A DNA stretch of 64,000 nt, from the NCBI RefSeq assembly GCF_009930815.1, contig NZ_CP022222.1:248001-312000 (forward strand), in the 5' to 3' direction. The first letter of the stretch is position 1, and each line of letters begins with the position of its first letter. This stretch comes from Bradyrhizobium sp. CCBAU 051011 (GTDB taxonomy: Bacteria; Pseudomonadota; Alphaproteobacteria; Rhizobiales; Xanthobacteraceae). Under the pieces are notes generated by a model. It searched no databases and was not told where the DNA came from. It saw nothing but the letters and a program-made list of their open reading frames with translations. The position numbers were made by a program, and so were the translations under genes. Positions 1 to 64,000 of this stretch are shown piece by piece.

Positions 1-90
1 AAGCTGTCGATGGAGACGGCCCAGCGCACCGTCCGCTTCTGGCAGCTGCACAACAAGATCGAGAAAGAACCGATCATTCGGACGCATTGA
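1..90 (+). CDS. C-terminal end of an unidentified protein (partial)
   Basis: An open frame runs from the first base and stops at a TGA ending at 90, giving about 29 C-terminal residues (ending EKEPIIRTH). The fragment is too short to assign to a family and its start lies outside the window. It is called coding only because the frame is open from the window edge and its codon use resembles the neighbours. It converges on the minus-strand ilvC locus. Confidence 0.35.
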   Translation, partial: KLSMETAQRTVRFWQLHNKIEKEPIIRTH

Positions 91-117
91 GTCCGGCCGG
101 ACTGCAAGCGGCATCTA

Positions 118-306
118 TCAAGGTGCCGCTTCGCTGCGCTGATCCAACAGGTGAGCGCGCACGACGTAGCGCTCTGCCCCGGCTCGCTTGACGATCGCCC
201 GATCCGCGAGCGGCACACGCATCGAATGCAGATTAAGAACCCGCGCTTTGAATCTGCAAACGCTGGCTTTTCCGTCGCTAATGTAGCTGGTGAGATTGCT
301 TCGCAC
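118..306 (-). CDS. Small hypothetical protein (62 aa)
   Basis: A 62-residue frame (MRSNLTSYISDGKASV...) lies alone between the partial plus-strand gene and ilvC. No domain is recognised. It contains one Cys, no membrane segment, and several Arg and Ala residues. It may be a genuine small protein or a chance frame. No strong Shine-Dalgarno sequence or partner gene supports it. Confidence 0.2.
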   Translation of the reverse strand: MRSNLTSYISDGKASVCRFKARVLNLHSMRVPLADRAIVKRAGAERYVVRAHLLDQRSEAAP

Positions 307-408
307 CGAGAATGTGCGTGACGCGTCAGTTCTTCGTTTCGGCGAGGCTGACGTACTTCGGGCGACGCGTTGAAGAATGTGCTTGAAGCATCAATCCTTC
401 AAGGAAAC

Positions 409-434
409 GGCGAGACCGCATGTGCGATCTCGCC
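409..434 (-). terminator. Candidate terminator hairpin downstream of ilvC
   Basis: The arms GGCGAGA (409-415) and TCTCGCC (428-434) form a stem with further pairing inside. Read on the minus strand it is followed by GTTTCC, only a weak U tract. It lies about 160 bases past the ilvC stop, beyond a palindromic repeat, so it could end ilvC transcription. The call is tentative. Confidence 0.35.
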
Positions 435-483
435 GGGATACTGTAGTTCAAGGCTTAAGATTTGGTGTTCTGCTACCGGCTTT

Positions 484-574
484 GTAGGGTGGGCAAAGGC
501 GCTTTGCGCCGTGCCCACCATCTATCCACTCGGTCACTCTGCATGATGGGCACGCTGCGCCTTGCCCACCCTAC
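484..574. repeat. Imperfect inverted repeat (GTAGGGTGGGCA type)
   Basis: The arm at 484-521 begins GTAGGGTGGGCAAAGGCGC, and its near-complement at 545-574 ends GCCCACCCTAC. Each arm also holds a smaller GCGC hairpin. The pair sits between the ilvC stop and the next gene. This layout is that of an intergenic REP-like element, and I recall similar elements as abundant in Bradyrhizobium genomes. Confidence 0.6.
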
Positions 575-590
575 ACAGATCGACCCCGCC

Positions 591-1649
<1,059 letters not shown>

Positions 1650-1756
1650 TCAGGCATTTGGGTGGGTGGGACCGCCGGTCGCCCGCGAATTTCCGGCGTT
1701 GTCTAGAGCATTTTCCTTCCGAGGGGAAATCCGTTTATGCATGGCCCGGTGCGGCA

Positions 1757-2362
1757 TCATGCGTCCATGAAGACCGGATAGAGCGAGGCCAAGAGCAGCA
1801 CCGCCATGACGATGTTGAAGGCACGCACCGCCCGGCGGGAGGTCAGGACCGGCCGCAGCGCGGTGCCGAACAGGGCCCACGCGGTGCAGGACAGAATTCC
1901 CAACAGCAGGCTGAGGCCGACCTGGATCGCGATGTTCCAGGGATAGGCTGCGATCGCCGCATAGGCGGTGATGGTGCCGATCACCATGACCCAGCCCTTG
2001 GCGTTGACCCACTGGAACATGGCCGCGCCCCAGAACGTCATCGGGCGGCCGCGGCTTTTGTCCTCCTCGGCGGAAGGTGGCTCGGACATCGCGATCGCCC
2101 AGGCCAGATAGATCAGGTAGGCGGCGCCGGCATATTTCAGGATGGTCTGCAGCACTGGATAGGCGATGAAGATGGTGCCGAGCCCGAGGCCGACCGCGCC
2201 GACCATGAAGGCGAAGCCGACCGTGATGCCCATGATATGCGGGATGGTCGGGCGGAAGCCGTAAGTGAGCCCCGAGGACAGCAACATGATGTTGTTCGGC
2301 CCCGGGGTGAAGAACATCACGGTGGCGAACATGACGAAGGCGATCAAAAGCGACTGCGACAT
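1757..2362 (-). CDS. LysE/RhtB-family amino acid exporter
   Basis: A 201-residue polytopic membrane protein with the LysE hallmark FFTPGPNNIMLLSSG in the first helix and about six hydrophobic segments. The family exports amino acids or homoserine-lactone-like compounds by proton antiport. It starts 8 bases after the EamA gene stops, so the two are probably co-transcribed. Lying inside the ilv cluster suggests a role in releasing excess branched-chain amino acids or threonine, but the substrate is inference. A longer in-frame reading to 3094 overlaps the EamA gene in another frame and was not used. Confidence 0.9.
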   Translation of the reverse strand: MSQSLLIAFVMFATVMFFTPGPNNIMLLSSGLTYGFRPTIPHIMGITVGFAFMVGAVGLGLGTIFIAYPVLQTILKYAGAAYLIYLAWAIAMSEPPSAEEDKSRGRPMTFWGAAMFQWVNAKGWVMVIGTITAYAAIAAYPWNIAIQVGLSLLLGILSCTAWALFGTALRPVLTSRRAVRAFNIVMAVLLLASLYPVFMDA

Positions 2363-2370
2363 TGGGGGCC

Positions 2371-3261
2371 TCACGCGATCTTTGGCAGAACTTGTTTTTC
2401 TGAAGCCTGGGTAGGTTTGGACAGCAGCATGACGGCGATGCCGCCGACCACGGTGACCATGCCGGCGAGCCGCAGCGGCCCAAAAGTTTCGCCGAACACT
2501 ACGCTCGATGCGGCGGAACCGACGAACGGCACCAGCAGCGCAAACGGCACCACCTGCGCCGCCGGATAGTCCCGCAGCAGCCGGCCCCACAGCCAGTAGG
2601 CGATACTGGTGGAGACGCCGCCCAGGCCGATCATGCACATTAGACCGGTCAGCGACATGTGGGTCAGCGCATGCCAGGTCGGCTGCGGACCATTGCTGAC
2701 CAGCGTCAACGCCAGCAGCGGAACTGCCGCGACCAGGCACAGCCACGCGAACAGGTCGAACATCGGCACGCCCTGCGCGCGCCGGAGCAGCAGATTGCCG
2801 GCCGCGAAGCTGAGCGGCGAGATCATCAGCACGGCAAATGCGCTGATGCTGAAATCGTAGCCGACGGTGCCGCAGATCATCAGTAACCCAGCGGTGGCAA
2901 TACCGATGCCGACGCTCTGCCATGGGCCCGGCCGCTCGCGGAACAACAGCGCGGCAAAGCCGATGGTGAACAGCGCCTGGCTCTGCACGATCACGCTGGA
3001 AAGGCCGACGGGAACGCCATGCGCGATGGCGAAGGCTTGGGCCAGAAACTGGCCGAGGAACAGCGTGAAGCTGATCGAGGCCAGCACCGTCCATGAAATC
3101 TTGGGCCGCGCCACGAACAGGCAGGGCAAGGCGGCGATCGAAAAGCGCAGCGTCGTCATCAGTTCCGGCGAAAACTCATTGAGCGCGATCCGGCTGGCCA
3201 CGAAAGCAAGGCCCCAGATCACCGCTACCAGCACGGCGATGCAGACATCCGCCGGTTTCAT
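2371..3261 (-). CDS. EamA/DMT-family transporter
   Basis: 296 residues with ten predicted membrane helices arranged as two EamA repeats (about residues 5-135 and 145-280). It starts MKPADVCIAVLVAVIWGLAF, typical of RhaT/YdcZ-like drug/metabolite exporters of the inner membrane. It starts 6 bases after the methyltransferase stop and is followed by lysE, a run of co-oriented genes behind ilvN. The ribosome site is weak (AGAAAA), so translation may rely on coupling. Substrate unknown; an amino acid or metabolite efflux role is inferred from context. Confidence 0.88.
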   Translation of the reverse strand: MKPADVCIAVLVAVIWGLAFVASRIALNEFSPELMTTLRFSIAALPCLFVARPKISWTVLASISFTLFLGQFLAQAFAIAHGVPVGLSSVIVQSQALFTIGFAALLFRERPGPWQSVGIGIATAGLLMICGTVGYDFSISAFAVLMISPLSFAAGNLLLRRAQGVPMFDLFAWLCLVAAVPLLALTLVSNGPQPTWHALTHMSLTGLMCMIGLGGVSTSIAYWLWGRLLRDYPAAQVVPFALLVPFVGSAASSVVFGETFGPLRLAGMVTVVGGIAVMLLSKPTQASEKQVLPKIA

Positions 3262-3267
3262 TTTTTT

Positions 3268-3969
3268 CTAGCTCTGTTGGTCCGGCTTTGGCTTGCGCAG
3301 GAGATAGGTGCCGTGGAGCGGCGCGTGGTAATCGACCGATTCCAGCGTGAAGCCGATATCGGTCAGCATGCGCTCGATCACCCAGCCGAAGGTCGAGTAT
3401 TCGTCGCGCATATGGGTGACCACGCCTTCGCGCTGGAAATCGTGGTTCTTGATGGTGAAATCGGCCCATTGGTCGACATCGCGCTCGACGCCATCCGGCA
3501 TGCTGACGAAGACGATGTCGCGCAGGTAGAAATTCGCGCCGGGCTTCAGCGCGGCATAGATCCGCGCCAGCGCCACCGCTTTCCAGAAATCCGGCAGATG
3601 ATGCAGCGTGAATTCGCTGACGATCAGATCGTAGGAATTGGGCTGGTAGGCAAAGCTCAGCATGCCGGCCGGCTGGGTGCGGATTGCGATCTTGCGGTCG
3701 CGGGCCTGGATATTGGCGAGCGCCAGCATCGCCGGCGATATGTCTATTGCGTCTACTTCGGCCCCCATCAGCGCCGCTTCGCAGGCCAGTACGCCGTTGC
3801 CGCAGCCGATATCGGCCACCCGCCAGCCCGACTGCACACCAAGCATGGTGAGCGCGGCGCGGGCGCGCTCGTCGCTGTCGTCATGCCGGTCGTAGATCGA
3901 GGCGACCGCGCGATCGAGCCCGAGACGCCGTCTTTGAGTGTAGTACCAGTCCCGCGCCAGCATGTTCAC
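3268..3969 (-). CDS. Class I SAM-dependent methyltransferase
   Basis: 233 residues. The SAM-binding motif I VADIGCGNG is at residues 51-59, an acidic motif II follows (VDAIDIS), and SEFTLHHLPDFWK forms the motif IV region. This is a Methyltransf_11/25-type Rossmann fold with a 50-residue N-terminal extension. The start codon overlaps the ilvN stop by four bases (ATGA), implying translational coupling. The substrate cannot be read from sequence. Position inside the ilv cluster suggests association with amino acid metabolism only by context. Confidence 0.85.
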   Translation of the reverse strand: MNMLARDWYYTQRRRLGLDRAVASIYDRHDDSDERARAALTMLGVQSGWRVADIGCGNGVLACEAALMGAEVDAIDISPAMLALANIQARDRKIAIRTQPAGMLSFAYQPNSYDLIVSEFTLHHLPDFWKAVALARIYAALKPGANFYLRDIVFVSMPDGVERDVDQWADFTIKNHDFQREGVVTHMRDEYSTFGWVIERMLTDIGFTLESVDYHAPLHGTYLLRKPKPDQQS

Positions 3970-4508
3970 ATCCCCTCAGGCCCACGCCCGATTGCGGCAA
4001 CGCCAGTGCGCGACACCTCGACAAGGCCGAGCGGGCGCATCAGGTCGATAAACTGACTGATCTTCGATGAATTGCCTGTGATCTCGAACACAAAACTTTC
4101 GGTCGTGGCGTCGATCACGCGGGCGCGGAACGCGTCCGCCAGCCGCAGCGCCTCGACCCGGCTGTCGCCGCGGCCACGCACTTTCACCATGGCGAGTTCC
4201 CGCTCGATCGAGCGGCCGGTGATGGTCATGTCGACCACGCGATAGACCGGAATCATGCGGTCGAGCTGGTGCTTGATCTGCTCGATCACCATCGGCGTGC
4301 CCGTGGTGACGATGGTGATGCGCGAGAGATGTTTCTGGCTCTCGGTCTCGGAGACAGTGAGACTGTCGATGTTGTAGCCGCGGCCGGAGAACAGGCCGAT
4401 CACGCGCGCGAGCACGCCGGGCTCGTTCTGCACCAGCACCGAGAGCGTGTGCGTCTCGTTGGGATCGTGGCGCTCTTCCAGGAAGTAGGCGGATGCGGGC
4501 TGGTTCAT
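3966..4508 (-). CDS. ilvN: Acetolactate synthase small (regulatory) subunit
   Basis: 180 residues. An N-terminal ACT domain (about 19-90, with QNEPGVLARVIGLFSGRGYNIDSL cut short here at NEPGVLARVIG) binds valine for feedback inhibition. The C-terminal ALS_ss_C domain contacts the catalytic subunit. It partners IlvB, which is encoded 1.2 kb upstream on the same strand. The stop overlaps the methyltransferase start (ATGA), and only 25 bases separate it from the threonine-dehydratase-like gene upstream. Also named ilvH in other species. Confidence 0.96.
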   Translation of the reverse strand: MNQPASAYFLEERHDPNETHTLSVLVQNEPGVLARVIGLFSGRGYNIDSLTVSETESQKHLSRITIVTTGTPMVIEQIKHQLDRMIPVYRVVDMTITGRSIERELAMVKVRGRGDSRVEALRLADAFRARVIDATTESFVFEITGNSSKISQFIDLMRPLGLVEVSRTGVAAIGRGPEGM

Positions 4509-4533
4509 GGTCGTCCCCTTACATGTCCTCTCA

Positions 4534-5520
4534 TCACGCCATTGCTCGTTCGGCGGTCGGCGTGACCTCCGTCCCGACCCATTTGCGGAACAGATCGAAA
4601 TCGATATTGCCGCCTGACAGGATCAGGCCGACGCGCTTGCCGGCGAGTTTTTGCTTTTCCTGCAGCGCGGCGGCGAGCGCGGCTGCGCCGGCGCCTTCGG
4701 CCAGGTTGTGCGTATCGGTCCAGTAGGCGCGGATCGCGGCTCCGACCTCATCGTCGGTCACCTGCACGATGCGCGCAGCGCCCTTGCGAATGGTGGCGAA
4801 GGCGTCCGGATCGGGGATGCGCGTCGCCATGCCGTCGGCCAGCGTATTGCTGGATTCGGTGGTCACGATTTTTCCTGCCGCAAGCGACAGCGCGTAGGAC
4901 GGCGCTTCGGTGGACTGCACGCCGACGATCTCCGTCTTCAGCCCGAGCAGATCGCGCGCCATGATGCAGCCGGAGATGCCGGAGCCCTGCCCGATCGGCA
5001 CGTAGAGAATATCGAGATCGGGCGCGGCCCGGAACAGTTCGAGCGCGTAGGTGGCGACGCCGAGCACGAGGTTGGGATGGAACGACGGCACCACGTGCAG
5101 GCCGTCGAACTGGGCGCGGCGCTGGGCCTCTTCGGCTGCCGCCTGAAAATCCTCGCCGTGTTCAACCAACTCGGCGCCGAACGCGCGCATCGCGCGGTTC
5201 TTCTCGACCGAATTGCCCTTCGGCACATAGATCATTGCCGGCACGCCGTGACGGGAAGCCGCGAAAGCAAGGCTCTGGCCGTGATTGCCGCGCGTCGCAG
5301 AAATGATCCCGGGCGTGTTCGGACTTTCGCGCTTCAGCCGGTCGAGATAGACCAGCCCGCCGCGCACCTTGAAGGCGCCGATCGGCGTGTGGTTCTCGTG
5401 CTTGACGATGACGCGCGTACCCAGCCGCTCGGCCAGCAGTGGCCAGGCATGCGCCGGCGTCGGCGGCACTGCCTGTCCCACGATCCCATGCGCGCGTTCG
5501 AGCTCTGCGAGGTCAAACAT
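4534..5520 (-). CDS. PLP-dependent threonine/serine dehydratase-like enzyme
   Basis: 328 residues of fold-type II PLP enzyme. The Schiff-base lysine is K51 in TPIGAFKVRGG, and SATRGNHGQS is the substrate loop. The phosphate-binding glycine loop reads GQGSGISG, less glycine-rich than usual. There is no C-terminal ACT-like domain, so it resembles the short TdcB type rather than feedback-controlled IlvA. Deamination of threonine would give 2-oxobutyrate, the isoleucine precursor, which fits its place between ilvB and ilvN. Activity on another hydroxy amino acid is possible. Confidence 0.85.
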   Translation of the reverse strand: MFDLAELERAHGIVGQAVPPTPAHAWPLLAERLGTRVIVKHENHTPIGAFKVRGGLVYLDRLKRESPNTPGIISATRGNHGQSLAFAASRHGVPAMIYVPKGNSVEKNRAMRAFGAELVEHGEDFQAAAEEAQRRAQFDGLHVVPSFHPNLVLGVATYALELFRAAPDLDILYVPIGQGSGISGCIMARDLLGLKTEIVGVQSTEAPSYALSLAAGKIVTTESSNTLADGMATRIPDPDAFATIRKGAARIVQVTDDEVGAAIRAYWTDTHNLAEGAGAAALAAALQEKQKLAGKRVGLILSGGNIDFDLFRKWVGTEVTPTAERAMA

Positions 5521-5552
5521 GGATTCTCCCCACTAGCCGCACGCACGATGTG

Positions 5553-5687
5553 CTCCCTCGCCCCGCTCTTTGCGGGGAGAGGGTTGGGGTGAGGGGCTGC
5601 CTCCTCAAAGACGGTGAGTGAGGGACTCGCGGAGAGTCCCCCTCACCCGGCGCGTTGCGCCGACCTCTCCCCGCACGCGGGGAGAGG
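5553..5687. repeat. Composite palindromic repeat between ilvB and the dehydratase gene
   Basis: Two related GC-rich hairpins lie in opposite orientation. CCCCGCTCTTTGCGGGG with GGGTGAGGGG is near 5560-5605, and the mirrored CCCCTCACCC with CTCCCCGCACGCGGGGAG is at 5639-5687. A third stem (GGGACTC/GAGAGTCCC-like) lies between. The structure could stabilise or attenuate the ilvB message. I recall this type as common between Bradyrhizobium genes. Confidence 0.6.
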
Positions 5688-5730
5688 CTAAGAGAGTGAG
5701 CTCGTGATGAGCACTGCATAACCAATTACC

Positions 5731-7506
5731 TCACACCAGCGCCTTGCCGCCGGCGAAGGCCGCCGCCGTCGCTTCGTCAGTCGCTTCCACCGGCAGCAGC
5801 ATTTCGTTGTGCGCCTTGCCGGACGGAATCATCGGGAAGCAGTTTTCCAGCGCTGCGACACGACAATCGAACAGTACCGGGCGCTTGACCTTGATCATCT
5901 CCTTGAGCGCGCCGTCGAGATCGCCCGGCTTGATCGCCTGGATGCCGACGCAGCCGAAGGCGTCCGCGAGCTTGACGAAATCCGGCAGTGCTTCCGAATA
6001 GGAGTGCGACAGCCGGTTGCCGTGCAGAAGCTGCTGCCACTGCCGCACCATGCCCATATACTGGTTGTTCAGGATGAAGATCTTGATCGGCAGTTCAAAC
6101 TGAACTGCCGTCGACATCTCCTGCATCGTCATCTGCACCGAGGCGTCGCCGGCGATGTCGATCACGAGGCTGTCGGGATGCGCGACCTGCACGCCGAGCG
6201 CCGCCGGCAGGCCGTAGCCCATGGTGCCGAGCCCGCCCGATGTCATCCAGCGGTGCGGCTCCTCGAAGCCGAAGAATTGCGCGGCCCACATCTGGTGCTG
6301 GCCGACCTCGGTCGTGATGTAGGTATCGTGGCCACGCGTCGCCTCGAACAGCTTCTGGATGGCGTATTGCGGCAGGATAACGTCGTTGCTCTTCTTGTAG
6401 GCGAGCGAATTGCGCGCCCGCCAGGTGGCAATCTCCTGCCACCAGCTCTTGATGTCGGGTTTCTTCGCCTCGGCCTTGAACACCTGCAACAGGTCACCCA
6501 GCACGTTGCCGACATCGCCGATGATCGGCACGTCGACACGAATGTTCTTGTTGATCGAGGATGGATCGATGTCGATGTGGATCTTCTTCGAGCCCGGCGA
6601 AAACGCGTCGGTGCGGCCGGTGATCCGGTCGTCGAAGCGCGCGCCGACACACAGCATGACGTCGCAACCATGCATCGTCATGTTGGCCTCGTAGGTGCCG
6701 TGCATGCCGAGCATGCCGAGCCAGTTCTTGCCCGACGCGGGATAGGCGCCCAGCCCCATCAGCGTCGAGGTGATCGGGAATCCGGTGACCTCGACCAGTT
6801 CGCGCAGGAGTTTTGACGCCTCGGGTCCGGAATTGATGACGCCACCGCCGGAATAGATCACCGGCCGCTTGGCGGAAGCCAATAGCGCCACGGCCTTGCG
6901 AATCTGCGTCGCGTCGCCCTTCACCCGCGGCGTGTAGGAAACATGCACATCGTCCTTGCGCGGCGGATGATAGGTGCCGACCGCGAACTGCACGTCCTTG
7001 GGAACGTCGACCACGACCGGGCCGGGACGGCCTGAGCTCGCGACATAGAACGCCTCGTGCAGCACTTTTGCGAGATCGTTGACGTCGCGCACCAGCCAGT
7101 TGTGCTTGGTGCAGGGACGGGTGATGCCGACGGTGTCGCATTCCTGGAACGCGTCGTTGCCGATCAAATGAGTAGGAACTTGTCCGGTGATGCAGACCAG
7201 CGGGATCGAATCCATCAGCGCGTCCGTCAGCGGCGTCACCATGTTGGTGGCGCCGGGGCCCGACGTCACCAGCACGACGCCCGGCTTGCCGGTCGAGCGC
7301 GCATAGCCTTCGGCGGCGTGGCCGGCGCCCTGCTCGTGCCGCACCAGGATGTGCTCGACCTCGCTCTGCTGGAAAATCTCGTCATAGATCGGAAGTACCG
7401 CGCCGCCGGGATAGCCGAAGATGTGCTGGACGCCATGATCGATGAGCGCGCGCACGATCATCGCGGCGCCGGTCATCTGATTGGGGTCTTGGCTCTGGTC
7501 GGTCAT
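5731..7506 (-). CDS. ilvB: Acetolactate synthase large (catalytic) subunit
   Basis: ThDP-dependent condensation of pyruvate with pyruvate or 2-oxobutyrate, the first common step of Ile/Val/Leu synthesis. The chosen start gives 591 residues. Domains in order are the TPP N-terminal domain (HEQGAGHAAEGYAR with the ThDP glutamate), the central FAD/NAD-like domain, and the C-terminal TPP domain (DIAGDASVQMTMQE). The ATG at 7506 (MTDQSQDPNQ) is preferred because GGAG lies six bases upstream. A longer frame to 7593 would read through the attenuator hairpin. Expression is probably controlled by the leader peptide and terminator upstream. Confidence 0.96.
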   Translation of the reverse strand: MTDQSQDPNQMTGAAMIVRALIDHGVQHIFGYPGGAVLPIYDEIFQQSEVEHILVRHEQGAGHAAEGYARSTGKPGVVLVTSGPGATNMVTPLTDALMDSIPLVCITGQVPTHLIGNDAFQECDTVGITRPCTKHNWLVRDVNDLAKVLHEAFYVASSGRPGPVVVDVPKDVQFAVGTYHPPRKDDVHVSYTPRVKGDATQIRKAVALLASAKRPVIYSGGGVINSGPEASKLLRELVEVTGFPITSTLMGLGAYPASGKNWLGMLGMHGTYEANMTMHGCDVMLCVGARFDDRITGRTDAFSPGSKKIHIDIDPSSINKNIRVDVPIIGDVGNVLGDLLQVFKAEAKKPDIKSWWQEIATWRARNSLAYKKSNDVILPQYAIQKLFEATRGHDTYITTEVGQHQMWAAQFFGFEEPHRWMTSGGLGTMGYGLPAALGVQVAHPDSLVIDIAGDASVQMTMQEMSTAVQFELPIKIFILNNQYMGMVRQWQQLLHGNRLSHSYSEALPDFVKLADAFGCVGIQAIKPGDLDGALKEMIKVKRPVLFDCRVAALENCFPMIPSGKAHNEMLLPVEATDEATAAAFAGGKALV

Positions 7507-7563
7507 GGTCTGCTCCGGATGCGCTGTTGGCGCGGCTTCTTTCGGTTGTCTGTTTTGGGAAAT

Positions 7564-7585
7564 AAAAAGGGGCCCGAGAGGCCCC
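7564..7585 (-). terminator. Intrinsic terminator of the ilvB attenuator
   Basis: On the minus strand GGGGCC (7585-7580), a five-base loop and GGCCCC (7574-7569) are followed at once by five T residues (7568-7564). This is a canonical rho-independent terminator placed 58 bases before the ilvB start and 29 bases after the leader-peptide stop. The position between a promoter and its structural gene marks it as an attenuator rather than a gene-end terminator. Confidence 0.85.
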
Positions 7586-7613
7586 ATGCACACCGCCTGA
7601 ATTTGGATGGCCG

Positions 7614-7679
7614 TTAGCCACCCCCGGCGGTGCGCCTGGGTACGACGACGATAAGGAGATTGGTAATAATATTACGCAT
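7614..7679 (-). CDS. ilv leader peptide (attenuator), 21 aa
   Basis: The short frame reads MRNIITNLLIVVVP followed by a basic/Gly tail and TAA. Residues 4-13 contain three Ile, two Leu and three consecutive Val codons, the three end products of the pathway. It lies between a consensus promoter and the intrinsic terminator upstream of ilvB. Ribosome stalling here when any branched-chain aminoacyl-tRNA is scarce would change leader RNA pairing and prevent termination. The segment at 7635-7626 can pair with 7597-7588 (ten pairs with one G-U), supplying an alternative fold. GGGAAG at 7698-7693 is a possible ribosome site. Confidence 0.85.
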   Translation of the reverse strand: MRNIITNLLIVVVPRRTAGGG

Positions 7680-7701
7680 TTTGCGGCTCGGACTTCCCAA
7701 A

Positions 7702-7729
7702 GGTTGCGCGGGTTATACCGTCCGGCTCC
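7702..7729 (-). promoter_or_regulatory. Sigma70-type promoter of the ilv attenuator and ilvB
   Basis: Read on the minus strand, TTGACT (7729-7724) is separated by 16 bases from TATAAC (7707-7702). Both hexamers are close to the housekeeping consensus. Initiation near 7695 would put the leader-peptide ATG about 16 bases into the transcript. Confidence 0.75.
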
Positions 7730-7838
7730 CGGAAGTCAAGGGATGGACGCTTTCGGCGCGATTTAGGCAGTGTAGCGGTGTTCCGGGCATTCGGCGAGGG
7801 GGAATTTTGCGCGTGCAGCCATGCGGCATCACGTCGAG

Positions 7839-7939
7839 GTCATTCCGGGATGGTCCGAAGGACCAGACCCGGAATCTCGAGATTCTCCGATGTGCAAGTG
7901 CACATCCTAGTTCGCATCTTCGATGCGCCCCGGAATGAC
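7839..7939. repeat. 101-bp palindromic element (copy 1), overlapping the 3' end of miaA
   Basis: Bounded by GTCATTCCGG (7839-7848) and its exact complement CCGGAATGAC (7930-7939), with inner hairpins between. On the minus strand it encodes the last residues of MiaA ([10 protein letters not shown]) and its stop codon. A second copy with identical ends and identical 101-bp length lies inside the UvrD/PcrA gene at 60443-60543. Confidence 0.85.
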
Positions 7940-8857
7940 GTTAGTCACCCACCCCCTCGCCGCTTCGGGCGTCACCCATTCAAACTCCGGCAACTGGTGG
8001 CGGAACCAGGTGAACTGCCGTTTTGCATAATGACGGGTATCCGCGCGGCCGATTTCGGCGGCCTCTTCGCGCGTGATCTCACCGCCAAGGTAGCGGATCA
8101 AAGCCGGCACGCCATGGGCCTTCATCGCCGGCAGCAGTGGATCGAGCTTTCGCGCGGCGAGTGCGGCGACCTCATCCAGCGCACCTTCGGCCAGCATCGC
8201 GCCGAACCGTGCATCGATCCGCGCATAAAGCTGGTCGCGATCGGGCGCGAGGAAAACTGCTGTGAATTCGCCGGGCGGCAGCAGCGGCGGCAGGCTTTCA
8301 CGATGCCAGTCCGGCAGCGTACGGCCCGTGGCTTCGACGACTTCCAGCGCGCGGGCGATCCGGGTGCGGTCGCGCGGTTTCAGGCGTTCGGCTGACACCG
8401 GATCGCGCCGCGCCAGCTCGGTGTGCAACGCCTCGACGCCGTCGCGCTCCAGCCGGGCGCGCACGGCTTCTCGCACTTCCGTAGGGATCGGCGGCACCGC
8501 GGACAGGCCGCGCGTCAGCGCCTTGAAATAGAGGCCGGAGCCGCCGATGAAGATCGGCAGACGTTTTTCGGGGCGCGCTTCCGCCAATACCTTTTCGGCA
8601 TCCGCCACCCAGGCACCGGCCGAAAAATTGACCGACGCGTCGACATGGCCATAGAGCCGGTGCGGGACGCGCGCCTCTTCCTCCACCGTCGGCCGGGCCG
8701 TGATGATGCGGAGATCGCGATAGACCTGCATCGAATCGGTGTTGATGACGACGCCGCCGGCCTTTTGCGCCAATTCGAGCGCCAGGGCCGACTTGCCGCT
8801 GGCGGTCGGCCCTGCGATAAGCACGGCCTTGCTCAAACCAAGCTGATGCGCCTGCAT
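7907..8857 (-). CDS. miaA: tRNA dimethylallyltransferase
   Basis: Transfers a dimethylallyl group to A37 of tRNAs that read UNN codons. It is 316 residues from the chosen start. The P-loop GPTASGKS is near residue 16, [11 protein letters not shown] gives the catalytic Asp region, and [14 protein letters not shown] is the DMAPP-binding stretch. The C-terminal [15 protein letters not shown] motif is present as [16 protein letters not shown]. The ATG at 8857 overlaps the divergent serB ATG by two bases. An upstream in-frame ATG at 8878 would overlap serB more. The last ten residues come from a palindromic repeat. Longer in-frame reading to 9370 is antisense to serB and was rejected. Confidence 0.93.
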
Positions 8858-9758
8858 GTCCCTCGTCGCCACCCTCATCTGCAACCCGGCCAATCCGGCG
8901 CTCGACAGTACCATTGTCGACGGCGCGCTGGCCGTTCTCCCCTCGCCGGGAACGGCACAATGGCTGTTCGACGAAGTGGCAGTCGACATTCCCTTCGACA
9001 GCCAGGTCAATAGCCCGGACGAGATCAAGGCGATCGAAACCCGCCTGCAACAGGCGCGCGGCGATCTGCCGATCGACATTGTCGTGCAGCCTGCCGCGGC
9101 AAGGCGCAAGAAGCTTTTTCTGGCGGACATGGATTCCACCATGATCGGCCAGGAATGCATCGATGAGCTGGCCGACTTCGCCGGGCTGAAAGCCCATGTC
9201 GCCGCCATCACCGAGCGCGCCATGCGCGGCGAGATCGAATTCGAGCCGGCGCTGCGCGAGCGCGTCGCGCTGCTGAAGGATATGCCGGTCAGCGTGGTCG
9301 ACGATGTGCTGGCCAAGCGGATCACGCCAACGCCGGGAGGCCGCGAGCTGGTCATGACCATGCGCGCCAACGGCGCTTACACCTGCCTGATCTCGGGCGG
9401 CTTCACGCTGTTCACCCATGCGGTCGCCGCCAGGATCGGCTTCCAGGAGAACCGCGCCAACGAGCTCAGGGTGCGCGACGGCAAATTCACCGGCGAAGTC
9501 ACTGAACCGATTCTCGGCCGCGCCGCCAAGCTCGCAACCTTGATCGAGCTGCGCGAATCCTTCGACCTCGACGAGATCGACACGCTGGTGACGGGCGACG
9601 GCGCCAACGACCTCGGCATGATCCAGGCGGCGGGACTCGGTGTCGCCTATCACGCCAAGCCCGCGGTTGCCGCTGCCGCCGCCGCGCGGATCGACTACGG
9701 CGATCTCACTGCGCTGCTCTATGCGCAGGGATATCGGCGCGAGGAGTTCGCGGACTAA
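8856..9758 (+). CDS. serB: Phosphoserine phosphatase
   Basis: Hydrolyses L-phosphoserine in the last step of serine synthesis. This 300-residue HAD-superfamily enzyme has the nucleophile motif DMDSTMI starting at D91, motif II ISGGF with its serine, the lysine in AKPAV and the acidic motif GDGANDLGM. The N-terminal 85 residues form the ACT-like extension seen in alphaproteobacterial SerB. Start codons of serB and miaA share two bases on opposite strands, so both genes are read outward from one point and their promoters must lie inside each other's coding sequence or be shared. Confidence 0.95.
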
Positions 9759-9855
9759 TTGAAAACGGTTCGTTGCTCACGCCAGCAACGTGAACCTATT
9801 GCGACGATGAGCAACCTTAAGTAGCTTGCACAAAAGAGCATCTTAAGAGGTCGCA

Positions 9856-10749
9856 ATGAGCCAACCTAAGACGGTTGATCGTGGCGTTTCACTTATCAAA
9901 TTCGTACTTGGACTCTTAAGGGCTCACCCGGACGGCATGCGTCCGCGCGATATCTACGCGGAGATCGAATCAAAGCTCCCGCTGGACGATTTCGACAAGG
10001 AGACGATGAAGGGATCGGGGCTGCCGCGATGGCGAGCCGCCCTGCACTTCCTTTCCGTCGCGGCGACCAAGGCCGGACTGCTCGTCAAGTCGGACGGACG
10101 ATGGCGGGTGACCGACGAAGGCCAGAAGTTCGTGACCCTGCCGGACTACGAACTCAAGCGGCTGATGCGGTCCCGCTACCGAGAATGGCGCTGGAGCCAT
10201 CAGAAGAGCAAGACCGATGCTGGAATTGCCAACGCCGTCGACGAAACGCCGCCACCCGATACGTCGGTCTTGTTTGAGGATGCCAAGGAAAAGGCGCGCG
10301 ACGAAATCGACACCTATCTCGACACGCTGTCCGGCTACGAGTTTCAAAACCTGGTCGCCGCGCTGCTGGGGGTACGCCACCAGCACCGTTTCAAAGCCGG
10401 GCTCGGATGGCGGGACGGATATCCTGGCCTATATCGATCCGCTCGGCGCGCAGACGCCGCACATCCGGTTCAGGTGAAGCATCGCGACCAGACGGCGTCG
10501 CGGGAGGATGTCGCGGCGCTTCGCGGCATTATCCGGGGTGACAGGGAAATCGGCCTGTTTGTTTCTTCCGGCGGCTTCTCACGGGAGGCGCGCCGCGAAG
10601 CCGGCAATGGCTCCGTCCATATCGAGCTGGTCGACCTCGACCGCTTTCTTGAACTCTGGCTGCAGCATTACAGCAAGATACCGGAAGTGAAGCGATCGAA
10701 GCTGCGCCTCGAGCCGATCCACTTTCTGGCGGTGGTCTCACTCACGTGA
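9856..10749 (+). pseudogene. Mrr-family restriction endonuclease with two compensating frameshifts
   Basis: The 297-codon frame has an N-terminal winged-helix Mrr_N domain (about 1-100), then YEFQNLVAALL, where an Mrr_cat domain begins. Between 10373 and 10466 the family signature is found only in the next frame (KPGSDGGTDILAYIDPLG), after which QVKHRDQ returns to the first frame. Removing one G from the run 10368-10372 and adding one G at 10467-10468 restores a complete catalytic core (DGG...QVKH). As given, the catalytic Asp is lost, so the product would be inactive. Both changes are in G runs, so base-call error is a real alternative. The gene is solitary, with no methylase nearby. Confidence 0.75.
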
Positions 10750-10780
10750 GGCCGTTTGGCTCTCCGACGGGCTAAAACTA

Positions 10781-10867
10781 GTCATGCCCGGACTTGATCC
10801 GGGCATCCATCAATCTTGAGCGAGTCTTGCGAATAGGATCGATGGCCGGGTCAAGCCCGGCCATGAC
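10781..10867. repeat. Palindromic repeat (GTCATGCCCGG type)
   Basis: GTCATGCCCGGACTTGATCC at 10781 is mirrored by GGGTCAAGCCCGGCCATGAC ending at 10867, with about 40 bases between. It sits between the convergent Mrr-like and degP genes, where such elements may end transcription in both directions. Confidence 0.65.
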
Positions 10868-10876
10868 GAGATAGAT

Positions 10877-12385
10877 CTACTGCACGCTGAGCGCGACGAA
10901 GCGCAATTCGCCCTCGCCGTTCGAGACCAGCAGCAACACCGACTTCTTGCCGTCCTTCTTGAGCTGGTCGACACGCTTCTTGATGTCGGCGGCGCTACCG
11001 ACCGCCTCCTGCGCCACCTCGACGATGACGTCGCCGGCGGACAGCCGCTTTTCGGCGGCATCGGAGGAGCCGTCAACACCGGTGACGATAACGCCCTTCA
11101 CGCTCTCCTTGATCTTGTACTTTGTGCGCAGATCCTTGCTCAGCGTGGCAAGATCGAGGCCGAGCGCCTTTTGCGTCACCGGCTTCTCGACCGGGTCTTC
11201 CTTGGTCTTGGCGGCCGCCTGCTGCACCTTTTCAGTGTCCTCGAGGCGGCCGAGCGTGACCTTGCGGCTCTCCTCATTGCCCTTGCGGATGATGACCACG
11301 TCGACTTCTTTGCCGACCGCGGTGTCGGCCACGACGCGGGAGAGATCCTTCGGATCCTTGACGTCCTTGCCGTCGAACTTGACGACGATGTCGCCGGGCT
11401 CGATGCCGGCGGGCTTCGCCGGTCCCTTGTCGTCAACGCCTGCAACCAGCGCGCCGCGGGCGGGCTTGATGTTGAGGCTTTCGGCGATCTCGTCGGTGAC
11501 CTGCTGAATGCGCACGCCGAGCCAGCCGCGGCGCAGCTCGCCGAACTGCCGGAGCTGATCGACCACGCCCGCCACCGTCTTCGACGGCACCGCGAAGCCG
11601 AGGCCGATCGAACCGCCGGTCGGCGAGATGATCAGCGTGTTGACGCCGACCACTTCGCCTTCGAGGTTGAACAAGGGTCCACCGGAATTGCCGCGGTTGA
11701 TAGAGGCGTCGGTCTGGATGTAGCTGTCGTACGGCCCCTGGCTGATGTCGCGGTTGCGCGCCGACACGATGCCGGCCGTCACCGAGCCGCCGAGGCTGAA
11801 CGGATTGCCGATCGCGATCACCCACTCGCCGAGCCGTAGCTTGTCGGAATCGCCGAACTTGACCGCGTTCACCGGCTTCACCGGCTTGAACTTCAGGACT
11901 GCGATATCGGTCTTCTTGTCGACGCCGACCAGCTCCGCCTTGATCTTGGTGCCGTCGTTCATGATCACGTTGATCTCGTCGGCGTCCGCGATGACGTGAT
12001 TGTTGGTAACGACGACGCCCGCGGCGTCGATGATGAAACCGGAGCCGAGCGAATTGGTCTTGCGGCGCTGCATCTCGCCGCTCTTGTCGCCATCCTTGGG
12101 AGCGGCGCCGCGACGGTTCTTGAAGAAGTCGTCGAAGAACTCCTCGAACGGCGAGCCCGGCGGCAATTGCGGCATCGCTTCCCTGTTACCGCTGCCCTTG
12201 GCCTCGACGTTCTGCGAGGTCGAGATATTGACGACGGAGTCGATGACCTTCTCGGCGATGTCGGCGATGCCGTCAGGCCCGCGTGCGCTGGCCGGCGCCG
12301 CCGCCAGCATACTGGCGGCGCTGAACGAGATCGCAATCCCCAGCAGGCGCAGGCGGCTCGTCAAAGCGGGTCTGACACCGGTCAT
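10877..12385 (-). CDS. degP: Periplasmic Do-family serine protease (DegP/HtrA-like)
   Basis: 502 residues from ATG 12385, chosen because GGAG lies ten bases upstream and it begins a good signal peptide (basic start, hydrophobic 13-31, cleavage near ASA-RG). A longer frame starts at 12424. The trypsin-like domain shows the triad H130 (TNNHVI), D160 (KKTDIAVLK) and S234 (GNSGGPL), followed by two PDZ domains (about 290-380 and 405-500). The family degrades and refolds misfolded envelope proteins. It follows hflK-hflC-DUF2065 on the same strand, a membrane quality-control neighbourhood. Confidence 0.94.
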   Translation of the reverse strand: MTGVRPALTSRLRLLGIAISFSAASMLAAAPASARGPDGIADIAEKVIDSVVNISTSQNVEAKGSGNREAMPQLPPGSPFEEFFDDFFKNRRGAAPKDGDKSGEMQRRKTNSLGSGFIIDAAGVVVTNNHVIADADEINVIMNDGTKIKAELVGVDKKTDIAVLKFKPVKPVNAVKFGDSDKLRLGEWVIAIGNPFSLGGSVTAGIVSARNRDISQGPYDSYIQTDASINRGNSGGPLFNLEGEVVGVNTLIISPTGGSIGLGFAVPSKTVAGVVDQLRQFGELRRGWLGVRIQQVTDEIAESLNIKPARGALVAGVDDKGPAKPAGIEPGDIVVKFDGKDVKDPKDLSRVVADTAVGKEVDVVIIRKGNEESRKVTLGRLEDTEKVQQAAAKTKEDPVEKPVTQKALGLDLATLSKDLRTKYKIKESVKGVIVTGVDGSSDAAEKRLSAGDVIVEVAQEAVGSAADIKKRVDQLKKDGKKSVLLLVSNGEGELRFVALSVQ

Positions 12386-12666
12386 ATCGGCTTGTCTCCA
12401 AAAGGGGTCAAATTTGGGGTCCACACTGCGCCCGAACGGGTCCGAGGCGCAAGCATCTGCACCTGATATTCCGGCGAAAAACCGGCGCCAGGCGACTCAC
12501 GATTGCGTTGGCGCCACAGCTATTTGCGTCCGCTGGGGCACCGGCATTCCAAGGTGCGAAGCAAGCCAAGGCACTAAACAAACCAAGGCAGGCCATTACA
12601 CGCCGGAGGAGCCTTAAAGTTCCAAGGCTGTCCGTCGAATCTCGCCACAAACGGCGGTAAAATGCG

Positions 12667-12867
12667 CTACCGCCGCACGAACCAGATCAGCAGCAGACCC
12701 ACGACCGCCGAGACGATGCCGACGGTCCGCAGGATATTGTCCGGGGTCGCCAGCGCGCTTTTCATTGCCCGGCGCATCCAGGCCGGGCTCGCAGCGAACA
12801 TCAGACCTTCGAGCACAAAGAGGATGCCCACACCGATGAGGAAGTCGGCGAACGCTATGGACCTCAT
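12667..12867 (-). CDS. DUF2065-family small membrane protein (YjeT-like)
   Basis: 66 residues with two membrane helices (about 6-25 and 46-63), ending LLLIWFVRR. The pattern matches the DUF2065 family. In E. coli the member YjeT is also encoded next to hflC, so the synteny supports the call. It lies 95 bases after the hflC stop on the same strand, and degP follows about 280 bases later. Function unknown; an accessory role to the FtsH-HflKC complex is only inferred from conserved position. Confidence 0.85.
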   Translation of the reverse strand: MRSIAFADFLIGVGILFVLEGLMFAASPAWMRRAMKSALATPDNILRTVGIVSAVVGLLLIWFVRR

Positions 12868-12962
12868 CGGATGGCATCCCCCCGCTCTTTAAGCGCCTTT
12901 TGCTTTTTTGCCGGCGAAGCGGCCCCCCGCTTCGCCGTAACGCGCGTATCCCTGGCCCGACC

Positions 12963-13862
12963 TTACTGCTTCGGCGCCGCTGCCGCCGGCGGGTGGCCGG
13001 ACGGATTGGCAAAGAAGCGGAAGAACTCGGAATCCGGCCGCAGCAGGAAGCGGGTGTCGTTGGAGCGGAGCCCGGTTTCATAGGCCGACATCGAACGATA
13101 GAAGGCAAAGAAATCCGGATCCCGGCCGTAAGCCTCGGCGAACAGGCGGTTGCGCTCGGCGTCGCCCACGCCGCGCGTCTGCTCGGCGGTCGAATTGGCT
13201 TCGGCGACGATAACGGTCGCCTCGCGGTCGGCCTTCGAGCGGATTTCCTGCGACTTCTGGCCGCCCTGGGCGCGGAACTCCTGGGCCTCGCGCTCGCGTT
13301 CGGTCTGCATTCGCTTGTAGACCGCCTGGCTGTTCTGCTCCGGCAGGTCGGCGCGGCGGATACGCACGTCGACCACCTGGATTCCGTACTGGTCGGCCTC
13401 CCGGTCGAGCTGGTCGCGGATGCGCGTCATCAGGCCCTCGCGCTCGTCGCGCACCACATTGATGAAGGTGACCTCGCCCAGCACGCGGCGCAATGCCGCG
13501 TTCAACAGCGTGGTGAGCTGGATGTTGGCGGCCTGGATCGAGCCGATGCTCTGATAGAAGCGCAGCGGGTTCTTGATCCGGTAGCGGGCGAAGGCGTCGA
13601 CCACGAGCCGTTTCTGGTCGGAAGCGATGACTTCCTGGGACGGATTTTCCAGATCGAGAATGCGCTTGTCGATGCTGATGACGGTGTCGATGAACGGCGC
13701 CTTGAAGTTCAGGCCCGGCTCGGACACGACGTCGACCGGCCGGCCGAGCCGTACCACGAGCGCCTGTTCGGTCTGCGACACCGTGAAGATCGAGCTGTAG
13801 CCCACGATCACGAGGGCGAACAGCAGGATCAGGCTGACAATACCTGCAACCGGAGACCTCAT
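12963..13862 (-). CDS. hflC: FtsH protease modulator HflC
   Basis: 299 residues. One N-terminal membrane helix (about 4-26) is followed by a periplasmic SPFH/band-7 domain and a coiled-coil region rich in Glu/Arg/Gln (about 180-240). HflC forms a large ring with HflK around FtsH and tunes its degradation of membrane proteins. Its ATG overlaps the hflK stop by four bases (ATGA), consistent with equimolar synthesis. The C-terminal tail is Pro/Ala-rich (HPPAAAAPKQ). Confidence 0.95.
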   Translation of the reverse strand: MRSPVAGIVSLILLFALVIVGYSSIFTVSQTEQALVVRLGRPVDVVSEPGLNFKAPFIDTVISIDKRILDLENPSQEVIASDQKRLVVDAFARYRIKNPLRFYQSIGSIQAANIQLTTLLNAALRRVLGEVTFINVVRDEREGLMTRIRDQLDREADQYGIQVVDVRIRRADLPEQNSQAVYKRMQTEREREAQEFRAQGGQKSQEIRSKADREATVIVAEANSTAEQTRGVGDAERNRLFAEAYGRDPDFFAFYRSMSAYETGLRSNDTRFLLRPDSEFFRFFANPSGHPPAAAAPKQ

Positions 13863-15004
13863 CGTGTGCCTCCGCTCTGCTGCTGGCCGGCGGGCGGCGC
13901 CGGACGGCGCGGGGTCAATTCGCTGAGCGGCAGGTACGGCACGAGGCCTTGGCCTTGTCCGTTGTTGCCGCCGTCATAGACCAGCTTCTCGGAACCGCCG
14001 AGAATCCGCTCCATCGTCTCCAGATAAATTCGCTGCCGCGTCACGTCGGGCGCCTTCTTGTATTCGTCGTAGACTTTGCTGAAGCGCGCGCTCTGGCCCT
14101 TGGCCTCGGCGACCGCCTGTTCCTTGTAACCTTCGGCGACCTGCAGGATCTGCGCAGCGCGACCGCGGGCGTCGGGAACGACGCGGTTGGCATAGGATTG
14201 CGCCTCGTTCTGCAAGCGCTCGAAGTCGGCGCGCGCAGCCTGGACGTCGCGGAACGCGTCGATGACCTGCGCGGGCGGGTCGACCTTCTGCATCTGCACC
14301 TGCGTGATCTGAACGCCCGAGCCGTAATTATCGAGCGTCTTCTGCATCAGCTCGTGAACGGCCTGCTCGGTGGTGTTGCGGGCGCCGGTGAGGATCGGCT
14401 GGATCTGCGAACGGCCGATCACCTCGCGCATCGCGCTTTCGGCCACCGCCTTCACGGTGCCTTCGGGATTCTGGATGTTGAAGAGGAAATTGCCGACGCC
14501 GTTCGGCTTGATCCGCCACAACACCGTGAAATCGACGTCGACGATGTTTTCGTCGCCGGTCAGCATCAGGCTTTCTTCCGGCACGTCCCGCATGGTGCGG
14601 CCCCGCCTTGCCGGATCGTCGATTAGCGTCATGCCGATCGAGATGGTGGAGACGCGCAGCGCCTTGGGCAGCAGCACGGTTTCGATCGGATAGGGCAGAT
14701 GATAGTTCAGCCCGGGTTCGACGGTGCGCACATGCTTGCCGAAGCGCAGCACTACGCCGAGTTCTTCCGACTGCACGCGGAAGAAGCCCGACAACCCCCA
14801 GATCACCAGCGCGCCGGCCAGCACCAGCGCGATGCCCATGCCGCTGAAATGTCCGCCCGGCAGCAGCTGCTGCAGCCTGTCCTGGCCGCGCCGCAGAAGG
14901 TCTTCCAGATCAGGCGGCCTCGGCCCGACCGACTGCGGTCCACCGCCCCACGGTCCCTTGGGACCCTGACCCCAGGGGCCCCCGCCTTGATTCTTCCACG
15001 GCAT
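13859..15004 (-). CDS. hflK: FtsH protease modulator HflK
   Basis: 381 residues. The Gly/Pro-rich cytoplasmic start (GGGPWGQGPKGPWGGGP), one membrane helix (about 57-77) and an SPFH domain with a helical region are the HflK arrangement. It has a Pro-rich C-terminal tail (RRPAPPAGQQQ). The start ATG at 15004 is preceded by AGGAGAG at five-base spacing, the strongest ribosome site of this group. It is first in the hflK-hflC-DUF2065-degP set, and its promoter should lie in 15005-15173. Confidence 0.95.
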   Translation of the reverse strand: MPWKNQGGGPWGQGPKGPWGGGPQSVGPRPPDLEDLLRRGQDRLQQLLPGGHFSGMGIALVLAGALVIWGLSGFFRVQSEELGVVLRFGKHVRTVEPGLNYHLPYPIETVLLPKALRVSTISIGMTLIDDPARRGRTMRDVPEESLMLTGDENIVDVDFTVLWRIKPNGVGNFLFNIQNPEGTVKAVAESAMREVIGRSQIQPILTGARNTTEQAVHELMQKTLDNYGSGVQITQVQMQKVDPPAQVIDAFRDVQAARADFERLQNEAQSYANRVVPDARGRAAQILQVAEGYKEQAVAEAKGQSARFSKVYDEYKKAPDVTRQRIYLETMERILGGSEKLVYDGGNNGQGQGLVPYLPLSELTPRRPAPPAGQQQSGGTR

Positions 15005-15173
15005 ATAAACTCTCCTCTGCGGGGGACCTGGGTCCGCCAGTTGGGGATGCCTCAGCCTCGCATATCCGCCCGGCTTTATAGGGGACCGCCCGGGCCCTTA
15101 CAACGCAAGCTTCCTGCTCGAAGCAGCTATGCCTGACGCCATAATTGTCAATGCAAAACATTGGTTAGCGAGG

Positions 15174-15686
15174 TTAACGCTGATGGCGCCGACGAAATGT
15201 CACATAGGAGAAATCGGCACTGTCGTCCGGACCGGCCGGATTCCGCACGCGCGCCACCTCTTCCCATGCAGTCAGATCGACTGCCGGGAAGCTCGTGTCG
15301 CCCTCGGGCCGGGCATGCACCTCGGTAATCTCCAGGCGATCGGCGCTGTCCATCCATTGCGCATAGATTTCCGCACCGCCGATCACGGCGATCTCAGTGG
15401 CGAAACGCCGCAGCGCGTCGCCGGTGGCGATCGCCTTGGCGTCGGTGAAGGAATGGGTAACCACCACGCCGTCGGCACGGAATCCGCAGTCACGGGTGAC
15501 GACGATATTGGTCCGTCCGGGGAGCGGCCGTCCGATCGAGACGAAAGTCTTGCGTCCCATCACCACGGGCTTGCCCGTCGTCAGCGCCTTGAAGTGCGCC
15601 ATGTCGGATTTCAGCCGCCACGGGATCGCGCCAGCGGCGCCGATCACGCCGTTCTCCGCGACCGCTACGACGAGAACGATTTCCAT
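15174..15686 (-). CDS. folA: Dihydrofolate reductase
   Basis: Reduces dihydrofolate to tetrahydrofolate using NADPH. At 170 residues it is of normal length. IPWRLKSDMAHFK carries the catalytic acid D28, VMGRKTF and GRTNIVVTR are NADPH contacts, and VIGGAEIY is the conserved glycine pair. Its ATG shares one base with the preceding GNAT stop (TAATG). It follows thyA in one transcription unit, which is logical because thymidylate synthase makes the dihydrofolate that FolA recycles. Confidence 0.96.
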   Translation of the reverse strand: MEIVLVVAVAENGVIGAAGAIPWRLKSDMAHFKALTTGKPVVMGRKTFVSIGRPLPGRTNIVVTRDCGFRADGVVVTHSFTDAKAIATGDALRRFATEIAVIGGAEIYAQWMDSADRLEITEVHARPEGDTSFPAVDLTAWEEVARVRNPAGPDDSADFSYVTFRRRHQR

Positions 15687-16171
15687 TACCGCTTCCCTTG
15701 CGCCAGCGCCGTCAGATCAGGACCGCCGACCCGGCAAATCGTCCACTCGTCCATCAGGACCGCGCCGAGCGATTTGTAGAATTCGATCGACGGCGTGTTC
15801 CAGTCCAGCACCGACCATTGCAAACGCGACCAGCCATTTGCCACGCATTCCTTTGCGAGATGCACCAAAAGCGCCTTGCCGATTCCCTTGCCGCGCAGCG
15901 CTGGGCGGACGAACAGGTCTTCCAGATAGATTCCGGAGCGGCCGCTGAAGGTCGAGAAATTGACGAACCAGACCGCGAAGCCGACCGGCTCGCCTTCCCA
16001 TTCGGCAATCTCGCAGAACAGGCGCGGATTGGCGCCGAACAGCGCCGCGTCGATGTCAACCTCCGTCGCCTCCATTTCGTGGAGCAGCTTTTCGTATTCG
16101 GCGAGTTCGCGAACGAAGGACAGGACAAGTCCCGCTTCGCCCGGCCGTGCGCGGCGGATCGTGAGAGACAT
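15686..16171 (-). CDS. GNAT-family N-acetyltransferase
   Basis: 161 residues with the acetyl-CoA pyrophosphate loop RGKGIGKALL (motif A), an N-terminal SLTIRRARPGEAGLVL strand and a C-terminal RLQWSVLDWNTPSIEFYKSLGA, a pattern close to diamine/amino acid N-acetyltransferases of the SAT type. It sits between thyA (19-base gap) and folA (one-base overlap), so it is almost certainly co-transcribed. No role in folate metabolism is known for it, and its substrate is unassigned. Confidence 0.88.
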   Translation of the reverse strand: MSLTIRRARPGEAGLVLSFVRELAEYEKLLHEMEATEVDIDAALFGANPRLFCEIAEWEGEPVGFAVWFVNFSTFSGRSGIYLEDLFVRPALRGKGIGKALLVHLAKECVANGWSRLQWSVLDWNTPSIEFYKSLGAVLMDEWTICRVGGPDLTALAQGKR

Positions 16172-16190
16172 CAGATGCTCACACCGCGAC

Positions 16191-16985
16191 TCATACAGCG
16201 ACTTCGGCCTTGATATGCGGGTGCGGGTCGTAGCCCTCGAGCGCGAAATCCTCGTAACGGAAGGCGAAGATATCCTTCACGTCAGGATTGATCTTCATGG
16301 CCGGTAACGGACGTGTCGGTCGCGTCAGTTGCAGCCGCGCCTGTTCGAGGTGGTTGGAGTAGAGATGCGCATCGCCGAGCGAATGCACGAAATCGCCGGG
16401 CTTCAATCCCGTCACCTGCGCGACCATCATGGTCAGCAACGAATAGGACGCGATGTTGAAGGGCACGCCGAGGAACACGTCGGCCGAGCGCTGATAGAGC
16501 TGACAGGAGAGCTTGCCGTTGGCGACGTAGAACTGGAACAGGCAATGACAGGGCGGCAGCGCCATCTTGTCGACGTCGGCCGGATTCCAGGCGCTCACGA
16601 TCAGCCGCCGCGAATCCGGATTTCGCCTGATCATGTCGATGACGTTGGAGATCTGATCGATGCTGCGCCCATCCGGCGCCGGCCATGAGCGCCACTGCGA
16701 TCCATAGACCGGGCCGAGATCGCCGTTGGCGTCGGCCCATTCATCCCAGATCGAAACGCCGTTATCCCTGAGATATTTGATATTGGTGTCGCCGGCCAGG
16801 AACCAGAGCAATTCGTGCACGATCGCCTTCAGCGGCAGCCGCTTGGTGGTCAGCATCGGAAACCCGGCCGAAAGGTTGAACCGCATCTGGTGACCGAAGA
16901 TCGACAGCGTGCCGGTGCCGGTGCGGTCGTGCTTCTCCGCGCCGTCGCTGAGGATGCGTTCAAGCAGATCGTGATACTGGTTCAT
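16191..16985 (-). CDS. thyA: Thymidylate synthase
   Basis: Methylates dUMP using methylene-tetrahydrofolate. The 264 residues match the E. coli length. The nucleophile is C146 in [13 protein letters not shown], with the folate/dUMP arginines in DRTGTGT and [14 protein letters not shown]. It is the first gene of the thyA-GNAT-folA unit. No ThyX is seen in the window. Confidence 0.97.
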
Positions 16986-17110
16986 GGCTGGTGCTTCAGG
17001 CCTTCATCAGGACGGCGAATGTAGCGACCGGGACATCCGATCAACACGCCGATTCGGCGTCAAACACCGATTATACCCGGAAAAATGATCATCTTCCGCG
17101 CAAACGACAA

Positions 17111-17134
17111 GGGGCGGAACCCGCGTCCCGCCCC
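17111..17134 (-). terminator. Terminator hairpin after the tct gene set
   Basis: GGGGCGG (17111-17117) pairs with CCGCCCC (17128-17134). On the minus strand the stem is followed by TTGTCGTTTG. It lies 26 bases past the substrate-binding-protein stop. The U tract is interrupted, so strength is uncertain. Confidence 0.5.
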
Positions 17135-17159
17135 TCGCCCATCTGCTTGATTGCGTGAA

Positions 17160-18143
17160 TTAATTGACCGGCTTCACCACCGGCGTCCACTTGGCGATTT
17201 CGCTCTTCACCAGCGTTCCCAGTGCCGCCGGCGTCCGATCGGCGGCAGGCGGGATGACGCTGCCGAGTTCGAGCAGGCGCTTGCGCACGCCCTCGTCGTC
17301 CAGCGCCTTGACCACCGCAGCATTCAACTTGGCGACGACGTCCGCGGGCGTTCCCTTCGGCGCGAAGATCGCGTTCCACGCCTGGGCCTGGAAAGCCGGC
17401 AGGCCAGCCTCGGTGGTGGTGGGAACATCGGGCAGCGATGGATTGCGCTCCGGCGTTGCCACCGCATAGGCCTTGATGGTGCCGCCGTTGATCTGCGGCA
17501 CAGCGTTGACGATCTGGTCGCACATGTAATCGACCTGCCCGGCCACCAGCGCGTTCATCGCCGGACCGGTGCCGTTGAAGGGCACGCCGATCGGCTTGAC
17601 CCCAAGCACCGAGTTCAGCAATTCGCACGAAACGTTCGAAACCGAGCCGATGCCGGCATGCGCGGCGTTGACCTTGGCCTCGTTCGCCTTGACGTAGGTA
17701 ATGAATTCCTTGAGGTCCTTGGGCGGCAGGTCCTTGCGCGCCAGGATCAGGATCGGCGTGCCGGCCAGCAGTCCGACCGGTTCGAAGTCCTTTTCCGGGT
17801 GATAGGCGAGCTTGGGATAAAGCGGCACGGAGGCCGCATGTGTGCCCATATGCCCCGTAATCAGCGTATAGCCGTCATTGGCGGCACGCGCGGCACGGGT
17901 GGTGGCGGTGGTACCGCCGGCGCCGACCACGTTCTCGATGATGATGGTCTGACCGAGCGTCTGCGCCATGTGGCCGGTGACGATGCGCGCGATGACGTCG
18001 GTCGGTCCGCCCGCCGCGAACGGCACGATCATGGTGATGTTGCGCGTCGGATAGGCCTGCGCCACCGCCTGCGACGAAGACAAGCCCAGTCCGGCAAGCA
18101 CTGCCAGAAAACCGCTCGCGAGCGAGCGACCGTACCGATTCAT
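17160..18143 (-). CDS. tctC: Tripartite tricarboxylate transporter substrate-binding protein (Bug/TctC family)
   Basis: 327 residues from ATG 18143, which has GGGAG six bases upstream and starts a clear signal peptide (MNRYGRSLASGFLAVLAGLGL..., cleavage near AVA-QAYP). A longer frame starts at 18203. The mature start YPTRNITMIVPFAAGG is the Bug-family hallmark. The periplasmic protein delivers a carboxylate (citrate or related) to the TctAB membrane unit encoded just upstream. The ligand cannot be read from sequence. Confidence 0.93.
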   Translation of the reverse strand: MNRYGRSLASGFLAVLAGLGLSSSQAVAQAYPTRNITMIVPFAAGGPTDVIARIVTGHMAQTLGQTIIIENVVGAGGTTATTRAARAANDGYTLITGHMGTHAASVPLYPKLAYHPEKDFEPVGLLAGTPILILARKDLPPKDLKEFITYVKANEAKVNAAHAGIGSVSNVSCELLNSVLGVKPIGVPFNGTGPAMNALVAGQVDYMCDQIVNAVPQINGGTIKAYAVATPERNPSLPDVPTTTEAGLPAFQAQAWNAIFAPKGTPADVVAKLNAAVVKALDDEGVRKRLLELGSVIPPAADRTPAALGTLVKSEIAKWTPVVKPVN

Positions 18144-18256
18144 TTTGATCTCCCGAAATCCGTTATAATGCCGAGCCCGCCGGGTCGGCATTTTCCATGG
18201 CATAGAAAATTAGGCCGAAGTCGACCAGACTTCGGGCTGCGGCGCACCGACGCAGG

Positions 18257-19825
18257 TCAGTTCTCCGACTCGACGAAAACCTCGTCGCGCTTCTTGCGGA
18301 GCGCTGGCAGTACCGTAAGGACCAGCAACGTTGCAGCAATTGCCATCAGCACTGCCGACAACGGCCGCGTCAGGAAAACTGACCAATCGCCGCGCGAGAT
18401 CAAAAGCGCCCGCCGCAGGTTCTCTTCCATCAGCGGTCCAAGCACCATGCCGAGCAGCAAAGGCGCCGGCTCGAAATCGTGCTTGATCAGCCAGTAGCCG
18501 ACCAGCCCGAATATGCCTGCAATGATGACATCCGTCGGCGCGTTGTTCACCGAATAGATGCCGATGCAACAGAAGATCACGATGGACGGGAACATCAGGC
18601 GATACGGCACGCGCAGAAGTCTCACCCATATCCCCACCAGCGGCAGGTTGATGATGAGAAGCATCAGGTTGCCGACCCACATCGAGGCGATCATGCCCCA
18701 CACCAGATCGGGTTGCTTCTGCATCACCTGCGGACCCGGCACGATGCCGTGAATCGTCATCGCGCCGACCATCAGCGCCATGACGGCGTTGGGCGGGATG
18801 CCGAGCGTAAGCAACGGGATGAAAGACGTCTGAGCGGCCGCGTTGTTGGCGCTCTCGGGTGCTGCGACGCCCCGGATTTCGCCATGGCCGAACTTCGAGG
18901 GATCTCTCGCGACTTTTTTCTCGAGCGTGTATGCCGCGAACGATGCGATCGTAGCGCCACCGCCTGGCAGGATGCCGAGGATTGATCCCAGCACCGTGCC
19001 GCGCAAGACCGCCGGGGTCGAATCCTTGAGATCCCTCGCCGTCGGCATCAGTCCCGACACCTTCTCCTGGACGAGCTTGCGATCGGTTTCGCCGCCGGCG
19101 TCGAGATTGCGGATGATCTCCGCAAAACCGAAAAGTCCCATCGCCAGCGTGGCAAAGCCAAGACCATCGGCCAGTTCGGGAATGTTGAATGCCATTCGGG
19201 ACGCGCCCGTCTCGATGTCGGACCCGACCATCGACAGCAGCAGGCCCATCACGATCATCGCGATCGCCTTCAGCACCGAGCCTTTCGCGAGCACAACTGC
19301 GAAGATCAGGCCGAGCACCATCAGCGAGAAGTATTCGGCAGGACCGAACGCCAGCGCTACCTTGGTTAGCGGCGCACCCAAAAGGGCAATCAGCACGGTC
19401 GCGACACAGCCGGCGAAGAACGATCCGATCGCGGCGATCGCGAGCGCCGGACCGGCGCGGCCTCTCTTCGCCATCTGGAAGCCGTCGAGGGCGGTCACCA
19501 CAGAACCGGCCTCACCTGGAATATTCACCAGGATCGACGTGGTCGAGCCGCCATATTGCGCGCCGTAGTAGATGCCAGCCAGCATGATCAGCGCGCCTAC
19601 CGGGGGCAGACCAAAGGTGATCGGCAGCAGCATGGCGACGGTGGCGATGGTGCCGATCCCCGGCAGCACGCCGACCAGCGTGCCGACCAGCGCGCCGATC
19701 AGACACAGGAGAATGTTGACCGGAATCGGAATGGATGCGCCGCCAAGAAAAGCGGGGCTCCACTGCACGAACTGGAAAACGACGCCGAAACCGAGTCCAA
19801 GATTTGAGAAGATATCTCCCATCAC
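18257..19825 (-). CDS. tctA: Tripartite tricarboxylate transporter large permease TctA
   Basis: 522 residues with about 11-12 membrane helices. The family signature GTLVGVLPGIGTIATVAMLLP lies near residues 45-65 (written short here as GVLPGIGT), and a second GILPGGGATIASF is in the repeat half. It forms the secondary, ion-driven carboxylate carrier with TctB. The tctB stop is 4 bases upstream, so tctB-tctA-tctC read as one unit. Two adjacent ATG codons exist at the start; either may be used. Confidence 0.95.
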   Translation of the reverse strand: MMGDIFSNLGLGFGVVFQFVQWSPAFLGGASIPIPVNILLCLIGALVGTLVGVLPGIGTIATVAMLLPITFGLPPVGALIMLAGIYYGAQYGGSTTSILVNIPGEAGSVVTALDGFQMAKRGRAGPALAIAAIGSFFAGCVATVLIALLGAPLTKVALAFGPAEYFSLMVLGLIFAVVLAKGSVLKAIAMIVMGLLLSMVGSDIETGASRMAFNIPELADGLGFATLAMGLFGFAEIIRNLDAGGETDRKLVQEKVSGLMPTARDLKDSTPAVLRGTVLGSILGILPGGGATIASFAAYTLEKKVARDPSKFGHGEIRGVAAPESANNAAAQTSFIPLLTLGIPPNAVMALMVGAMTIHGIVPGPQVMQKQPDLVWGMIASMWVGNLMLLIINLPLVGIWVRLLRVPYRLMFPSIVIFCCIGIYSVNNAPTDVIIAGIFGLVGYWLIKHDFEPAPLLLGMVLGPLMEENLRRALLISRGDWSVFLTRPLSAVLMAIAATLLVLTVLPALRKKRDEVFVESEN

Positions 19826-19829
19826 GCCC

Positions 19830-20330
19830 TCACCGGATCATGAAAGTCGGCAGGAGCTGCAAAGGCAGGCCGAGCGCATACGGAAACAACAGGCTGCAAA
19901 ACGCCGTCAGGCAGATGGCCACGATCACGGTTTCCACCCACTTCGTCTCCGGTGTCCCGCATGCCGCGATCAGAAAGCTGGCCATAGCGGCAAAGATCAT
20001 TCCCATGGACCGGATCGTGAAAGCAAACGTCAAAATCGCGACCGTCACGAAAAAAGGTCCGCGCCAATGGTATTTCGCAAGATGCGGACCTTCGGTGACA
20101 ACGCCAACGATAGCGATCAGGGCGCCCAGTCCCAGCAGCAAGAACGCGAACATCCGCGGCGCGGTACCGGCGCCAAACGAAAAGCCGCGCATGCCCTGCA
20201 GATCGCTCGATGCCCAGAGGGCAAACGCAGCAATCGCCATCAGGGCAATTCCGCCGACGAATTCCTGCGGATTCCGAACCCATTTCGGCATGATGGATTT
20301 AACCGGCGCTTGGCCCGGCGTAGCGTTCAT
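19830..20330 (-). CDS. tctB: Tripartite tricarboxylate transporter small membrane subunit TctB
   Basis: 166 residues with four hydrophobic segments and the TctB-typical FSFGAGTAPRMFAFLLLGLGAL. It is the small, poorly conserved partner of TctA. Being the first gene of the set, it should be read from a promoter in the 20331-20560 region. No regulator gene is adjacent, unlike the classic tctDE arrangement. Confidence 0.9.
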   Translation of the reverse strand: MNATPGQAPVKSIMPKWVRNPQEFVGGIALMAIAAFALWASSDLQGMRGFSFGAGTAPRMFAFLLLGLGALIAIVGVVTEGPHLAKYHWRGPFFVTVAILTFAFTIRSMGMIFAAMASFLIAACGTPETKWVETVIVAICLTAFCSLLFPYALGLPLQLLPTFMIR

Positions 20331-20747
20331 CGATACTCCTCCCCCAAAGGCGGATACGCCCGCTTGTTTGGATAACTTGAAAGCTTGTCCCGGAAACTTG
20401 CTAGCGACTTTCGTCGGATAACGCCAGCAAAACCAAAACCGCTTTTGGGCCGAACGGCAAACGGCGCCCTAAGACCGTAATCAAGCCCGCCGGTCGCAAC
20501 CATTGCGATTGCATCGCCGCAACACCCCCGGGCGGACAGGCCAATCAGCGTCCACGTCCCGCGCGCTGGGCGCCCTAACTGGATGCGCGCCCGGAAGCCA
20601 CACGGCACCCGCTGCGTTTGGCGGATGCTCGAATCCGTGGCGAAACCGCAACTGGGCGACATCAAACCGAAAGTTCAGGCTGCGTTCCCGTCCCGTTCAG
20701 CGCCTTCGGCCCTGTTTTTCTCCAGCCTTCCACCCTATATTAGGCCT
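20331..20747. other. Gene-free stretch between tctB and ssrA
   Basis: Frames here are short and inconsistent on both strands. The region should hold the minus-strand tctB promoter and, near its right end, the plus-strand ssrA promoter: CTATAT/TATATT at about 20735-20741 resembles a -10 box just before the tmRNA. Nothing else is recognised. Confidence 0.5.
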
Positions 20748-21063
20748 GCCGGTTCGCCGGCTATGGAAATAAATGACCGTCGCAATAAACCATTCGGACC
20801 CGGGGGCAGTACCCGGCGCCTCCACCCAAGCCCACCCGAGAGCAGCGGGTTTCGGCGGGGGCGAAACAGGATCGACGAGGGCGTAAAGGGCGCGTTTTTT
20901 CTCGGTATGGTTCCGCCGATATCGGGCCATGCAATAGTTGCAAACGACAACTATGCTCCGGTTGCTCAGGCTGCGTAACGCAGTTTGAAAGACCAATCTG
21001 AAGTCCTAGCGGGTTAAGCTCCGCTAGGCGGGGTCCGGAGGCACCTGGCAACAGAAGCCTCCA
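20748..21063 (+). ncRNA. ssrA: tmRNA, circularly permuted two-piece type
   Basis: Rescues stalled ribosomes. The gene starts with a UUCG-capped stem (GCCGG/CCGGC, 20748-20761). Next is the acceptor piece with the stem CCGGG-GGCAGTA-CCCGG, ending in CGCCTCC-ACC (20817-20826). A 30-base spacer would be removed. The coding piece begins GGGGGCGAAACAGGATCGAC at 20857, and its first seven bases pair with CGCCTCC, including the G-U pair used by alanyl-tRNA synthetase. The tag frame 20940-20978 reads ANDNYAPVAQAA-stop. The piece ends with CCTAGCGG/CCGCTAGG and GGAGGC/GCCTCC stems. The exact ends are estimates. Confidence 0.95.
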
Positions 21064-21205
21064 CTTAATTCTTTTCATTTCCGGCCGACGGAGCCGTTGC
21101 TGCAAATTCGATCCGTCGCGCCTGCTGACCTCTGGCTCCCGCCGGGGTAGCATGGGCAAAGGGGCGAGTCGGGGGACCGGCGGCCACAGACGTAACAGGA
21201 CGACC

Positions 21206-21727
21206 ATGGCAACCGACCATATCCGTTATGACGTGCTGGCGCGCGACGCGCTGCGCGGGGTGCTGCGCCGCGTGCTGGCGGACGCCGCCGAACACGGCCT
21301 GCCCGGCGAGCATCATTTCTTCATCACCTTCCTGTCCACCGCCGACGGCGTGAAGCTGTCGCCGCGGCTGTTGGCGCAATATCCGGAAGAGATGACGATC
21401 ATCCTGCAGCATCAGTTCTGGGATCTGGTGGTGACGGAGGATCGCTTCGAGGTCGGCCTGTCGTTCGGCGGCATCCCCGAGCGGCTGGTGGTGCCGTTCG
21501 CGGCGATCAAGAGCTTCCTCGACCCGTCGGTGCAGTTCGGCCTGCAATTCGAGCCGTCGGAAACCATGGCCGAGGCGCCGGCGGCAAAGCTGCCAGCGGT
21601 TCCAGCCGCGTCCGCCCTGCCCGTCGCCGCGCCGGAGCCCGAGCCCGCCGCGGAAAGCAAGGACGAGCCGGCCAAGACGAACGAAGGCGCGGAAGTGGTT
21701 CGGCTGGATCGTTTCCGCAAGAAATAA
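21206..21727 (+). CDS. sspB: SspB-family ClpXP adaptor (alphaproteobacterial type)
   Basis: 173 residues from ATG 21206 (AGGA five bases upstream; a longer frame begins at 21152). The N-terminal 110 residues form the SspB fold (IRYDVLARDALRGVLRRVL, HHFFITFLSTADGVKLSPRL). A low-complexity Ala/Pro/Glu linker follows, and the conserved tail EVVRLDRFRKK is the ClpX-binding XB motif. SspB tethers ssrA-tagged proteins to ClpXP. It lies only about 140 bases after ssrA, so tag and tag-reader are neighbours. Confidence 0.93.
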   Translation: MATDHIRYDVLARDALRGVLRRVLADAAEHGLPGEHHFFITFLSTADGVKLSPRLLAQYPEEMTIILQHQFWDLVVTEDRFEVGLSFGGIPERLVVPFAAIKSFLDPSVQFGLQFEPSETMAEAPAAKLPAVPAASALPVAAPEPEPAAESKDEPAKTNEGAEVVRLDRFRKK

Positions 21728-21799
21728 TCTAAGCGCGGGAAACCCCGCCACGCTGTAATGTACGCGTTCCGCCCTTTCACGGCGCAACGGACATTACGC

Positions 21800-23215
21800 A
21801 TGGCTCGATCAGAAACATCCGGAAACAAATCCACCCGCAGCGAGACCGACAGCTTCGGTCCGATCGACGTTGACGCCGACCGCTACTGGGGCGCGCAGAC
21901 GGAACGCTCGCGGCAGAATTTCAAAATCGGCCACGACCGCATGCCGCTGGCGATCGTCCATGCGCTCGGCCTCGTCAAGCTCGCCGCCGCCCAGACCAAC
22001 CTGGAACTCGGACTGATTGACGAACGCAAAGCCAACGCCATCATCCGCGCCGCGCGCGAGGTGATCGAAGGCAAACTCGACGATCACTTTCCGCTGGTGG
22101 TCTGGCAGACCGGCTCCGGCACCCAGACCAACATGAACCTCAACGAGGTGATCGCCAACCGCGCCAACGAGATGCTGGGCGGCGAACTCGGCGCCAAGGA
22201 GCCGGTTCATCCCAACGACCACGTCAACATGAGCCAGTCGTCGAACGATTCATTTCCGACGGCGATGCATATCGCCGCCGCCGAACGCATCATCGCCGAC
22301 CTGATCCCGGCGCTCGACGAACTGCATGGCGCATTGCGAAGCAAGGAAAAGGCGTTCGCCAAGATCGTCAAGATCGGGCGGACCCATACCCAGGACGCAA
22401 CGCCGCTGACGCTGGGGCAGGAATTCTCAGGCTACGCCGCGCAGGTCGAGAGCGGGATCGCGCGGCTGCGAACGGCGGTGAAGGAACTGTTCCCGCTGGC
22501 GCAAGGCGGCACTGCGGTTGGAACCGGCCTCAATTCGAAGCCGAAATTTGCCAAACTGTTCGCCAAGCACGTTGCCGAAATTACCAAGCTTCCCTTCACC
22601 AGCGCAGCCAACAAGTTCGAGGCGCTGGCTTCCAACGATGCGTATGTCAGCGTGCATGGCGCGATCAATTCGGTCGCGACCGGTCTGTTCAAGATCGCCA
22701 ACGACATTCGCCTCTTGGGCTCAGGCCCGCGCTCCGGTCTTGGTGAATTGGTCTTACCAGAAAACGAACCGGGCTCGTCGATCATGCCCGGCAAGGTCAA
22801 CCCGACGCAGTGCGAAGCGATGACCATGGTGTGCTGCCAGGTGTTCGGCAATCAGACTGCCGTCACCGTCGCCGGCAGCCAGGGGCATTTCGAATTGAAC
22901 GTCTACAAGCCGGTTTTGGCATATTGTATGATGAATTCCATTCAACTGCTGTCAGATGCGGCACGCTCGTTCACCGAGCACTGCGTGGTCGGCATCCGCG
23001 CCGACGAAAAGCGAATCCGCGAGTTGATGGAGCGATCGCTGATGCTGGTCACTGCACTGGCGCCGAAGATCGGATACGACAACGCCGCGAAGGTCGCCAA
23101 GTCAGCGCACGCACGCGGAACGACGTTGAAGGAAGAGGCTGTGCGCCTCGGCTTTGTGGACGCCGCCGAATTCGAACGCCTGGTGCAGCCGGACAAAATG
23201 ACACACCCGGGCTGA
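21800..23215 (+). CDS. fumC: Class II fumarate hydratase
   Basis: Interconverts fumarate and malate in the TCA cycle. It has 471 residues from ATG 21800, and an in-frame upstream ATG at 21758 is less likely. Hallmarks are [25 protein letters not shown] with the catalytic histidine, and the superfamily signature [13 protein letters not shown]. It is iron-free and heat-stable, unlike the class I enzymes. It follows sspB by 72 bases on the same strand; co-transcription is possible. Confidence 0.96.
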
Positions 23216-23485
23216 TGGCCGCATTCCCCCCGGGAAACTACGGATGAGGGATAGAAATTATGGATGATATCTGAAGAATGAGGTTGATCATCTATCGCGA
23301 TTGCGTTGATGCGTGGTAGGAGCAGGGATTATTCGGTTTTCGCAGAGCGAAATTTATTTTTTGATGTTATCAATAAGCGCTACACGGGGATTCCGGATGA
23401 CCGGTCAATTTGCATGCGTGCTACGTGACTTTTTTCTGCCCCATGAATCATCATGCCTTCGAGTCGCCGGATGATGGAGACGAAC

Positions 23486-23674
23486 ATGGGCGACGTGATC
23501 AACCTGAAGCGATTCAAGAAGCGTAACGAACGGGAACAATCGGCAAATCAGGCCGATGCCAACCGCGCGCGGTTCGGCCGGACCAAAGCCGAACGCACGC
23601 TCGACGAACGTCGCAAGGATCGCGCTGCAGATCTTCTGGACCAGCACAAGCTCGATGACGGAGAGGCGTCATGA
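23486..23674 (+). CDS. DUF4169-family small protein
   Basis: 62 residues from ATG 23486, which has GGAG six bases upstream (a frame from 23453 lacks one). The sequence MGDVINLKRFKK and ANRARFGRTKAER are the features of this short, highly charged alphaproteobacterial family. It is probably helical and cytoplasmic. Function unknown. Its stop overlaps the next gene's start by four bases, as usual for its pairing with a ribbon-helix-helix protein. Confidence 0.85.
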   Translation: MGDVINLKRFKKRNEREQSANQADANRARFGRTKAERTLDERRKDRAADLLDQHKLDDGEAS

Positions 23675-23928
23675 AGTCACCCGTCGTCAAGCGCTCGATC
23701 GTCGTCGCCGGCCACAAGACCAGCGTCAGCCTCGAAGAGGCTTTCTGGAACGGCATGAAGGAAATCTCGGGCCTGCGGAACATGACGCTGTCCGAGTTGG
23801 TCGGCGAGATCGACGGCAATCGCCAGCAGGGCAATCTGTCCTCGGCGATCCGCCTCTTCGTGCTCGACTACTTCCGCACCCGCGCCATGCCGGCCGCCGC
23901 GCCGGACGCGCCGCGGCCGCAGGCTTAG
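23671..23928 (+). CDS. Ribbon-helix-helix domain protein
   Basis: 85 residues. VVKRSIVVAGHKTSVSLEEAFWNGMKEI is the beta strand and first helix of an RHH_4-type DNA-binding fold, and NRQQGNLSSAIRLFVLDYFR is the second half. Ala/Pro-rich C-terminus. It is translationally coupled (ATGA) to the DUF4169 gene. It is likely a small dimeric regulator or nucleoid-type protein; targets are unknown and no toxin partner is seen. Confidence 0.85.
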   Translation: MKSPVVKRSIVVAGHKTSVSLEEAFWNGMKEISGLRNMTLSELVGEIDGNRQQGNLSSAIRLFVLDYFRTRAMPAAAPDAPRPQA

Positions 23929-23977
23929 GCCTCGATCGGCGAGCGCGTTACGCCGCGCGCCCGCCCTCTCTGTCCGC

Positions 23978-24556
23978 TCAATAAACGAGTCCGGTGCCGG
24001 GCGGCTTTTCCAGCGCCGCGGCCAGCGACCGATACTCCTCGCAGCCGGTGCCGCAGATCGCCGCGATCCGGGTCAGATGATACGACGCCTGGTCGCGATT
24101 GCCCTGCTCGATCTGCCACAGGCCGTAATATTGCCAGGTCAGCACGTGCTTTGGATCCGCCTTCAACGCGCGCTCGTACCAGGTCTGCGACAGTTTGTAG
24201 TCGCCGAGCTTGCGATAGGAATAGCCGATCAGGTTGGCAACATCAGCATTGTCGTCGCGGCCGAGCGCCTTCAGCTGCGCGATGGCGTCAGCGTAGTCCT
24301 GTCGCTCGTAAATCGTTGCGTGCGCGGCGCGATATCCCTGCCTGAACGCGGCATCGTCGGCGCTCGACTGCTTGGTGGCCTTCTTCTTGGCTTTCGAGCT
24401 CGACTTGGGCCCGGACCGGTTGTCCGGCGGCGGCGGGGTGGCCGAAGGCGGGTCACCGCCGCCTCCCGCGGCAAAGGCCGGAATGGATGGCGGCGAAGCG
24501 ATCAGAACCATTGAAAACATGGCCAGCGTTGCAAGCTTGATGGCCGACTTCATCAT
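23978..24556 (-). CDS. Exported tetratricopeptide-repeat protein
   Basis: 192 residues. The signal peptide (MMKSAIKLATLAMFSMVLIA..., cleavage near AFA-AGG) is followed by a Gly/Pro/Lys linker (about 30-65) and two to three TPR units (about 85-165, for example YADAIAQLKALGR and YKLSQTWYERALKADPKH). GGAGG lies five bases before ATG 24556. It is probably a periplasmic scaffold. The convergent RHH gene ends 49 bases away, and no partner is evident. Confidence 0.82.
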   Translation of the reverse strand: MMKSAIKLATLAMFSMVLIASPPSIPAFAAGGGGDPPSATPPPPDNRSGPKSSSKAKKKATKQSSADDAAFRQGYRAAHATIYERQDYADAIAQLKALGRDDNADVANLIGYSYRKLGDYKLSQTWYERALKADPKHVLTWQYYGLWQIEQGNRDQASYHLTRIAAICGTGCEEYRSLAAALEKPPGTGLVY

Positions 24557-24839
24557 GCGAACCTCCGGTTTTCCTTACGTGAGTGAATCCATGGTCCAGC
24601 CGCAGGTACAGACCCCGCCGCAAGCGAAGTATTCCGCCGGTTCGCCTGGAAAGCGTTGCGCCAGCGGCAAGCTGGACGAATGATGACAATGCGTATCTAA
24701 TTGATGGACGTCACGGTTCCCCTGCAAAGCAGTGGGCGGAACCGCTAATACAGACACCCATCGAGAGCCCTGGAGAGAGAAATGGACATCGCAAAGCTGA
24801 CCACGCCTCGCGACCTCAGTCCATTTTCGGAAGCTCTCC

Positions 24840-26417
24840 ATGCCTGCCTTTCTCGTTCTGGATTCCATCTCCCTTGCCACCCCTGACGGACGCCCGCTGT
24901 TCGATGGACTGACGCTCGCAATTGGCGACGAGCGCACCGGCCTTGTCGGCCGCAATGGTAGCGGCAAATCCACCTTGCTGCGCCTGATCGCGGGCGAGAT
25001 CGAACCCGCCGGCGGATCGCTGCAGCGCATCGGCTCGATCGGCATGCTGGCGCAGCTGACCGATGAACGGCTGACGGTCGACGAGGCGCTCGGTGTCACC
25101 GGCGGTCTTGCCCGGTTGCAGCGGCTCGAACGCGGCGAAGGATCGCTTGCTGATGCGGCGGAAGCAGATTGGACGCTGGAAACGAGGATAGAGGCGGCGC
25201 TGACTGGGGCCGGAGTGTCGTCATTGCCGCTGGATCGCCCGATCGTCTCCTTGAGCGGCGGCGAGCGGACCCGGGTCGCGCTGGCACGCCTTTTGATCGA
25301 GGCGCCGGACCTGCTGCTGCTGGATGAGCCCACCAACAATCTCGATGCCGATGGACGGCACGCCGTGGCGCAATTGCTCGAACGCTGGCAGGGCGGCGTC
25401 CTCGTTGCCAGCCACGACCGCGCACTGCTCGAACGCGTCGACCGCATCGTCGAACTGACGCCGGTCGGCATCACGATATTCGGCGGCGCGTGGCCGGCCT
25501 TTGCCGAAGCGCGTGAGGCGGCGCGGGCCCGCGCCGCCGATGACCTCGAGCGCGCTTCGGACGCGCTGCGCAATACCGAACGCGCGGTGCAGAAGGCTCG
25601 GGAAAAGAAAGCACGCCGCGACAAGGCCGGCCGCGCCTGGCGCGCCAAGGGCATCGAGGACAAGATGTTCATGGATCGCGAAAAGGAGCGCGCCGAGAAC
25701 AGCGCCGCGCGCGCAAGCCACCTCGCCGGCCGCCTGCTCGGCGAGCGCACCGAGGCGCTGGAAATGGCCAAGGCGCAAGTCGAGATCCTGACGCCGCTAT
25801 CGATCGATCTGCCGCGCACCGATCTGCCCGGCGGCCGCGAGCTCATTATCTTCAAGGACGTCGTGATGACCTTCGGCGAGCGCCGTCTGTTCGGACCGCT
25901 GTCGTTCGACATTCGCGGACCCGAGCGGATTGCCATCCGTGGCGCCAACGGTTCTGGCAAGACCACCTTGTTCCGCCTGCTCACCGGTGAGCTGAAGCCT
26001 GCGAGCGGCGACATCGGCCGCTTCACCGACCGCATTGCCGTGCTCGATCAGCATATCGGCCTGCTCGATCCCGCGCTAAGCATTCTCGACAATCTGCGCC
26101 GCCTCAATCCGGAGCTCTCGGCCAACGCGGCGCACGCGGCGCTAGCGCGGTTTGCATTCCGCAACAAGGCGGCGCTGCAGATCGCATCAACGCTCAGCGG
26201 CGGCGAGCGGCTGCGCGCGGGGCTTGCCTGCGTGTTCGCGCGACCGCAGCCGCCCTTGCTGTTGCTGCTGGACGAGCCGACCAACCATCTCGACCTCGCC
26301 TCGATCGAGGAACTGGAAGGTGCGCTGAAAGATTTCGACGGCGCGCTGATCGCGGTCAGCCACGATGAGGCGTTTCTGCGGGCGATCGGGATCGAAAGGG
26401 AGATCGTACTGAGTTAG
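24840..26417 (+). CDS. ABC-F family ATPase
   Basis: 525 residues with two ABC domains and no membrane segments, so a soluble ribosome-associated ABC-F protein rather than a transporter. The first domain has GRNGSGKST (37-45), [15 protein letters not shown] and [11 protein letters not shown]. The second has [24 protein letters not shown] and [11 protein letters not shown]. An Ala/Arg/Glu-rich linker of about 90 residues joins them. Members act on translation or, in some cases, antibiotic protection; the subtype (Uup/YheS-like) is not fixed. The divergent TPR gene shares the 283-base intergenic region, in which I see no other feature. Confidence 0.92.
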
Positions 26418-26511
26418 ACCGCGCAATGACAGGGTGGCGTGACGCGATTGCCGAACGGCAGCGAATGACGCGAGGAGCCCGACGCGGACATGACGGTCAA
26501 TCGCAGTCGTC

Positions 26512-26991
26512 TTGGAACCAAACTCCGCGCGGCCGCGCGCCATTTGCGCCCGGAGCGGTGCCCTGTCTTTCGAAGTATTAATTTCGCCGCCAGCATCTCG
26601 TAATGGCGGAGCTGGCAACCATACCGTCGACCATCAAAGCGCGAGGTTTTTTGTGGGCGGTGCGTTGGAATACAATCTTACAACGCTGAGAATTTCCCGA
26701 GCATATGTCAGCCTACTGTCCCGCCCTGAGGGTGGTGACGCGACGGCGATTTCTCTGGCGTGGATCGGAGACTTTGAGATTCGTATGCACGCAGCCGTGC
26801 CTACGAGTGCCGCGGAGCAGCCGCTTTTCATCATCGATATCTTTGACCATGACGCGCAACTCTTTATCGACAGCCGCGCTTGTCACACCGTTGCGGAAGG
26901 CGCCATCGCGTTCGACGAATTCCTGCATATGGCGGAGCCCGTAGTAGGCAGGCCGCACAACAAACCCCCTGTGCATGGGCCGCCCGACTGA
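26512..26991 (+). CDS. Hypothetical protein in the ABC-F/usp interval
   Basis: A frame of up to 159 residues. The C-terminal two thirds look protein-like (WIGDFEIRMHAAVP, LFIIDIFDHDAQLFID, GAIAFDEFLHM), with acidic and hydrophobic alternation, whereas the first 45 residues do not, so the true start is probably a downstream GTG or TTG near 26655. No family is recognised. A competing minus-strand frame (26713-26976) has poorer composition. The rest of 26418-27087 holds only the degenerate FNR-like site near 26988. Confidence 0.4.
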   Translation: MEPNSARPRAICARSGALSFEVLISPPASRNGGAGNHTVDHQSARFFVGGALEYNLTTLRISRAYVSLLSRPEGGDATAISLAWIGDFEIRMHAAVPTSAAEQPLFIIDIFDHDAQLFIDSRACHTVAEGAIAFDEFLHMAEPVVGRPHNKPPVHGPPD

Positions 26992-27001
26992 TCTATCTCA
27001 G
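26988..27001. promoter_or_regulatory. Degenerate FixK/FNR-like palindrome
   Basis: CTGATCTATCTCAG shares its core with the site upstream of the plus-strand usp gene. The following 40 bases also resemble that promoter (AGCCCAGCTTGCATTCGGAAG against GGCCCAGCTTACATTCGGAAG). No gene follows it in the plus direction, so it looks like a leftover duplicate of a usp promoter. Confidence 0.45.
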
Positions 27002-27087
27002 GACTACAACCGAAAAGGCGAGCCCAGCTTGCATTCGGAAGCTAAGGGACCGGTTTCACCAAAGCCCCCCACGATGATTTATGCGCG

Positions 27088-27531
27088 TTAGTGCACGACC
27101 AACACAGGAACGCTTCCGTCCACCAGGACCTCCGATGTTTGACTCCCCAAAATCAGCTTCCTGAGGCCGCGACGCCCATGAGAGGCCATGACGATCAAGT
27201 CGCAGCCTCTGGACTTTGCTGTTCCGATAATCGCAGTGGCTGGATGCGCATTCGGAACATGCACGAGTTCTGCGGATATCCCGATCTGCTCGGCCATAGC
27301 TCGAGCTTCATCGAGGGCCTCGCGCGCGCGTTGCTTGCCGGCTTCGTCAAGGCTATCCATCATTTCCTGCGTGGGAAAGGCGTGTCCGCTCCCATAGTCG
27401 AGCAGCAGCGGTTCGGTGACGGTGATAACTGTCACCTTGGCGTTCAAGGCCTTTGCCAAAGCAAAGCCATGCTTAACGCCTTTTCTCGCGACATCCGATC
27501 CATCCGTGCTCACGAGAATATTGGCGTACAT
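27088..27531 (-). CDS. Universal stress protein
   Basis: 147 residues from ATG 27531 (GGGAG seven bases upstream); the frame extends to 27699 but the added residues are not family-like. Single UspA domain: MYANILVSTDGSD at the start, and the ATP-loop G-2x-G-9x-G pattern in SHGRRGLRKLILGSQTSEV. It sits back to back with a second usp gene on the opposite strand. Such proteins bind ATP and support survival under energy or oxygen limitation. The promoter was not identified. Confidence 0.93.
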   Translation of the reverse strand: MYANILVSTDGSDVARKGVKHGFALAKALNAKVTVITVTEPLLLDYGSGHAFPTQEMMDSLDEAGKQRAREALDEARAMAEQIGISAELVHVPNAHPATAIIGTAKSRGCDLIVMASHGRRGLRKLILGSQTSEVLVDGSVPVLVVH

Positions 27532-27740
27532 TCGTTGGCTCCCGTGCTCGTTGAACATTTCCTTAAAAAGTGAGCCTTTTTCCTTCAAAAAGTGAACCTT
27601 GGCCGTAGGACATCGTAGCAGAAAGTACCAATCCGGCGCGCGGAATCGATAGATCAGCAAGGCCGCCGCGAGCGGTTCCCGACCGCCGAAGAACTGCAAC
27701 GACAGGGCAGCGCGAGGGGCGGTGCGCGATGGACCGATGA

Positions 27741-27754
27741 TTGATCTATCTCAA
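27741..27754 (+). promoter_or_regulatory. FixK/FNR-type box upstream of usp
   Basis: TTGATCTATCTCAA fits the TTGA-N6-TCAA pattern of FixK2/FNR-family sites. Its centre is 77 bases before the usp ATG. A -10-like TACATT at 27778-27783 lies about 31 bases beyond the centre, the spacing of a class II activated promoter. Microaerobic induction through FixK2 is inferred. Confidence 0.65.
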
Positions 27755-27824
27755 GATTCCGAAACGCGGGCCCAGCTTACATTCGGAAGGCAGCGGTACG
27801 TCCCGGACAATCGAGAGGTGATGC

Positions 27825-28253
27825 ATGTACCGGCATATTCTCATTCCGACGGATGGCTCGGACCTAGCGGAGCATGGGGTGGCGCATGGGCTCGCGCTGG
27901 CGAAATCCCTTGGAGCGAAGGTATCTGTTATCTTCGTTCTCGAACCGTTTTCAGAACTGACAGGGCGGTTCCTTGAAGCCGTCGCAAGATATGCCGAGCT
28001 GCGCAAGGAGCAGGCCACGAGCGTGTTGGATCGCGCGGCAAACGCGGCCAAGGAGGCTGGTATTTCCTGCGAGACGATTCAGGTGGAGAACGGGCAACCC
28101 CATCAAGCCATCATCGCAGCAGCCGAGGACAAAGGCTGCGATCTCATTGTCATGTCATCGCATGGGCGCAGCGGACTTTCCAAGCTTCTGATCGGCAGTG
28201 TGACAAACAGGGTGCTCGCGCACGCGAAAATCCCCGTACTGATTTGTCGGTGA
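27825..28253 (+). CDS. Universal stress protein
   Basis: 142 residues with a single UspA domain: MYRHILIPTDGSDLAEHGV at the start and SHGRSGLSKLLIGSVTNRV as the ATP-binding loop. GAGAGG lies six bases before ATG 27825; an out-of-register ATG at 27821 is not used. The paralogue diverges at 27531. A FixK/FNR-type box upstream suggests induction when oxygen is low. Confidence 0.94.
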   Translation: MYRHILIPTDGSDLAEHGVAHGLALAKSLGAKVSVIFVLEPFSELTGRFLEAVARYAELRKEQATSVLDRAANAAKEAGISCETIQVENGQPHQAIIAAAEDKGCDLIVMSSHGRSGLSKLLIGSVTNRVLAHAKIPVLICR

Positions 28254-28291
28254 ATGTGCAGACCGTCGATGGCTTAGAATATGCGCCTTGA

Positions 28292-28333
28292 GCATGATCT
28301 TTTCGGGAAACCGCTGCACACTTTTCCGGTCAC
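28292..28333. repeat. Short palindromic repeat (GCATGATC...GGTCACGC type)
   Basis: GCATGATCTTTTCGGGAAAC and CTTTTCCGGTCACGC form an imperfect inverted repeat between the convergent usp and AsmA genes. I recall closely similar elements as frequent in Bradyrhizobium and Rhodopseudomonas intergenic DNA. Only one copy is present here. Confidence 0.4.
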
Positions 28334-28336
28334 GCT

Positions 28337-31300
28337 TTAGTTCGAGCGCGGCGACGGATTGCCGACCTGCGGCGTCAGCGCCAGCGGCGGACGCGGCGGC
28401 GGCGGCTTCTGCTTGGCGGCGCCCGGTGCGGGCCTGACGTCGATCGGCGGCGGCAGCGGCGCGACCTGCGGCTGGCCAGCGACAGGCGCGGGCGGCGCAG
28501 TGACGACGGGCGAGCGCTGCGGCGTAGCCGCCTTCTTCGCCGGCGGCCGCCGTTCGCGGCCACCCTTTGGCGCGGGGGTCACCGGCGCGCTCGGTGTCGC
28601 TTCCTGGATCGGTGAAAAACCCTCTGCGGGCAGCACGATCGGCGGCGGCGCCGGCGGCGGCGGCTCGCCGCGTTCGATCGCATCAAGCCTTCGGGTCTCG
28701 TGATCGATCGCGCGCACCGCCAGCCATGACGACAACGGCGCGACGTCGACGCTGCGGCTCAGCGCGTCCGGCGTGCCCACCGCAAGCAGTTGAATCTCCG
28801 GCTTCCCGGTCGTCATCGTCAGCGAAAGCGCGGCGCGGATATCGGCCTGATCGGCGGCAATATCGTATCCGCCGGAGACGATCGCCCGCACGCCATTGGC
28901 ATCCAGCGTCGTCGCACCGACACGAAGCCGACCGTCCCGGATGGTGAACGGGATTTGCGCGGAAGGCACCGCGAGCGCGCCGGCCGGCAGTGCGGATTCG
29001 ACGATCTGCTTCAATCGCACGTCGTCCTTGACTTGCCCGCTGTCATTGGCGCGAACCGCGACCTCGAAGGCGCGCGGGTCGAGACCGGCAATCCTGGCCG
29101 CCTCCAGCGTCAGCGTTCCGCTGCCCGACAGCGCGCCCGCCAGCGCCGAGGCGCTGCGGCCCTGGCTCGTCAGCGTCATCTGCAGCGACGCGCGGCCGCC
29201 GGGCATCGCGAGATTGCGGTAGCGCAGCGCGGTGCCGTCCACGTCCGAGAGCTGGACGCTCGCATTTACCGCAATTCCGTTCGCACCCGGTCTTGCATCG
29301 ATACTCGCGGTAACATCGCCGCCGCCGATCTTGCCCCTGATGTCATCGAAGCTCAGCGACCGGCCATCGCTTTTGACCACCCCGCTCACCGGCTGCAGTT
29401 CGCTTCCGCCCGGAAGCAGGCCGCGCAGCGCCTGAAACGTGATTCTGCCGCGCCAGCCTTTCGCAAGCCCGGTGCCGAGCGGCTCGCCGGGATCGTGTCC
29501 GGCGGCACCGAGCGCCAGGGCAAAGGCCGGCGCCAGCGCGATCTGCTCGGCGCCGACTTCCCCTTCGATCTCCTTCTCCTCGCCGAGCATCACCGCCACT
29601 CGGCCACGCAGCCGCGAACCGCCGACGCTGCTATCGAGATCGTCGAAGGTCAGCCGGTTGCCGGCGAGCTGCACGCGCGAAGTCAGGCCGATGTTCTGCG
29701 CCAGCGTATCCGCCGGCTTGAGATCGAGCAGCGGAGCGAAATCGGCGCGGCCAACCTTCAGGGCGAGACTGGCCGTGGCCTCCTGTGCCCATGGTTCGGC
29801 CGAGCCTTCGGCTTCGGCCTCGAGGCCCGTTGCCGAGATCTTTGCCTTGAGCCGCAACGGCGCGCCCCATGCGCCCGTCGCGGTGCCCTCGAATTGCGCC
29901 GCGCCATCGCCCGCCGTGACGATGCGATCGAAGCCGAGCAGGCCGAGCAGAGCGCGCCCCTGCTCGGCTGACAGTTTCGCTGCGATCCCGACGTCGCTGC
30001 GCTGGAGCTCGGTGAGATCGATGCCTTGAATTGCCGCGACTGCCGGCTTGGCGGTGATGGTGGTAACGCCCTTGAGCTGGGGCGAGTCGAGTTCGGCTGT
30101 GGCACGGGCCTGGACGCGATCGGACGGCCGGGCGTCCCCGGTGAGGTCGAGCGCCAGTTTCAGGCGCGCCGGGCCCGGGCCGGTCCCCATCGCATTGAGC
30201 CGCGTAGCCAGCGACGGTGAGAAGGGAACGACCAGGCCGGTCAACCGGCCGAGCGAGGCGGCGGTCGAGTTGAGCGCGAACCATCCGGTCGCATTGGTAC
30301 GGTCGAAATTGCCCGCGCCGTCCAGCGCCAGGCTGTCAAGCTCGCCGATCTTCAACTGCTCGAGCGATAGTTTCGCCGGCGAGTAGGACAGTTTGGCCAG
30401 CAGCGGACGCAGCTCCTGGCCCGCGAAGGTGGCGCGGCCGACATCGAGCGAAAGTCTTCCCTCATCCGGCCACTCGCCTTGCGGGCCCGCCAGCGACCGC
30501 GCAAAGGCCGTGGCGGCATCGAGATCGAGACGCTCGGACTTCAGCTCGGCATCAACCCGCAAGCCCCGATTCGCTTGCCGGTGCGACACCGCCACCCGCC
30601 CCTCCACAGCGCCGCCATCGATGTCGGCCTTCATGGTGTCGATGGCAAAGCCCTCCGGCGCCACAGTGAGATCGCCGCGCAGGCGAAGCGGCTTCTGGCT
30701 GCGATAGGCGCCGTCGCCGCGGCCCTGAAGCCAGGTCAACAGCGCCTCAGGATCGGAGGAATCGATGCTAACCGCCGCCTTGAACTGGTCCGGCGAGGCG
30801 CCCTTCGCTGCGGCTTCGCTGAGCGAAACCCGGGTCGCGCCGGGCGCGCGGAACTCCAACCTGTGGACGCGCCACGATTTGGCATCGCTTTCGAGCTCGG
30901 CCGCGATGTCCTGCAGCGGCCGCCCGCCGAGGATGACCTGCTCGGAAGCGAGTTCAATTTGCGCTGATATCGGCAAATGCGGAACGACTGACGTGAGAGC
31001 CCGCAGCGCCGGCAACGCGCGAGCCGGCTCGGCGGCATTGTCCTTTGCATTTTCCTTGGTAACAAACCTGTCGGCATCGAGCTGACGCGCCGACAGCGCC
31101 GCACGCAACAGCGGCGCCGCACCGAAACGGATGTCGCCGCTGCCCGCAAGCTTCAGCGCGCGCTCCTCGGCGCCATAGGTCACCTCGACCTGTTCCAGCC
31201 GCGCCGCCGAATAGTCGGACTTGACCTTCGCAGCAATACGCCACGGTGGATCGTTGCCCTTCCCCTTCTGGCCGGGAGGAGCGACGAGCGTTATCGCGCC

Positions 31301-32041
31301 TTCGAACCGCGGCGCACGGGAATCGAAGTTCAGCAGGCCGTCGAGATCGATGGCGAGCGAACGCTGGCCCGGATCAATGTTGAGATGAACGCGGGTGCCG
31401 TTGCCGTCGGGCCCCTGTCCCGAGGAGACCCGAAACGGATAGCGCGTGCCGGACAGCATGAAATTGCCGTCGCCGCGGACCGAGCCGGCCAGCGAACGGA
31501 CGTCGCCGCTGAAGGCAATGTCGTTCAGCTCGAGTGTGGAGCGGCTCGCCGCGTCATGCAGGGCGATGCGGCCGGTGAGATTGAGCCGGTCGATCGCCAG
31601 CGAACCCAGATTGACGGTCCCGGTCGTCGCCGGCCAGTCGATCCGTCCCTTGGCATCGAGGCCGAGATCGAGCGACATGCCGTTGATCGTCAGTTCGGTG
31701 GCGCGTACCTCGCCGCGCATCAGCGAGCCGAGGCTGAATTCCACGTCGAGCTTGTCGGCGCGAACCTTGCCGAGATCGTTGGCGCCGCCGACCGCGACGG
31801 AGTGCAGTTGCAGCGACGGCGCCGGCAACAGGCGCGCGTCGAGCTTGCCGCCGACCCGGACCGGCGCGCCGATGATGCGCGTCGCCTCAGCCTCGAATTG
31901 CGGCCGGAACTGGCTCCAGTCGATGAAATACGGCCCGACCAGCGCGGCAATCAGCGCAATGATGAAGGCGATTGCCAGGCCGAGCAGTGTCGTCTGCACG
32001 GTGCTTCCCCTTGAACCGCCCCGGCGCCGGCCGCGCGTCAT
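28337..32041 (-). CDS. AsmA-like protein (large, single-span envelope protein)
   Basis: 1234 residues. After a basic start (MTRGRRRGGSRGS) one membrane helix covers about residues 18-40 (LLGLAIAFIIALIAALVGPY), then FIDWSQFRPQFEAEATRIIGAPVRV is the AsmA_2 entry motif. A long periplasmic body of beta-strand repeats rich in Leu/Asp/Gly follows, and AsmA_C-like sequence precedes a Pro/Ala/Lys-rich tail (about 1140-1234). Members of this group are proposed to carry phospholipid between envelope membranes. It is solitary, facing convergent usp. The tail repeats resemble low-complexity spacers; their role is unclear. Confidence 0.9.
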   Translation of the reverse strand: MTRGRRRGGSRGSTVQTTLLGLAIAFIIALIAALVGPYFIDWSQFRPQFEAEATRIIGAPVRVGGKLDARLLPAPSLQLHSVAVGGANDLGKVRADKLDVEFSLGSLMRGEVRATELTINGMSLDLGLDAKGRIDWPATTGTVNLGSLAIDRLNLTGRIALHDAASRSTLELNDIAFSGDVRSLAGSVRGDGNFMLSGTRYPFRVSSGQGPDGNGTRVHLNIDPGQRSLAIDLDGLLNFDSRAPRFEGAITLVAPPGQKGKGNDPPWRIAAKVKSDYSAARLEQVEVTYGAEERALKLAGSGDIRFGAAPLLRAALSARQLDADRFVTKENAKDNAAEPARALPALRALTSVVPHLPISAQIELASEQVILGGRPLQDIAAELESDAKSWRVHRLEFRAPGATRVSLSEAAAKGASPDQFKAAVSIDSSDPEALLTWLQGRGDGAYRSQKPLRLRGDLTVAPEGFAIDTMKADIDGGAVEGRVAVSHRQANRGLRVDAELKSERLDLDAATAFARSLAGPQGEWPDEGRLSLDVGRATFAGQELRPLLAKLSYSPAKLSLEQLKIGELDSLALDGAGNFDRTNATGWFALNSTAASLGRLTGLVVPFSPSLATRLNAMGTGPGPARLKLALDLTGDARPSDRVQARATAELDSPQLKGVTTITAKPAVAAIQGIDLTELQRSDVGIAAKLSAEQGRALLGLLGFDRIVTAGDGAAQFEGTATGAWGAPLRLKAKISATGLEAEAEGSAEPWAQEATASLALKVGRADFAPLLDLKPADTLAQNIGLTSRVQLAGNRLTFDDLDSSVGGSRLRGRVAVMLGEEKEIEGEVGAEQIALAPAFALALGAAGHDPGEPLGTGLAKGWRGRITFQALRGLLPGGSELQPVSGVVKSDGRSLSFDDIRGKIGGGDVTASIDARPGANGIAVNASVQLSDVDGTALRYRNLAMPGGRASLQMTLTSQGRSASALAGALSGSGTLTLEAARIAGLDPRAFEVAVRANDSGQVKDDVRLKQIVESALPAGALAVPSAQIPFTIRDGRLRVGATTLDANGVRAIVSGGYDIAADQADIRAALSLTMTTGKPEIQLLAVGTPDALSRSVDVAPLSSWLAVRAIDHETRRLDAIERGEPPPPAPPPIVLPAEGFSPIQEATPSAPVTPAPKGGRERRPPAKKAATPQRSPVVTAPPAPVAGQPQVAPLPPPIDVRPAPGAAKQKPPPPRPPLALTPQVGNPSPRSN

Positions 32042-32168
32042 GCCGGAACCGGTGCCGGGGCAGCCCGGAATATAGAGAGAAGTATGGCGAAGTCACAGCG
32101 TCATACTGACAGGAGCCCTGCCCGGCTCCAGCACCTGCGCCGGGGCCGAACCGCCGTGGCCGGCCGCG

Positions 32169-33401
32169 TTACCAGCTTGCCGGCAGCCGCTTCAGGCCGC
32201 GCAGCACGAAGGTCGGCCGCCATTCCGCATTGACAGCGTCATCGAGCCGCAGGTCCGGCAGCCGGCGCAGCAGGGTCGAAATCGCGATCTCGGCCTCGAT
32301 CCGCGCCAACTGGGCCCCGAGGCAGAAGTGAATGCCGCCGCCAAAGGACAGCGGCCTCACATTGGGCCTGGTGATGTCGAGCCGCTCCGGGTTATCAGGA
32401 TAGACCGCGGGGTCGTGGTTGGCGGAGCCGAGCAGGCACAGCACGCTCTCGCCCTTCGGAATGCGTTTTCCGCCGAGATCGTCGATGTCTTCCAGCGCCA
32501 CCCGGCCGGTGAGTTGCACCGAGGAATCGTAGCGCAGGAATTCCTCGATGGCGTTGGTGATCAGCTCGGGCCGGGCCTTGAGCAGCGCGAGCTGATCCGG
32601 ATTGCGATGCAGCGCCAGCAACCCGTTGCCGATCAGGTTGACGGTGGTCTCGTGGCCGGCACCGAACAGGAGAATGATGTTGGCGGTCAGTTCCTCGTTG
32701 GTGAGCTTGCTGCCGTCTTCCTCAGCCTGCACCAGTTGCGTGGTCAGGTCGTCACCCGGGTGCTTGCGCCTGAGCTCGAACAGTTGCTGGAAATACATCG
32801 CCGCCATCGCGTTGCCGGCGTTGCCCTGCTTGATTTCCTCGGGCGAGAGCGGCACCGGATCGAGCAGGCGTCCACCATCGCGCGAACCGGTATAAAACGC
32901 TTCGCGATGCTCTTCGGGGATCCCGAGCATGTCGCAGATGATGGTGACCGGCAGGCGGAACGCGAAATCCTCGATCAGGTCCATCTTGCCCTGCGGGATG
33001 ACGCGGTCGAGCGTCTCGTCGACGACCTGCTGAATGCGCGGGCGCATATCCTCGACCCGGCGCGCGGTGAAGGCCTTCACCACCAGCCCGCGCAGCCGGG
33101 TGTGATCCGGCGGATCCTGCTGCAGCATCCAGTGGCTCATGCTGCGGAACACCGGCTCGTCCATGATCTTGGGGCCGTAGCGGCGAATGGTGCGCTCGAC
33201 ATAGTCCTTGCCGAACCGCTTGTCGCGCATGACGAGACTGACCTCGGCGTGGCGGCTTGCCACATACGCCCCGAACGACGTCAGATGCACCGGGTCGGTG
33301 GTGCGCATCCGCTCGTAATGCGGATAGGGATTGCGGATGAATTCCGGGGCCAGCGGATTGAACAACGGAGCGCTAGTGGCAGTCTGAACATGCTCGTTCA
33401 T
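32169..33401 (-). CDS. Cytochrome P450 (bacterial class I type)
   Basis: 410 residues. The I-helix oxygen-binding motif is GAGHETT, the K-helix ExxR lies in EEFLRYD (with the distal Arg), and the heme ligand is C360 in FGGGIHFCLGAQLAR. No membrane anchor, so it is soluble and needs a ferredoxin system not encoded nearby. The substrate is unknown. The divergent TetR gene and a palindrome between them indicate local repression that a substrate-like ligand may lift. Confidence 0.95.
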   Translation of the reverse strand: MNEHVQTATSAPLFNPLAPEFIRNPYPHYERMRTTDPVHLTSFGAYVASRHAEVSLVMRDKRFGKDYVERTIRRYGPKIMDEPVFRSMSHWMLQQDPPDHTRLRGLVVKAFTARRVEDMRPRIQQVVDETLDRVIPQGKMDLIEDFAFRLPVTIICDMLGIPEEHREAFYTGSRDGGRLLDPVPLSPEEIKQGNAGNAMAAMYFQQLFELRRKHPGDDLTTQLVQAEEDGSKLTNEELTANIILLFGAGHETTVNLIGNGLLALHRNPDQLALLKARPELITNAIEEFLRYDSSVQLTGRVALEDIDDLGGKRIPKGESVLCLLGSANHDPAVYPDNPERLDITRPNVRPLSFGGGIHFCLGAQLARIEAEIAISTLLRRLPDLRLDDAVNAEWRPTFVLRGLKRLPASW

Positions 33402-33460
33402 GGTGACCTCATGCTGGCTATGCGCCGTTCAGCGCGTTTCCCCCGGGCCGATCGACCAAA

Positions 33461-33482
33461 CTCGATACACTGTTGTATTGAG
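33461..33482. promoter_or_regulatory. Candidate TetR operator between P450 and tetR
   Basis: The arms CTCGATACA (33461-33469) and TGTATTGAG (33474-33482) are complementary at eight of nine positions around a CTGT centre. The site is 26 bases before the tetR ATG and 60 bases before the P450 ATG, well placed to repress both genes. Confidence 0.65.
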
Positions 33483-33507
33483 TTGCATTCTCGCCTAAAC
33501 TGGGCAG

Positions 33508-34119
33508 ATGTCAAGAGTGCGAACCAGGCCGACAAGGGACGAGACCCGCGACAAGCTGTTCGAGGCGGCGGCGCGCGTGTTCGAGGAACAGGGCATCGGC
33601 GGCGCCAGCATCGAGACGATCGCGGCGGCGGCCGGCTTTACGCGCGGGGCGTTCTATTCAAACTTCAAGAGCAAGGACGAACTGATCATCGCCATGCTCG
33701 AGGATCACGTCGAGCAATCGATCGGCCGGATCCGCGATCTGCTCGAGCAGCACAAGACTCTCGCCGATTTCCTCGATGCGTTGAAGAGCATGAACCGCAG
33801 CGCGCAGGATCCGCTCGGCCGCTCTCCGCTGCTTCACATGGAAATGATCCTGTTCGTGGCGCGCGCCGAGAAGCGCCGCCCCGAACTCGCCAAGCGGCTG
33901 CGCGCGCGGCGGAAACTTGTCACCGACATCATCGAGACCACGGCGAGGAACAGCGGCAGGACGACCATTCTCAATCCGACATGGGCCGGCGCGCTGGTAC
34001 TGGCGCTGGAGGATGGCTTCCGCCTGCACCGCCTGATCGATCCCGAGACGACGGCGCCCGACAGTTTTTTCCGCGCCATCGGCGACCTGCAACGGGCGAT
34101 GGGAATTTCGGCGGCGTGA
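33508..34119 (+). CDS. TetR/AcrR-family transcriptional regulator
   Basis: 203 residues. The N-terminal helix-turn-helix is IETIAAAAGFTRGAFYSNFKSKDEL (about 30-54; recognition helix TRGAFYSNF), and the ligand-binding helical domain follows. It is divergent from the P450 gene across 106 bases that contain a near-perfect palindrome, so it probably autoregulates and controls the P450. Its ligand is unknown. Confidence 0.93.
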   Translation: MSRVRTRPTRDETRDKLFEAAARVFEEQGIGGASIETIAAAAGFTRGAFYSNFKSKDELIIAMLEDHVEQSIGRIRDLLEQHKTLADFLDALKSMNRSAQDPLGRSPLLHMEMILFVARAEKRRPELAKRLRARRKLVTDIIETTARNSGRTTILNPTWAGALVLALEDGFRLHRLIDPETTAPDSFFRAIGDLQRAMGISAA

Positions 34120-34238
34120 GTGAACATCTTCCGCGTGCTTCCCCCCTCGCGCGCCCCGCGGATGCTCGCGAACGATACATCGGATATTCGACACATTCCG
34201 CGCGCCAACCTATGCATCGTTTCGCTGCACGCGGAGGG

Positions 34239-35237
34239 ATGCCCCTGAAATACCTGATCCTGATTTCGCTGTGTCTTGCCACCGCGCTTGACGCCAGAGC
34301 GGAGGAAGTCATTTCGCTCGCGCTGCCCGTCAGGTGCCAGCCGGGCCTGACCTGTTTCTTCCAGAGCTATGTCGATCACGACGCTTCCGACAAGGCCCGC
34401 GACTACCGCTGCGGCGGCCGCAGCTATGACGGCCATGACGGCACCGACATCAGGATCCGGAATCTGGAAATCCAACGGCAGGGAATAGATGTGCTCGCCG
34501 CGGCGCCCGGCCGCGTCATCGGGACGCGAAACGACATGGACGACGTCTCGGTCAAAACCGTGGGCAAGGCTGCCATTGCCGGAAAGGAATGCGGCAACGG
34601 CGCGGTCATCGAGCATGAGGCTGGCTGGCGCACGCAATATTGCCACATGGCCAAGGGCAGCGTTCGGGTCAAGGTCGGCGATCAGATGACGACGGGACAG
34701 CCGATCGGCTTGGTCGGACTATCCGGCGATACCGAATTCTTCCATCTGCATTTCACGGTGAGGCATCACGGCAAGATCGTGGATCCCTTTGCCTATGGCG
34801 CGACGCAGGATTCCTGCGGCGGCGGCCGGTCGATCTGGGCCGCTTCGCTCGGCGAACAGATGCAATACTGCCCCCGCGAAATCATCGATTACGGCTTTGC
34901 CGCCATCGCCCCGACCATGGAGTTGGTCGAGTCCGGAGAAATCGGCAAGCATTCCGTCACGTCCGCTTCGGATGCGCTGGTCGCTTATGTGAGAGCCATC
35001 GGCTTGCAGGCCGGCGACCAGCAATTCCTCGCGGTGCAAGGCCCGGGTGGCACGTCGCTTGCGGCCAACAGCCTTCCCGCCCTCGATCGCGACAAGGCGC
35101 AGTTCCTCATCCTCTCCGGCAAGAAGCGCACCGAGGCGGCGTGGCCCGGCGGCCGCTACACCGCGACCTACCGCGTGACCAGAGACGGCACGGAAGTGCT
35201 GCGAAAGACCTTCGACATCGACACGCTTCCGCGGTGA
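34239..35237 (+). CDS. Exported M23-family peptidase (LytM/lysostaphin-type)
   Basis: 332 residues from ATG 34239, which starts a signal peptide (MPLKYLILISLCLATALDARA, cut here to its core LILISLCLATAL). ATG 34212 is the alternative. The zinc sites are H-x3-D in YDGHDGTDIR and HxH in FFHLHFTVRHHG, intact, so it is probably an active endopeptidase on murein cross-links. Six or more Cys suggest disulfides. The frame continues far upstream only as antisense of the P450 gene, which was ignored. GGAGGG abuts 34239, an odd spacing that leaves the start unsure. Confidence 0.85.
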   Translation: MPLKYLILISLCLATALDARAEEVISLALPVRCQPGLTCFFQSYVDHDASDKARDYRCGGRSYDGHDGTDIRIRNLEIQRQGIDVLAAAPGRVIGTRNDMDDVSVKTVGKAAIAGKECGNGAVIEHEAGWRTQYCHMAKGSVRVKVGDQMTTGQPIGLVGLSGDTEFFHLHFTVRHHGKIVDPFAYGATQDSCGGGRSIWAASLGEQMQYCPREIIDYGFAAIAPTMELVESGEIGKHSVTSASDALVAYVRAIGLQAGDQQFLAVQGPGGTSLAANSLPALDRDKAQFLILSGKKRTEAAWPGGRYTATYRVTRDGTEVLRKTFDIDTLPR

Positions 35238-35250
35238 GTTCTTCATCCTG

Positions 35251-36552
35251 CTAGCCCGCGCCACTCCTGATCGGCACCTTGTGCATTTGTCCCGCGACCG
35301 CCCTCACCTTGCCCGGCGATGCCTGCCAGATCGCGATCCCCGACAGGATGCTGACGGCAATGCCGATGGCAAAGGCTGGCGTATAGCTGCCTGAAAGATC
35401 GTAGAGCAGCCCGGTCGCCCATGGGCCTGCAGCGCCGCCTGCCAGCGCCGCCAGCATGATGGTGCCGAAAATGCTGCCATATTGCTTGCCCTGGAAGATT
35501 TCCAGCACCACCGCGCCCATGATCGAGGTCAGGCCATAGCCGAGCGCACCCTGGGTGAAGATCATGAGATAGACCAGCGGCAACACCGGCGCGAATTTCA
35601 AGGCGATCAGCGCCGCGAAGCAGATCGCGAAGCCGGCGCTACTGATGGCCCAGATCCATTCGCGCCCGATGCGGTCGGAAAGATGCCCGAGCCAGATCTG
35701 GCCGGGAATCCCGAGCAGGCTGACGACGCCGAGCGCCCAGACCGCCACGTTGGCGCTGAAGCCGATGTCGAGCAGGTATTTGGTCTGGTGGACCTGCACC
35801 GCGTACCAGATATACAGGCCCGAGAAGTAACCGATCGCGATCCACCAGAAACGTGCGGTGCGCAGCGCGCGGCGCAGCGTCCAGTCGGTGCCGGCCCAGA
35901 CCGGATCGACCACGTTCGAAACGGGTACTGCCGATGTCGCCGACGGCGCGGCGTCGCCGTCCGGCAATAGTCCGATATCCTCGGGGCGCTTGCGCAGGAA
36001 AAGATTGATCGGCGCGAGCACGGCGAACACGAGGATGCCCATCGCGGTGCAGGCGGTGCGCCAGCCGGTCTGCTCGATCATGTGCTGCACCCACGGCAGC
36101 AAGGTCACCGAGCCGATGCCGACGCCGGCAAACGCGAGCCCCATGGCAAGCCCGCGGCGGCGAATGAACCAGTTCGGCAGAAACAGCGATTGCCCGGAAT
36201 AGCCGAGGCACACGCTGCCCGCGCCGACCATCACGCCGATGGTGAGATAGAGATGCCAGGGCTGCGTCGTCAGCGGCGCCAGCAACAGCCCACCGCCCAT
36301 CAGCGCAACACCGAGCTCCATCACCCCGCGCGGCCCGAAACGATCCATCATCCGCCCGATCAGCGGACTGACGCCCGCGGAAACCACGAAGCCGAACGAA
36401 AACGCGCCGGCGGTAACGCCGCGGTCCCAGCCGAACTCGCCGATGATCGGCGGAAAGAACAGCGAGAACGCCGTCCGCGCATTCACGCCGATCGCCATGG
36501 TGACAAACGTCACCACAACGATCAGCCAGCCGTAGAAGAAGGGGAGACGCAT
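35251..36552 (-). CDS. MFS transporter (OFA/monocarboxylate-like)
   Basis: 433 residues with 12 predicted helices. FYGWLIVVVTFVTMAIGVNARTAFSLFFPPI and RMMDRFGPRGVM (the loop 2-3 signature) resemble the oxalate/formate antiporter and monocarboxylate group. It is inner-membrane; the substrate is not assigned. It converges with the M23 peptidase gene (13-base gap) and is monocistronic as far as can be seen. Confidence 0.9.
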   Translation of the reverse strand: MRLPFFYGWLIVVVTFVTMAIGVNARTAFSLFFPPIIGEFGWDRGVTAGAFSFGFVVSAGVSPLIGRMMDRFGPRGVMELGVALMGGGLLLAPLTTQPWHLYLTIGVMVGAGSVCLGYSGQSLFLPNWFIRRRGLAMGLAFAGVGIGSVTLLPWVQHMIEQTGWRTACTAMGILVFAVLAPINLFLRKRPEDIGLLPDGDAAPSATSAVPVSNVVDPVWAGTDWTLRRALRTARFWWIAIGYFSGLYIWYAVQVHQTKYLLDIGFSANVAVWALGVVSLLGIPGQIWLGHLSDRIGREWIWAISSAGFAICFAALIALKFAPVLPLVYLMIFTQGALGYGLTSIMGAVVLEIFQGKQYGSIFGTIMLAALAGGAAGPWATGLLYDLSGSYTPAFAIGIAVSILSGIAIWQASPGKVRAVAGQMHKVPIRSGAG

Positions 36553-36669
36553 GGGTTACAATTCGGGTTGGTCCCGTTGACCGAATACACTCTGCGCTTA
36601 CACCATCATTGGAAGGACAATGGTGACCGGTCCGTTGCCGGCGCGATCATGATTCGACAGGAAGAGTGA

Positions 36670-37935
36670 TCACAATCTTATATTCGAACGGGCCCATTGC
36701 TTGAGTGTGTCGAGGGCCGCGATGTCCGGCAAGTCAAATATTTCCTGGCGGGACGATATTCCGAGGGGATCTATTTCGAGGGTCTCCTTGAAAAGGAACG
36801 CGGCCAAAAAATCCAAACCCAGTTTGCCGAAGCAAACGCCCGCCATGTACCGGCCGACTGAACTTGCTGGCGGACCCAACGTCGCCGCAACGACATATGC
36901 GTCGGCGGCCCGCCGCCAATTTTCCTGACGATAATGTACCTGACCAAGCTCGACCCAGGCCTTTGAATCGTATGGATCTATCCGCGTTAGCTCGGCCGCC
37001 CGCGCTGCTGCCAGGTCAAGATCATTCAGCCACAGCGCCTCCTTCGTCCGGCTCTCCAGAACTGCGTGCAGATTTTCTCGATAGAGAATCTCCTCCGCCG
37101 CGCTCGTCGGCGCCAGGTCCCGCGCCTGGTGTTCCGCAATGTCCATTGTCCTGATCATCGCTTCCTGGTCGCCGGCAGCTTGAGGGAGGAAGCCCATTCC
37201 GCGATGGAATCTGCTTTCAAGCAATCGTGCGGCAAATCCATTCTCGCCGTCCTTCACGGCGGCAAACGCGATCTCCAGCCGCTTGCTCCAATCATCGAGC
37301 TCCGCGAGGGGCGCGCGGGATTTGGCCTTCTGAACGAAGACCATTGCTGTTGCATTGAATCTTACCGCCCTGTCGGTCCGATCGTCGATCGCAATATTCT
37401 CAAAAGCCGACATGGTTTCGGATTCATAACCGGACGTTCGCTTTGGCAAATCGAGCATGAACTTTGCCGAGGCGCGGCAGAAAGCGAGTTGTGCCCCGCA
37501 GAGATCGGAAATGCTTGCACCTGACCAATCTACCGGGATGAGTTTGAGCAACGGCTCGTAGAAGCACATCGAGTGAAGCAGCATCGCCAACCGGCATTTG
37601 CGCGCCGACGAAAGCGTTGGCCAAAGCTCAAGGTCGTGACAAAGCTTGCGCCACCGATCAGTTCGCAGATCCTCGGCAAGGTCGCGGGGATCGTTGATTG
37701 CGTAAGGCGCGCCGGCCTGCTCCGCGAGCTGCATGCGGAAGCCGGGCGACAATGCACGTTGGGGAAGGAAGGAAGGGCTATCCAGATCGGCATTGGCTTG
37801 CCAACCGGCGTCAACCGATTTGGCATGGGTGGGGCCGACTTGGCACGGGCCCAGGTCAAGGTACGGACGAAGCAGCCAAGTGGAAAAGCGAGAGCCGAGG
37901 CGCTCGCCGGGTGCCTGGTTAGCCAAATCGTGCAT
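36670..37935 (-). CDS. Uncharacterised TPR-containing protein
   Basis: 421 residues, no signal peptide or membrane segment. The N-terminal 280 residues are unfamiliar, with a Cys/Trp/Arg-containing region (RWRKLCHDLELWPTLSSARKCRLAMLLHS). TPR-like units follow at about 310-395 (AWVELGQVHYRQENWRRAADAYVVAATL). The start overlaps the end of the 135-aa gene upstream by 17 bases in another frame, which suggests coupling. Start choice is uncertain. It lies beside a huge cyclase/ATPase/TPR protein; whether they cooperate is unknown. Confidence 0.75.
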   Translation of the reverse strand: MHDLANQAPGERLGSRFSTWLLRPYLDLGPCQVGPTHAKSVDAGWQANADLDSPSFLPQRALSPGFRMQLAEQAGAPYAINDPRDLAEDLRTDRWRKLCHDLELWPTLSSARKCRLAMLLHSMCFYEPLLKLIPVDWSGASISDLCGAQLAFCRASAKFMLDLPKRTSGYESETMSAFENIAIDDRTDRAVRFNATAMVFVQKAKSRAPLAELDDWSKRLEIAFAAVKDGENGFAARLLESRFHRGMGFLPQAAGDQEAMIRTMDIAEHQARDLAPTSAAEEILYRENLHAVLESRTKEALWLNDLDLAAARAAELTRIDPYDSKAWVELGQVHYRQENWRRAADAYVVAATLGPPASSVGRYMAGVCFGKLGLDFLAAFLFKETLEIDPLGISSRQEIFDLPDIAALDTLKQWARSNIRL

Positions 37936-38326
37936 GCAAGAGACCGCCGCAGGCGCGGCTCACATAATCGCCACTCTTCTTTTTCTTCTTCAGCCAGGCA
38001 TGGTATTCGGCATTCAGCTTTTCAAACTCCGCGGCAAACTCCGGGACTTCCCTCCGGAAAATATCAATGGCCGGCTTGAGCTCCTTATACATGTGACATA
38101 TCGGCGTAGCTTCGAAGATCTTGTCCTTGGTTCTGACACCGCGTATCAGAATCGCGATCGATTCCCATGTGACGCACAGGAGCTGAGCTGCCGCTTTCCC
38201 CTCCTTCGTCGCTCCAGGGGCGACCAAGGCGTCCGTACCTAGGTCGCGGCGCATCACTTCCGCCGCGTAGTAGTTGGAGTCGCTTCGCATTCTTTCGATA
38301 CCAAGCAGAAGCTCATTCTGATCCAT
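37919..38326 (-). CDS. Uncharacterised protein (135 aa)
   Basis: Begins MDQNELLLGIERMRSDSNYY and is mostly helical in composition, with a lysine run (WLKKKKKSGDY) near the C-terminus. No membrane segment or known domain is recognised. It overlaps the following TPR gene by 17 bases. Codon use resembles the flanking genes but is slightly less GC-biased. Confidence 0.65.
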   Translation of the reverse strand: MDQNELLLGIERMRSDSNYYAAEVMRRDLGTDALVAPGATKEGKAAAQLLCVTWESIAILIRGVRTKDKIFEATPICHMYKELKPAIDIFRREVPEFAAEFEKLNAEYHAWLKKKKKSGDYVSRACGGLLHARFG

Positions 38327-38402
38327 GGTGCCCCTCCAAATTGCTTTTGTACAAATGCCAAGCGCGAACGAAGCCTATCCCGACATCTCCAGCTTCACAA
38401 GC

Positions 38403-41400
38403 TCATCCCCAGAAACGCATTTCCATCGCCTCTGCCAGTGAATTTGAAATGCTGCGATGGTGCTCTGCATTCGATTTCTGATGGCTAAGATCGAACGCGT
38501 TGGCGAGCCCCTTATGGCAGTTCGCTTCCAGCGGCCGCATGCCTAATTCCTCAGCAAGCGTTACGCCTTGCGTGAGCCAATGCTTGGCATCACTGAGGTT
38601 TCCCCGATACAGATCCACCTCACCCAGCAACCGCAGTGAATAGGCTTCATTTGCCCGCTCCTCATGTTTGCGGGCCAGTTCGAGTGCTCGCGTGGCCGCC
38701 TTCAATGCGTCGCTCTCCCGGCCGAGCGAAAGGTAAGCCTCACTGACGTAAGCCAAGCGGAGCGAATGACGGGCGACGAAACCCTTGGATTCCGCAACCT
38801 CGATACTCTGCTCCAGAATTGGAATTCCCTCATTCGCCCGGCCGGCCAAAGCGAGGGCGTAACCAAAATGCAGCGCAACGTAGGCAAAGCCCACGGGACT
38901 ATCTGCAAATGCGCCGGCTGCCAGCGCCCGCTCGAACGAGCGCAGGGCACGGCGCAAATTTCCCTGACGCAAGGCGACGACGCCGAGACCGAGATGCGCG
39001 TAACCGCAAGTGAAGGGATGATTCGCATTCTCTGCGATGCGAAGGGCGTCTTCGCCGACATTGAATGCTTCGGAAAATTGCCCGGTATCGGCCAAGCCCC
39101 AGGCGATAAAGCTGCGTGAGAACGCGGCCGGCAAGACGAACATTCCGAAACGCTGGCTGGCCAGGCCGCCTTCCAAATGGGCGGCGTTCCAACCGAAATG
39201 TTCGCGGGCTTTCTTGTAGTCTCCTCGGGTGTGGTGCGCGAGCCCGAGAGGCAAATTGGTCACGACCCGGAGCGGCAAATCCGCCTCCGCGACAGCGAGC
39301 GCCCGCTCTCCTGCCTCGATTGACTCCCTGTATCGGCCCAGCATCCAGAACTGTTCCGTCAAGTAGGACTGAACCCATCCGTTGCGCTGCCTGTCTCCGA
39401 TCCGGTTTGCCAGCTCTTCCGCTTCGTTCAGACGAGCAGCAATTCGGTCGCGATCTCCGAGCGGTTGCAGCACATTGCGGATATCGAAACGGATATCGAT
39501 CGCCTTCTGAATGGCCTCCTTGCTCTGCGGTAACCCAGCCAGCGCATCGAGCGCCTGCTCGAACAGGATTACAGCTTCGGGATAAGCTTCTCGATCCGCA
39601 GCCTTCGTTCCCGCTTGGCGCAGATACGTCACGGCCTTCTCCCGAAGCCCGCCACGTAGCGCATGATCGGCCAGGCGTTCGACCTGTTCTCCGATGCGGC
39701 CGGCATAAACCTTTTCTATCGCGACAACGACGCGCTGATGGATGTCGCGGCGCCGCTCGCTCCGCAGGCCTCCATAGGCGACGTCGTGAGTGAGCGCGTG
39801 CTTGAAGGAAAATTGAAGGTCAGGGAATAACTGGGTTGGAAACACAAATTCGGCCGTCTGCAAGCTGTTGAGAACGCCGCGAAGTTCGCTGTCGGGAAGA
39901 CTGCTTATTTCTTTCAACAACGAGAGCGGAACGTCGTGTCCGATAACTGCCGCTTCCTGCAGCAGCCGCTTTTCGGCCTTTGCCAGCGCGTCGATACGTG
40001 CGGCGAGAACGGCTTGCACGGTGGGCGGTATTTCGTTTCCCGAAATCGGCTTGACCATCCTGTAGTTCTGTCGCGATCCCTCCAGAACCTTGCGGTCCAC
40101 CAGCGTTCGAACCAGCTCCTCCACGAAGAACGGATTTCCGCCCGCGCGATCAAGGACAAAATTTTTGAGGTTTTCGAGTGCCGGATCCGATCCGAGAAGT
40201 GTATGCAGAAGTGTGGTGAGACTTTCGCTCGGAAGCGGCTCCAGCCGCAGATTGCGGTAATTCGGCCGCCCCTTCCAGCCGTCACTGAATTCCGGACGGT
40301 AGGTTACCAACAGCAACAAGCGCGCATCACGTGCATTGACGACGATTTCGTTCAGAAGACCCAGGGTAAGAGAATCGTTCCAGTGCAAATCCTCGAACAC
40401 GGCGACGACGGGCTGCACATGGTTTTCGCGCAACAGCAATCTGGTAATTGCCTGGTATGTGTGCTGTCGGTGCTGCAGCGGATCCAGTGATTGGAACGGA
40501 TGACCTGAATCCAAAGCGTCCAGCAGATCGAGCAGCGGCGGAATTACATCCTGCAGCGACGGATCGAGCGCCAGGATCTTTTCCGTCACCTTCTCGCGGA
40601 TCGATTTGGCGTTGTCGCGTTGGCTGATCTTGAAGTAGTAATGCCTGAGCAATTCGATCACCGGCAGATACGATGCCGCATGGCCGTATGAAGCCGAATT
40701 TGTTTCGAGGACCAGGCAGTCTTCGGTCCGGGACGAATGAACGAATTCATGAACCAGGCGCGACTTGCCCATGCCGGGCTCGCCGACAACTGCCACGACC
40801 TGACCATGACCGCCGCGTGCATGATCCAGCGCCTTGGTGAGTTGTTGCATTTCGAGTTCGCGACCGACAAAAGGCGTCAACCCGCGCGAGGCGGCCGCCT
40901 GCAATTTTGTCCGCTCAAAGCCCCCTTCGGTGATCTCGAAGACTTCAACCGGATGCGCCAGTCCCTTTATCGTCATCTCGCCAAGCGATTTCGCTTCGAC
41001 GTATCCTTCAACGAGGCGAATGGTGTCGGCAGCAGCGAGCACGGAACCCGGCATCGCCATTTGCTCCATGCGGGATGCCAAGTGGGCGGTCTGTCCCACA
41101 ACCGTGTAGTCCATGTAGAGATCATTGTTGATTGAGGAGACGACGATCTCTCCGGAGTTGATCCCGACCCGGACGGTTATCGGTGCGCCATGAACCCGGC
41201 GGACCTCCTCCGCATAACGGGCAATCGTCTGCTGCATTCTGAGGGCTGCATAACATGCGCGCACCGCATGATCTTCATGCGCGAGCGGAGCTCCGAATAG
41301 CGCCATGATGCCGTCGCCCATGACCCGGTTCACCATGCCCTCATAATGATGGACGGCTTCGAGCATGAGATCGAGAACCGGATCGAGAAGCTTCTGTGCT

Positions 41401-41744
41401 TCCTCAGGGTCGCGGTCCGCTATGATCTTGAAGGACCCGACGATGTCGGCAAATAGCACGGTGACTTGTTTGCGTTCGCCTTCGAGATCGCGTTTCGTCG
41501 TCATTATCCTGACGGCGAGATGCTTTGGGGTATAGTTGTCAGGTGACAGGAAGCGGTTTACCGCTCGATGTTCTTCGTCAAGTCCAATTGGGTGGGCGCA
41601 TTGGGAACAGAATTTGGCTCCCGGTGACACCAAGCTACCGCAATTGGGACAGCCGCGCTCAAAAGGAGCGGCACATTGCTCGCAGAACTTCGCTTCAGGC
41701 CGATTGTCGTGTTCGCACCTGGGGCACTTCATCTGAACCGTCAA
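38403..41744 (-). CDS. Class III adenylate/guanylate cyclase with zinc ribbons, AAA ATPase and TPR domains
   Basis: 1113 residues (TTG 41744; ATG 41732 is also possible). Domains in order: two zinc ribbons (CPRC...CEQC, CPNC...CSQC, residues 8-50); a class III cyclase domain (about 90-260: VLFADIVGSF, MGDGIMALFG, RVGINSGEIVV, YTVVGQTAHLASRM) with metal aspartates present; a STAND/AAA NTPase with P-loop GEPGMGKS near 320; then about 500 residues of TPR helices. No membrane segment. This architecture makes a soluble signal-integrating cyclase. Input and nucleotide product are unknown. The opposite-strand neighbours give no clue. Confidence 0.93.
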   Translation of the reverse strand: MTVQMKCPRCEHDNRPEAKFCEQCAAPFERGCPNCGSLVSPGAKFCSQCAHPIGLDEEHRAVNRFLSPDNYTPKHLAVRIMTTKRDLEGERKQVTVLFADIVGSFKIIADRDPEEAQKLLDPVLDLMLEAVHHYEGMVNRVMGDGIMALFGAPLAHEDHAVRACYAALRMQQTIARYAEEVRRVHGAPITVRVGINSGEIVVSSINNDLYMDYTVVGQTAHLASRMEQMAMPGSVLAAADTIRLVEGYVEAKSLGEMTIKGLAHPVEVFEITEGGFERTKLQAAASRGLTPFVGRELEMQQLTKALDHARGGHGQVVAVVGEPGMGKSRLVHEFVHSSRTEDCLVLETNSASYGHAASYLPVIELLRHYYFKISQRDNAKSIREKVTEKILALDPSLQDVIPPLLDLLDALDSGHPFQSLDPLQHRQHTYQAITRLLLRENHVQPVVAVFEDLHWNDSLTLGLLNEIVVNARDARLLLLVTYRPEFSDGWKGRPNYRNLRLEPLPSESLTTLLHTLLGSDPALENLKNFVLDRAGGNPFFVEELVRTLVDRKVLEGSRQNYRMVKPISGNEIPPTVQAVLAARIDALAKAEKRLLQEAAVIGHDVPLSLLKEISSLPDSELRGVLNSLQTAEFVFPTQLFPDLQFSFKHALTHDVAYGGLRSERRRDIHQRVVVAIEKVYAGRIGEQVERLADHALRGGLREKAVTYLRQAGTKAADREAYPEAVILFEQALDALAGLPQSKEAIQKAIDIRFDIRNVLQPLGDRDRIAARLNEAEELANRIGDRQRNGWVQSYLTEQFWMLGRYRESIEAGERALAVAEADLPLRVVTNLPLGLAHHTRGDYKKAREHFGWNAAHLEGGLASQRFGMFVLPAAFSRSFIAWGLADTGQFSEAFNVGEDALRIAENANHPFTCGYAHLGLGVVALRQGNLRRALRSFERALAAGAFADSPVGFAYVALHFGYALALAGRANEGIPILEQSIEVAESKGFVARHSLRLAYVSEAYLSLGRESDALKAATRALELARKHEERANEAYSLRLLGEVDLYRGNLSDAKHWLTQGVTLAEELGMRPLEANCHKGLANAFDLSHQKSNAEHHRSISNSLAEAMEMRFWG

Positions 41745-41925
41745 GCTAAGCGGTTAGTACGCGGCGCAATATCCTACTTCGCCAAACCGCCTACAACAAC
41801 CGGGAAGCGCAATCGCTTGCGCATGCCGACCATGCTTCGACTGGTCGCGACGCTTGTCGAGCCTACAGGCCGCTACTGTAGTCCCGTGGACGTTGAGAGG
41901 CAACATAGATGCTATCTTAACGGAT

Positions 41926-42903
41926 TTACCCCCGCCGCTTCCAACGTTCGGCATTGACCGCGCCGGCCGGCACCTCTCCCGCAACAATCGCCTCGACCTG
42001 CTTCACCGTCTCCAGCGCCTGGCTCTCGATCGCCGGCGGCGTCAGGCCGCCGATGTGTGGCGTGGCGATGACGTTCGGCAGTTTGGCGAGCTCCGGCGAC
42101 GGCATCTGGTCCAGCGCGCGGCCGACATCCATCGCGGCGCCGGCGATGCGGTTGTCGCGCAATGCCGCCGCCAACGCCGCCTCGTCGACGAGATTGCCGC
42201 GCGACAGATTGATGAAGAAGGCATGCGGCTGCATGCGCGCCAGCGCCGCCTGCCCGATCAGGTTTTCGGTTTGCTCGTTGGCTATCGCGAGGCAGACGAC
42301 GTAGTCGGCGCGCGCCAGCAGATCGTCGAGCGGCACATGCCGGATGTCGGCGTCGCTGACGGCGGCATAAGGATCGGCGACCATGATCTCCATGCCCAGC
42401 ACCTTGGCGATGTCGGCGAGGTAACGGCCGATGCTGCCATAGCCGATGATGCCGAGCCGGCTGCCGGCCAGTTGCCGGCCCATGATGATTTCGGGTTTGC
42501 GGGCGGCATGATAGTCGGCGGTGGCGCGTGATACGCCGCGCGACAGGTCGACCATGAGGCCGAGCGCAAGCTCGGCGACCGACTGGACGAAGCCGGGTCC
42601 GGCCCGCGTGACGAGGACACCGGCCACGGAAGCGGCGTCGACATCGATATTGCGGATATCAACGGCACAACGGACGAAGGCGCGCAGTTTTGGAAGTTTT
42701 GGAAATATCTCGCCCGGTCCCGCGGTGAGGCGGTCGGCGACGATGATATCGACGTCATCAGCCGCCGCGATCAGGCCGGCGGCGTCGAGCGCATCGTTTG
42801 CTTCATGCAGCTTCACCTGCGCGACGGCCTGCAGCCCGGCAAGGCTGCGCGCACCGTAATACTGGGCGCGAGACTGCGGCGTATGGGTCAACAGCACTTT
42901 CAA
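41926..42903 (-). CDS. D-isomer-specific 2-hydroxyacid dehydrogenase family protein
   Basis: 325 residues. The NAD-binding motif GYGSIG lies in SRLGIIGYGSIGRYLADIAKVLG, the catalytic Arg is in INLSRGNLVDE, and the catalytic His is in ATPHIGGLTP. The Glu expected between them is in the region around residue 260. It oxidises or reduces a 2-hydroxy/2-keto acid; phosphoglycerate, glyoxylate or another substrate cannot be told apart here. It lies between two cyclase genes on the same strand with gaps of 100-180 bases. Confidence 0.9.
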   Translation of the reverse strand: MKVLLTHTPQSRAQYYGARSLAGLQAVAQVKLHEANDALDAAGLIAAADDVDIIVADRLTAGPGEIFPKLPKLRAFVRCAVDIRNIDVDAASVAGVLVTRAGPGFVQSVAELALGLMVDLSRGVSRATADYHAARKPEIIMGRQLAGSRLGIIGYGSIGRYLADIAKVLGMEIMVADPYAAVSDADIRHVPLDDLLARADYVVCLAIANEQTENLIGQAALARMQPHAFFINLSRGNLVDEAALAAALRDNRIAGAAMDVGRALDQMPSPELAKLPNVIATPHIGGLTPPAIESQALETVKQVEAIVAGEVPAGAVNAERWKRRG

Positions 42904-43004
42904 TTCGGAACGGCTTCTCTATCAATTGCCAATGGATGTAGCTCCAAGGCCGGCACATCTATGGCCAAACGGCGTCCCGGGGCAAGGCGGCAAGGCCGCA
43001 TCGT

Positions 43005-45050
43005 CTACTTGCTCCGCGCGACCGTCGTGCCGTCCCAATCCTCGCCGGTGGGATTTTCAACCTGCTGGCGGCAGCGTTCGATCATCAGGGATGAGGCGGC
43101 ATCGTCCTTGCGGACCTCCAGCGCCTTCTCGAAGCCATCGATCGCGGCCATGAAGTCGCCCGCGCGCCAGGCAGCGAGGCCGGCCTCATAGGAAGTTACC
43201 CAATCGAGCTTGCCGTCAAACTCACCGGCCATCCCAAGCAATTCATAGATCTGCAGTCCACCTGCGCGGCCATAGACCGCCAGCCGGTCGAGCTCGCGGA
43301 CCACGACGCTCTTCCCCGCGAGCCTTCGCGTCTCGGGTCCGATGATGATCGTGGAGCCGTACGTCTTGTTGGTGCTTTCCAGGCGGCTCGCGATATTCAC
43401 GGCATCGCCGATCACGGTGTAGTTCAGCCGCACTTCCGACCCGATATTGCCGACCAGCATGTCGCCGGAATTGATGCCTATGCGGATCCTGACGCTCTGG
43501 CCGTGGTCATCGACGAGACCGGCCTCCTCCACCGCAAGCCGGCACGCCAGCGCGGCGCGGCAGCAATCGACGGCGTGATCGGGATTGGGCGATGGCGCAC
43601 CCCAGAACGCCATCACGGCATCGCCGATGAATTTGTCGATGGTGCCGTTCTGATTTTGAATCTGCGCCGAAACGCAGTCGAAATAGCGCGACAGCAGTGG
43701 AATGATGCGGTCGCCGAGCCGCTCCGACATGCCGGTGAAGCCGGCGAGATCGATGAACATCACGCTCATCGGCCGCACCGCGCCGCCCAGCCGCGCGCCG
43801 TTGCCGTCGCTGATCAGGCGCTTGACGAGGTCGGCGGGAATGTATTTGCGAAACGCCGCCAGTCCCTGCGCCATGTCGCCGATCGCGCCCGAAAGATTGC
43901 CGATCTCGGTCAATCGCGACGGATGCCGTTGCACCTTGTCGAGATCGAAGCGCTCGACATGCCTGATCTCGTTGACCACCTTGATCAGGGGCGCTGCGAT
44001 CAGACGCTGGGCGAGCCAGGCCGACAATAGCCCGGCAAAGACGATCAGCACCGCAAGGCCGATCAGCAAGTTCCGGATCGTCATCTGGACCGGTCCGAGA
44101 AATTCCGATTCCGGCACCACGGTCACCAGCGACCAGCCTGGAAAGGAAATTGGCGTGATCACCGCCTGATAGGCCTTGCCGTCCCGCGTCACCGTCGTAT
44201 TGAACGGCTGCCCTTCGCCGGGTTCGTAGGCGCTGCCGGCGTTTCGGATTGCCTCGACCGCGACCGGAAACAGCGGATGATCGGTCTTCAGCGCCACCAG
44301 TTCGCTGGCATCGGGATCGGGCGAGGCCACCACCTTGCCGTCCCGTTCGAGAATGAAGGCGCCTGCCGATTTGCCGACCGTGAGCTGCGACAGGAAATTC
44401 GAGACGCGGGTCAGCTCGATGATGATGGCGACGACGCCGGCCGGCTTCTTGTCGATCTCGACCGGCGCCGAGAAAGCCGCCGCCAGCCGTTCGCCGCGCG
44501 GATGCGTCGTCAGCGTCGACCAGTGTTCGTCATTGGTCTCCCTGACGACCCGAAACCATTGCTGCTCCGTCAGGGAATAGTCGGTGTCTTCGAACCAGCT
44601 TGCCTTGAGCTTCAGATCGTCGCCGACGAATTCGTAGCGATTGATGCGCATGTTGCGGTCGGGCGTGATCTCGAGCATCTCGATGACGTTGTTGCCGAGT
44701 TTGTGCCCGGCAAAGAACGATCCGTCCGGCCATCCGAACGCTACCCAGGAGATGGTCGGCTGCGACAGCAATTGCGACCGGAATACGACTTCGCGTTTCC
44801 GGGCATCGCGTGGGTCGAACACTTTTTCGGCCAGCAGCGTCCGCACCGCCATCATCGACGACCGCGCCTCCGTCGTGACCGACTGCAATTCGTCGCCCAC
44901 TGCCGAAACGATCTGGTCGTTGATGGTGTTGGCGAGCGTCTGGCTGACCTGGTGAGCCGTGCGCCACCACAACAAATGCACGCCGACGGCGCTGACGACG
45001 ATGGACGTCAGCACGAGGGCTGAAATGGCGGTGCGGATGCCGAGGCGCAT
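43005..45050 (-). CDS. Membrane class III nucleotidyl cyclase with Cache sensor and HAMP
   Basis: 681 residues. TM1 (about 8-30), a periplasmic double-Cache-like sensor (about 35-325), TM2 (about 330-350), HAMP (about 350-410), then a class III cyclase domain (SVMFIDLAGFTGMSERLGDR, GDAVMAFWGAP, RIRIGINSGDMLVGNIG, YTVIGDAVNIASRLE). A C-terminal extension of about 80 residues looks TPR-like. Metal and transition-state residues appear present. It probably couples a periplasmic ligand to cAMP or cGMP. It is divergent from ccdA across about 200 bases. Confidence 0.93.
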   Translation of the reverse strand: MRLGIRTAISALVLTSIVVSAVGVHLLWWRTAHQVSQTLANTINDQIVSAVGDELQSVTTEARSSMMAVRTLLAEKVFDPRDARKREVVFRSQLLSQPTISWVAFGWPDGSFFAGHKLGNNVIEMLEITPDRNMRINRYEFVGDDLKLKASWFEDTDYSLTEQQWFRVVRETNDEHWSTLTTHPRGERLAAAFSAPVEIDKKPAGVVAIIIELTRVSNFLSQLTVGKSAGAFILERDGKVVASPDPDASELVALKTDHPLFPVAVEAIRNAGSAYEPGEGQPFNTTVTRDGKAYQAVITPISFPGWSLVTVVPESEFLGPVQMTIRNLLIGLAVLIVFAGLLSAWLAQRLIAAPLIKVVNEIRHVERFDLDKVQRHPSRLTEIGNLSGAIGDMAQGLAAFRKYIPADLVKRLISDGNGARLGGAVRPMSVMFIDLAGFTGMSERLGDRIIPLLSRYFDCVSAQIQNQNGTIDKFIGDAVMAFWGAPSPNPDHAVDCCRAALACRLAVEEAGLVDDHGQSVRIRIGINSGDMLVGNIGSEVRLNYTVIGDAVNIASRLESTNKTYGSTIIIGPETRRLAGKSVVVRELDRLAVYGRAGGLQIYELLGMAGEFDGKLDWVTSYEAGLAAWRAGDFMAAIDGFEKALEVRKDDAASSLMIERCRQQVENPTGEDWDGTTVARSK

Positions 45051-45248
45051 GCGGGGGTCCTGTTCGCGGGCCGTTACCGGCCTTACGAGACCATACCAGC
45101 GCCTGTTTCAGCCGCGAGGCCATTTCGGCGCCCTGGACACGGCTCTGTGACCGCAGTTGAGCCGTAATGACGACGAAACTTCGCGATTGGCTGTTCCGTA
45201 CATGTCAGGACGGCGCTATGCCTTGTGGCAATTCTCGAAGGTCATGCA

Positions 45249-45980
45249 ATGCACGATGTTTCCATCCCGGCGGCCCTGATTGCCGGTCTCGTCAGCTTCC
45301 TGTCTCCTTGCGTTCTGCCGCTGGTGCCGCCCTATCTGATCTATCTCACCGGCGCGACCATCGAGCATGTCGCCAATGACGGACCGACGCAGGCCTCCAA
45401 GCGCGCGGTGATGGCTTCGGCGCTGATGTTCGTGCTTGGCTTTTCCACCGTGTTCGTGGCGCTCGGCGCCAGCGCCTCGCTGATCGGCAGCCTGATCCGC
45501 GCCTGGTCGGCAGAGCTTTCGATCCTGGCCGGCATCGTGATCATCATCATGGGGCTGCATTTCCTCGGCCTGACCCGGATCGGGCTGCTGATGCGCGAGG
45601 GCCGGATGCAGATGCCGAAGCCGGTCGGGCTGTGGGGCGCCTATGCCATGGGGCTCGCCTTTGCGTTCGGCTGGACGCCCTGCATCGGCCCCATTCTGGC
45701 GGCGATCCTGTCGATCGCAGCGGCCGAGGCCACCGTCGCCAAGGGCGCGGGCCTGCTGGCGGTCTATTCCGCCGGGCTTGGAATCCCGTTCCTGCTGGCG
45801 GCCTTCATGATCGAACAGTTCTCCTCCCTTTTTGCGCGGATGAAGCGGCATCTCGGCAAGGTCGAGCAGGCCATGGGCGTCCTGATGGTCATCACCGGCA
45901 TCGGCTTCCTGACCGGCGCCGTTTCCAGCATCAGCATCTGGCTGCTCGAGACTTTCCCGGCCCTGCAAAATTTCGGCTGA
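45249..45980 (+). CDS. ccdA: Cytochrome c biogenesis/thiol-electron transfer protein CcdA
   Basis: 243 residues from ATG 45249 (AAGG seven bases upstream; a GTG at 45225 is also in frame). Six membrane helices, with the redox cysteines in SFLSPCVLPLVPPYL and GWTPCIGPILAAIL. CcdA passes electrons from cytoplasmic thioredoxin to periplasmic thiol proteins. Here it opens the run doxX-DUF255-bufferin genes, so its partner may be the exported CxxC protein at 46672 rather than only cytochrome c apoproteins. Confidence 0.93.
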   Translation: MHDVSIPAALIAGLVSFLSPCVLPLVPPYLIYLTGATIEHVANDGPTQASKRAVMASALMFVLGFSTVFVALGASASLIGSLIRAWSAELSILAGIVIIIMGLHFLGLTRIGLLMREGRMQMPKPVGLWGAYAMGLAFAFGWTPCIGPILAAILSIAAAEATVAKGAGLLAVYSAGLGIPFLLAAFMIEQFSSLFARMKRHLGKVEQAMGVLMVITGIGFLTGAVSSISIWLLETFPALQNFG

Positions 45981-45986
45981 GGCTCC

Positions 45987-46012
45987 GTAACAAGCGGGCG
46001 GTCGCCTGCGAA
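45987..46012 (+). promoter_or_regulatory. ECF-type promoter upstream of doxX
   Basis: GTAACA (45987-45992), a 16-base spacer and CGAA (46009-46012). The same -35 and spacing precede both bufferin precursor genes. The pattern matches the GTAACC/CGAA promoters of the Caulobacter sigma-F ECF regulon as I recall it. It lies about 106 bases before the doxX ATG. Confidence 0.65.
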
Positions 46013-46117
46013 CCTGCTGTCGGAGCCGGATTTCGCGCGGCACTTTCGAGCGCGCCGGATTGACGGAGACTGCAGGCCGGCGGCCCCGTCACGACAAATA
46101 CTTAGAGGGGAGGTCGC

Positions 46118-46597
46118 ATGAATTTTATCATCAATCTTCTTGTCCTGTTACCCGCTCAGATCGCGTCACATTTTTCCTGGGCCGGTCCGCTGATCATGCG
46201 GCTGATCGTCGGTTACACCTTCATGCTGGCCGGCTGGGGCAAGCTCAACAACCTGACGCAGGTGACCGAAAACTTTATCGGCTGGGGCATACCGTTTCCT
46301 GGGATACTCACCCCCTTCGTGGCTGGCGTCGAATTTTTCGGCGGCGCGATGCTGATCGTCGGCCTGTTCACACGCATTCCGGCCGCAATGCTGGCGGTGG
46401 TCATGGTCGTCGCCATCAGGTCGGCAAAATGGGGCGATGTCGATTCACTGGAGACGCTGCTCGGCTTCGAGGAGGCGACCTACTTCGCCGCCTTCATGTG
46501 GCTCGCCATCGCAGGTCCCGGCGCCGCCTCTCTGGATCGGCTGCTGGTGAATGCCAGCGGTCACCGCGACCCGTCGAAGACGCTCACAATGCCGTGA
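46118..46597 (+). CDS. DoxX-family membrane protein (HvfD/GigT-like)
   Basis: 159 residues with four membrane helices. LIVGYTFMLAGWGKLNNL and FVAGVEFFGGAMLIVGLFTR are DoxX features. GGGGAGG lies four bases before the ATG, a very strong site. In bufferin-like loci (gig/hvf operons) a DoxX protein accompanies the MNIO enzyme, which fits its position 2.3 kb upstream of the precursor genes. It may take part in membrane thiol or quinone chemistry; its biochemical role is not settled. Confidence 0.9.
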   Translation: MNFIINLLVLLPAQIASHFSWAGPLIMRLIVGYTFMLAGWGKLNNLTQVTENFIGWGIPFPGILTPFVAGVEFFGGAMLIVGLFTRIPAAMLAVVMVVAIRSAKWGDVDSLETLLGFEEATYFAAFMWLAIAGPGAASLDRLLVNASGHRDPSKTLTMP

Positions 46598-46671
46598 CAT
46601 CGGCGAAAGGCTGAGCCCGGATCCTGCCGCCTGCGTATCTCGAAAAAACGCCAGCGCTTCCGGGAGCCATC

Positions 46672-48456
46672 ATGAAATTCGTCCGCATTGTCGCCTTCGT
46701 CCTCGCCGCCTTTGCCGCCTCTCCGTCGCTCGCCGCGGACGGGCCGAAATGGAGCGAATGGAGCGGCGATTTGTTCGCTCGCGCGCAGGCCGAACAGCGT
46801 TTCGTCATCCTCGATCTCGAGGCGGTGTGGTGCCACTGGTGCCATGTGATGGAGAAGACGACCTACGCCGATCCCAAGGTTAGGGAATTACTGGCGGAAA
46901 AGTATCTGCCGGTGCGGGTCGACCAGGACGCCAATCCAGACCTGTCGAGCCGCTATGGCGACTGGGGATGGCCGGCGACCATCGTGTTCGGCCCTGATGG
47001 CACCGAGATCGCCAAGATCAGGGGATACATCGAGCCGGAACGAATGCAGGCGCTGCTCAAGGCGATCATCGATGATCCCACGCCGGGGCCGTCGGTCGGC
47101 GAAGCCTTTGAGGTGAAGCCATCCGGCTCCGCCTTCCTCGACAAGGAGCAGCGCGCCGCGCTGACAAAGAATGTCGACGAATCCTATGAAGAAAAGCTCG
47201 GCGGCTGGGGCGAGAACCAGAAATACATCGACGCCGACAGCTTGGATCTGGCGATCACCCGCGCCGAGGCCGGCGACACCATTGCGGCCAAGCGTGCCCG
47301 GCAGACGCTGGATGCCGCCATTGCGCTGATCGATCCGGTCTGGGGCGGCGTATACCAGTATTCCGAAGGCGGCTCCTGGACCCGCGTGCATTTCGAAAAG
47401 ATCATGTCGTTCCAGGCGCAGTATCTCAGGCAATACAGCCAGGCCTACGCGCTGTGGAAGGATCCGAAATACCTTGCCGCCGCACGCAATATCGAACGCT
47501 ATCTCGCGCAATTTCTGACGAGCCCCGAGGGTGCGTTCTATGTCAGCCAGGACGCCGATCTCGATCACGATACCGACGGTCATAAATACTACGCGCTGTC
47601 GGACCGCGAGCGCCGCAAGCTCGGCATGCCGCGCATCGACAAGAACCTGTACGCACGCGAAAACGGCTGGGCGATCTCGGGGCTTTCGGCTTATTACAAC
47701 GTCACCAACGACGCCAAGGCGCTGGCGATCGCCGAGCGCGCGGCGAAATGGGTGATCGAAAACCGTGCACTGCCGGAAGGCGGCTTCCGCCATGGCGAAA
47801 AGGATCGCGGCGGGCCGTTCATCGGCGACACGCTGGCGATGGGCCAGGCCTTCCTCGATCTCTATGCTGCCACGGGAAATCGCGACTGGCTCACATCAGC
47901 CGCGAAGGCTGGCGATTTCGTCGCAACCTTCCGGGACGAGGCCGGCGGCTTCGTGACCTCGAAGACCGCGGAAGGCAAGACCGGCGTGCTCGCCAAGCCT
48001 GCGAAGCTGATCGAAGACCAGGTGCAGGTCGCAAGGTTCATGAACCTGCTCAACCGCTACTTCGGCGTTGATGCCTATCGCGAGCAGGCCGCACACGCGA
48101 TGCGTTATCTTGCCAGCGCCTCGGCCGGGATGATGCGTCCCATGCCCGGCGTTCTGCTCGCCGACGAAGAACTCGCGGTGGAGCCGACCCACATGACGAT
48201 CGTCGGACACAAGGACGACGCCCGCGCGAAAAGCCTGCATGCCCTGGCCCGCGCGCTGCCGGCCCGCTACAAGCGCCTGGAATGGCTTGATCCGCGCGAG
48301 GGTAAGCTGCCCAACCCGGACGTGGAGTATCCCGATCTCGGCGAACCCGCGGCCTTCGCCTGCAGCAACCGGATCTGCTCGTTTCCGTCCTTCAATGCCG
48401 AGGAGTTGCGCGCAACGGTCGCGCAGATGGCGAAGCTGAAGCCGGCGCGCGGATAG
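46672..48456 (+). CDS. Exported thioredoxin-like DUF255 protein (YyaL/SPATA20-like)
   Basis: 594 residues. The signal peptide is residues 1-22 (cleavage SLA-AD). A thioredoxin fold follows with C54-HW-C57 in AVWCHWCHVMEKTTY, then an alpha/alpha-barrel glycosidase-like region (about 180-590; SFQAQYLRQYSQAYAL, ENGWAISGLSAYY). Most relatives are cytoplasmic, so export is notable. It follows doxX by 74 bases and precedes the bufferin genes, suggesting a periplasmic thiol oxidoreductase that could be recharged by CcdA. Substrate unknown. Confidence 0.88.
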   Translation: MKFVRIVAFVLAAFAASPSLAADGPKWSEWSGDLFARAQAEQRFVILDLEAVWCHWCHVMEKTTYADPKVRELLAEKYLPVRVDQDANPDLSSRYGDWGWPATIVFGPDGTEIAKIRGYIEPERMQALLKAIIDDPTPGPSVGEAFEVKPSGSAFLDKEQRAALTKNVDESYEEKLGGWGENQKYIDADSLDLAITRAEAGDTIAAKRARQTLDAAIALIDPVWGGVYQYSEGGSWTRVHFEKIMSFQAQYLRQYSQAYALWKDPKYLAAARNIERYLAQFLTSPEGAFYVSQDADLDHDTDGHKYYALSDRERRKLGMPRIDKNLYARENGWAISGLSAYYNVTNDAKALAIAERAAKWVIENRALPEGGFRHGEKDRGGPFIGDTLAMGQAFLDLYAATGNRDWLTSAAKAGDFVATFRDEAGGFVTSKTAEGKTGVLAKPAKLIEDQVQVARFMNLLNRYFGVDAYREQAAHAMRYLASASAGMMRPMPGVLLADEELAVEPTHMTIVGHKDDARAKSLHALARALPARYKRLEWLDPREGKLPNPDVEYPDLGEPAAFACSNRICSFPSFNAEELRATVAQMAKLKPARG

Positions 48457-48662
48457 GCCGACCGAATTCCATTGTGCAATGCAACTCAGCGCGCGTCACG
48501 CCTAATCTCGCGCATCACGCCTAATCTGTTGAAGCGCGGCGCTTTCTGCGCGGCGCGCTCGCAGAGAGCGCAGCGCGCCAACGAAATACTCTCAGGCTGC
48601 TCGGGGTTAGAGATCCACGGAATGTCCAACCGCAAAAAAAGAAAATTTTCTTTTGAAACTCT
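48457..48662. other. Intergenic region with tandem and palindromic tracts before bufA1
   Basis: Contains a direct repeat (TCACGCCTAATCT, twice near 48497-48527), GC-rich self-complementary sequence (48535-48580), and an A/T palindrome AAAAGAAAATTTTCTTTT (48637-48654) ending eight bases before the -35 element of the bufA1 promoter. No gene is recognised. The tract may act as an UP-like element and/or end the upstream transcript. Confidence 0.5.
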
Positions 48663-48688
48663 GTAACCAAATCGCCTGATGCCCCGTA
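48663..48688 (+). promoter_or_regulatory. ECF-type promoter of the first bufferin gene
   Basis: GTAACC (48663-48668), exactly 16 bases, then CGTA (48685-48688, followed by GC). It is the best match of the three sites to the GTAACC-N16-CG(A/T)A pattern. It leaves a 5' leader of about 165 bases that contains an inverted pair TCACGGAC (48713-48720) / GTCCGTGA (48788-48795). Confidence 0.75.
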
Positions 48689-48855
48689 GCTGGTTTTCGG
48701 ATGCGCACTCGGTCACGGACGCTTGACGGTTTCCAGCAAGCAACCCGCGACCCGATTGCCGTCCGTCACATCGCTTGCGTTGTGAGGGTCCGTGATCGGG
48801 CGATCAGCGGATGCTTGCGGCGTGTTGTCTTCAAACAATGATCGAGGAGATCGTC

Positions 48856-49119
48856 ATGAAGTTGAATTCCAAATCCGGTGCGACGCTCGCCGCTGCCGCC
48901 GCCACGCTGTTCCTCGCCGGCTCGGTGGTGTCGACGGTGTCGACGCCTGCGAACGCGGCCCAGGGCAAGTGCATGGCCGGCAATGCCTGCAAGGGCCAGA
49001 GCGCCTGCAAGGGCTCGGCCAACGCCTGCAAGGGCCAGAACGCCTGCAAGGGCACCGGTTTCTCGATGACCTCCGAGAAGGCTTGCGCCGCCCAGGGCGC
49101 CAAGTTCGTCAAGGGTTGA
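48856..49119 (+). CDS. bufA: Bufferin-type metallophore precursor (BufA2-like), copy 1
   Basis: 87 residues from ATG 48856 (GAGGAGA five bases upstream). A signal peptide covers about 1-34 (TLAAAAATLFLAGS..., cleavage ANA-AQ). The mature part is about 53 residues with six Cys, five in ACKG/KCMAG-type repeats (GNACKGQSACKG, ANACKGQNACKG). Such precursors are RiPPs whose cysteines are converted by the MNIO enzyme BufB so that the peptide binds copper in the periplasm. It is tandem with a second copy and has its own ECF-type promoter and a downstream hairpin. Confidence 0.88.
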   Translation: MKLNSKSGATLAAAAATLFLAGSVVSTVSTPANAAQGKCMAGNACKGQSACKGSANACKGQNACKGTGFSMTSEKACAAQGAKFVKG

Positions 49120-49139
49120 TCGAACGGACCAGATACCAG

Positions 49140-49164
49140 GAGGGCTCGGCGCTGCCGGGCCCTC
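49140..49164 (+). terminator. Hairpin after bufferin copy 1
   Basis: GAGGGC (49140-49145) pairs with GCCCTC (49159-49164), with an inner CGGC/GCCG stem. It is followed by ATTGTTTC, a weak U tract. It lies 20 bases after the stop codon and could terminate or stabilise the short precursor message. Confidence 0.55.
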
Positions 49165-49205
49165 ATTGTTTCGGCCCCGCGGCTAAAATAAAATCGGCCC
49201 CGGGT

Positions 49206-49231
49206 GTAACAAAATTCAAACCCGCTGCGTA
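49206..49231 (+). promoter_or_regulatory. ECF-type promoter of the second bufferin gene
   Basis: GTAACA (49206-49211), 16 bases, CGTA (49228-49231, followed by GC). Spacing and -10 are identical to the first bufferin promoter. It lies about 82 bases before the second precursor ATG and would also drive bufB, bufC and the two hydrolase genes. Confidence 0.7.
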
Positions 49232-49312
49232 GCTCTCTCCGGGTGCCGTTTGTCGGCTGGAGCTGTCGCTGCTTGCGGGCGGTGCACCCTCACATTTCCT
49301 ATGGAGGATACA

Positions 49313-49570
49313 ATGAAGATGACTCCCAAGTCCGGCGCCGTACTGGCCGCAGCCGCTGCTACTCTGTTCCTGGCCGGCACCACCGTGTCGACCGTGACCT
49401 ACGCTGCCGGCGAGGGCAAGTGCGTCGGCGCCAATGCCTGCAAGGGCCAGAGCGCCTGCAAGGGCAGCGCAAACGCCTGCAAGGGCCAGAACGCCTGCAA
49501 GGGTCAGGGCTTCTCGGCCATGACCAAGGAAAAGTGCGACGCCGCCAAGGGTAAGTTCATGCCGTCCTAG
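49313..49570 (+). CDS. bufA: Bufferin-type metallophore precursor (BufA2-like), copy 2
   Basis: 85 residues from ATG 49313 (GGAGG five bases upstream). The signal peptide (TLFLAGTTVSTVTYA) is close to that of copy 1. The mature segment GEGKCVGANACKG... carries six Cys, and its central block (NACKGQSACKGSANACKGQ) is identical to copy 1, while the EGKC start and the C-terminus (TKEKCDAAKGKFMPS) differ. The EGKC element recalls the EGKCG motif of other bufferins. It is followed by a strong hairpin and then bufB. Confidence 0.88.
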   Translation: MKMTPKSGAVLAAAAATLFLAGTTVSTVTYAAGEGKCVGANACKGQSACKGSANACKGQNACKGQGFSAMTKEKCDAAKGKFMPS

Positions 49571-49584
49571 GTCATGATCCCCGT

Positions 49585-49610
49585 CGAGGCCCGGTGTAGG
49601 CCGGGCCTCG
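49585..49610 (+). terminator. Perfect 10-bp hairpin between the precursor gene and bufB
   Basis: CGAGGCCCGG (49585-49594) and CCGGGCCTCG (49601-49610) are exact complements around a six-base loop. There is no U tract after it. It is better read as a partial terminator or 3' stabiliser giving more precursor than enzyme mRNA than as a full stop. Confidence 0.6.
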
Positions 49611-49671
49611 CATCCATGCTAGGTTGAAAGACACGCCGCCCCGTTTGGCTGCCCGTTCGAGCGGAGACGAG

Positions 49672-50577
49672 ATGAACGTCGCAAGCAGATTGCCAGACAC
49701 TTCTGCGGCCGCGCTTGCAGACGGTCCGGCGACATCGGCCAAGCCGCCCTTCCTCGGCTTCGGCCTCGGCCTGCGCCACCAGCATTACGACGAAATTCTC
49801 AGCGGTAATCCGCCGATCGACTGGTTCGAGGTCATCAGCGAAAACTACATGCTGCCCGGCGGCCAGCCGCTGCGCACGCTGGACCGGATCTGCGAACGCT
49901 ATCCTGTGGTGATGCACGGCGTGTCGATGTCGATCGCCTCCACCGCACCGCCGAATTTCGAATATCTGCAAGGCTTGAAGGATCTCGCCAAGCGCGTCGA
50001 ACCGAAATGGGTGTCGGACCATCTGTGCTGGACCGGCGTGCACGGCAAGAACCTGCATGATCTCCTGCCGATTCCCTACACCAAGGAAGCGCTCGATCAC
50101 GTCGTCAGCCGCGTGCAACTGGTGCAGGATTTTCTTGGCCGCGCCATCGTGCTCGAAAACGTCTCGACCTACGTGCAGTTCAACAATTCCGAAATGACGG
50201 AATGGGAATTTTTGTCCGAATTGTCGCGCCGCTCCGGATGCTGGCTGCTGTTCGACGTCAACAACGTCTATGTCAGCGCCTTCAACCACGGCTATGATCC
50301 CATGACCTTCCTCAACGGCATTCCGGCGGATCGGGTGGTGCAGTTTCACATGGCCGGCCACAGCCATATGGGCACCCATATCATCGACACCCACGACCAT
50401 CCGGTGTGCGAGGACGTCTGGGATCTCTATGCCGCGGCGCTGAAACGCTTCGGCCGGGTCTCGACCATGATCGAGCGCGACGACAACATTCCGCCGCTCG
50501 ACGAACTTGTGCGCGAGGTTGTCAGGACCCGCAAAATGGCCGAGCAGATATTGCCGGCAGGCAGCCGCGCGGTATGA
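49672..50577 (+). CDS. bufB: MNIO-family (DUF692) bufferin-modifying oxidase BufB
   Basis: 301 residues from ATG 49672 (GGAG five bases upstream; a TTG at 49624 extends the frame). The TIM-barrel DUF692 fold carries a multinuclear iron site; visible ligand motifs are VMHGVSMS, SDHLCW, LENVSTY, DVNNVYVSAFNHG, FHMAGHS, DTHDHPV and IERDDNIP. The family oxidises precursor cysteines to thiooxazole/oxazolone-type groups. It is cytoplasmic, so it acts before precursor export. The stop overlaps bufC by four bases. Confidence 0.93.
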   Translation: MNVASRLPDTSAAALADGPATSAKPPFLGFGLGLRHQHYDEILSGNPPIDWFEVISENYMLPGGQPLRTLDRICERYPVVMHGVSMSIASTAPPNFEYLQGLKDLAKRVEPKWVSDHLCWTGVHGKNLHDLLPIPYTKEALDHVVSRVQLVQDFLGRAIVLENVSTYVQFNNSEMTEWEFLSELSRRSGCWLLFDVNNVYVSAFNHGYDPMTFLNGIPADRVVQFHMAGHSHMGTHIIDTHDHPVCEDVWDLYAAALKRFGRVSTMIERDDNIPPLDELVREVVRTRKMAEQILPAGSRAV

Positions 50578-51359
50578 GCGATTTCGCCCGACAGCAGGCC
50601 GAATTCCAGCGCGGCATCCTCGATGGCGACGATGCGGTGCTGGCAGATATCCTCGACAGCCCGCGGGAGAAACGCGAGGCGCTGTTCGGGGTCTATCGCT
50701 ACGCCTATGGCTCGCGGCTGGTCGAGGCCATGCGCAATGACCACGAGTTGCTGCATCTTTATCTCGGCGACGAAATGTTCGACGAGATGGGGCACGCTTA
50801 CGTCAAGGCGCGCCCGTCCGAGCACCCGAACCTGCGCTGGTTCTCGCAAGGCCTGCCGGCGTTTTTGAAATCGACCGCGCCCTACGCCGAGCATCCCGAA
50901 TTGTCCGATCTCGCCGCGCTGGAAAAGGCGCTCAACGACGCCTTCGACGCCGCGGAAGGCAGGGTCGTCGAGCTGAGCGACATGGCGGGCTTTGCGCCCG
51001 AAGCATGGTCGGGCCTCAGATTCCAGCCGCATCCAAGTGCATCCAGGCTAGACCTCGCGACCAACGCATCTGCGATCTGGCTCGCGCTCAAGAACGAGGA
51101 AACGCCGCCCGACGCGGTCGGACTGGAGCGACCTGCGCATCTCCTGATCTGGCGCCAGGACGTCACGCCGATGTTCCGCGAGCTTTCGGCGGAAGAGGCG
51201 ATGATGTGGGATGAGGCCAAGAACGGTATTCCATTCGGCGTGCTCTGCGAAATGCTCGCGACCTATGACGATCCCGACAGCGCGGCGGGCCGCGGCGCGG
51301 GCTATCTGCACGGCTGGATCACGGCGGGACTTTTGACGGATGTTTCCGTCGGCTCATGA
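50574..51359 (+). CDS. bufC: DUF2063 partner protein BufC
   Basis: 261 residues starting MSDFARQQAEFQRGIL. The N-terminal DUF2063 domain (about 1-95: FGVYRYAYGSRLVEAMRNDHELLHLYLG, PNLRWFSQGLPAFL) is the part that partners MNIO enzymes and presents the precursor. The C-terminal half has helix-rich sequence with an RPAHLLIWRQD motif common in this family. Its ATG overlaps the bufB stop, and its own stop overlaps the next ATG, both as ATGA, so the genes are translationally coupled. Confidence 0.92.
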   Translation: MSDFARQQAEFQRGILDGDDAVLADILDSPREKREALFGVYRYAYGSRLVEAMRNDHELLHLYLGDEMFDEMGHAYVKARPSEHPNLRWFSQGLPAFLKSTAPYAEHPELSDLAALEKALNDAFDAAEGRVVELSDMAGFAPEAWSGLRFQPHPSASRLDLATNASAIWLALKNEETPPDAVGLERPAHLLIWRQDVTPMFRELSAEEAMMWDEAKNGIPFGVLCEMLATYDDPDSAAGRGAGYLHGWITAGLLTDVSVGS

Positions 51360-52165
51360 AGAGGAGCGCTCGGCGAATGGGAAGTGACACCGATCGCCAT
51401 TTCATCGAGCGCATGCATTGGGACGATGTCGCGCGGCGCATCGGTGATGGCGCGGTGGCGATATTGCCGATTGGCGCTGCCGCCAAGCAGCACGGCTTCC
51501 ACCTCCCCCTCAATACCGATCGCATTCAGGCCGAATGGCTCGCAGCCAGGATGGCGGAAAAAATCGACGCTCTGGTCTGGCCGACGCTGACCTATGGCCA
51601 TTATCCCGCCTTCACCGACTATGCCGGCAGCAGCAGCCTGTCGATTTCAACCTTCGAGGCCTTTGTACGCGAAATTGCAGGCCAGATTCTTGGCAGCGGC
51701 TGCCCAAAGCTGCTCGTGCTCAATACCGGGATCAGCACCCTGGCCCCTGTCGATCGCGCCCTCGGGCGCCTCGACGGCGAACGGATCAGGCATTTATGGA
51801 TCCATGAGGGTCCGCGCTATCCGCGCGTGGCGAGGCAATTGGCCGAGCAAGGCCATGGCAGCCATGCGGACGAGTTGGAAACCTCGCTGATGCTGGCGAT
51901 GGCGCCGCATCTCGTTGACATGGCGCGCGCCGAAGCCAGCCCCGCTTTGATCCAGGAGACGCCGGGCGCATTGACCCCGTCTGATCCGAATTCGCCGAAC
52001 TACAGCCGCTCCGGCTGCTATGGCGATCCGACGCGGGCGACAGCGGCCAAGGGCGAAGCCTTGCTCGCCGCCATCCTTGACGACCTCCACGAACAGGCCG
52101 CCGCGTTCATGGCGCAAGGGCCCGGCGAGCACCATTCGGCCGGGGCCCAAGCCGTGCTGCGATGA
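51356..52165 (+). CDS. Creatininase-family hydrolase in the bufferin operon
   Basis: 269 residues from ATG 51356 (ATGA overlap with bufC); ATG 51377 with GAGGAG upstream is an alternative. The family metal motif normally reads EQHGPHLPL...D; here it is GAAAKQHGFHLPLNTD, so Lys replaces the first metal-binding Glu while His and Asp remain. The later ligand block is SHADELETS (His and Glu kept). The usual NGHGGN loop is replaced by NTGIS. Creatininase relatives include MftE, the peptidase of mycofactocin maturation, so precursor or product cleavage is a possible role. Activity is uncertain. Confidence 0.85.
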   Translation: MKRSARRMGSDTDRHFIERMHWDDVARRIGDGAVAILPIGAAAKQHGFHLPLNTDRIQAEWLAARMAEKIDALVWPTLTYGHYPAFTDYAGSSSLSISTFEAFVREIAGQILGSGCPKLLVLNTGISTLAPVDRALGRLDGERIRHLWIHEGPRYPRVARQLAEQGHGSHADELETSLMLAMAPHLVDMARAEASPALIQETPGALTPSDPNSPNYSRSGCYGDPTRATAAKGEALLAAILDDLHEQAAAFMAQGPGEHHSAGAQAVLR

Positions 52166-53151
52166 AGGCCGACGGCGCTCTTCGCTGGAGCGTTGCGGCC
52201 GCTGTCATCGCCGCGATGCTGGCAGGCACCGTTTCGTTCCGCGCCGCCGCGCAATCGGAATATATGCGCGGCGACCGCATGCCGTACGACGCGTTCGAGC
52301 GGCTGCCCCGGACCGACCTCGAGATAGGCGGCGGCACCATCCGTGTCGCGTTCGCGCCGGGCGACATGGCGCTACCGAGGGAAAAACTCCTCGACTGGAT
52401 CAGGATGTCGGCCCGGGCCGTCTCGACCTATTACGGGCGTTTTCCCGTCAACTCGCTGCGGCTGCTGCTCGTGCCCGTCGATGGCGGGCGCATTCGCGGC
52501 GGCACGACCTGGGGCTATCGCGGCGCCGCCATTCGCATTCCGCTCGGCCGCGATTCCACCGAGGACGTGCTGCGGCGTGACTGGGTGATGGTGCACGAGA
52601 TGGTGCATACCGCCCTGCCCGACATGCCCGCCCGCTACGCGTGGCTATCGGAGGGTCTCGCCGTCTATGTCGAGCCGGTCGCGCGGGTGCAGGCCGGCGA
52701 CCTCTCCGCGCAGGAAATCTGGCAGGCGATGATGCGCGACATGCCGAAGGGCCTGCCGCAGGCCGGCGATGAGGGCCTCGACAACACTCCCACCTGGGGA
52801 CGGAAATATTGGGGCGGCGCGATGTTCTGCCTGCTCGCCGATATCGAAATCCGCAAAGTGACGGGTAATCGCCTCGGCCTGCAGGACGCCATGCGCGGCG
52901 TGCTCGCCGCCGGCGGCAATCACGAGCAGAGCTGGCCGATCGAGCGCATTCTTGCAACAGCCGACAAGGCCGTCGGCGTCGACGTGCTGACGCGTCTGCA
53001 CAACGAGATGGGACCGAAGCCGGTGACGCCGGACCTTGCTGCGCTCTGGCGCGATCTCGGATTGAGGCGGATTGGCGAAGATATTGAATTCGACGACACC
53101 GCACCACTCGCCGCGATCCGCAAGGCGATCACCGCGCCGCACCGACCATAA
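52162..53151 (+). CDS. Exported HExxH metallopeptidase (gluzincin-like)
   Basis: 329 residues starting at an ATG that overlaps the creatininase-like stop (ATGA). The signal peptide is about 1-31 (VAAAVIAAMLAGTVSF; cleavage near AAA-QS). The zinc site is H145-E-M-V-H149, with WLSEGLAVY providing the third ligand E165, the layout of MA-clan peptidases. It is otherwise unlike well-known families. As the last gene of the coupled bufferin operon and a periplasmic protein, it could trim exported bufferins or release bound metal. This is inference. Confidence 0.82.
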   Translation: MKADGALRWSVAAAVIAAMLAGTVSFRAAAQSEYMRGDRMPYDAFERLPRTDLEIGGGTIRVAFAPGDMALPREKLLDWIRMSARAVSTYYGRFPVNSLRLLLVPVDGGRIRGGTTWGYRGAAIRIPLGRDSTEDVLRRDWVMVHEMVHTALPDMPARYAWLSEGLAVYVEPVARVQAGDLSAQEIWQAMMRDMPKGLPQAGDEGLDNTPTWGRKYWGGAMFCLLADIEIRKVTGNRLGLQDAMRGVLAAGGNHEQSWPIERILATADKAVGVDVLTRLHNEMGPKPVTPDLAALWRDLGLRRIGEDIEFDDTAPLAAIRKAITAPHRP

Positions 53152-53209
53152 TGCATTTGAGAAGGATGATCCGGCCGCCGATCGCCGCCGGATCACCTTG
53201 AGCGGAGTA

Positions 53210-53908
53210 TCAGAACCGATAACTGGCGCCGACGCGCACGAGGTGCATCTCGTTGCGGAATTCAGTTCGCGTGCGGTCCCGGCTGGACAGCGTCACGCTG
53301 CCATAATCGGCGTAGAGATATTCGCCGCGCCCGACGAAATGCTTGGTAAAGGCATACTCGATGCCGGCGCCCGCGATCAGCCCGGCCTTGACCTGTTCGT
53401 CCCAGATCATTTCCTGCACGGTGTCGCAACCCTTCTGCACCGTATAGCGATAGCCATTGCCGATGCTGGCCACGCCGACACCGACGGCGCCGTACGCCAG
53501 CAGGCGGTCGAACGCGTAGCCGGCACGCAGGCGAGCCGCACCGAACGCGCCGAAGCTCGATAGCAAGGCGCTGTCGCCAAAGATCAGTTCGTCCCGTGAC
53601 GAGGAGGACTTGCCCCACTCGAACTCGCCGCCGATCACGAACCGGTTGGCAAACTGGTAGTTGTAGCCGCCATAGACGCCCACCGCGAAGCCGCTCGCCT
53701 GCCCCTCCGCATGACGACACGCACCGTTTCGGCAGTAGTGGGCAGCCCATGCCGCATACCCGCCACCGCCATAGATGCCGGCATAAAATCCGGTCCAGTT
53801 GTAGTGAGGCGAAGGCAGGTCCGGAACACGGATTTCGGCAGCCTTCGCCGCCGGACCTGCCAGTAAAAAGCCGCAAGCGGCAACAATCCCCCAGGAAACA
53901 AAACGCAT
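53210..53908 (-). CDS. Outer-membrane beta-barrel protein (Omp25/31-like)
   Basis: 232 residues from ATG 53908 (GAGG upstream; TTG 53911 adjoins it). The signal peptide ends near AKA-AEI. NWTGFYAGIYGGGGYAAW at the mature start and the aromatic C-terminal VRVGASYRF are typical of rhizobial 8-strand opacity-type porins. Four Cys occur (HYCRNGACRH and GCDTVQ), unusual for a barrel. It faces the bufferin operon convergently with a 58-base gap. Confidence 0.88.
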   Translation of the reverse strand: MRFVSWGIVAACGFLLAGPAAKAAEIRVPDLPSPHYNWTGFYAGIYGGGGYAAWAAHYCRNGACRHAEGQASGFAVGVYGGYNYQFANRFVIGGEFEWGKSSSSRDELIFGDSALLSSFGAFGAARLRAGYAFDRLLAYGAVGVGVASIGNGYRYTVQKGCDTVQEMIWDEQVKAGLIAGAGIEYAFTKHFVGRGEYLYADYGSVTLSSRDRTRTEFRNEMHLVRVGASYRF

Positions 53909-54132
53909 CAACGCACCTCATCACGCACGCACACGCAACACATGTTGCGGAACCAAGCTGAAGAGGGCAGTTCAGGCGCGACGATGTTTAAGTCAGGCGG
54001 CGCCGTGTTGAAACGAGGCTATGTTTGGAACCAAACTGAGACGGCCGCCACAATGTACAACCTGTGAGCGAAGAACGTCATTGCAGGACTTCGACCGCCA
54101 CCTGCGGTTTCAACGCGAAGGTGGCGGGCAGT
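53909..54132. other. Intergenic region with two related 18-base direct repeats
   Basis: GGAACCAAGCTGAAGAGG (about 53950) and GGAACCAAACTGAGACGG (about 54027) are near-identical and in the same orientation. They lie upstream of the minus-strand barrel gene and could be regulator sites. No gene is seen. Confidence 0.4.
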
Positions 54133-55551
54133 CTAGTTCACCGGCACGATCTTGCCGGGATTGAAAATGTTCTGCGGATCGAGCGCCTGCTTCAGCGCGC
54201 GCATGGCGTCGATCGCCTCGGGGCCGAGCTCGGCCTTTAGGTATTTCTGCTTGCCCTGCCCGATGCCGTGCTCGCCGGTGCAGGTGCCGCCCATCGCCTG
54301 CGCCCGCTCGACCAGGCGGTGCATGAAGTCCTCGCCGCGCGCCATTTCTTCCTTATTGTCGACGTCGCAGACCAACGAGCAGTGGAAATTGCCGTCGCCG
54401 ACATGGCCGACGATCGGCGACAAGAGACCGAGCCGCTTCAGATCGTCCTCGGTCTCGGTGACGCAATCGGCGAGCCTGGAGATCGGCACGCAGACGTCGG
54501 TTGCCACCACGCCGGCGCCGGGGCGCAGCGCCTTGACGGACCAGTAAGCGTCATGCCGGGCCTGCCACAGCTTGGTGCGGTCCTCCGGCTTGGTGGTCCA
54601 GGTGAAATCGCCACCGCCGCATTCCTTGGCGATTTCGCCAAAGTTCTTCGACTGTTCGGCGACCTCGATCTCGCTGCCGTGGAATTCCAGCAGCAACAGC
54701 GGCGTCTCCGGCAGGGTGAGCTTGGAATAGGCATTGCAGGCCCGCACCTGCTCGGCGTTGAGCAGTTCGATCCGCGCCAGCGGAATGCCGGTCTGAATCG
54801 CGAGAATGGTCGCCTGGCAGGCGCCGCGCACGGTTTCGAACGAGCAGGCGGCGGCCGCAATCGTCTCGGGAATACCGCGCAGCTTGATGGTGAGCTCCGA
54901 GATGATGCCGAGCGTGCCCTCGGCGCCGACAAACAGATGCGTCAGGTCATAGCCGGCGGCGGATTTCTTCGCCCGCGTGCCGGTCGTGATGATCTCGCCA
55001 TCGCCGCGCACCACTTTCAGCGCCAGCACGTTTTCACGGATGGTGCCGTAGCGCACCGCGTTGGTGCCGGAGGCCCGGGTCGAGGTCATGCCGCCGAGCG
55101 AGGCGTCTGCGCCGGGATCGATGGGGAAGAACAATCCCTGGTCGCGCAGATGTTCGTTCAGTGCCTTGCGGGTGACGCCGGGCTGGATCACGCAATCGAG
55201 ATCCTCGGCATGGACTTCGAGAATCCGGTTCATGTCGCGCAAATCGATGCAGACGCCGCCGGCGGGCGCGTTGACCTGCCCTTCCAGCGAGGTGCCGGTG
55301 CCGAAGGCGATCACGGGAACACGGTGCCTGGCGCAGATCCGCACCACGTCTTGGATGTCGGCGGTTTCTTCCGCCATCACCACCGCATCCGGCGGCTGCG
55401 TCGGCAGCCATGTTGTGGTGTGGGCGTGCTGCTCGCGCACCGCCTGCGAGGTGATCAGCCTGTTGCCGAACCGCGCCGCCAGCGCCTCGACCGCGCTTGC
55501 CAGCGCCTGCGGCTCCGGCCGCTTCATACTACCCGATATCGTCGTCGCCAC
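54133..55551 (-). CDS. FAD-linked oxidase (GlcD/D-lactate dehydrogenase-like)
   Basis: 472 residues from GTG 55551, chosen for GGAGG eight bases upstream; the frame extends to 55623 and an internal ATG lies at 55527. The FAD_binding_4 domain (about 55-195) has FGTGTSLEGQVNAPAGGVC, the C-terminal FAD-oxidase_C domain runs from about 230, and VGHVGDGNFHC and TCTGEHGIGQGKQKYL are hallmarks. It oxidises a 2-hydroxy acid (D-lactate, glycolate or 2-hydroxyglutarate) and feeds electrons to a quinone or cytochrome. Substrate unassigned; no GlcE/F subunits follow. Confidence 0.9.
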   Translation of the reverse strand: MATTISGSMKRPEPQALASAVEALAARFGNRLITSQAVREQHAHTTTWLPTQPPDAVVMAEETADIQDVVRICARHRVPVIAFGTGTSLEGQVNAPAGGVCIDLRDMNRILEVHAEDLDCVIQPGVTRKALNEHLRDQGLFFPIDPGADASLGGMTSTRASGTNAVRYGTIRENVLALKVVRGDGEIITTGTRAKKSAAGYDLTHLFVGAEGTLGIISELTIKLRGIPETIAAAACSFETVRGACQATILAIQTGIPLARIELLNAEQVRACNAYSKLTLPETPLLLLEFHGSEIEVAEQSKNFGEIAKECGGGDFTWTTKPEDRTKLWQARHDAYWSVKALRPGAGVVATDVCVPISRLADCVTETEDDLKRLGLLSPIVGHVGDGNFHCSLVCDVDNKEEMARGEDFMHRLVERAQAMGGTCTGEHGIGQGKQKYLKAELGPEAIDAMRALKQALDPQNIFNPGKIVPVN

Positions 55552-55630
55552 GTCAAATTCCTCCGGATTTGAGCGGACCGTGGCAAAGGATATAAGGGGG
55601 GTCAAGAGCGCGAAAACAACCACGGGATCA

Positions 55631-56158
55631 ATGATGACGACCGCTGCTGCCGCCGGGGAAAACCTGAAGAATATGCCGCTACCGCCCGTCCCGTTCCTGT
55701 CCTCGGTGATGCAGATCGAGCCGCAATGGATCGATTACAACGGCCACCTCAACATGGCCTATTACAATGTGATGATGGACCGCGCGATCGACGAAATGTG
55801 GCTGCAACTCGGGATCGGGCCGGCCTACATGAAGGAACGCCAGTGCTCGACCTTCACCGCCGAGGCCCATGTTCGCTATCTGCGCGAGATTCATCTCGGC
55901 GATCCCGTTCAGATTTCGGTTTATCTGTTAGGTAACGACGCGAAGCGGCTGCACACGTTCGAGGAACTGCGCCACGCGAGCGAAGGCTGGCTGTCCGCGA
56001 CGTCGGAAAACATGACGCTGCATATGGACATGAAGCAGCGGAAGGTGGCGCCCTTCCCGCCCGATATTCGCGCGCGCATCGATGCCGTCGCCGCTTCTCA
56101 TGCCGTCGTGCCGCGGCCCGAGGGTATCGGGCGCAAGGTCGCGATGCCGCCGAAATAG
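55631..56158 (+). CDS. Hotdog-fold thioesterase
   Basis: 175 residues (ATG 55631, or the next codon ATG 55634). IDYNGHLNMAYYNVMMDRAIDEM carries the 4-hydroxybenzoyl-CoA-thioesterase-type signature D-x-N-GH-x-N, and the rest is one hotdog domain. Such enzymes hydrolyse acyl-CoA thioesters; similar proteins accompany carnitine or beta-oxidation genes. It is divergent from the FAD oxidase with only about 80 bases between starts, so the promoters must overlap. Confidence 0.85.
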   Translation: MMTTAAAAGENLKNMPLPPVPFLSSVMQIEPQWIDYNGHLNMAYYNVMMDRAIDEMWLQLGIGPAYMKERQCSTFTAEAHVRYLREIHLGDPVQISVYLLGNDAKRLHTFEELRHASEGWLSATSENMTLHMDMKQRKVAPFPPDIRARIDAVAASHAVVPRPEGIGRKVAMPPK

Positions 56159-56167
56159 CGGAAACCT

Positions 56168-57757
56168 TCAGGCTGGCAGCCCGGCCTCCTGCAGGGCGCC
56201 GACCACCAGTTCGCACTGGCTTGGCGGCAGTGGCGGCATGCCGCGCTGAACTTCCGTGACCGTGAGATCGGGATAATGCTGCCGCAGGGCGCCGAGGCTG
56301 CGGCGGGCCTGCGGCGCCTGCCCGGCGAGCACATAGGCCGGGCACAGCGTGCGATGCACCCAGCTTGCGGAGGGATGTTCCGCCAACGCACGCTCCTGCC
56401 ACTGCGCGCCTTCGGCGTATTGACCGGCGATGAACAGCGCGCAGCCGATCCCGACCATGCTGTTGAAGGCCAGCGGATCGTGGGGCGCGAGATCAAGCGC
56501 GATCTTGAAGCGCTCGATCGCCGATTGCGGATCGCCCTTGTAGACATCGATCCATCCGCTGCGGCTCCATGCCCAGGCCGATCCGCCGTCCATCGCCAGC
56601 GCCTTGCGCGTGACGAGATCGGCGGTATCGAACTCGTTGAGCAGCGACAGCGCGTTGCCGAGGATCGCCAGTACGGTGGCTTCGCCGGATAGCCCCCTCG
56701 CCCGGCTGGTCAGTTCGAGGCTGCGGGCGCGCTCTTGCTGCGGCGCATGGGTGAAGTGATAGACCACGCGCTGGACATGCGCCCACGCCGCCAGCGCGGT
56801 GGCCAGCGGGTGGTTCGGGTTCTGATCCATCGCGCGCTCCAGCAAATCCAGCGCGCGCGCATTGCCATTGGCATCGAGCGAGAGAACGCCCGGCATCGCC
56901 CGCAGCGCTAGGTCCTGCGCGCCGAGGCTGGTGATCGGCTTTCGCAGCGCGCGGTCGATCTCCGCCAGCCGCAGGCATGGCTGCAGCGCCGCAGCAATCC
57001 TGATAGCGAGATGTTCCGTCGTTGACGTATCGTCGCGAAGGACACCGTCCGCGCGATGGGCCCAGAGCTGACCGCCGGTTTCGGTGTCGATCAGGCGGAT
57101 GGTCAGGTGCGTCTGCGCGCCCGATCCCCTGATCGCGCCGCCGAGATGATAGCGCGCCGCCATTGACCGCGTTGCGACCGCGATGCCGGCGCGGGTCAAT
57201 GCGGTGACGAGATCGTCGGCGATGTCAGCCGCGACAGCCAGATTTTCCGCCGTCGCCTCGATCGGACCGAAGGCGATTGCCGGCCGCTCCCGCGTCGGCA
57301 CAAACAGCGAGGGCATTGCGCCGAGCGCGTCGGTGAGGACCTCCTGCCGCTTCAGCGTCTGCGACGGCGTCTCGCCATAGCGACGCCGATAGGCGATCGA
57401 GAATCGCCCGAAATGCGGGAAGCCGCAGCGCAGCGACACGTCCATTATCTTGGTGTGCGGCGTTCCCTGCAGCAGTTCGCGTCGGGCGCATTCGAGCCCG
57501 ATCTCGCGCAGCACCGCGCGCGGGGTGTTGCCGACAAAGGTAAGGAACTGCCGCTGCAAGGTTCGGGCGGATACGCCGGCGATAGCGGCAAGCTCCGTCA
57601 GCCGCCAAGTGTGGCCGATATTGGCACGCATCGCATCCAGCGCACGCCTGACGCCGCGCGGCAGCGGTGACGTCACCGTTGAAACGTCCTGGCTGGCAAT
57701 CATCCGCAACTCCGAAGGCCCCTGGTGGTGAGTCCTGGGAGCAGCGGAAAGGTTCAC
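56168..57757 (-). CDS. AraC-family regulator with N-terminal HTH and C-terminal TPR region
   Basis: 529 residues. The AraC double helix-turn-helix is at the N-terminus (about 30-140: LTELAAIAGVSARTLQRQF and DVSLRCGFPHFGRFSIAYRRRYGETPSQ), the reverse of the usual order. A linker domain like that of adenylate cyclase/BTAD-type proteins (about 160-265) and TPR-like repeats (about 290-520) follow. It probably senses a protein or metabolite through the TPR part. It is divergent from the methyltransferase gene at 57867, a likely target. Confidence 0.88.
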   Translation of the reverse strand: MNLSAAPRTHHQGPSELRMIASQDVSTVTSPLPRGVRRALDAMRANIGHTWRLTELAAIAGVSARTLQRQFLTFVGNTPRAVLREIGLECARRELLQGTPHTKIMDVSLRCGFPHFGRFSIAYRRRYGETPSQTLKRQEVLTDALGAMPSLFVPTRERPAIAFGPIEATAENLAVAADIADDLVTALTRAGIAVATRSMAARYHLGGAIRGSGAQTHLTIRLIDTETGGQLWAHRADGVLRDDTSTTEHLAIRIAAALQPCLRLAEIDRALRKPITSLGAQDLALRAMPGVLSLDANGNARALDLLERAMDQNPNHPLATALAAWAHVQRVVYHFTHAPQQERARSLELTSRARGLSGEATVLAILGNALSLLNEFDTADLVTRKALAMDGGSAWAWSRSGWIDVYKGDPQSAIERFKIALDLAPHDPLAFNSMVGIGCALFIAGQYAEGAQWQERALAEHPSASWVHRTLCPAYVLAGQAPQARRSLGALRQHYPDLTVTEVQRGMPPLPPSQCELVVGALQEAGLPA

Positions 57758-57866
57758 GTTCGGGATAGCCGTGTCGCGAACTGGATAGGTATCGGGCGGC
57801 CCTGGGGACTAATCCGGCAGCACGCTGAAATCGGAAAAATCCACCGTCCCAAGAGGAGAAAATGAC

Positions 57867-58709
57867 ATGGCAACAACCGCCGCCGCCCAAGCCCAGCAAC
57901 CCGGCCAGATCGACCTTTCCGCCCTGAAAACCAAGCAGCACGGCGCCTGGTCATCAGGCGATTACGCCGTCGTCGGTACCACGCTGCAGATCGTGGGCGA
58001 GGAGCTGTGCGAGACGCTCGACCTCCGGGCCGGCCAGAAGGTGCTCGACGTCGCCGCCGGCAACGGCAATGTCACGCTCGCCGCGGCCCGCCGCTGGTGC
58101 GACGTCATGTCCACGGACTATGTGCCGAGCCTGCTCGAGCGCGGCCGCGCGCGTGCCGCGGCGGAAGGCCTGTCGGTCCAGTTCAAGGAGGCGGATGCGG
58201 AAGCCTTGGATTTTGGCGATGCGACGTTCGACGTCGTCGTCTCGACCTTCGGCGTAATGTTCACGCCGGACCAGGACCGCGCCGCTGCCGAATTGCTGCG
58301 GGTGTGCAAGAGCGGCGGCAAGATCGGGCTCGCCAACTGGACACCGGATGGCTTTATCGGGCAGCTGTTCAAGACGCTCGGCAAGTACCTGCCGCCGCCT
58401 GCCGGCGCGAAATCGCCCGCGCTGTGGGGCACGCAGGCGCGCATCACCGAGATGTTCGGAACATCAGCTGCCTCGATCAAGGCCGAGAAGCGGCACTTCA
58501 CGTTCCGCTACCGCTCGCCGCTGCATTTTCTCGACGTGTTCAGGAATTACTACGGCCCGACGCTGAAAGCCTTTGCCGCGCTTGATGAAACCAACCAGCG
58601 CCGTCTCGCCGACGATATCCTGACGCTGATCGCGTCGATGAACCGCGCCGAGGACGGCACCATGGTGCTTCCAAGCGAATATCTGGAAATCGTCATCGTC
58701 AAACGCTGA
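57867..58709 (+). CDS. Class I SAM-dependent methyltransferase
   Basis: 280 residues. Motif I VLDVAAGNGNVTLAAA (about 54-69), motif II TDYVPSLLERGR and STFGVMFTPDQ form a ubiE/Methyltransf_11-like SAM fold. Position opposite the AraC-TPR gene across 109 bases suggests regulation by it. The substrate is unknown. The broken alpha/beta hydrolase just downstream suggests a former pathway pair. Confidence 0.88.
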   Translation: MATTAAAQAQQPGQIDLSALKTKQHGAWSSGDYAVVGTTLQIVGEELCETLDLRAGQKVLDVAAGNGNVTLAAARRWCDVMSTDYVPSLLERGRARAAAEGLSVQFKEADAEALDFGDATFDVVVSTFGVMFTPDQDRAAAELLRVCKSGGKIGLANWTPDGFIGQLFKTLGKYLPPPAGAKSPALWGTQARITEMFGTSAASIKAEKRHFTFRYRSPLHFLDVFRNYYGPTLKAFAALDETNQRRLADDILTLIASMNRAEDGTMVLPSEYLEIVIVKR

Positions 58710-58772
58710 CGGATTCAATCGTGACGCGGCGGCCCAGGCCGCCGCGATTGCTGCGTTCGCAAGGAGTTTGAG

Positions 58773-59077
58773 ATGATTTTCGAGACCCTTGGCCCGATCG
58801 ACTACCACGAAAGCGGAACTGGCCCGACAGTGGTACTCGTGCCGGGATCGTGCAGCACCGGCTCGGTGTGCCTACGCTGGTCGTTTGGGGAGAAGCCAGC
58901 CATCCGGCTGTGGGCCGGGCGAATGATCTGCTGGGCCGCTGTATCCCGGGCGCCGACCGCGCGACGATTGCCGGCGCGGCACATTTCATGATCGCGACGC
59001 ACCCGAAGCCATTTGCGGACCTGGTCTCCTGCCACGTCAGGGAGTCCAGTCTCGAACTGGCCACTGCCGCGCGCTAG
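58773..59077 (+). pseudogene. Alpha/beta-hydrolase remnant with internal deletion
   Basis: The 5' part (from ATG 58773) reads MIFETLGPIDYHESGTGPTVVLVPGS, the start of an alpha/beta hydrolase up to the oxyanion strand. From about 58862 another frame reads VPTLVVWGEASHP...GAAHFMIATHPKPFADL, the family's C-terminal strand and the catalytic-His region. About 150-170 residues, including the nucleophile elbow, are missing and the join is out of frame. The gene is therefore a deletion remnant that cannot make an active enzyme. Confidence 0.8.
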
Positions 59078-59111
59078 CTTGCGCGCGGCAGTGTGCTTTG
59101 GGTTGCGCCTG

Positions 59112-59285
59112 CTAGACGTTGCTACGTCCGCGCACCAATCCGACCACGGCCGAGATCAGAAACAGGATCACGGCGATGAAGAAGATGGCCTTGGCGATTT
59201 CGACGGAGACGCCGGCGATGCCGCCGAAGCCCAGAACACCCGCGATCAACGCGATGATCAGAAACGTTACGACCCAGCTCAGCAT
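59112..59285 (-). CDS. DUF1328-family small membrane protein
   Basis: 57 residues starting [20 protein letters not shown] and ending [11 protein letters not shown], with two membrane helices joined by [12 protein letters not shown]. This is the pattern of DUF1328 (YtjA-like) proteins, often stress-induced in alphaproteobacteria. GAGG lies seven bases before the ATG. It is monocistronic, convergent with the hydrolase remnant. Function unknown. Confidence 0.9.
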
Positions 59286-59575
59286 GATATGACCTCAATT
59301 GCCTGTTGCTCTCTCGACGGCGGCGGCTGAATCGTCGCGCATCGACTGTTGAAACAATCCGCCCCGGAAACGATGGTTCCGGCCGCAAAAATCCCGAAAT
59401 TTGACGATTTCGGCGGAACAAAATCATCCTCGAAGCACAAAATCGGGCGCGGAAAAGCGCCGCGATAAAACCTGTCAAAACGGCCGGACAGGCCCCATAT
59501 GACCCGCAATCCCTGCTAAGAAGGCTCCCCTTTACCGCCTCACGGTGCCATCGTGGGGCCGAGACGATTCGACCA

Positions 59576-62194
59576 ATGACCGAGCCGAGCAAACTGCCGC
59601 ATCACGGCGTCCCCGAGCACCAGCCCGTGGCTGGCGGCATCGCCGCGCGTGCGCGGGCCGCGGCCGGCCCGCAATATCTCAACGGGCTCAATCCGGAACA
59701 GCGCGAAGCTGTTGAGACGCTCGATGGGCCGGTTCTGGTACTGGCCGGCGCCGGCACCGGGAAGACCCGCGTGCTGACCACGCGCATCGCTCACATCCTG
59801 AGCCAGGGCCGCGCGCGCCCGCATGAAATCCTCTCCGTGACCTTCACCAACAAGGCCGCGCGCGAGATGAAGCTGCGCCTCGGCCAGATGCTCGGCCAGG
59901 CCGTGGAGGGCATGCCGTGGCTCGGCACCTTCCACTCGATCGGCGGGCGCATCCTGCGCTTCCACGCCGAACTGGTGCAGCTCAAATCGAATTTCACCGT
60001 GCTTGATGTCGACGATCAGGTCCGCCTGCTCAAGCAGTTGCTGCAGGCCGAGAACATCGACGACAAGCGCTGGCCGGCGCGCATGCTGGCCGGGCTGATC
60101 GACGGCTGGAAGAACCGTGGCCTGACGCCTTCGCAGGTGCCATCAGGCGAAGCCGCGATGTTCGGCAACGGCAAGGGTGGCAAGCTCTACGCCACGTACC
60201 AGGAGCGGCTGAAGATTCTCAACGCTGCCGATTTCGGCGATCTGCTGTTGGAGAACATCCGGCTGTTCCGCGAAAACCCTGACGTGCTCAGGCAATACCA
60301 GAACCGCTTCAAGTTCATTCTGGTCGACGAATATCAGGACACCAACGTCGCGCAATATCTGTGGCTGCGGCTATTGTCGCAGGCGCCGTCGCGACCGGGC
60401 GTGCCGCTGTCGGCGATCATTCCGGGAGCCCTTGATTCCCCGGTCATTCCGGGGCGCGTCGAAGACGCGAACCCGGAATCTCGAGGTGAAGAGGACTCAA
60501 CTCGAGATTCCGGGTCTGCGCTTTCAGCGCATCCCGGAATGACGACCGCTGCGGCCCCCACCTCACCCCCCAAAAACATCTGCTGCGTCGGCGACGATGA
60601 CCAGTCGATCTATGGCTGGCGCGGCGCGGAAGTCGATAACATCCTGCGCTTCGAGCACGATTTTCCTGGCGCAAAAGTCATCCGGCTCGAACGCAATTAC
60701 CGGTCCACCGGTCATATCCTCGCCGCCGCCTCGCATTTGATCGCGCACAATGAAGGCCGGCTCGGCAAGACGCTGCGTACCGAGGACGTCGACGGCGAGA
60801 AGGTTACGGTGACCGGCTCCTGGGACTCGGAAGAAGAAGCCCGCGCCATCGGCGAGGAGATCGAGGAATTGCAGCGCGCCGGCGACAACCTCAACGAGGT
60901 CGCGATCCTGGTGCGGGCCTCGTTCCAGATGCGCGAGTTCGAAGATCGTTTTGTCACCCTCGGCCTGCCCTATCGCGTGATCGGCGGCCCGCGGTTCTAC
61001 GAGCGCGCCGAAATCCGCGACGCGCTGGCTTACCTGCGCGTGATCAATTCGCCCGCCGACGATCTCGCCTTCGAGCGCATCGTCAACGTCCCGAAGCGCG
61101 GGCTTGGCGACGCCACCGTGCAGTTGCTGCACGACCATGCCCGCAAGCGCCGCATCCCGCTGTTCGAGGCCGCCCGCGCCGTGGTCGAGACCGACGAATT
61201 GAAGCCGAAGGCGCGCGGGAGCTTGCGCGAGCTCATTCTGCAGTTCGACCGCTGGCGCGCCCAGCGCGAGGTCACCGCGCACACGGAGCTGGCCGAAATC
61301 GTGCTGGACGAGAGCGGCTATACCGAGATGTGGCAAAAGGACCGCTCGGCCGACGCGGCAGGCCGTCTGGACAATTTGAAGGAACTCGTGCGCTCGATGG
61401 AAGAGTTCGAGAACCTGCAGGGATTCCTCGAACACATCTCGCTGGTGATGGACCGCGACGGTGGTGCCGAAGACGAAGCGGTGTCGCTGATGACGCTGCA
61501 TTCGGCCAAGGGCTTGGAGTTCGACAACGTCTTCCTGCCCGGCTGGGAGGAAGGCCTTTTTCCAAGCCAGCGCACGCTCGACGAACAGGGCCGCGCCGGT
61601 CTCGAAGAGGAACGTCGCCTCGCCCATGTCGGCCTGACGCGCGCGCGCCGCCGCGCCAAACTCTATTTCGCGACCAACCGGCGCATTCACGGCACGTGGT
61701 CAACCACGATCCCCTCTCGCTTCCTCGACGAACTGCCGTCGGCCAATGTCGAGATCACGGAATCGAAGGGCGGCGGCTGGGGCGGCAGCGGCGGCTACGG
61801 CCCCTCGCGCTTCGACAATGTCGAATCCTTCGGCTCCAGCTACTCCACGCCCGGCTGGCAGCGCGCGCAGGCCAACCGCAACCGCAGCCAGACAGGCCGC
61901 AGCGGGCAGGCGCGCGGCGGGTTTGAGGAAAGCCAGTCGTCATTTTCAGGCTCGCGCAGCGATGCCTTCTCAAGTGGCGGATACTCGCGCAACAAGCGCG
62001 GCCCGATGGTGATCGAAGGTGAGCTGGTCGCGAAATCGACTGGCACCGTCTCGGAATTCTCGCTTGACGATCGCGTATTCCACCAGAAGTTCGGTTACGG
62101 CCATGTGGTGAAGATCGACGGCAACAAGCTGACGATTGCGTTCGAGAAGGCCGGCGAGAAGAAGGTGGTCGATAGTTTCGTCGAGCGGGTATAG
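59576..62194 (+). CDS. UvrD/PcrA-type superfamily 1 DNA helicase
   Basis: 872 residues. 3'-5' helicase of excision repair and replication restart. Walker A GAGTGKT at 58-64, motif II DEYQDTN, motif [16 protein letters not shown], motif [11 protein letters not shown] and [19 protein letters not shown], motif [12 protein letters not shown], and a C-terminal Tudor-like tail ([16 protein letters not shown]). Between motifs II and III about residues 280-333 are an in-frame insertion made by a palindromic repeat. The Gly/Ser/Arg-rich region (about 725-800) precedes the tail. Confidence 0.94.
60443..60543. repeat. 101-bp palindromic element (copy 2), inside the helicase gene
   Basis: Ends GTCATTCCGG and CCGGAATGAC, as in copy 1 at 7839-7939, with the same total length. 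Read in the helicase frame it gives [14 protein letters not shown], nearly the peptide that copy 1 adds to MiaA. A partial second copy (ATCATTCCGGGAG) lies just before it at 60417, and together they keep the helicase frame open. Confidence 0.9.
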
Positions 62195-62370
62195 GGGCAG
62201 CTATACTGACTTGCCGCTGCAGGTCGCCGGCATGCCGAAAGCAGCATAATTTTTCCTCGTGCGATTGCATAAGCAGCATCGCGTTCCTATCTCCCGGTTC
62301 CCACCCCTCCTCCGCCTCGATCCGGCCGAAGCGCCGCTTCGACGCTGGCCACATTCCGTTTCAGACTGCC

Positions 62371-63299
<929 letters not shown>

Positions 63300-63303
<4 letters not shown>

Positions 63304-64000
63304 ATTTCCGGGCGATCCAGGCAATCTATCTGTTCGAAATGGCGCGCACCTGGCGCACGCTGCTGCAGAGCATCGTCTCTCCGGTGGTTTCCACCTCGCT
63401 CTATTTCGTGGTGTTCGGCGCCGCGATCGGCTCGCGCATCACCGAGGTCGAGGGCGTCAGCTACGGCACCTTCATCGTCCCCGGGCTGGTGATGCTGTCG
63501 GTGCTGACGCAAAGCATCGCCAACGCCTCGTTCGGAATCTACTTTCCGAAATTTGTCGGCACTATTTATGAAATCCTCTCGGCACCGGTTTCCTATGTCG
63601 AGATCGTGATTGGCTATGTCGGCGCGGCCGCGACCAAATCCATCATCCTCGGCCTGATCATTCTGGCGACCGCCGCGCTGTTCGTGCCGCTGCACATCCA
63701 TCACCCCTGGTGGATGCTGACCTTCCTGGTGCTGACCGCAGTGACCTTCAGCCTGTTCGGCTTCATCATCGGCATCTGGGCCGACGGTTTTGAAAAGCTG
63801 CAGATGATCCCGATGCTGATCGTGACGCCGCTGACATTTCTCGGCGGCAGCTTCTACTCGGTGAACATGCTGCCGTCGGGCTGGCGCACCATCACCCTGC
63901 TCAATCCGGTGGTCTACCTGATCTCGGGCTTCCGCTGGAGCTTTTACGAGATCGCCGACGTCAGTGTGGCCCTGAGCCTCGGCATGACGCTCGGCTTCCT
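63300..64000 (+). CDS. ABC-2-type exporter permease (partial, runs off the window)
   Basis: The first 233 residues of a membrane protein: [20 protein letters not shown], then several helices and the ABC-2 motif [12 protein letters not shown]...[13 protein letters not shown]. Near the end [13 protein letters not shown]...[13 protein letters not shown] is typical of the family. Its ATG overlaps the ATPase stop by four bases. The C-terminus lies beyond the window. Confidence 0.93.

Follow-up and report, generated by a model that had tools for sequence, protein, structure and literature searches.

Genes of the locus

The window, which is the whole 64,000-nucleotide stretch analysed, is Bradyrhizobium-like chromosomal DNA. 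Every gene named in the sequence-only reading is present on its plus strand at the position first given. The core, at 48856-51359, consists of two precursors of the BufA2 family, the oxidase BufB and its DUF2063 partner. These are preceded by ccdA, doxX and a gene for a putatively exported DUF255-thioredoxin/toroid protein, while bufC is followed by a creatininase-like gene and then by a gene, joined to it through ATGA, for a putatively exported metallopeptidase with HExxH and an M1/M61 fold. The labels dsbHGH, crn, glu, bufA1 (first copy) and bufA2 (second copy) were coined in this analysis.

45249..45980, + strand: ccdA, CcdA/DsbD-type membrane electron carrier with Cys 21 and 145 (PF02683, 55.6 bits)
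45987..46011, + strand: ECF16-type promoter motif before doxX, GTAAC-N17-CGA
46118..46597, + strand: doxX, DoxX-family membrane protein (PF07681, 73.1 bits)
46672..48456, + strand: dsbHGH, putatively exported protein joining a DUF255 thioredoxin domain to an alpha/alpha toroid; C-terminal Cys pair
48663..48687, + strand: ECF16-type promoter motif before bufA1, GTAAC-N17-CGT
48856..49119, + strand: bufA1, BufA2-family precursor, 87 aa, 6 Cys (NF050166, 74.1 bits)
49140..49164, + strand: terminator-like hairpin 3' of bufA1 (fold z -2.79)
49206..49230, + strand: ECF16-type promoter motif before bufA2
49313..49570, + strand: bufA2, BufA2-family precursor, 85 aa, 6 Cys (NF050166, 82.5 bits)
49585..49610, + strand: 11-bp hairpin without a U-run between bufA2 and bufB (z -1.58, weak)
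49672..50577, + strand: bufB, MNIO (DUF692) bufferin maturase (NF050167, 387 bits; PF05114, 378 bits)
50574..51359, + strand: bufC, DUF2063 partner protein (PF09836, 62 bits)
51356..52165, + strand: crn, creatininase-like, without canonical metal-ligand motifs (PF02633, 164 bits)
52162..53151, + strand: glu, putatively exported HExxH...E metallopeptidase, an M1/M61-like catalytic domain alone

The core of the locus is a known kind of system (bufferin-2/captophorin, Cys-Lys group). Both precursors exceed the BufA2 cut-off (NF050166, 60 bits) and BufB exceeds its own (NF050167, 310 bits); the bufferin-type identity proposed earlier for precursors and enzymes is thus upheld by curated models. BufB can also be aligned to 3bww and MbnB. 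Four of the six cysteines in each precursor lie within ACKG motifs, and the N-termini have, by eye, a basic start, a hydrophobic stretch and an AxA-like site. The locus shares with bufferin-2 the six-cysteine ACKG precursor, BufB, the DUF2063 partner, their A-B-C order and tandem precursors, the last already known for bufferin clusters (PMC12452194). Here, bufA1 and bufA2 represent two separate precursor lineages. The available text of the captophorin work names the Cys-Lys group and describes a test of an NACKG variant (PMC13097082).

A cysteine-rich, metallothionein-like locus, with precursors that are unmodified or modified to bind another metal, is very improbable. Such a reading draws on the bufferin-2 modifications, which the authors, in the text available, had not identified and for which they had preliminary data only (PMC12452194). 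However, curated models recognise both precursors and BufB, and related systems of the PME1 type introduce 5-thiooxazole and are in general copper binders, according to the portions available (PMC13097082).

The redox genes encode proteins of recognizable families that lie outside the named subtypes. DoxX is not HvfX-type by model (NF050144, 66.8 bits, under the cut-off of 80). The dsbHGH product matches Thioredox_DsbH (PF03190, 76.8 bits; cut-off 27) with CHWC, and WCxxC is present in 50/50 distinct homologues; it falls outside the DsbH equivalog NF043050 (12.8 bits vs a cut-off of 190). It is 20% identical to the DUF255 protein Bab1_2064 (PDB 7tkv), from which it also differs by its signal-like N-terminus (by eye) and its tie to BufA2.

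A peptidase role had been suggested for the creatininase-like gene, and its motifs give this no support. The product shares PF02633 (cut-off 31 bits) with the Creatininase/MftE family and scores under both equivalog cut-offs of that family, and its canonical metal-ligand motifs are replaced. Among the distinct linked copies, [AS]KxHG occurs in 49/49 and xGxST in 48/49, the exception being a cut piece, while EQHG and NGHG/GHYEN-like motifs occur in 0/49. The canonical creatininase ligands are E34, H120 and E122; in the alignment a lysine stands opposite E34, and TG-IST opposite the GHYEN loop. With the canonical ligands missing, crn was rejected as an MftE-like maturation peptidase. Our literature search found no paper joining DUF692 and creatininase.

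The glu protein shares with M61/M1 metallopeptidases the catalytic-domain fold and HExxH...E, here as HEMVH...SEG. Unlike them, it is a single domain without GxMEN, the substrate-anchoring motif of M1 aminopeptidases, which occurs in 0/37 cases. Its sequence matches no Pfam model at E up to 1 and no NCBIfam model at E up to 0.1, and where homologues match Pfam M1/M61 models they do so at 12-19 bits, all under the cut-offs. Solved structures searched with the glu sequence returned nothing useful. One protein (P0017, 517 aa) fuses a shortened crn to glu; this may be a simple deletion and is not counted as evidence.

Linkage and co-occurrence of the accessory genes

Redox and peptidase genes travel with the bufferin system in related bacteria, and no role had been assigned to them before. 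The full gene set occurs in one order in 8/8 family genomes with this BufB type (ccdA is linked in 8/8) and in 31/80 loci of the peptidase scan. Where glu is at least 60% identical, 52/54 loci have buf genes within 9 kb, both misses being on cut contigs. We defined a close set of 40 such loci with 9 kb of upstream sequence present: bufA, bufB and bufC were found in 40/40, against 38 for ccdA, 37 for doxX, 34 for dsbHGH and 32 for crn. The search for conserved gene order proposed in the sequence-only reading found the linkage of precursor and enzyme genes conserved, with no refutation of a bufferin-type locus.

The accessory genes also recur near BufA2-type loci in new arrangements. We find dsbHGH and glu beside such loci in other orders, in a gammaproteobacterial MAG and in Acidobacteriota, arranged as glu-A-B-C-dsbHGH (Granulicella), dsbHGH-A-B-C-doxX-glu (a gp1 acidobacterium MAG), A-B-C-dsbHGH-glu (a Rudaea MAG) and dsbHGH-A-B-C-glu (Methylobacterium). 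As a control, dsbHGH, glu or crn was found at 0/40 other BufB loci.

Co-occurrence with BufA2 extends genome-wide. BufA2 is present in 12/12 genomes with dsbHGH, or 11/11 once the locus's own genome is excluded (hypergeometric 2.9e-16). It is likewise present in 14/16 genomes with glu vs 1/17 without (Fisher 2e-6); the 16 exclude two weak glu matches (G231 and G450, E above 1e-5), in both of which BufA2 is sub-cut-off. Against this pattern, G427 and G205 have BufA2 and no glu match, and G384 has glu and no BufA2 match. At 45-58% identity, glu has a buf gene within 9 kb in 4/26 cases, one of them a distant bufC alone; the genome-wide co-occurrence reversed an initial reading of glu proteins at 50% identity as having nothing to do with bufferins. 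These linkage and co-occurrence counts are not independent, because the genomes are related. The conserved order, the reshuffled linkage and the genome-wide co-occurrence argue that the accessory set is not accidental, and they support the association of redox and peptidase genes with the bufferin system that had been proposed.

The accessory genes could still be co-regulated general envelope-stress functions (dsbHGH, glu, crn and ccdA) beside a real bufferin-2 core, without acting on the peptides; we consider this rather unlikely. In a wider survey, 32/44 BufA2 loci have no dsbHGH, glu or crn nearby, as this explanation would lead one to expect, and doxX and ccdA (queries from this locus) each occur in 1/44. 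Some accessory genes are missing even in the close set, and glu is often unlinked to buf genes. Yet co-occurrence with BufA2 holds even where the genes are unlinked, they are absent from the other BufB loci, and linkage has re-formed in new orders, including Acidobacteriota and the gammaproteobacterial MAG.

Beyond bufferin-2, this locus adds the DUF255-thioredoxin/toroid protein, the M1/M61-like peptidase, the creatininase-like gene and ccdA. The available text on Buf2 clusters mentions further conserved genes in extremely low proportions only, and places sigma genes in Buf1 clusters and none in Buf2 (PMC12452194). A search of literature titles and abstract openings found no description of the accessory set.

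Predicted ECF16 promoters and transcription units

ECF16 regulation of this locus is predicted from promoter motifs conserved in its relatives. A slightly relaxed form of the published consensus is found upstream of doxX at 40/40 starts, bufA1 at 41/43 and bufA2 at 43/47, against shuffled expectations of 0.25, 0.30 and 0.65, respectively. Each of the six other locus genes has 0 or 1 hit (dsbHGH 1/36 starts, crn 0/40, glu 0/44), and a reversed control pattern reaches 8/47 at bufB. BufA2 ORFs of other classes lack a preceding motif in 12/12 cases. A narrow ECF pattern has 3 exact matches in the genome vs 5 for the backward control; the third lies inside an opposite-strand ORF of an apparent secretion- or conjugation-type cluster (by eye) and is taken as chance.

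The likely regulators are encoded elsewhere. The genome's only NrsF match (PF06532, 192 bits; 99 bits to the equivalog NF042994, under its cut-off of 300) adjoins a sigma factor gene, and the pair has its own ECF16 motif. In Caulobacter, the SigF-NrsF operons CC3254-3257 and CC2907-2905 carry DUF692/DUF2063 genes behind an ECF16 promoter of matching type, as do the RpoE7 targets of Sinorhizobium meliloti; CC3257 is a DoxX. The precursors there are described as DUF2282 (Caulobacter) and a hypothetical membrane protein (S. meliloti), while here the motif precedes BufA2 genes (PMC3511200, PMC6180224, in the portions available). A further difference from those species is that this locus has three motifs of its own, with the sigma and anti-sigma genes at another place in the genome.

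In B. japonicum, the EcfF-OsrA consensus is GTAAC(g,a)-N14-15-(c,t)CG(t,a), and among the genes of the regulon behind this similar promoter are one that is CcdA-like and one for a periplasmic thioredoxin; its Table 3 names no bufferin genes and has several "hypothetical protein" entries (PMC3420878, available text). EcfF also controls methionine sulfoxide reductases there, which together with the CcdA-like/thioredoxin pair favours the envelope-stress explanation. The rarity of motifs directly before dsbHGH, crn and glu weighs against it, though these genes may be co-transcribed with doxX or bufA2.

Alternatively, the accessory proteins might serve the periplasmic sensor side, repairing or degrading copper- or oxidant-damaged proteins, with bufferins as one arm of a copper-damage response. 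We judge this improbable. NrsF/OsrA-type anti-sigma factors need conserved cysteines to respond, according to the text available (PMC3420878, PMC3511200), and the single NrsF match does adjoin a sigma factor, but the co-occurrence with BufA2 would be less directly explained, and the accessory genes are absent from other BufB loci in the family.

The locus is probably divided into several predicted transcription units. It had been read as a single extended operon, which is doubtful given the intergenic gaps (ccdA-doxX 137 bp, doxX-dsbHGH 74 bp, dsbHGH-bufA1 399 bp, bufA1-bufA2 193 bp), the hairpin after bufA1 and the three conserved internal ECF16-type motifs. The terminator scan overall gave fewer such sites than shuffles did. 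The bufA2-bufB hairpin is a possible attenuator or 3' stabiliser. The ATGA overlaps reported for the two hydrolase genes stand; as a full tally they fell short, since bufB/bufC also overlaps, giving 4-base overlaps at three junctions (bufB/bufC, bufC/crn and crn/glu), with bufC/crn assuming a crn start at 51356.

A conserved leader RNA before bufA1 or bufA2 was considered and rejected: Rfam gave no match across 45000-53300 at E values up to 0.1. Across 34 loci each, 18/237 columns are invariant in the bufA1 leaders and 3/160 in the bufA2 leaders, with almost no common fold in either.

Proposed mechanism and its meaning

We favour a bufferin-2 locus with a conserved accessory module, forming an ECF16-controlled periplasmic RiPP system that is probably copper-buffering and has redox and proteolytic helpers, and we regard the full mechanism that follows as somewhat probable. 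Periplasmic stress would release the ECF16 sigma factor from its NrsF-type anti-sigma factor, and the sigma factor would drive three putative units: doxX-dsbHGH, bufA1 and bufA2-bufB-bufC-crn-glu. In the cytoplasm, BufB and BufC would act on both precursors, oxidising their central ACKG cysteines, most likely to 5-thiooxazoles. The modified peptides would be exported by Sec and would bind a metal, presumably copper, in the periplasm. CcdA would feed cytoplasmic electrons to the exported thioredoxin-toroid protein; this protein may keep remaining peptide cysteines or thiol-bearing heterocycles reduced, and the M1/M61-like peptidase may trim or turn over the exported peptides.

More tentatively, this could be a bufferin-2 subclass with dedicated periplasmic maturation and maintenance. 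The stand-alone peptidase would trim the exported peptide, and the thioredoxin-toroid protein, supplied with electrons by CcdA, would select the peptide and hold its metal-binding sulfurs in the reduced state. We hold this plausible, though doubtful. If true, the final maturation of this RiPP class would follow Sec export instead of preceding it, and the class would span Pseudomonadota and Acidobacteriota.

The available discussion of EGKCG pathways left it open if captophorin products act intact or after cleavage by proteases (PMC13097082), and one related cluster was remarked to have no protease nearby (PMC12538549, in part). The tracking of BufA2 across genomes by the peptidase and the thioredoxin-toroid protein makes both of them named candidates for post-export processing. 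Because two precursor lineages are kept side by side, a division of labour between precursors is testable in one strain. The locus also connects bufferin-2 genes with ECF16 sigma control that is predicted to act in trans.

The nine-gene locus and its bufferin-2 core

The window belongs to a genome of one 9.1 Mb contig and carries nine genes on the + strand at 45249-53151: ccdA, doxX, dsbHGH, bufA1, bufA2, bufB, bufC, crn, and glu. The names dsbHGH, crn, glu, bufA1, and bufA2 are labels coined in the present analysis. Of these, dsbHGH encodes an exported DUF255-thioredoxin/toroid protein, crn a creatininase-like protein, and glu an exported metallopeptidase; bufA1 and bufA2 denote the first and second precursor copies, whereas BufA2 refers to the NCBIfam family. 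The products of dsbHGH and glu are called exported from N-terminal sequences judged by eye. We find that the two precursors score 74.1 and 82.5 bits against the BufA2 model (cut-off 60), while the oxidase scores 387 bits against the BufB model (cut-off 310). Each precursor has six Cys, a trait described for Buf2 precursors (PMC12452194, section 14). Judged by these models and the Cys count, the precursor/oxidase core therefore belongs to an already known system type. The sequence-only reading of a bufferin-type locus with two precursors, an MNIO, a DUF2063 protein, and redox and hydrolase genes was accurate; all nine genes are in place and the curated models are passed. Within this genome, the two precursors are the only BufA2 matches and this MNIO is the only PF05114 match. 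In a peptidase scan, Bradyrhizobium supplied the closest named loci (e.g., L053 of B. lablabi, with a 97% identical bufB), and we accordingly regard the host as Bradyrhizobium-like.

Between dsbHGH and bufA1, a 19-bp sequence forms a head-to-tail repeat (48490-48527). Elsewhere in the window, G+C dips to 0.57-0.58 at 38001-42000, compared with ~0.63 across most of the window, and long ORFs are scarce there; this segment is possibly acquired DNA.

Conservation of gene order

The precursor-enzyme linkage, whose lack in related genomes would have counted against the sequence-only reading, is kept within the family. Among 198 family genomes, glu is present in 8 and BufB matches in 70, but only the same 8 have a BufB of at least 80% identity; the remaining 62 reach 48% at best. 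In all 8, glu and bufB share a contig, ~3 kb apart or less, and the complete gene set occurs in a single order (our window and 7/7 fetched relatives). The neighbouring cyclase, outer-membrane, and oxidase genes were not detected in every relative, so the nine-gene block is the conserved unit. Three precursor copies occur in two MAGs of the 8, one of which (locus L049) seems to have dsbHGH in two pieces. G016, one of the 8, carries an additional glu homologue (52%) that has none of the remaining set genes in 18 kb. In the Hyphomicrobiales MAG D3_Bin_17 (L113/L050), a second glu homologue lies in a 653-aa ORF and may therefore be fused to another domain; the rest of the set is absent from the fetched stretch.

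Beyond the family, we used a glu profile and took the top 80 of 211 loci in named genomes, several of which duplicate family-relative loci. In 31 of the 80, the entire gene set is present in an unchanged order. Where glu reaches at least 60% identity, buf genes lie within 9 kb in 52 of 54 loci, the two exceptions being on cut contigs; below 60%, they do so in 4 of 26, one with a distant bufC only. Leaving aside 14 loci cut upstream, 40 loci combine a glu of at least 60% identity with 9 kb of upstream sequence. All 40 contain bufA, bufB, and bufC, while ccdA occurs in 38, doxX in 37, dsbHGH in 34, and crn in 32. Thus, accessory genes can be missing even among close relatives.

Acidobacteriota account for three of the four linked loci with glu below 60%, and their gene order is altered. 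Two Granulicella loci (L117 and L126) read glu-bufA-bufB-...-dsbHGH, and in L117 a DUF2063 gene occupies the bufC position. The Granulicella precursor, at 31 bits, falls short of the BufA2 cut-off, whereas the accompanying BufB, at 356 bits, clears its own. A gp1 MAG has the order dsbHGH-bufA-bufB-bufC-doxX-glu, a Rudaea MAG bufA-bufB-bufC-dsbHGH-glu, and two Methylobacterium loci dsbHGH-bufA-bufB-bufC-glu. We also observed bufC-crn-glu-ccdA-doxX, in which ccdA and doxX follow glu, on a 3-kb MAG contig labelled Novosphingobium (L079); a 517-aa single-frame protein joining a shortened crn to glu (P0017); and, in Bradyrhizobium sp. BTAi1 (L093), an additional MNIO/DUF2063 pair at about 12300-13800, on the opposite strand and ~2 kb from the bufferin block.

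In 38 two-copy loci, first precursor copies fall on one side of a branch and second copies on the other, requiring one change. None of 500 label shuffles was as low, and one change sufficed in 100% of 200 bootstrap trees, although support for the branch is mixed (21/99) and alignment columns are few. This suggests that the precursor gene was duplicated before it spread across these Bradyrhizobium and Afipia loci and that both copies were retained.

Association of the accessory genes with BufA2

At class level, 21 of 385 genomes score above the BufA2 cut-off, and at phylum level 26 of 398 do so (own genome counted). Our own genome, three relatives that were already known, and the second member of each tandem pair were set aside, and 44 BufA2 places were fetched, of which L246 coincides with L111. 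With a threshold of 50 bits, we detected dsbHGH in nine of these stretches, glu in seven, and crn in four; at least one of the three is found in 12, in several arrangements (e.g., L220, L222, and L224). For doxX the count is 1/44, and for ccdA it is likewise 1/44. The control set comprised 40 further BufB loci at 38-47% identity, drawn from 39 of the remaining 62 family genomes together with the second MNIO of G016. None of the 40 was found to contain dsbHGH, glu, or crn, and two contain ccdA. Stretches in both sets spanned up to 20 kb, some being shorter at contig ends. The accessory module is therefore associated with the BufA2 type, and most surveyed BufA2 loci have no module nearby. In five of the 44 stretches (L211, L216, L241, L242, and L248), bufB was not found and the precursors stand alone.

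The genes also co-occur irrespective of linkage. Scoring up to three candidates per genome, we detected dsbHGH (E 1e-60 or better) in 12 of apparently the same 385 genomes, spanning seven families by genome labels, and every one of them belongs to the 21 BufA2 genomes. Excluding our own, this is 11 of 11 against an expected 0.57 (hypergeometric 2.9e-16), a probability that overstates independence because the genomes are related. In the order survey, glu occurs in 22 of 397 genomes. BufA2 exceeds the cut-off in 14 of 16 glu genomes (18 not previously examined, minus two very weak glu matches) versus 1 of 17 glu-less genomes (Fisher 2e-6, with the same caveat on relatedness). The glu-less set was drawn from genomes listed in the glu surveys, passing over those seen in the phylum BufA2 survey; in that survey, G427 is a further genome that has BufA2 but no match to glu. 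For the proposed "dedicated redox and protease set", an association is supported, as glu and dsbHGH track BufA2, but "protease set" needs rewording, as canonical metal-ligand motifs were found in none of 49 distinct linked crn copies.

ECF16 motifs and proposed mechanism

The published consensus of B. japonicum EcfF is GTAAC(g,a)-N14-15-(c,t)CG(t,a), and that of the ECF16 group is tGTAACc-N16-CGAA (PMC3420878, section 10). We first spotted the motif by eye, guided by a Caulobacter motif; the search that followed used a relaxed version of the published consensus, GTAAC-N16/17-CG(T/A). Within 250 bp upstream of the start, it precedes doxX at 40/40 gene starts, bufA1 at 41/43, and bufA2 at 43/47; the other genes show few hits (ccdA 1/40, dsbHGH 1/36, bufB 1/47, bufC 0/53, crn 0/40, and glu 0/44), and shuffled upstream sequences give 0.2-1.2 per gene. 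Counting against specificity, a reversed control pattern hits 8/47 at bufB (0-2 elsewhere), and the motif lies upstream of 5/34 starts of the neighbouring cyclase gene. That gene (43005-45050, - strand), which we take by motif to be class III nucleotide-cyclase-like, adjoins ccdA divergently in many Bradyrhizobium loci. Leaders from motif to start are poorly conserved, which argues against mere relatedness as the source of motif conservation. Among surveyed BufA2 ORFs, the motif precedes 2/5 in the same order, 12/28 in other Alphaproteobacteria, and 0/12 in other classes.

The internal motifs, together with a terminator-like hairpin 3' of bufA1, indicate that the locus probably comprises several transcription units, and the single extended operon first proposed needs correction accordingly. 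The sole NrsF-type match of the genome (PF06532) follows a sigma gene that has its own motif (L295:5650) and lies ~4.6 Mb from the locus. According to section 14 of PMC12452194, sigma genes are reported in Buf1, not Buf2, clusters. DUF692 operons of Caulobacter and S. meliloti are known to be under ECF16 control (PMC3511200, section 7; PMC6180224); for the present locus, such control is predicted from the motif.

By analogy with the captophorin class (PMC13097082), BufB and BufC would convert Cys to copper-binding 5-thiooxazoles. Protein anatomy suggests that CcdA may feed dsbHGH, that glu could act on the exported peptide, and that crn might act in the cytoplasm or be a binding protein. Families, order, co-occurrence, and motifs are the established layer of this account; the substrates of glu and dsbHGH are the weakest links of the mechanism. 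Five close relatives (L081, L084, L074, L088, and L068) are without dsbHGH, some also without crn, and otherwise retain their neighbours. These natural losses would be good comparisons.
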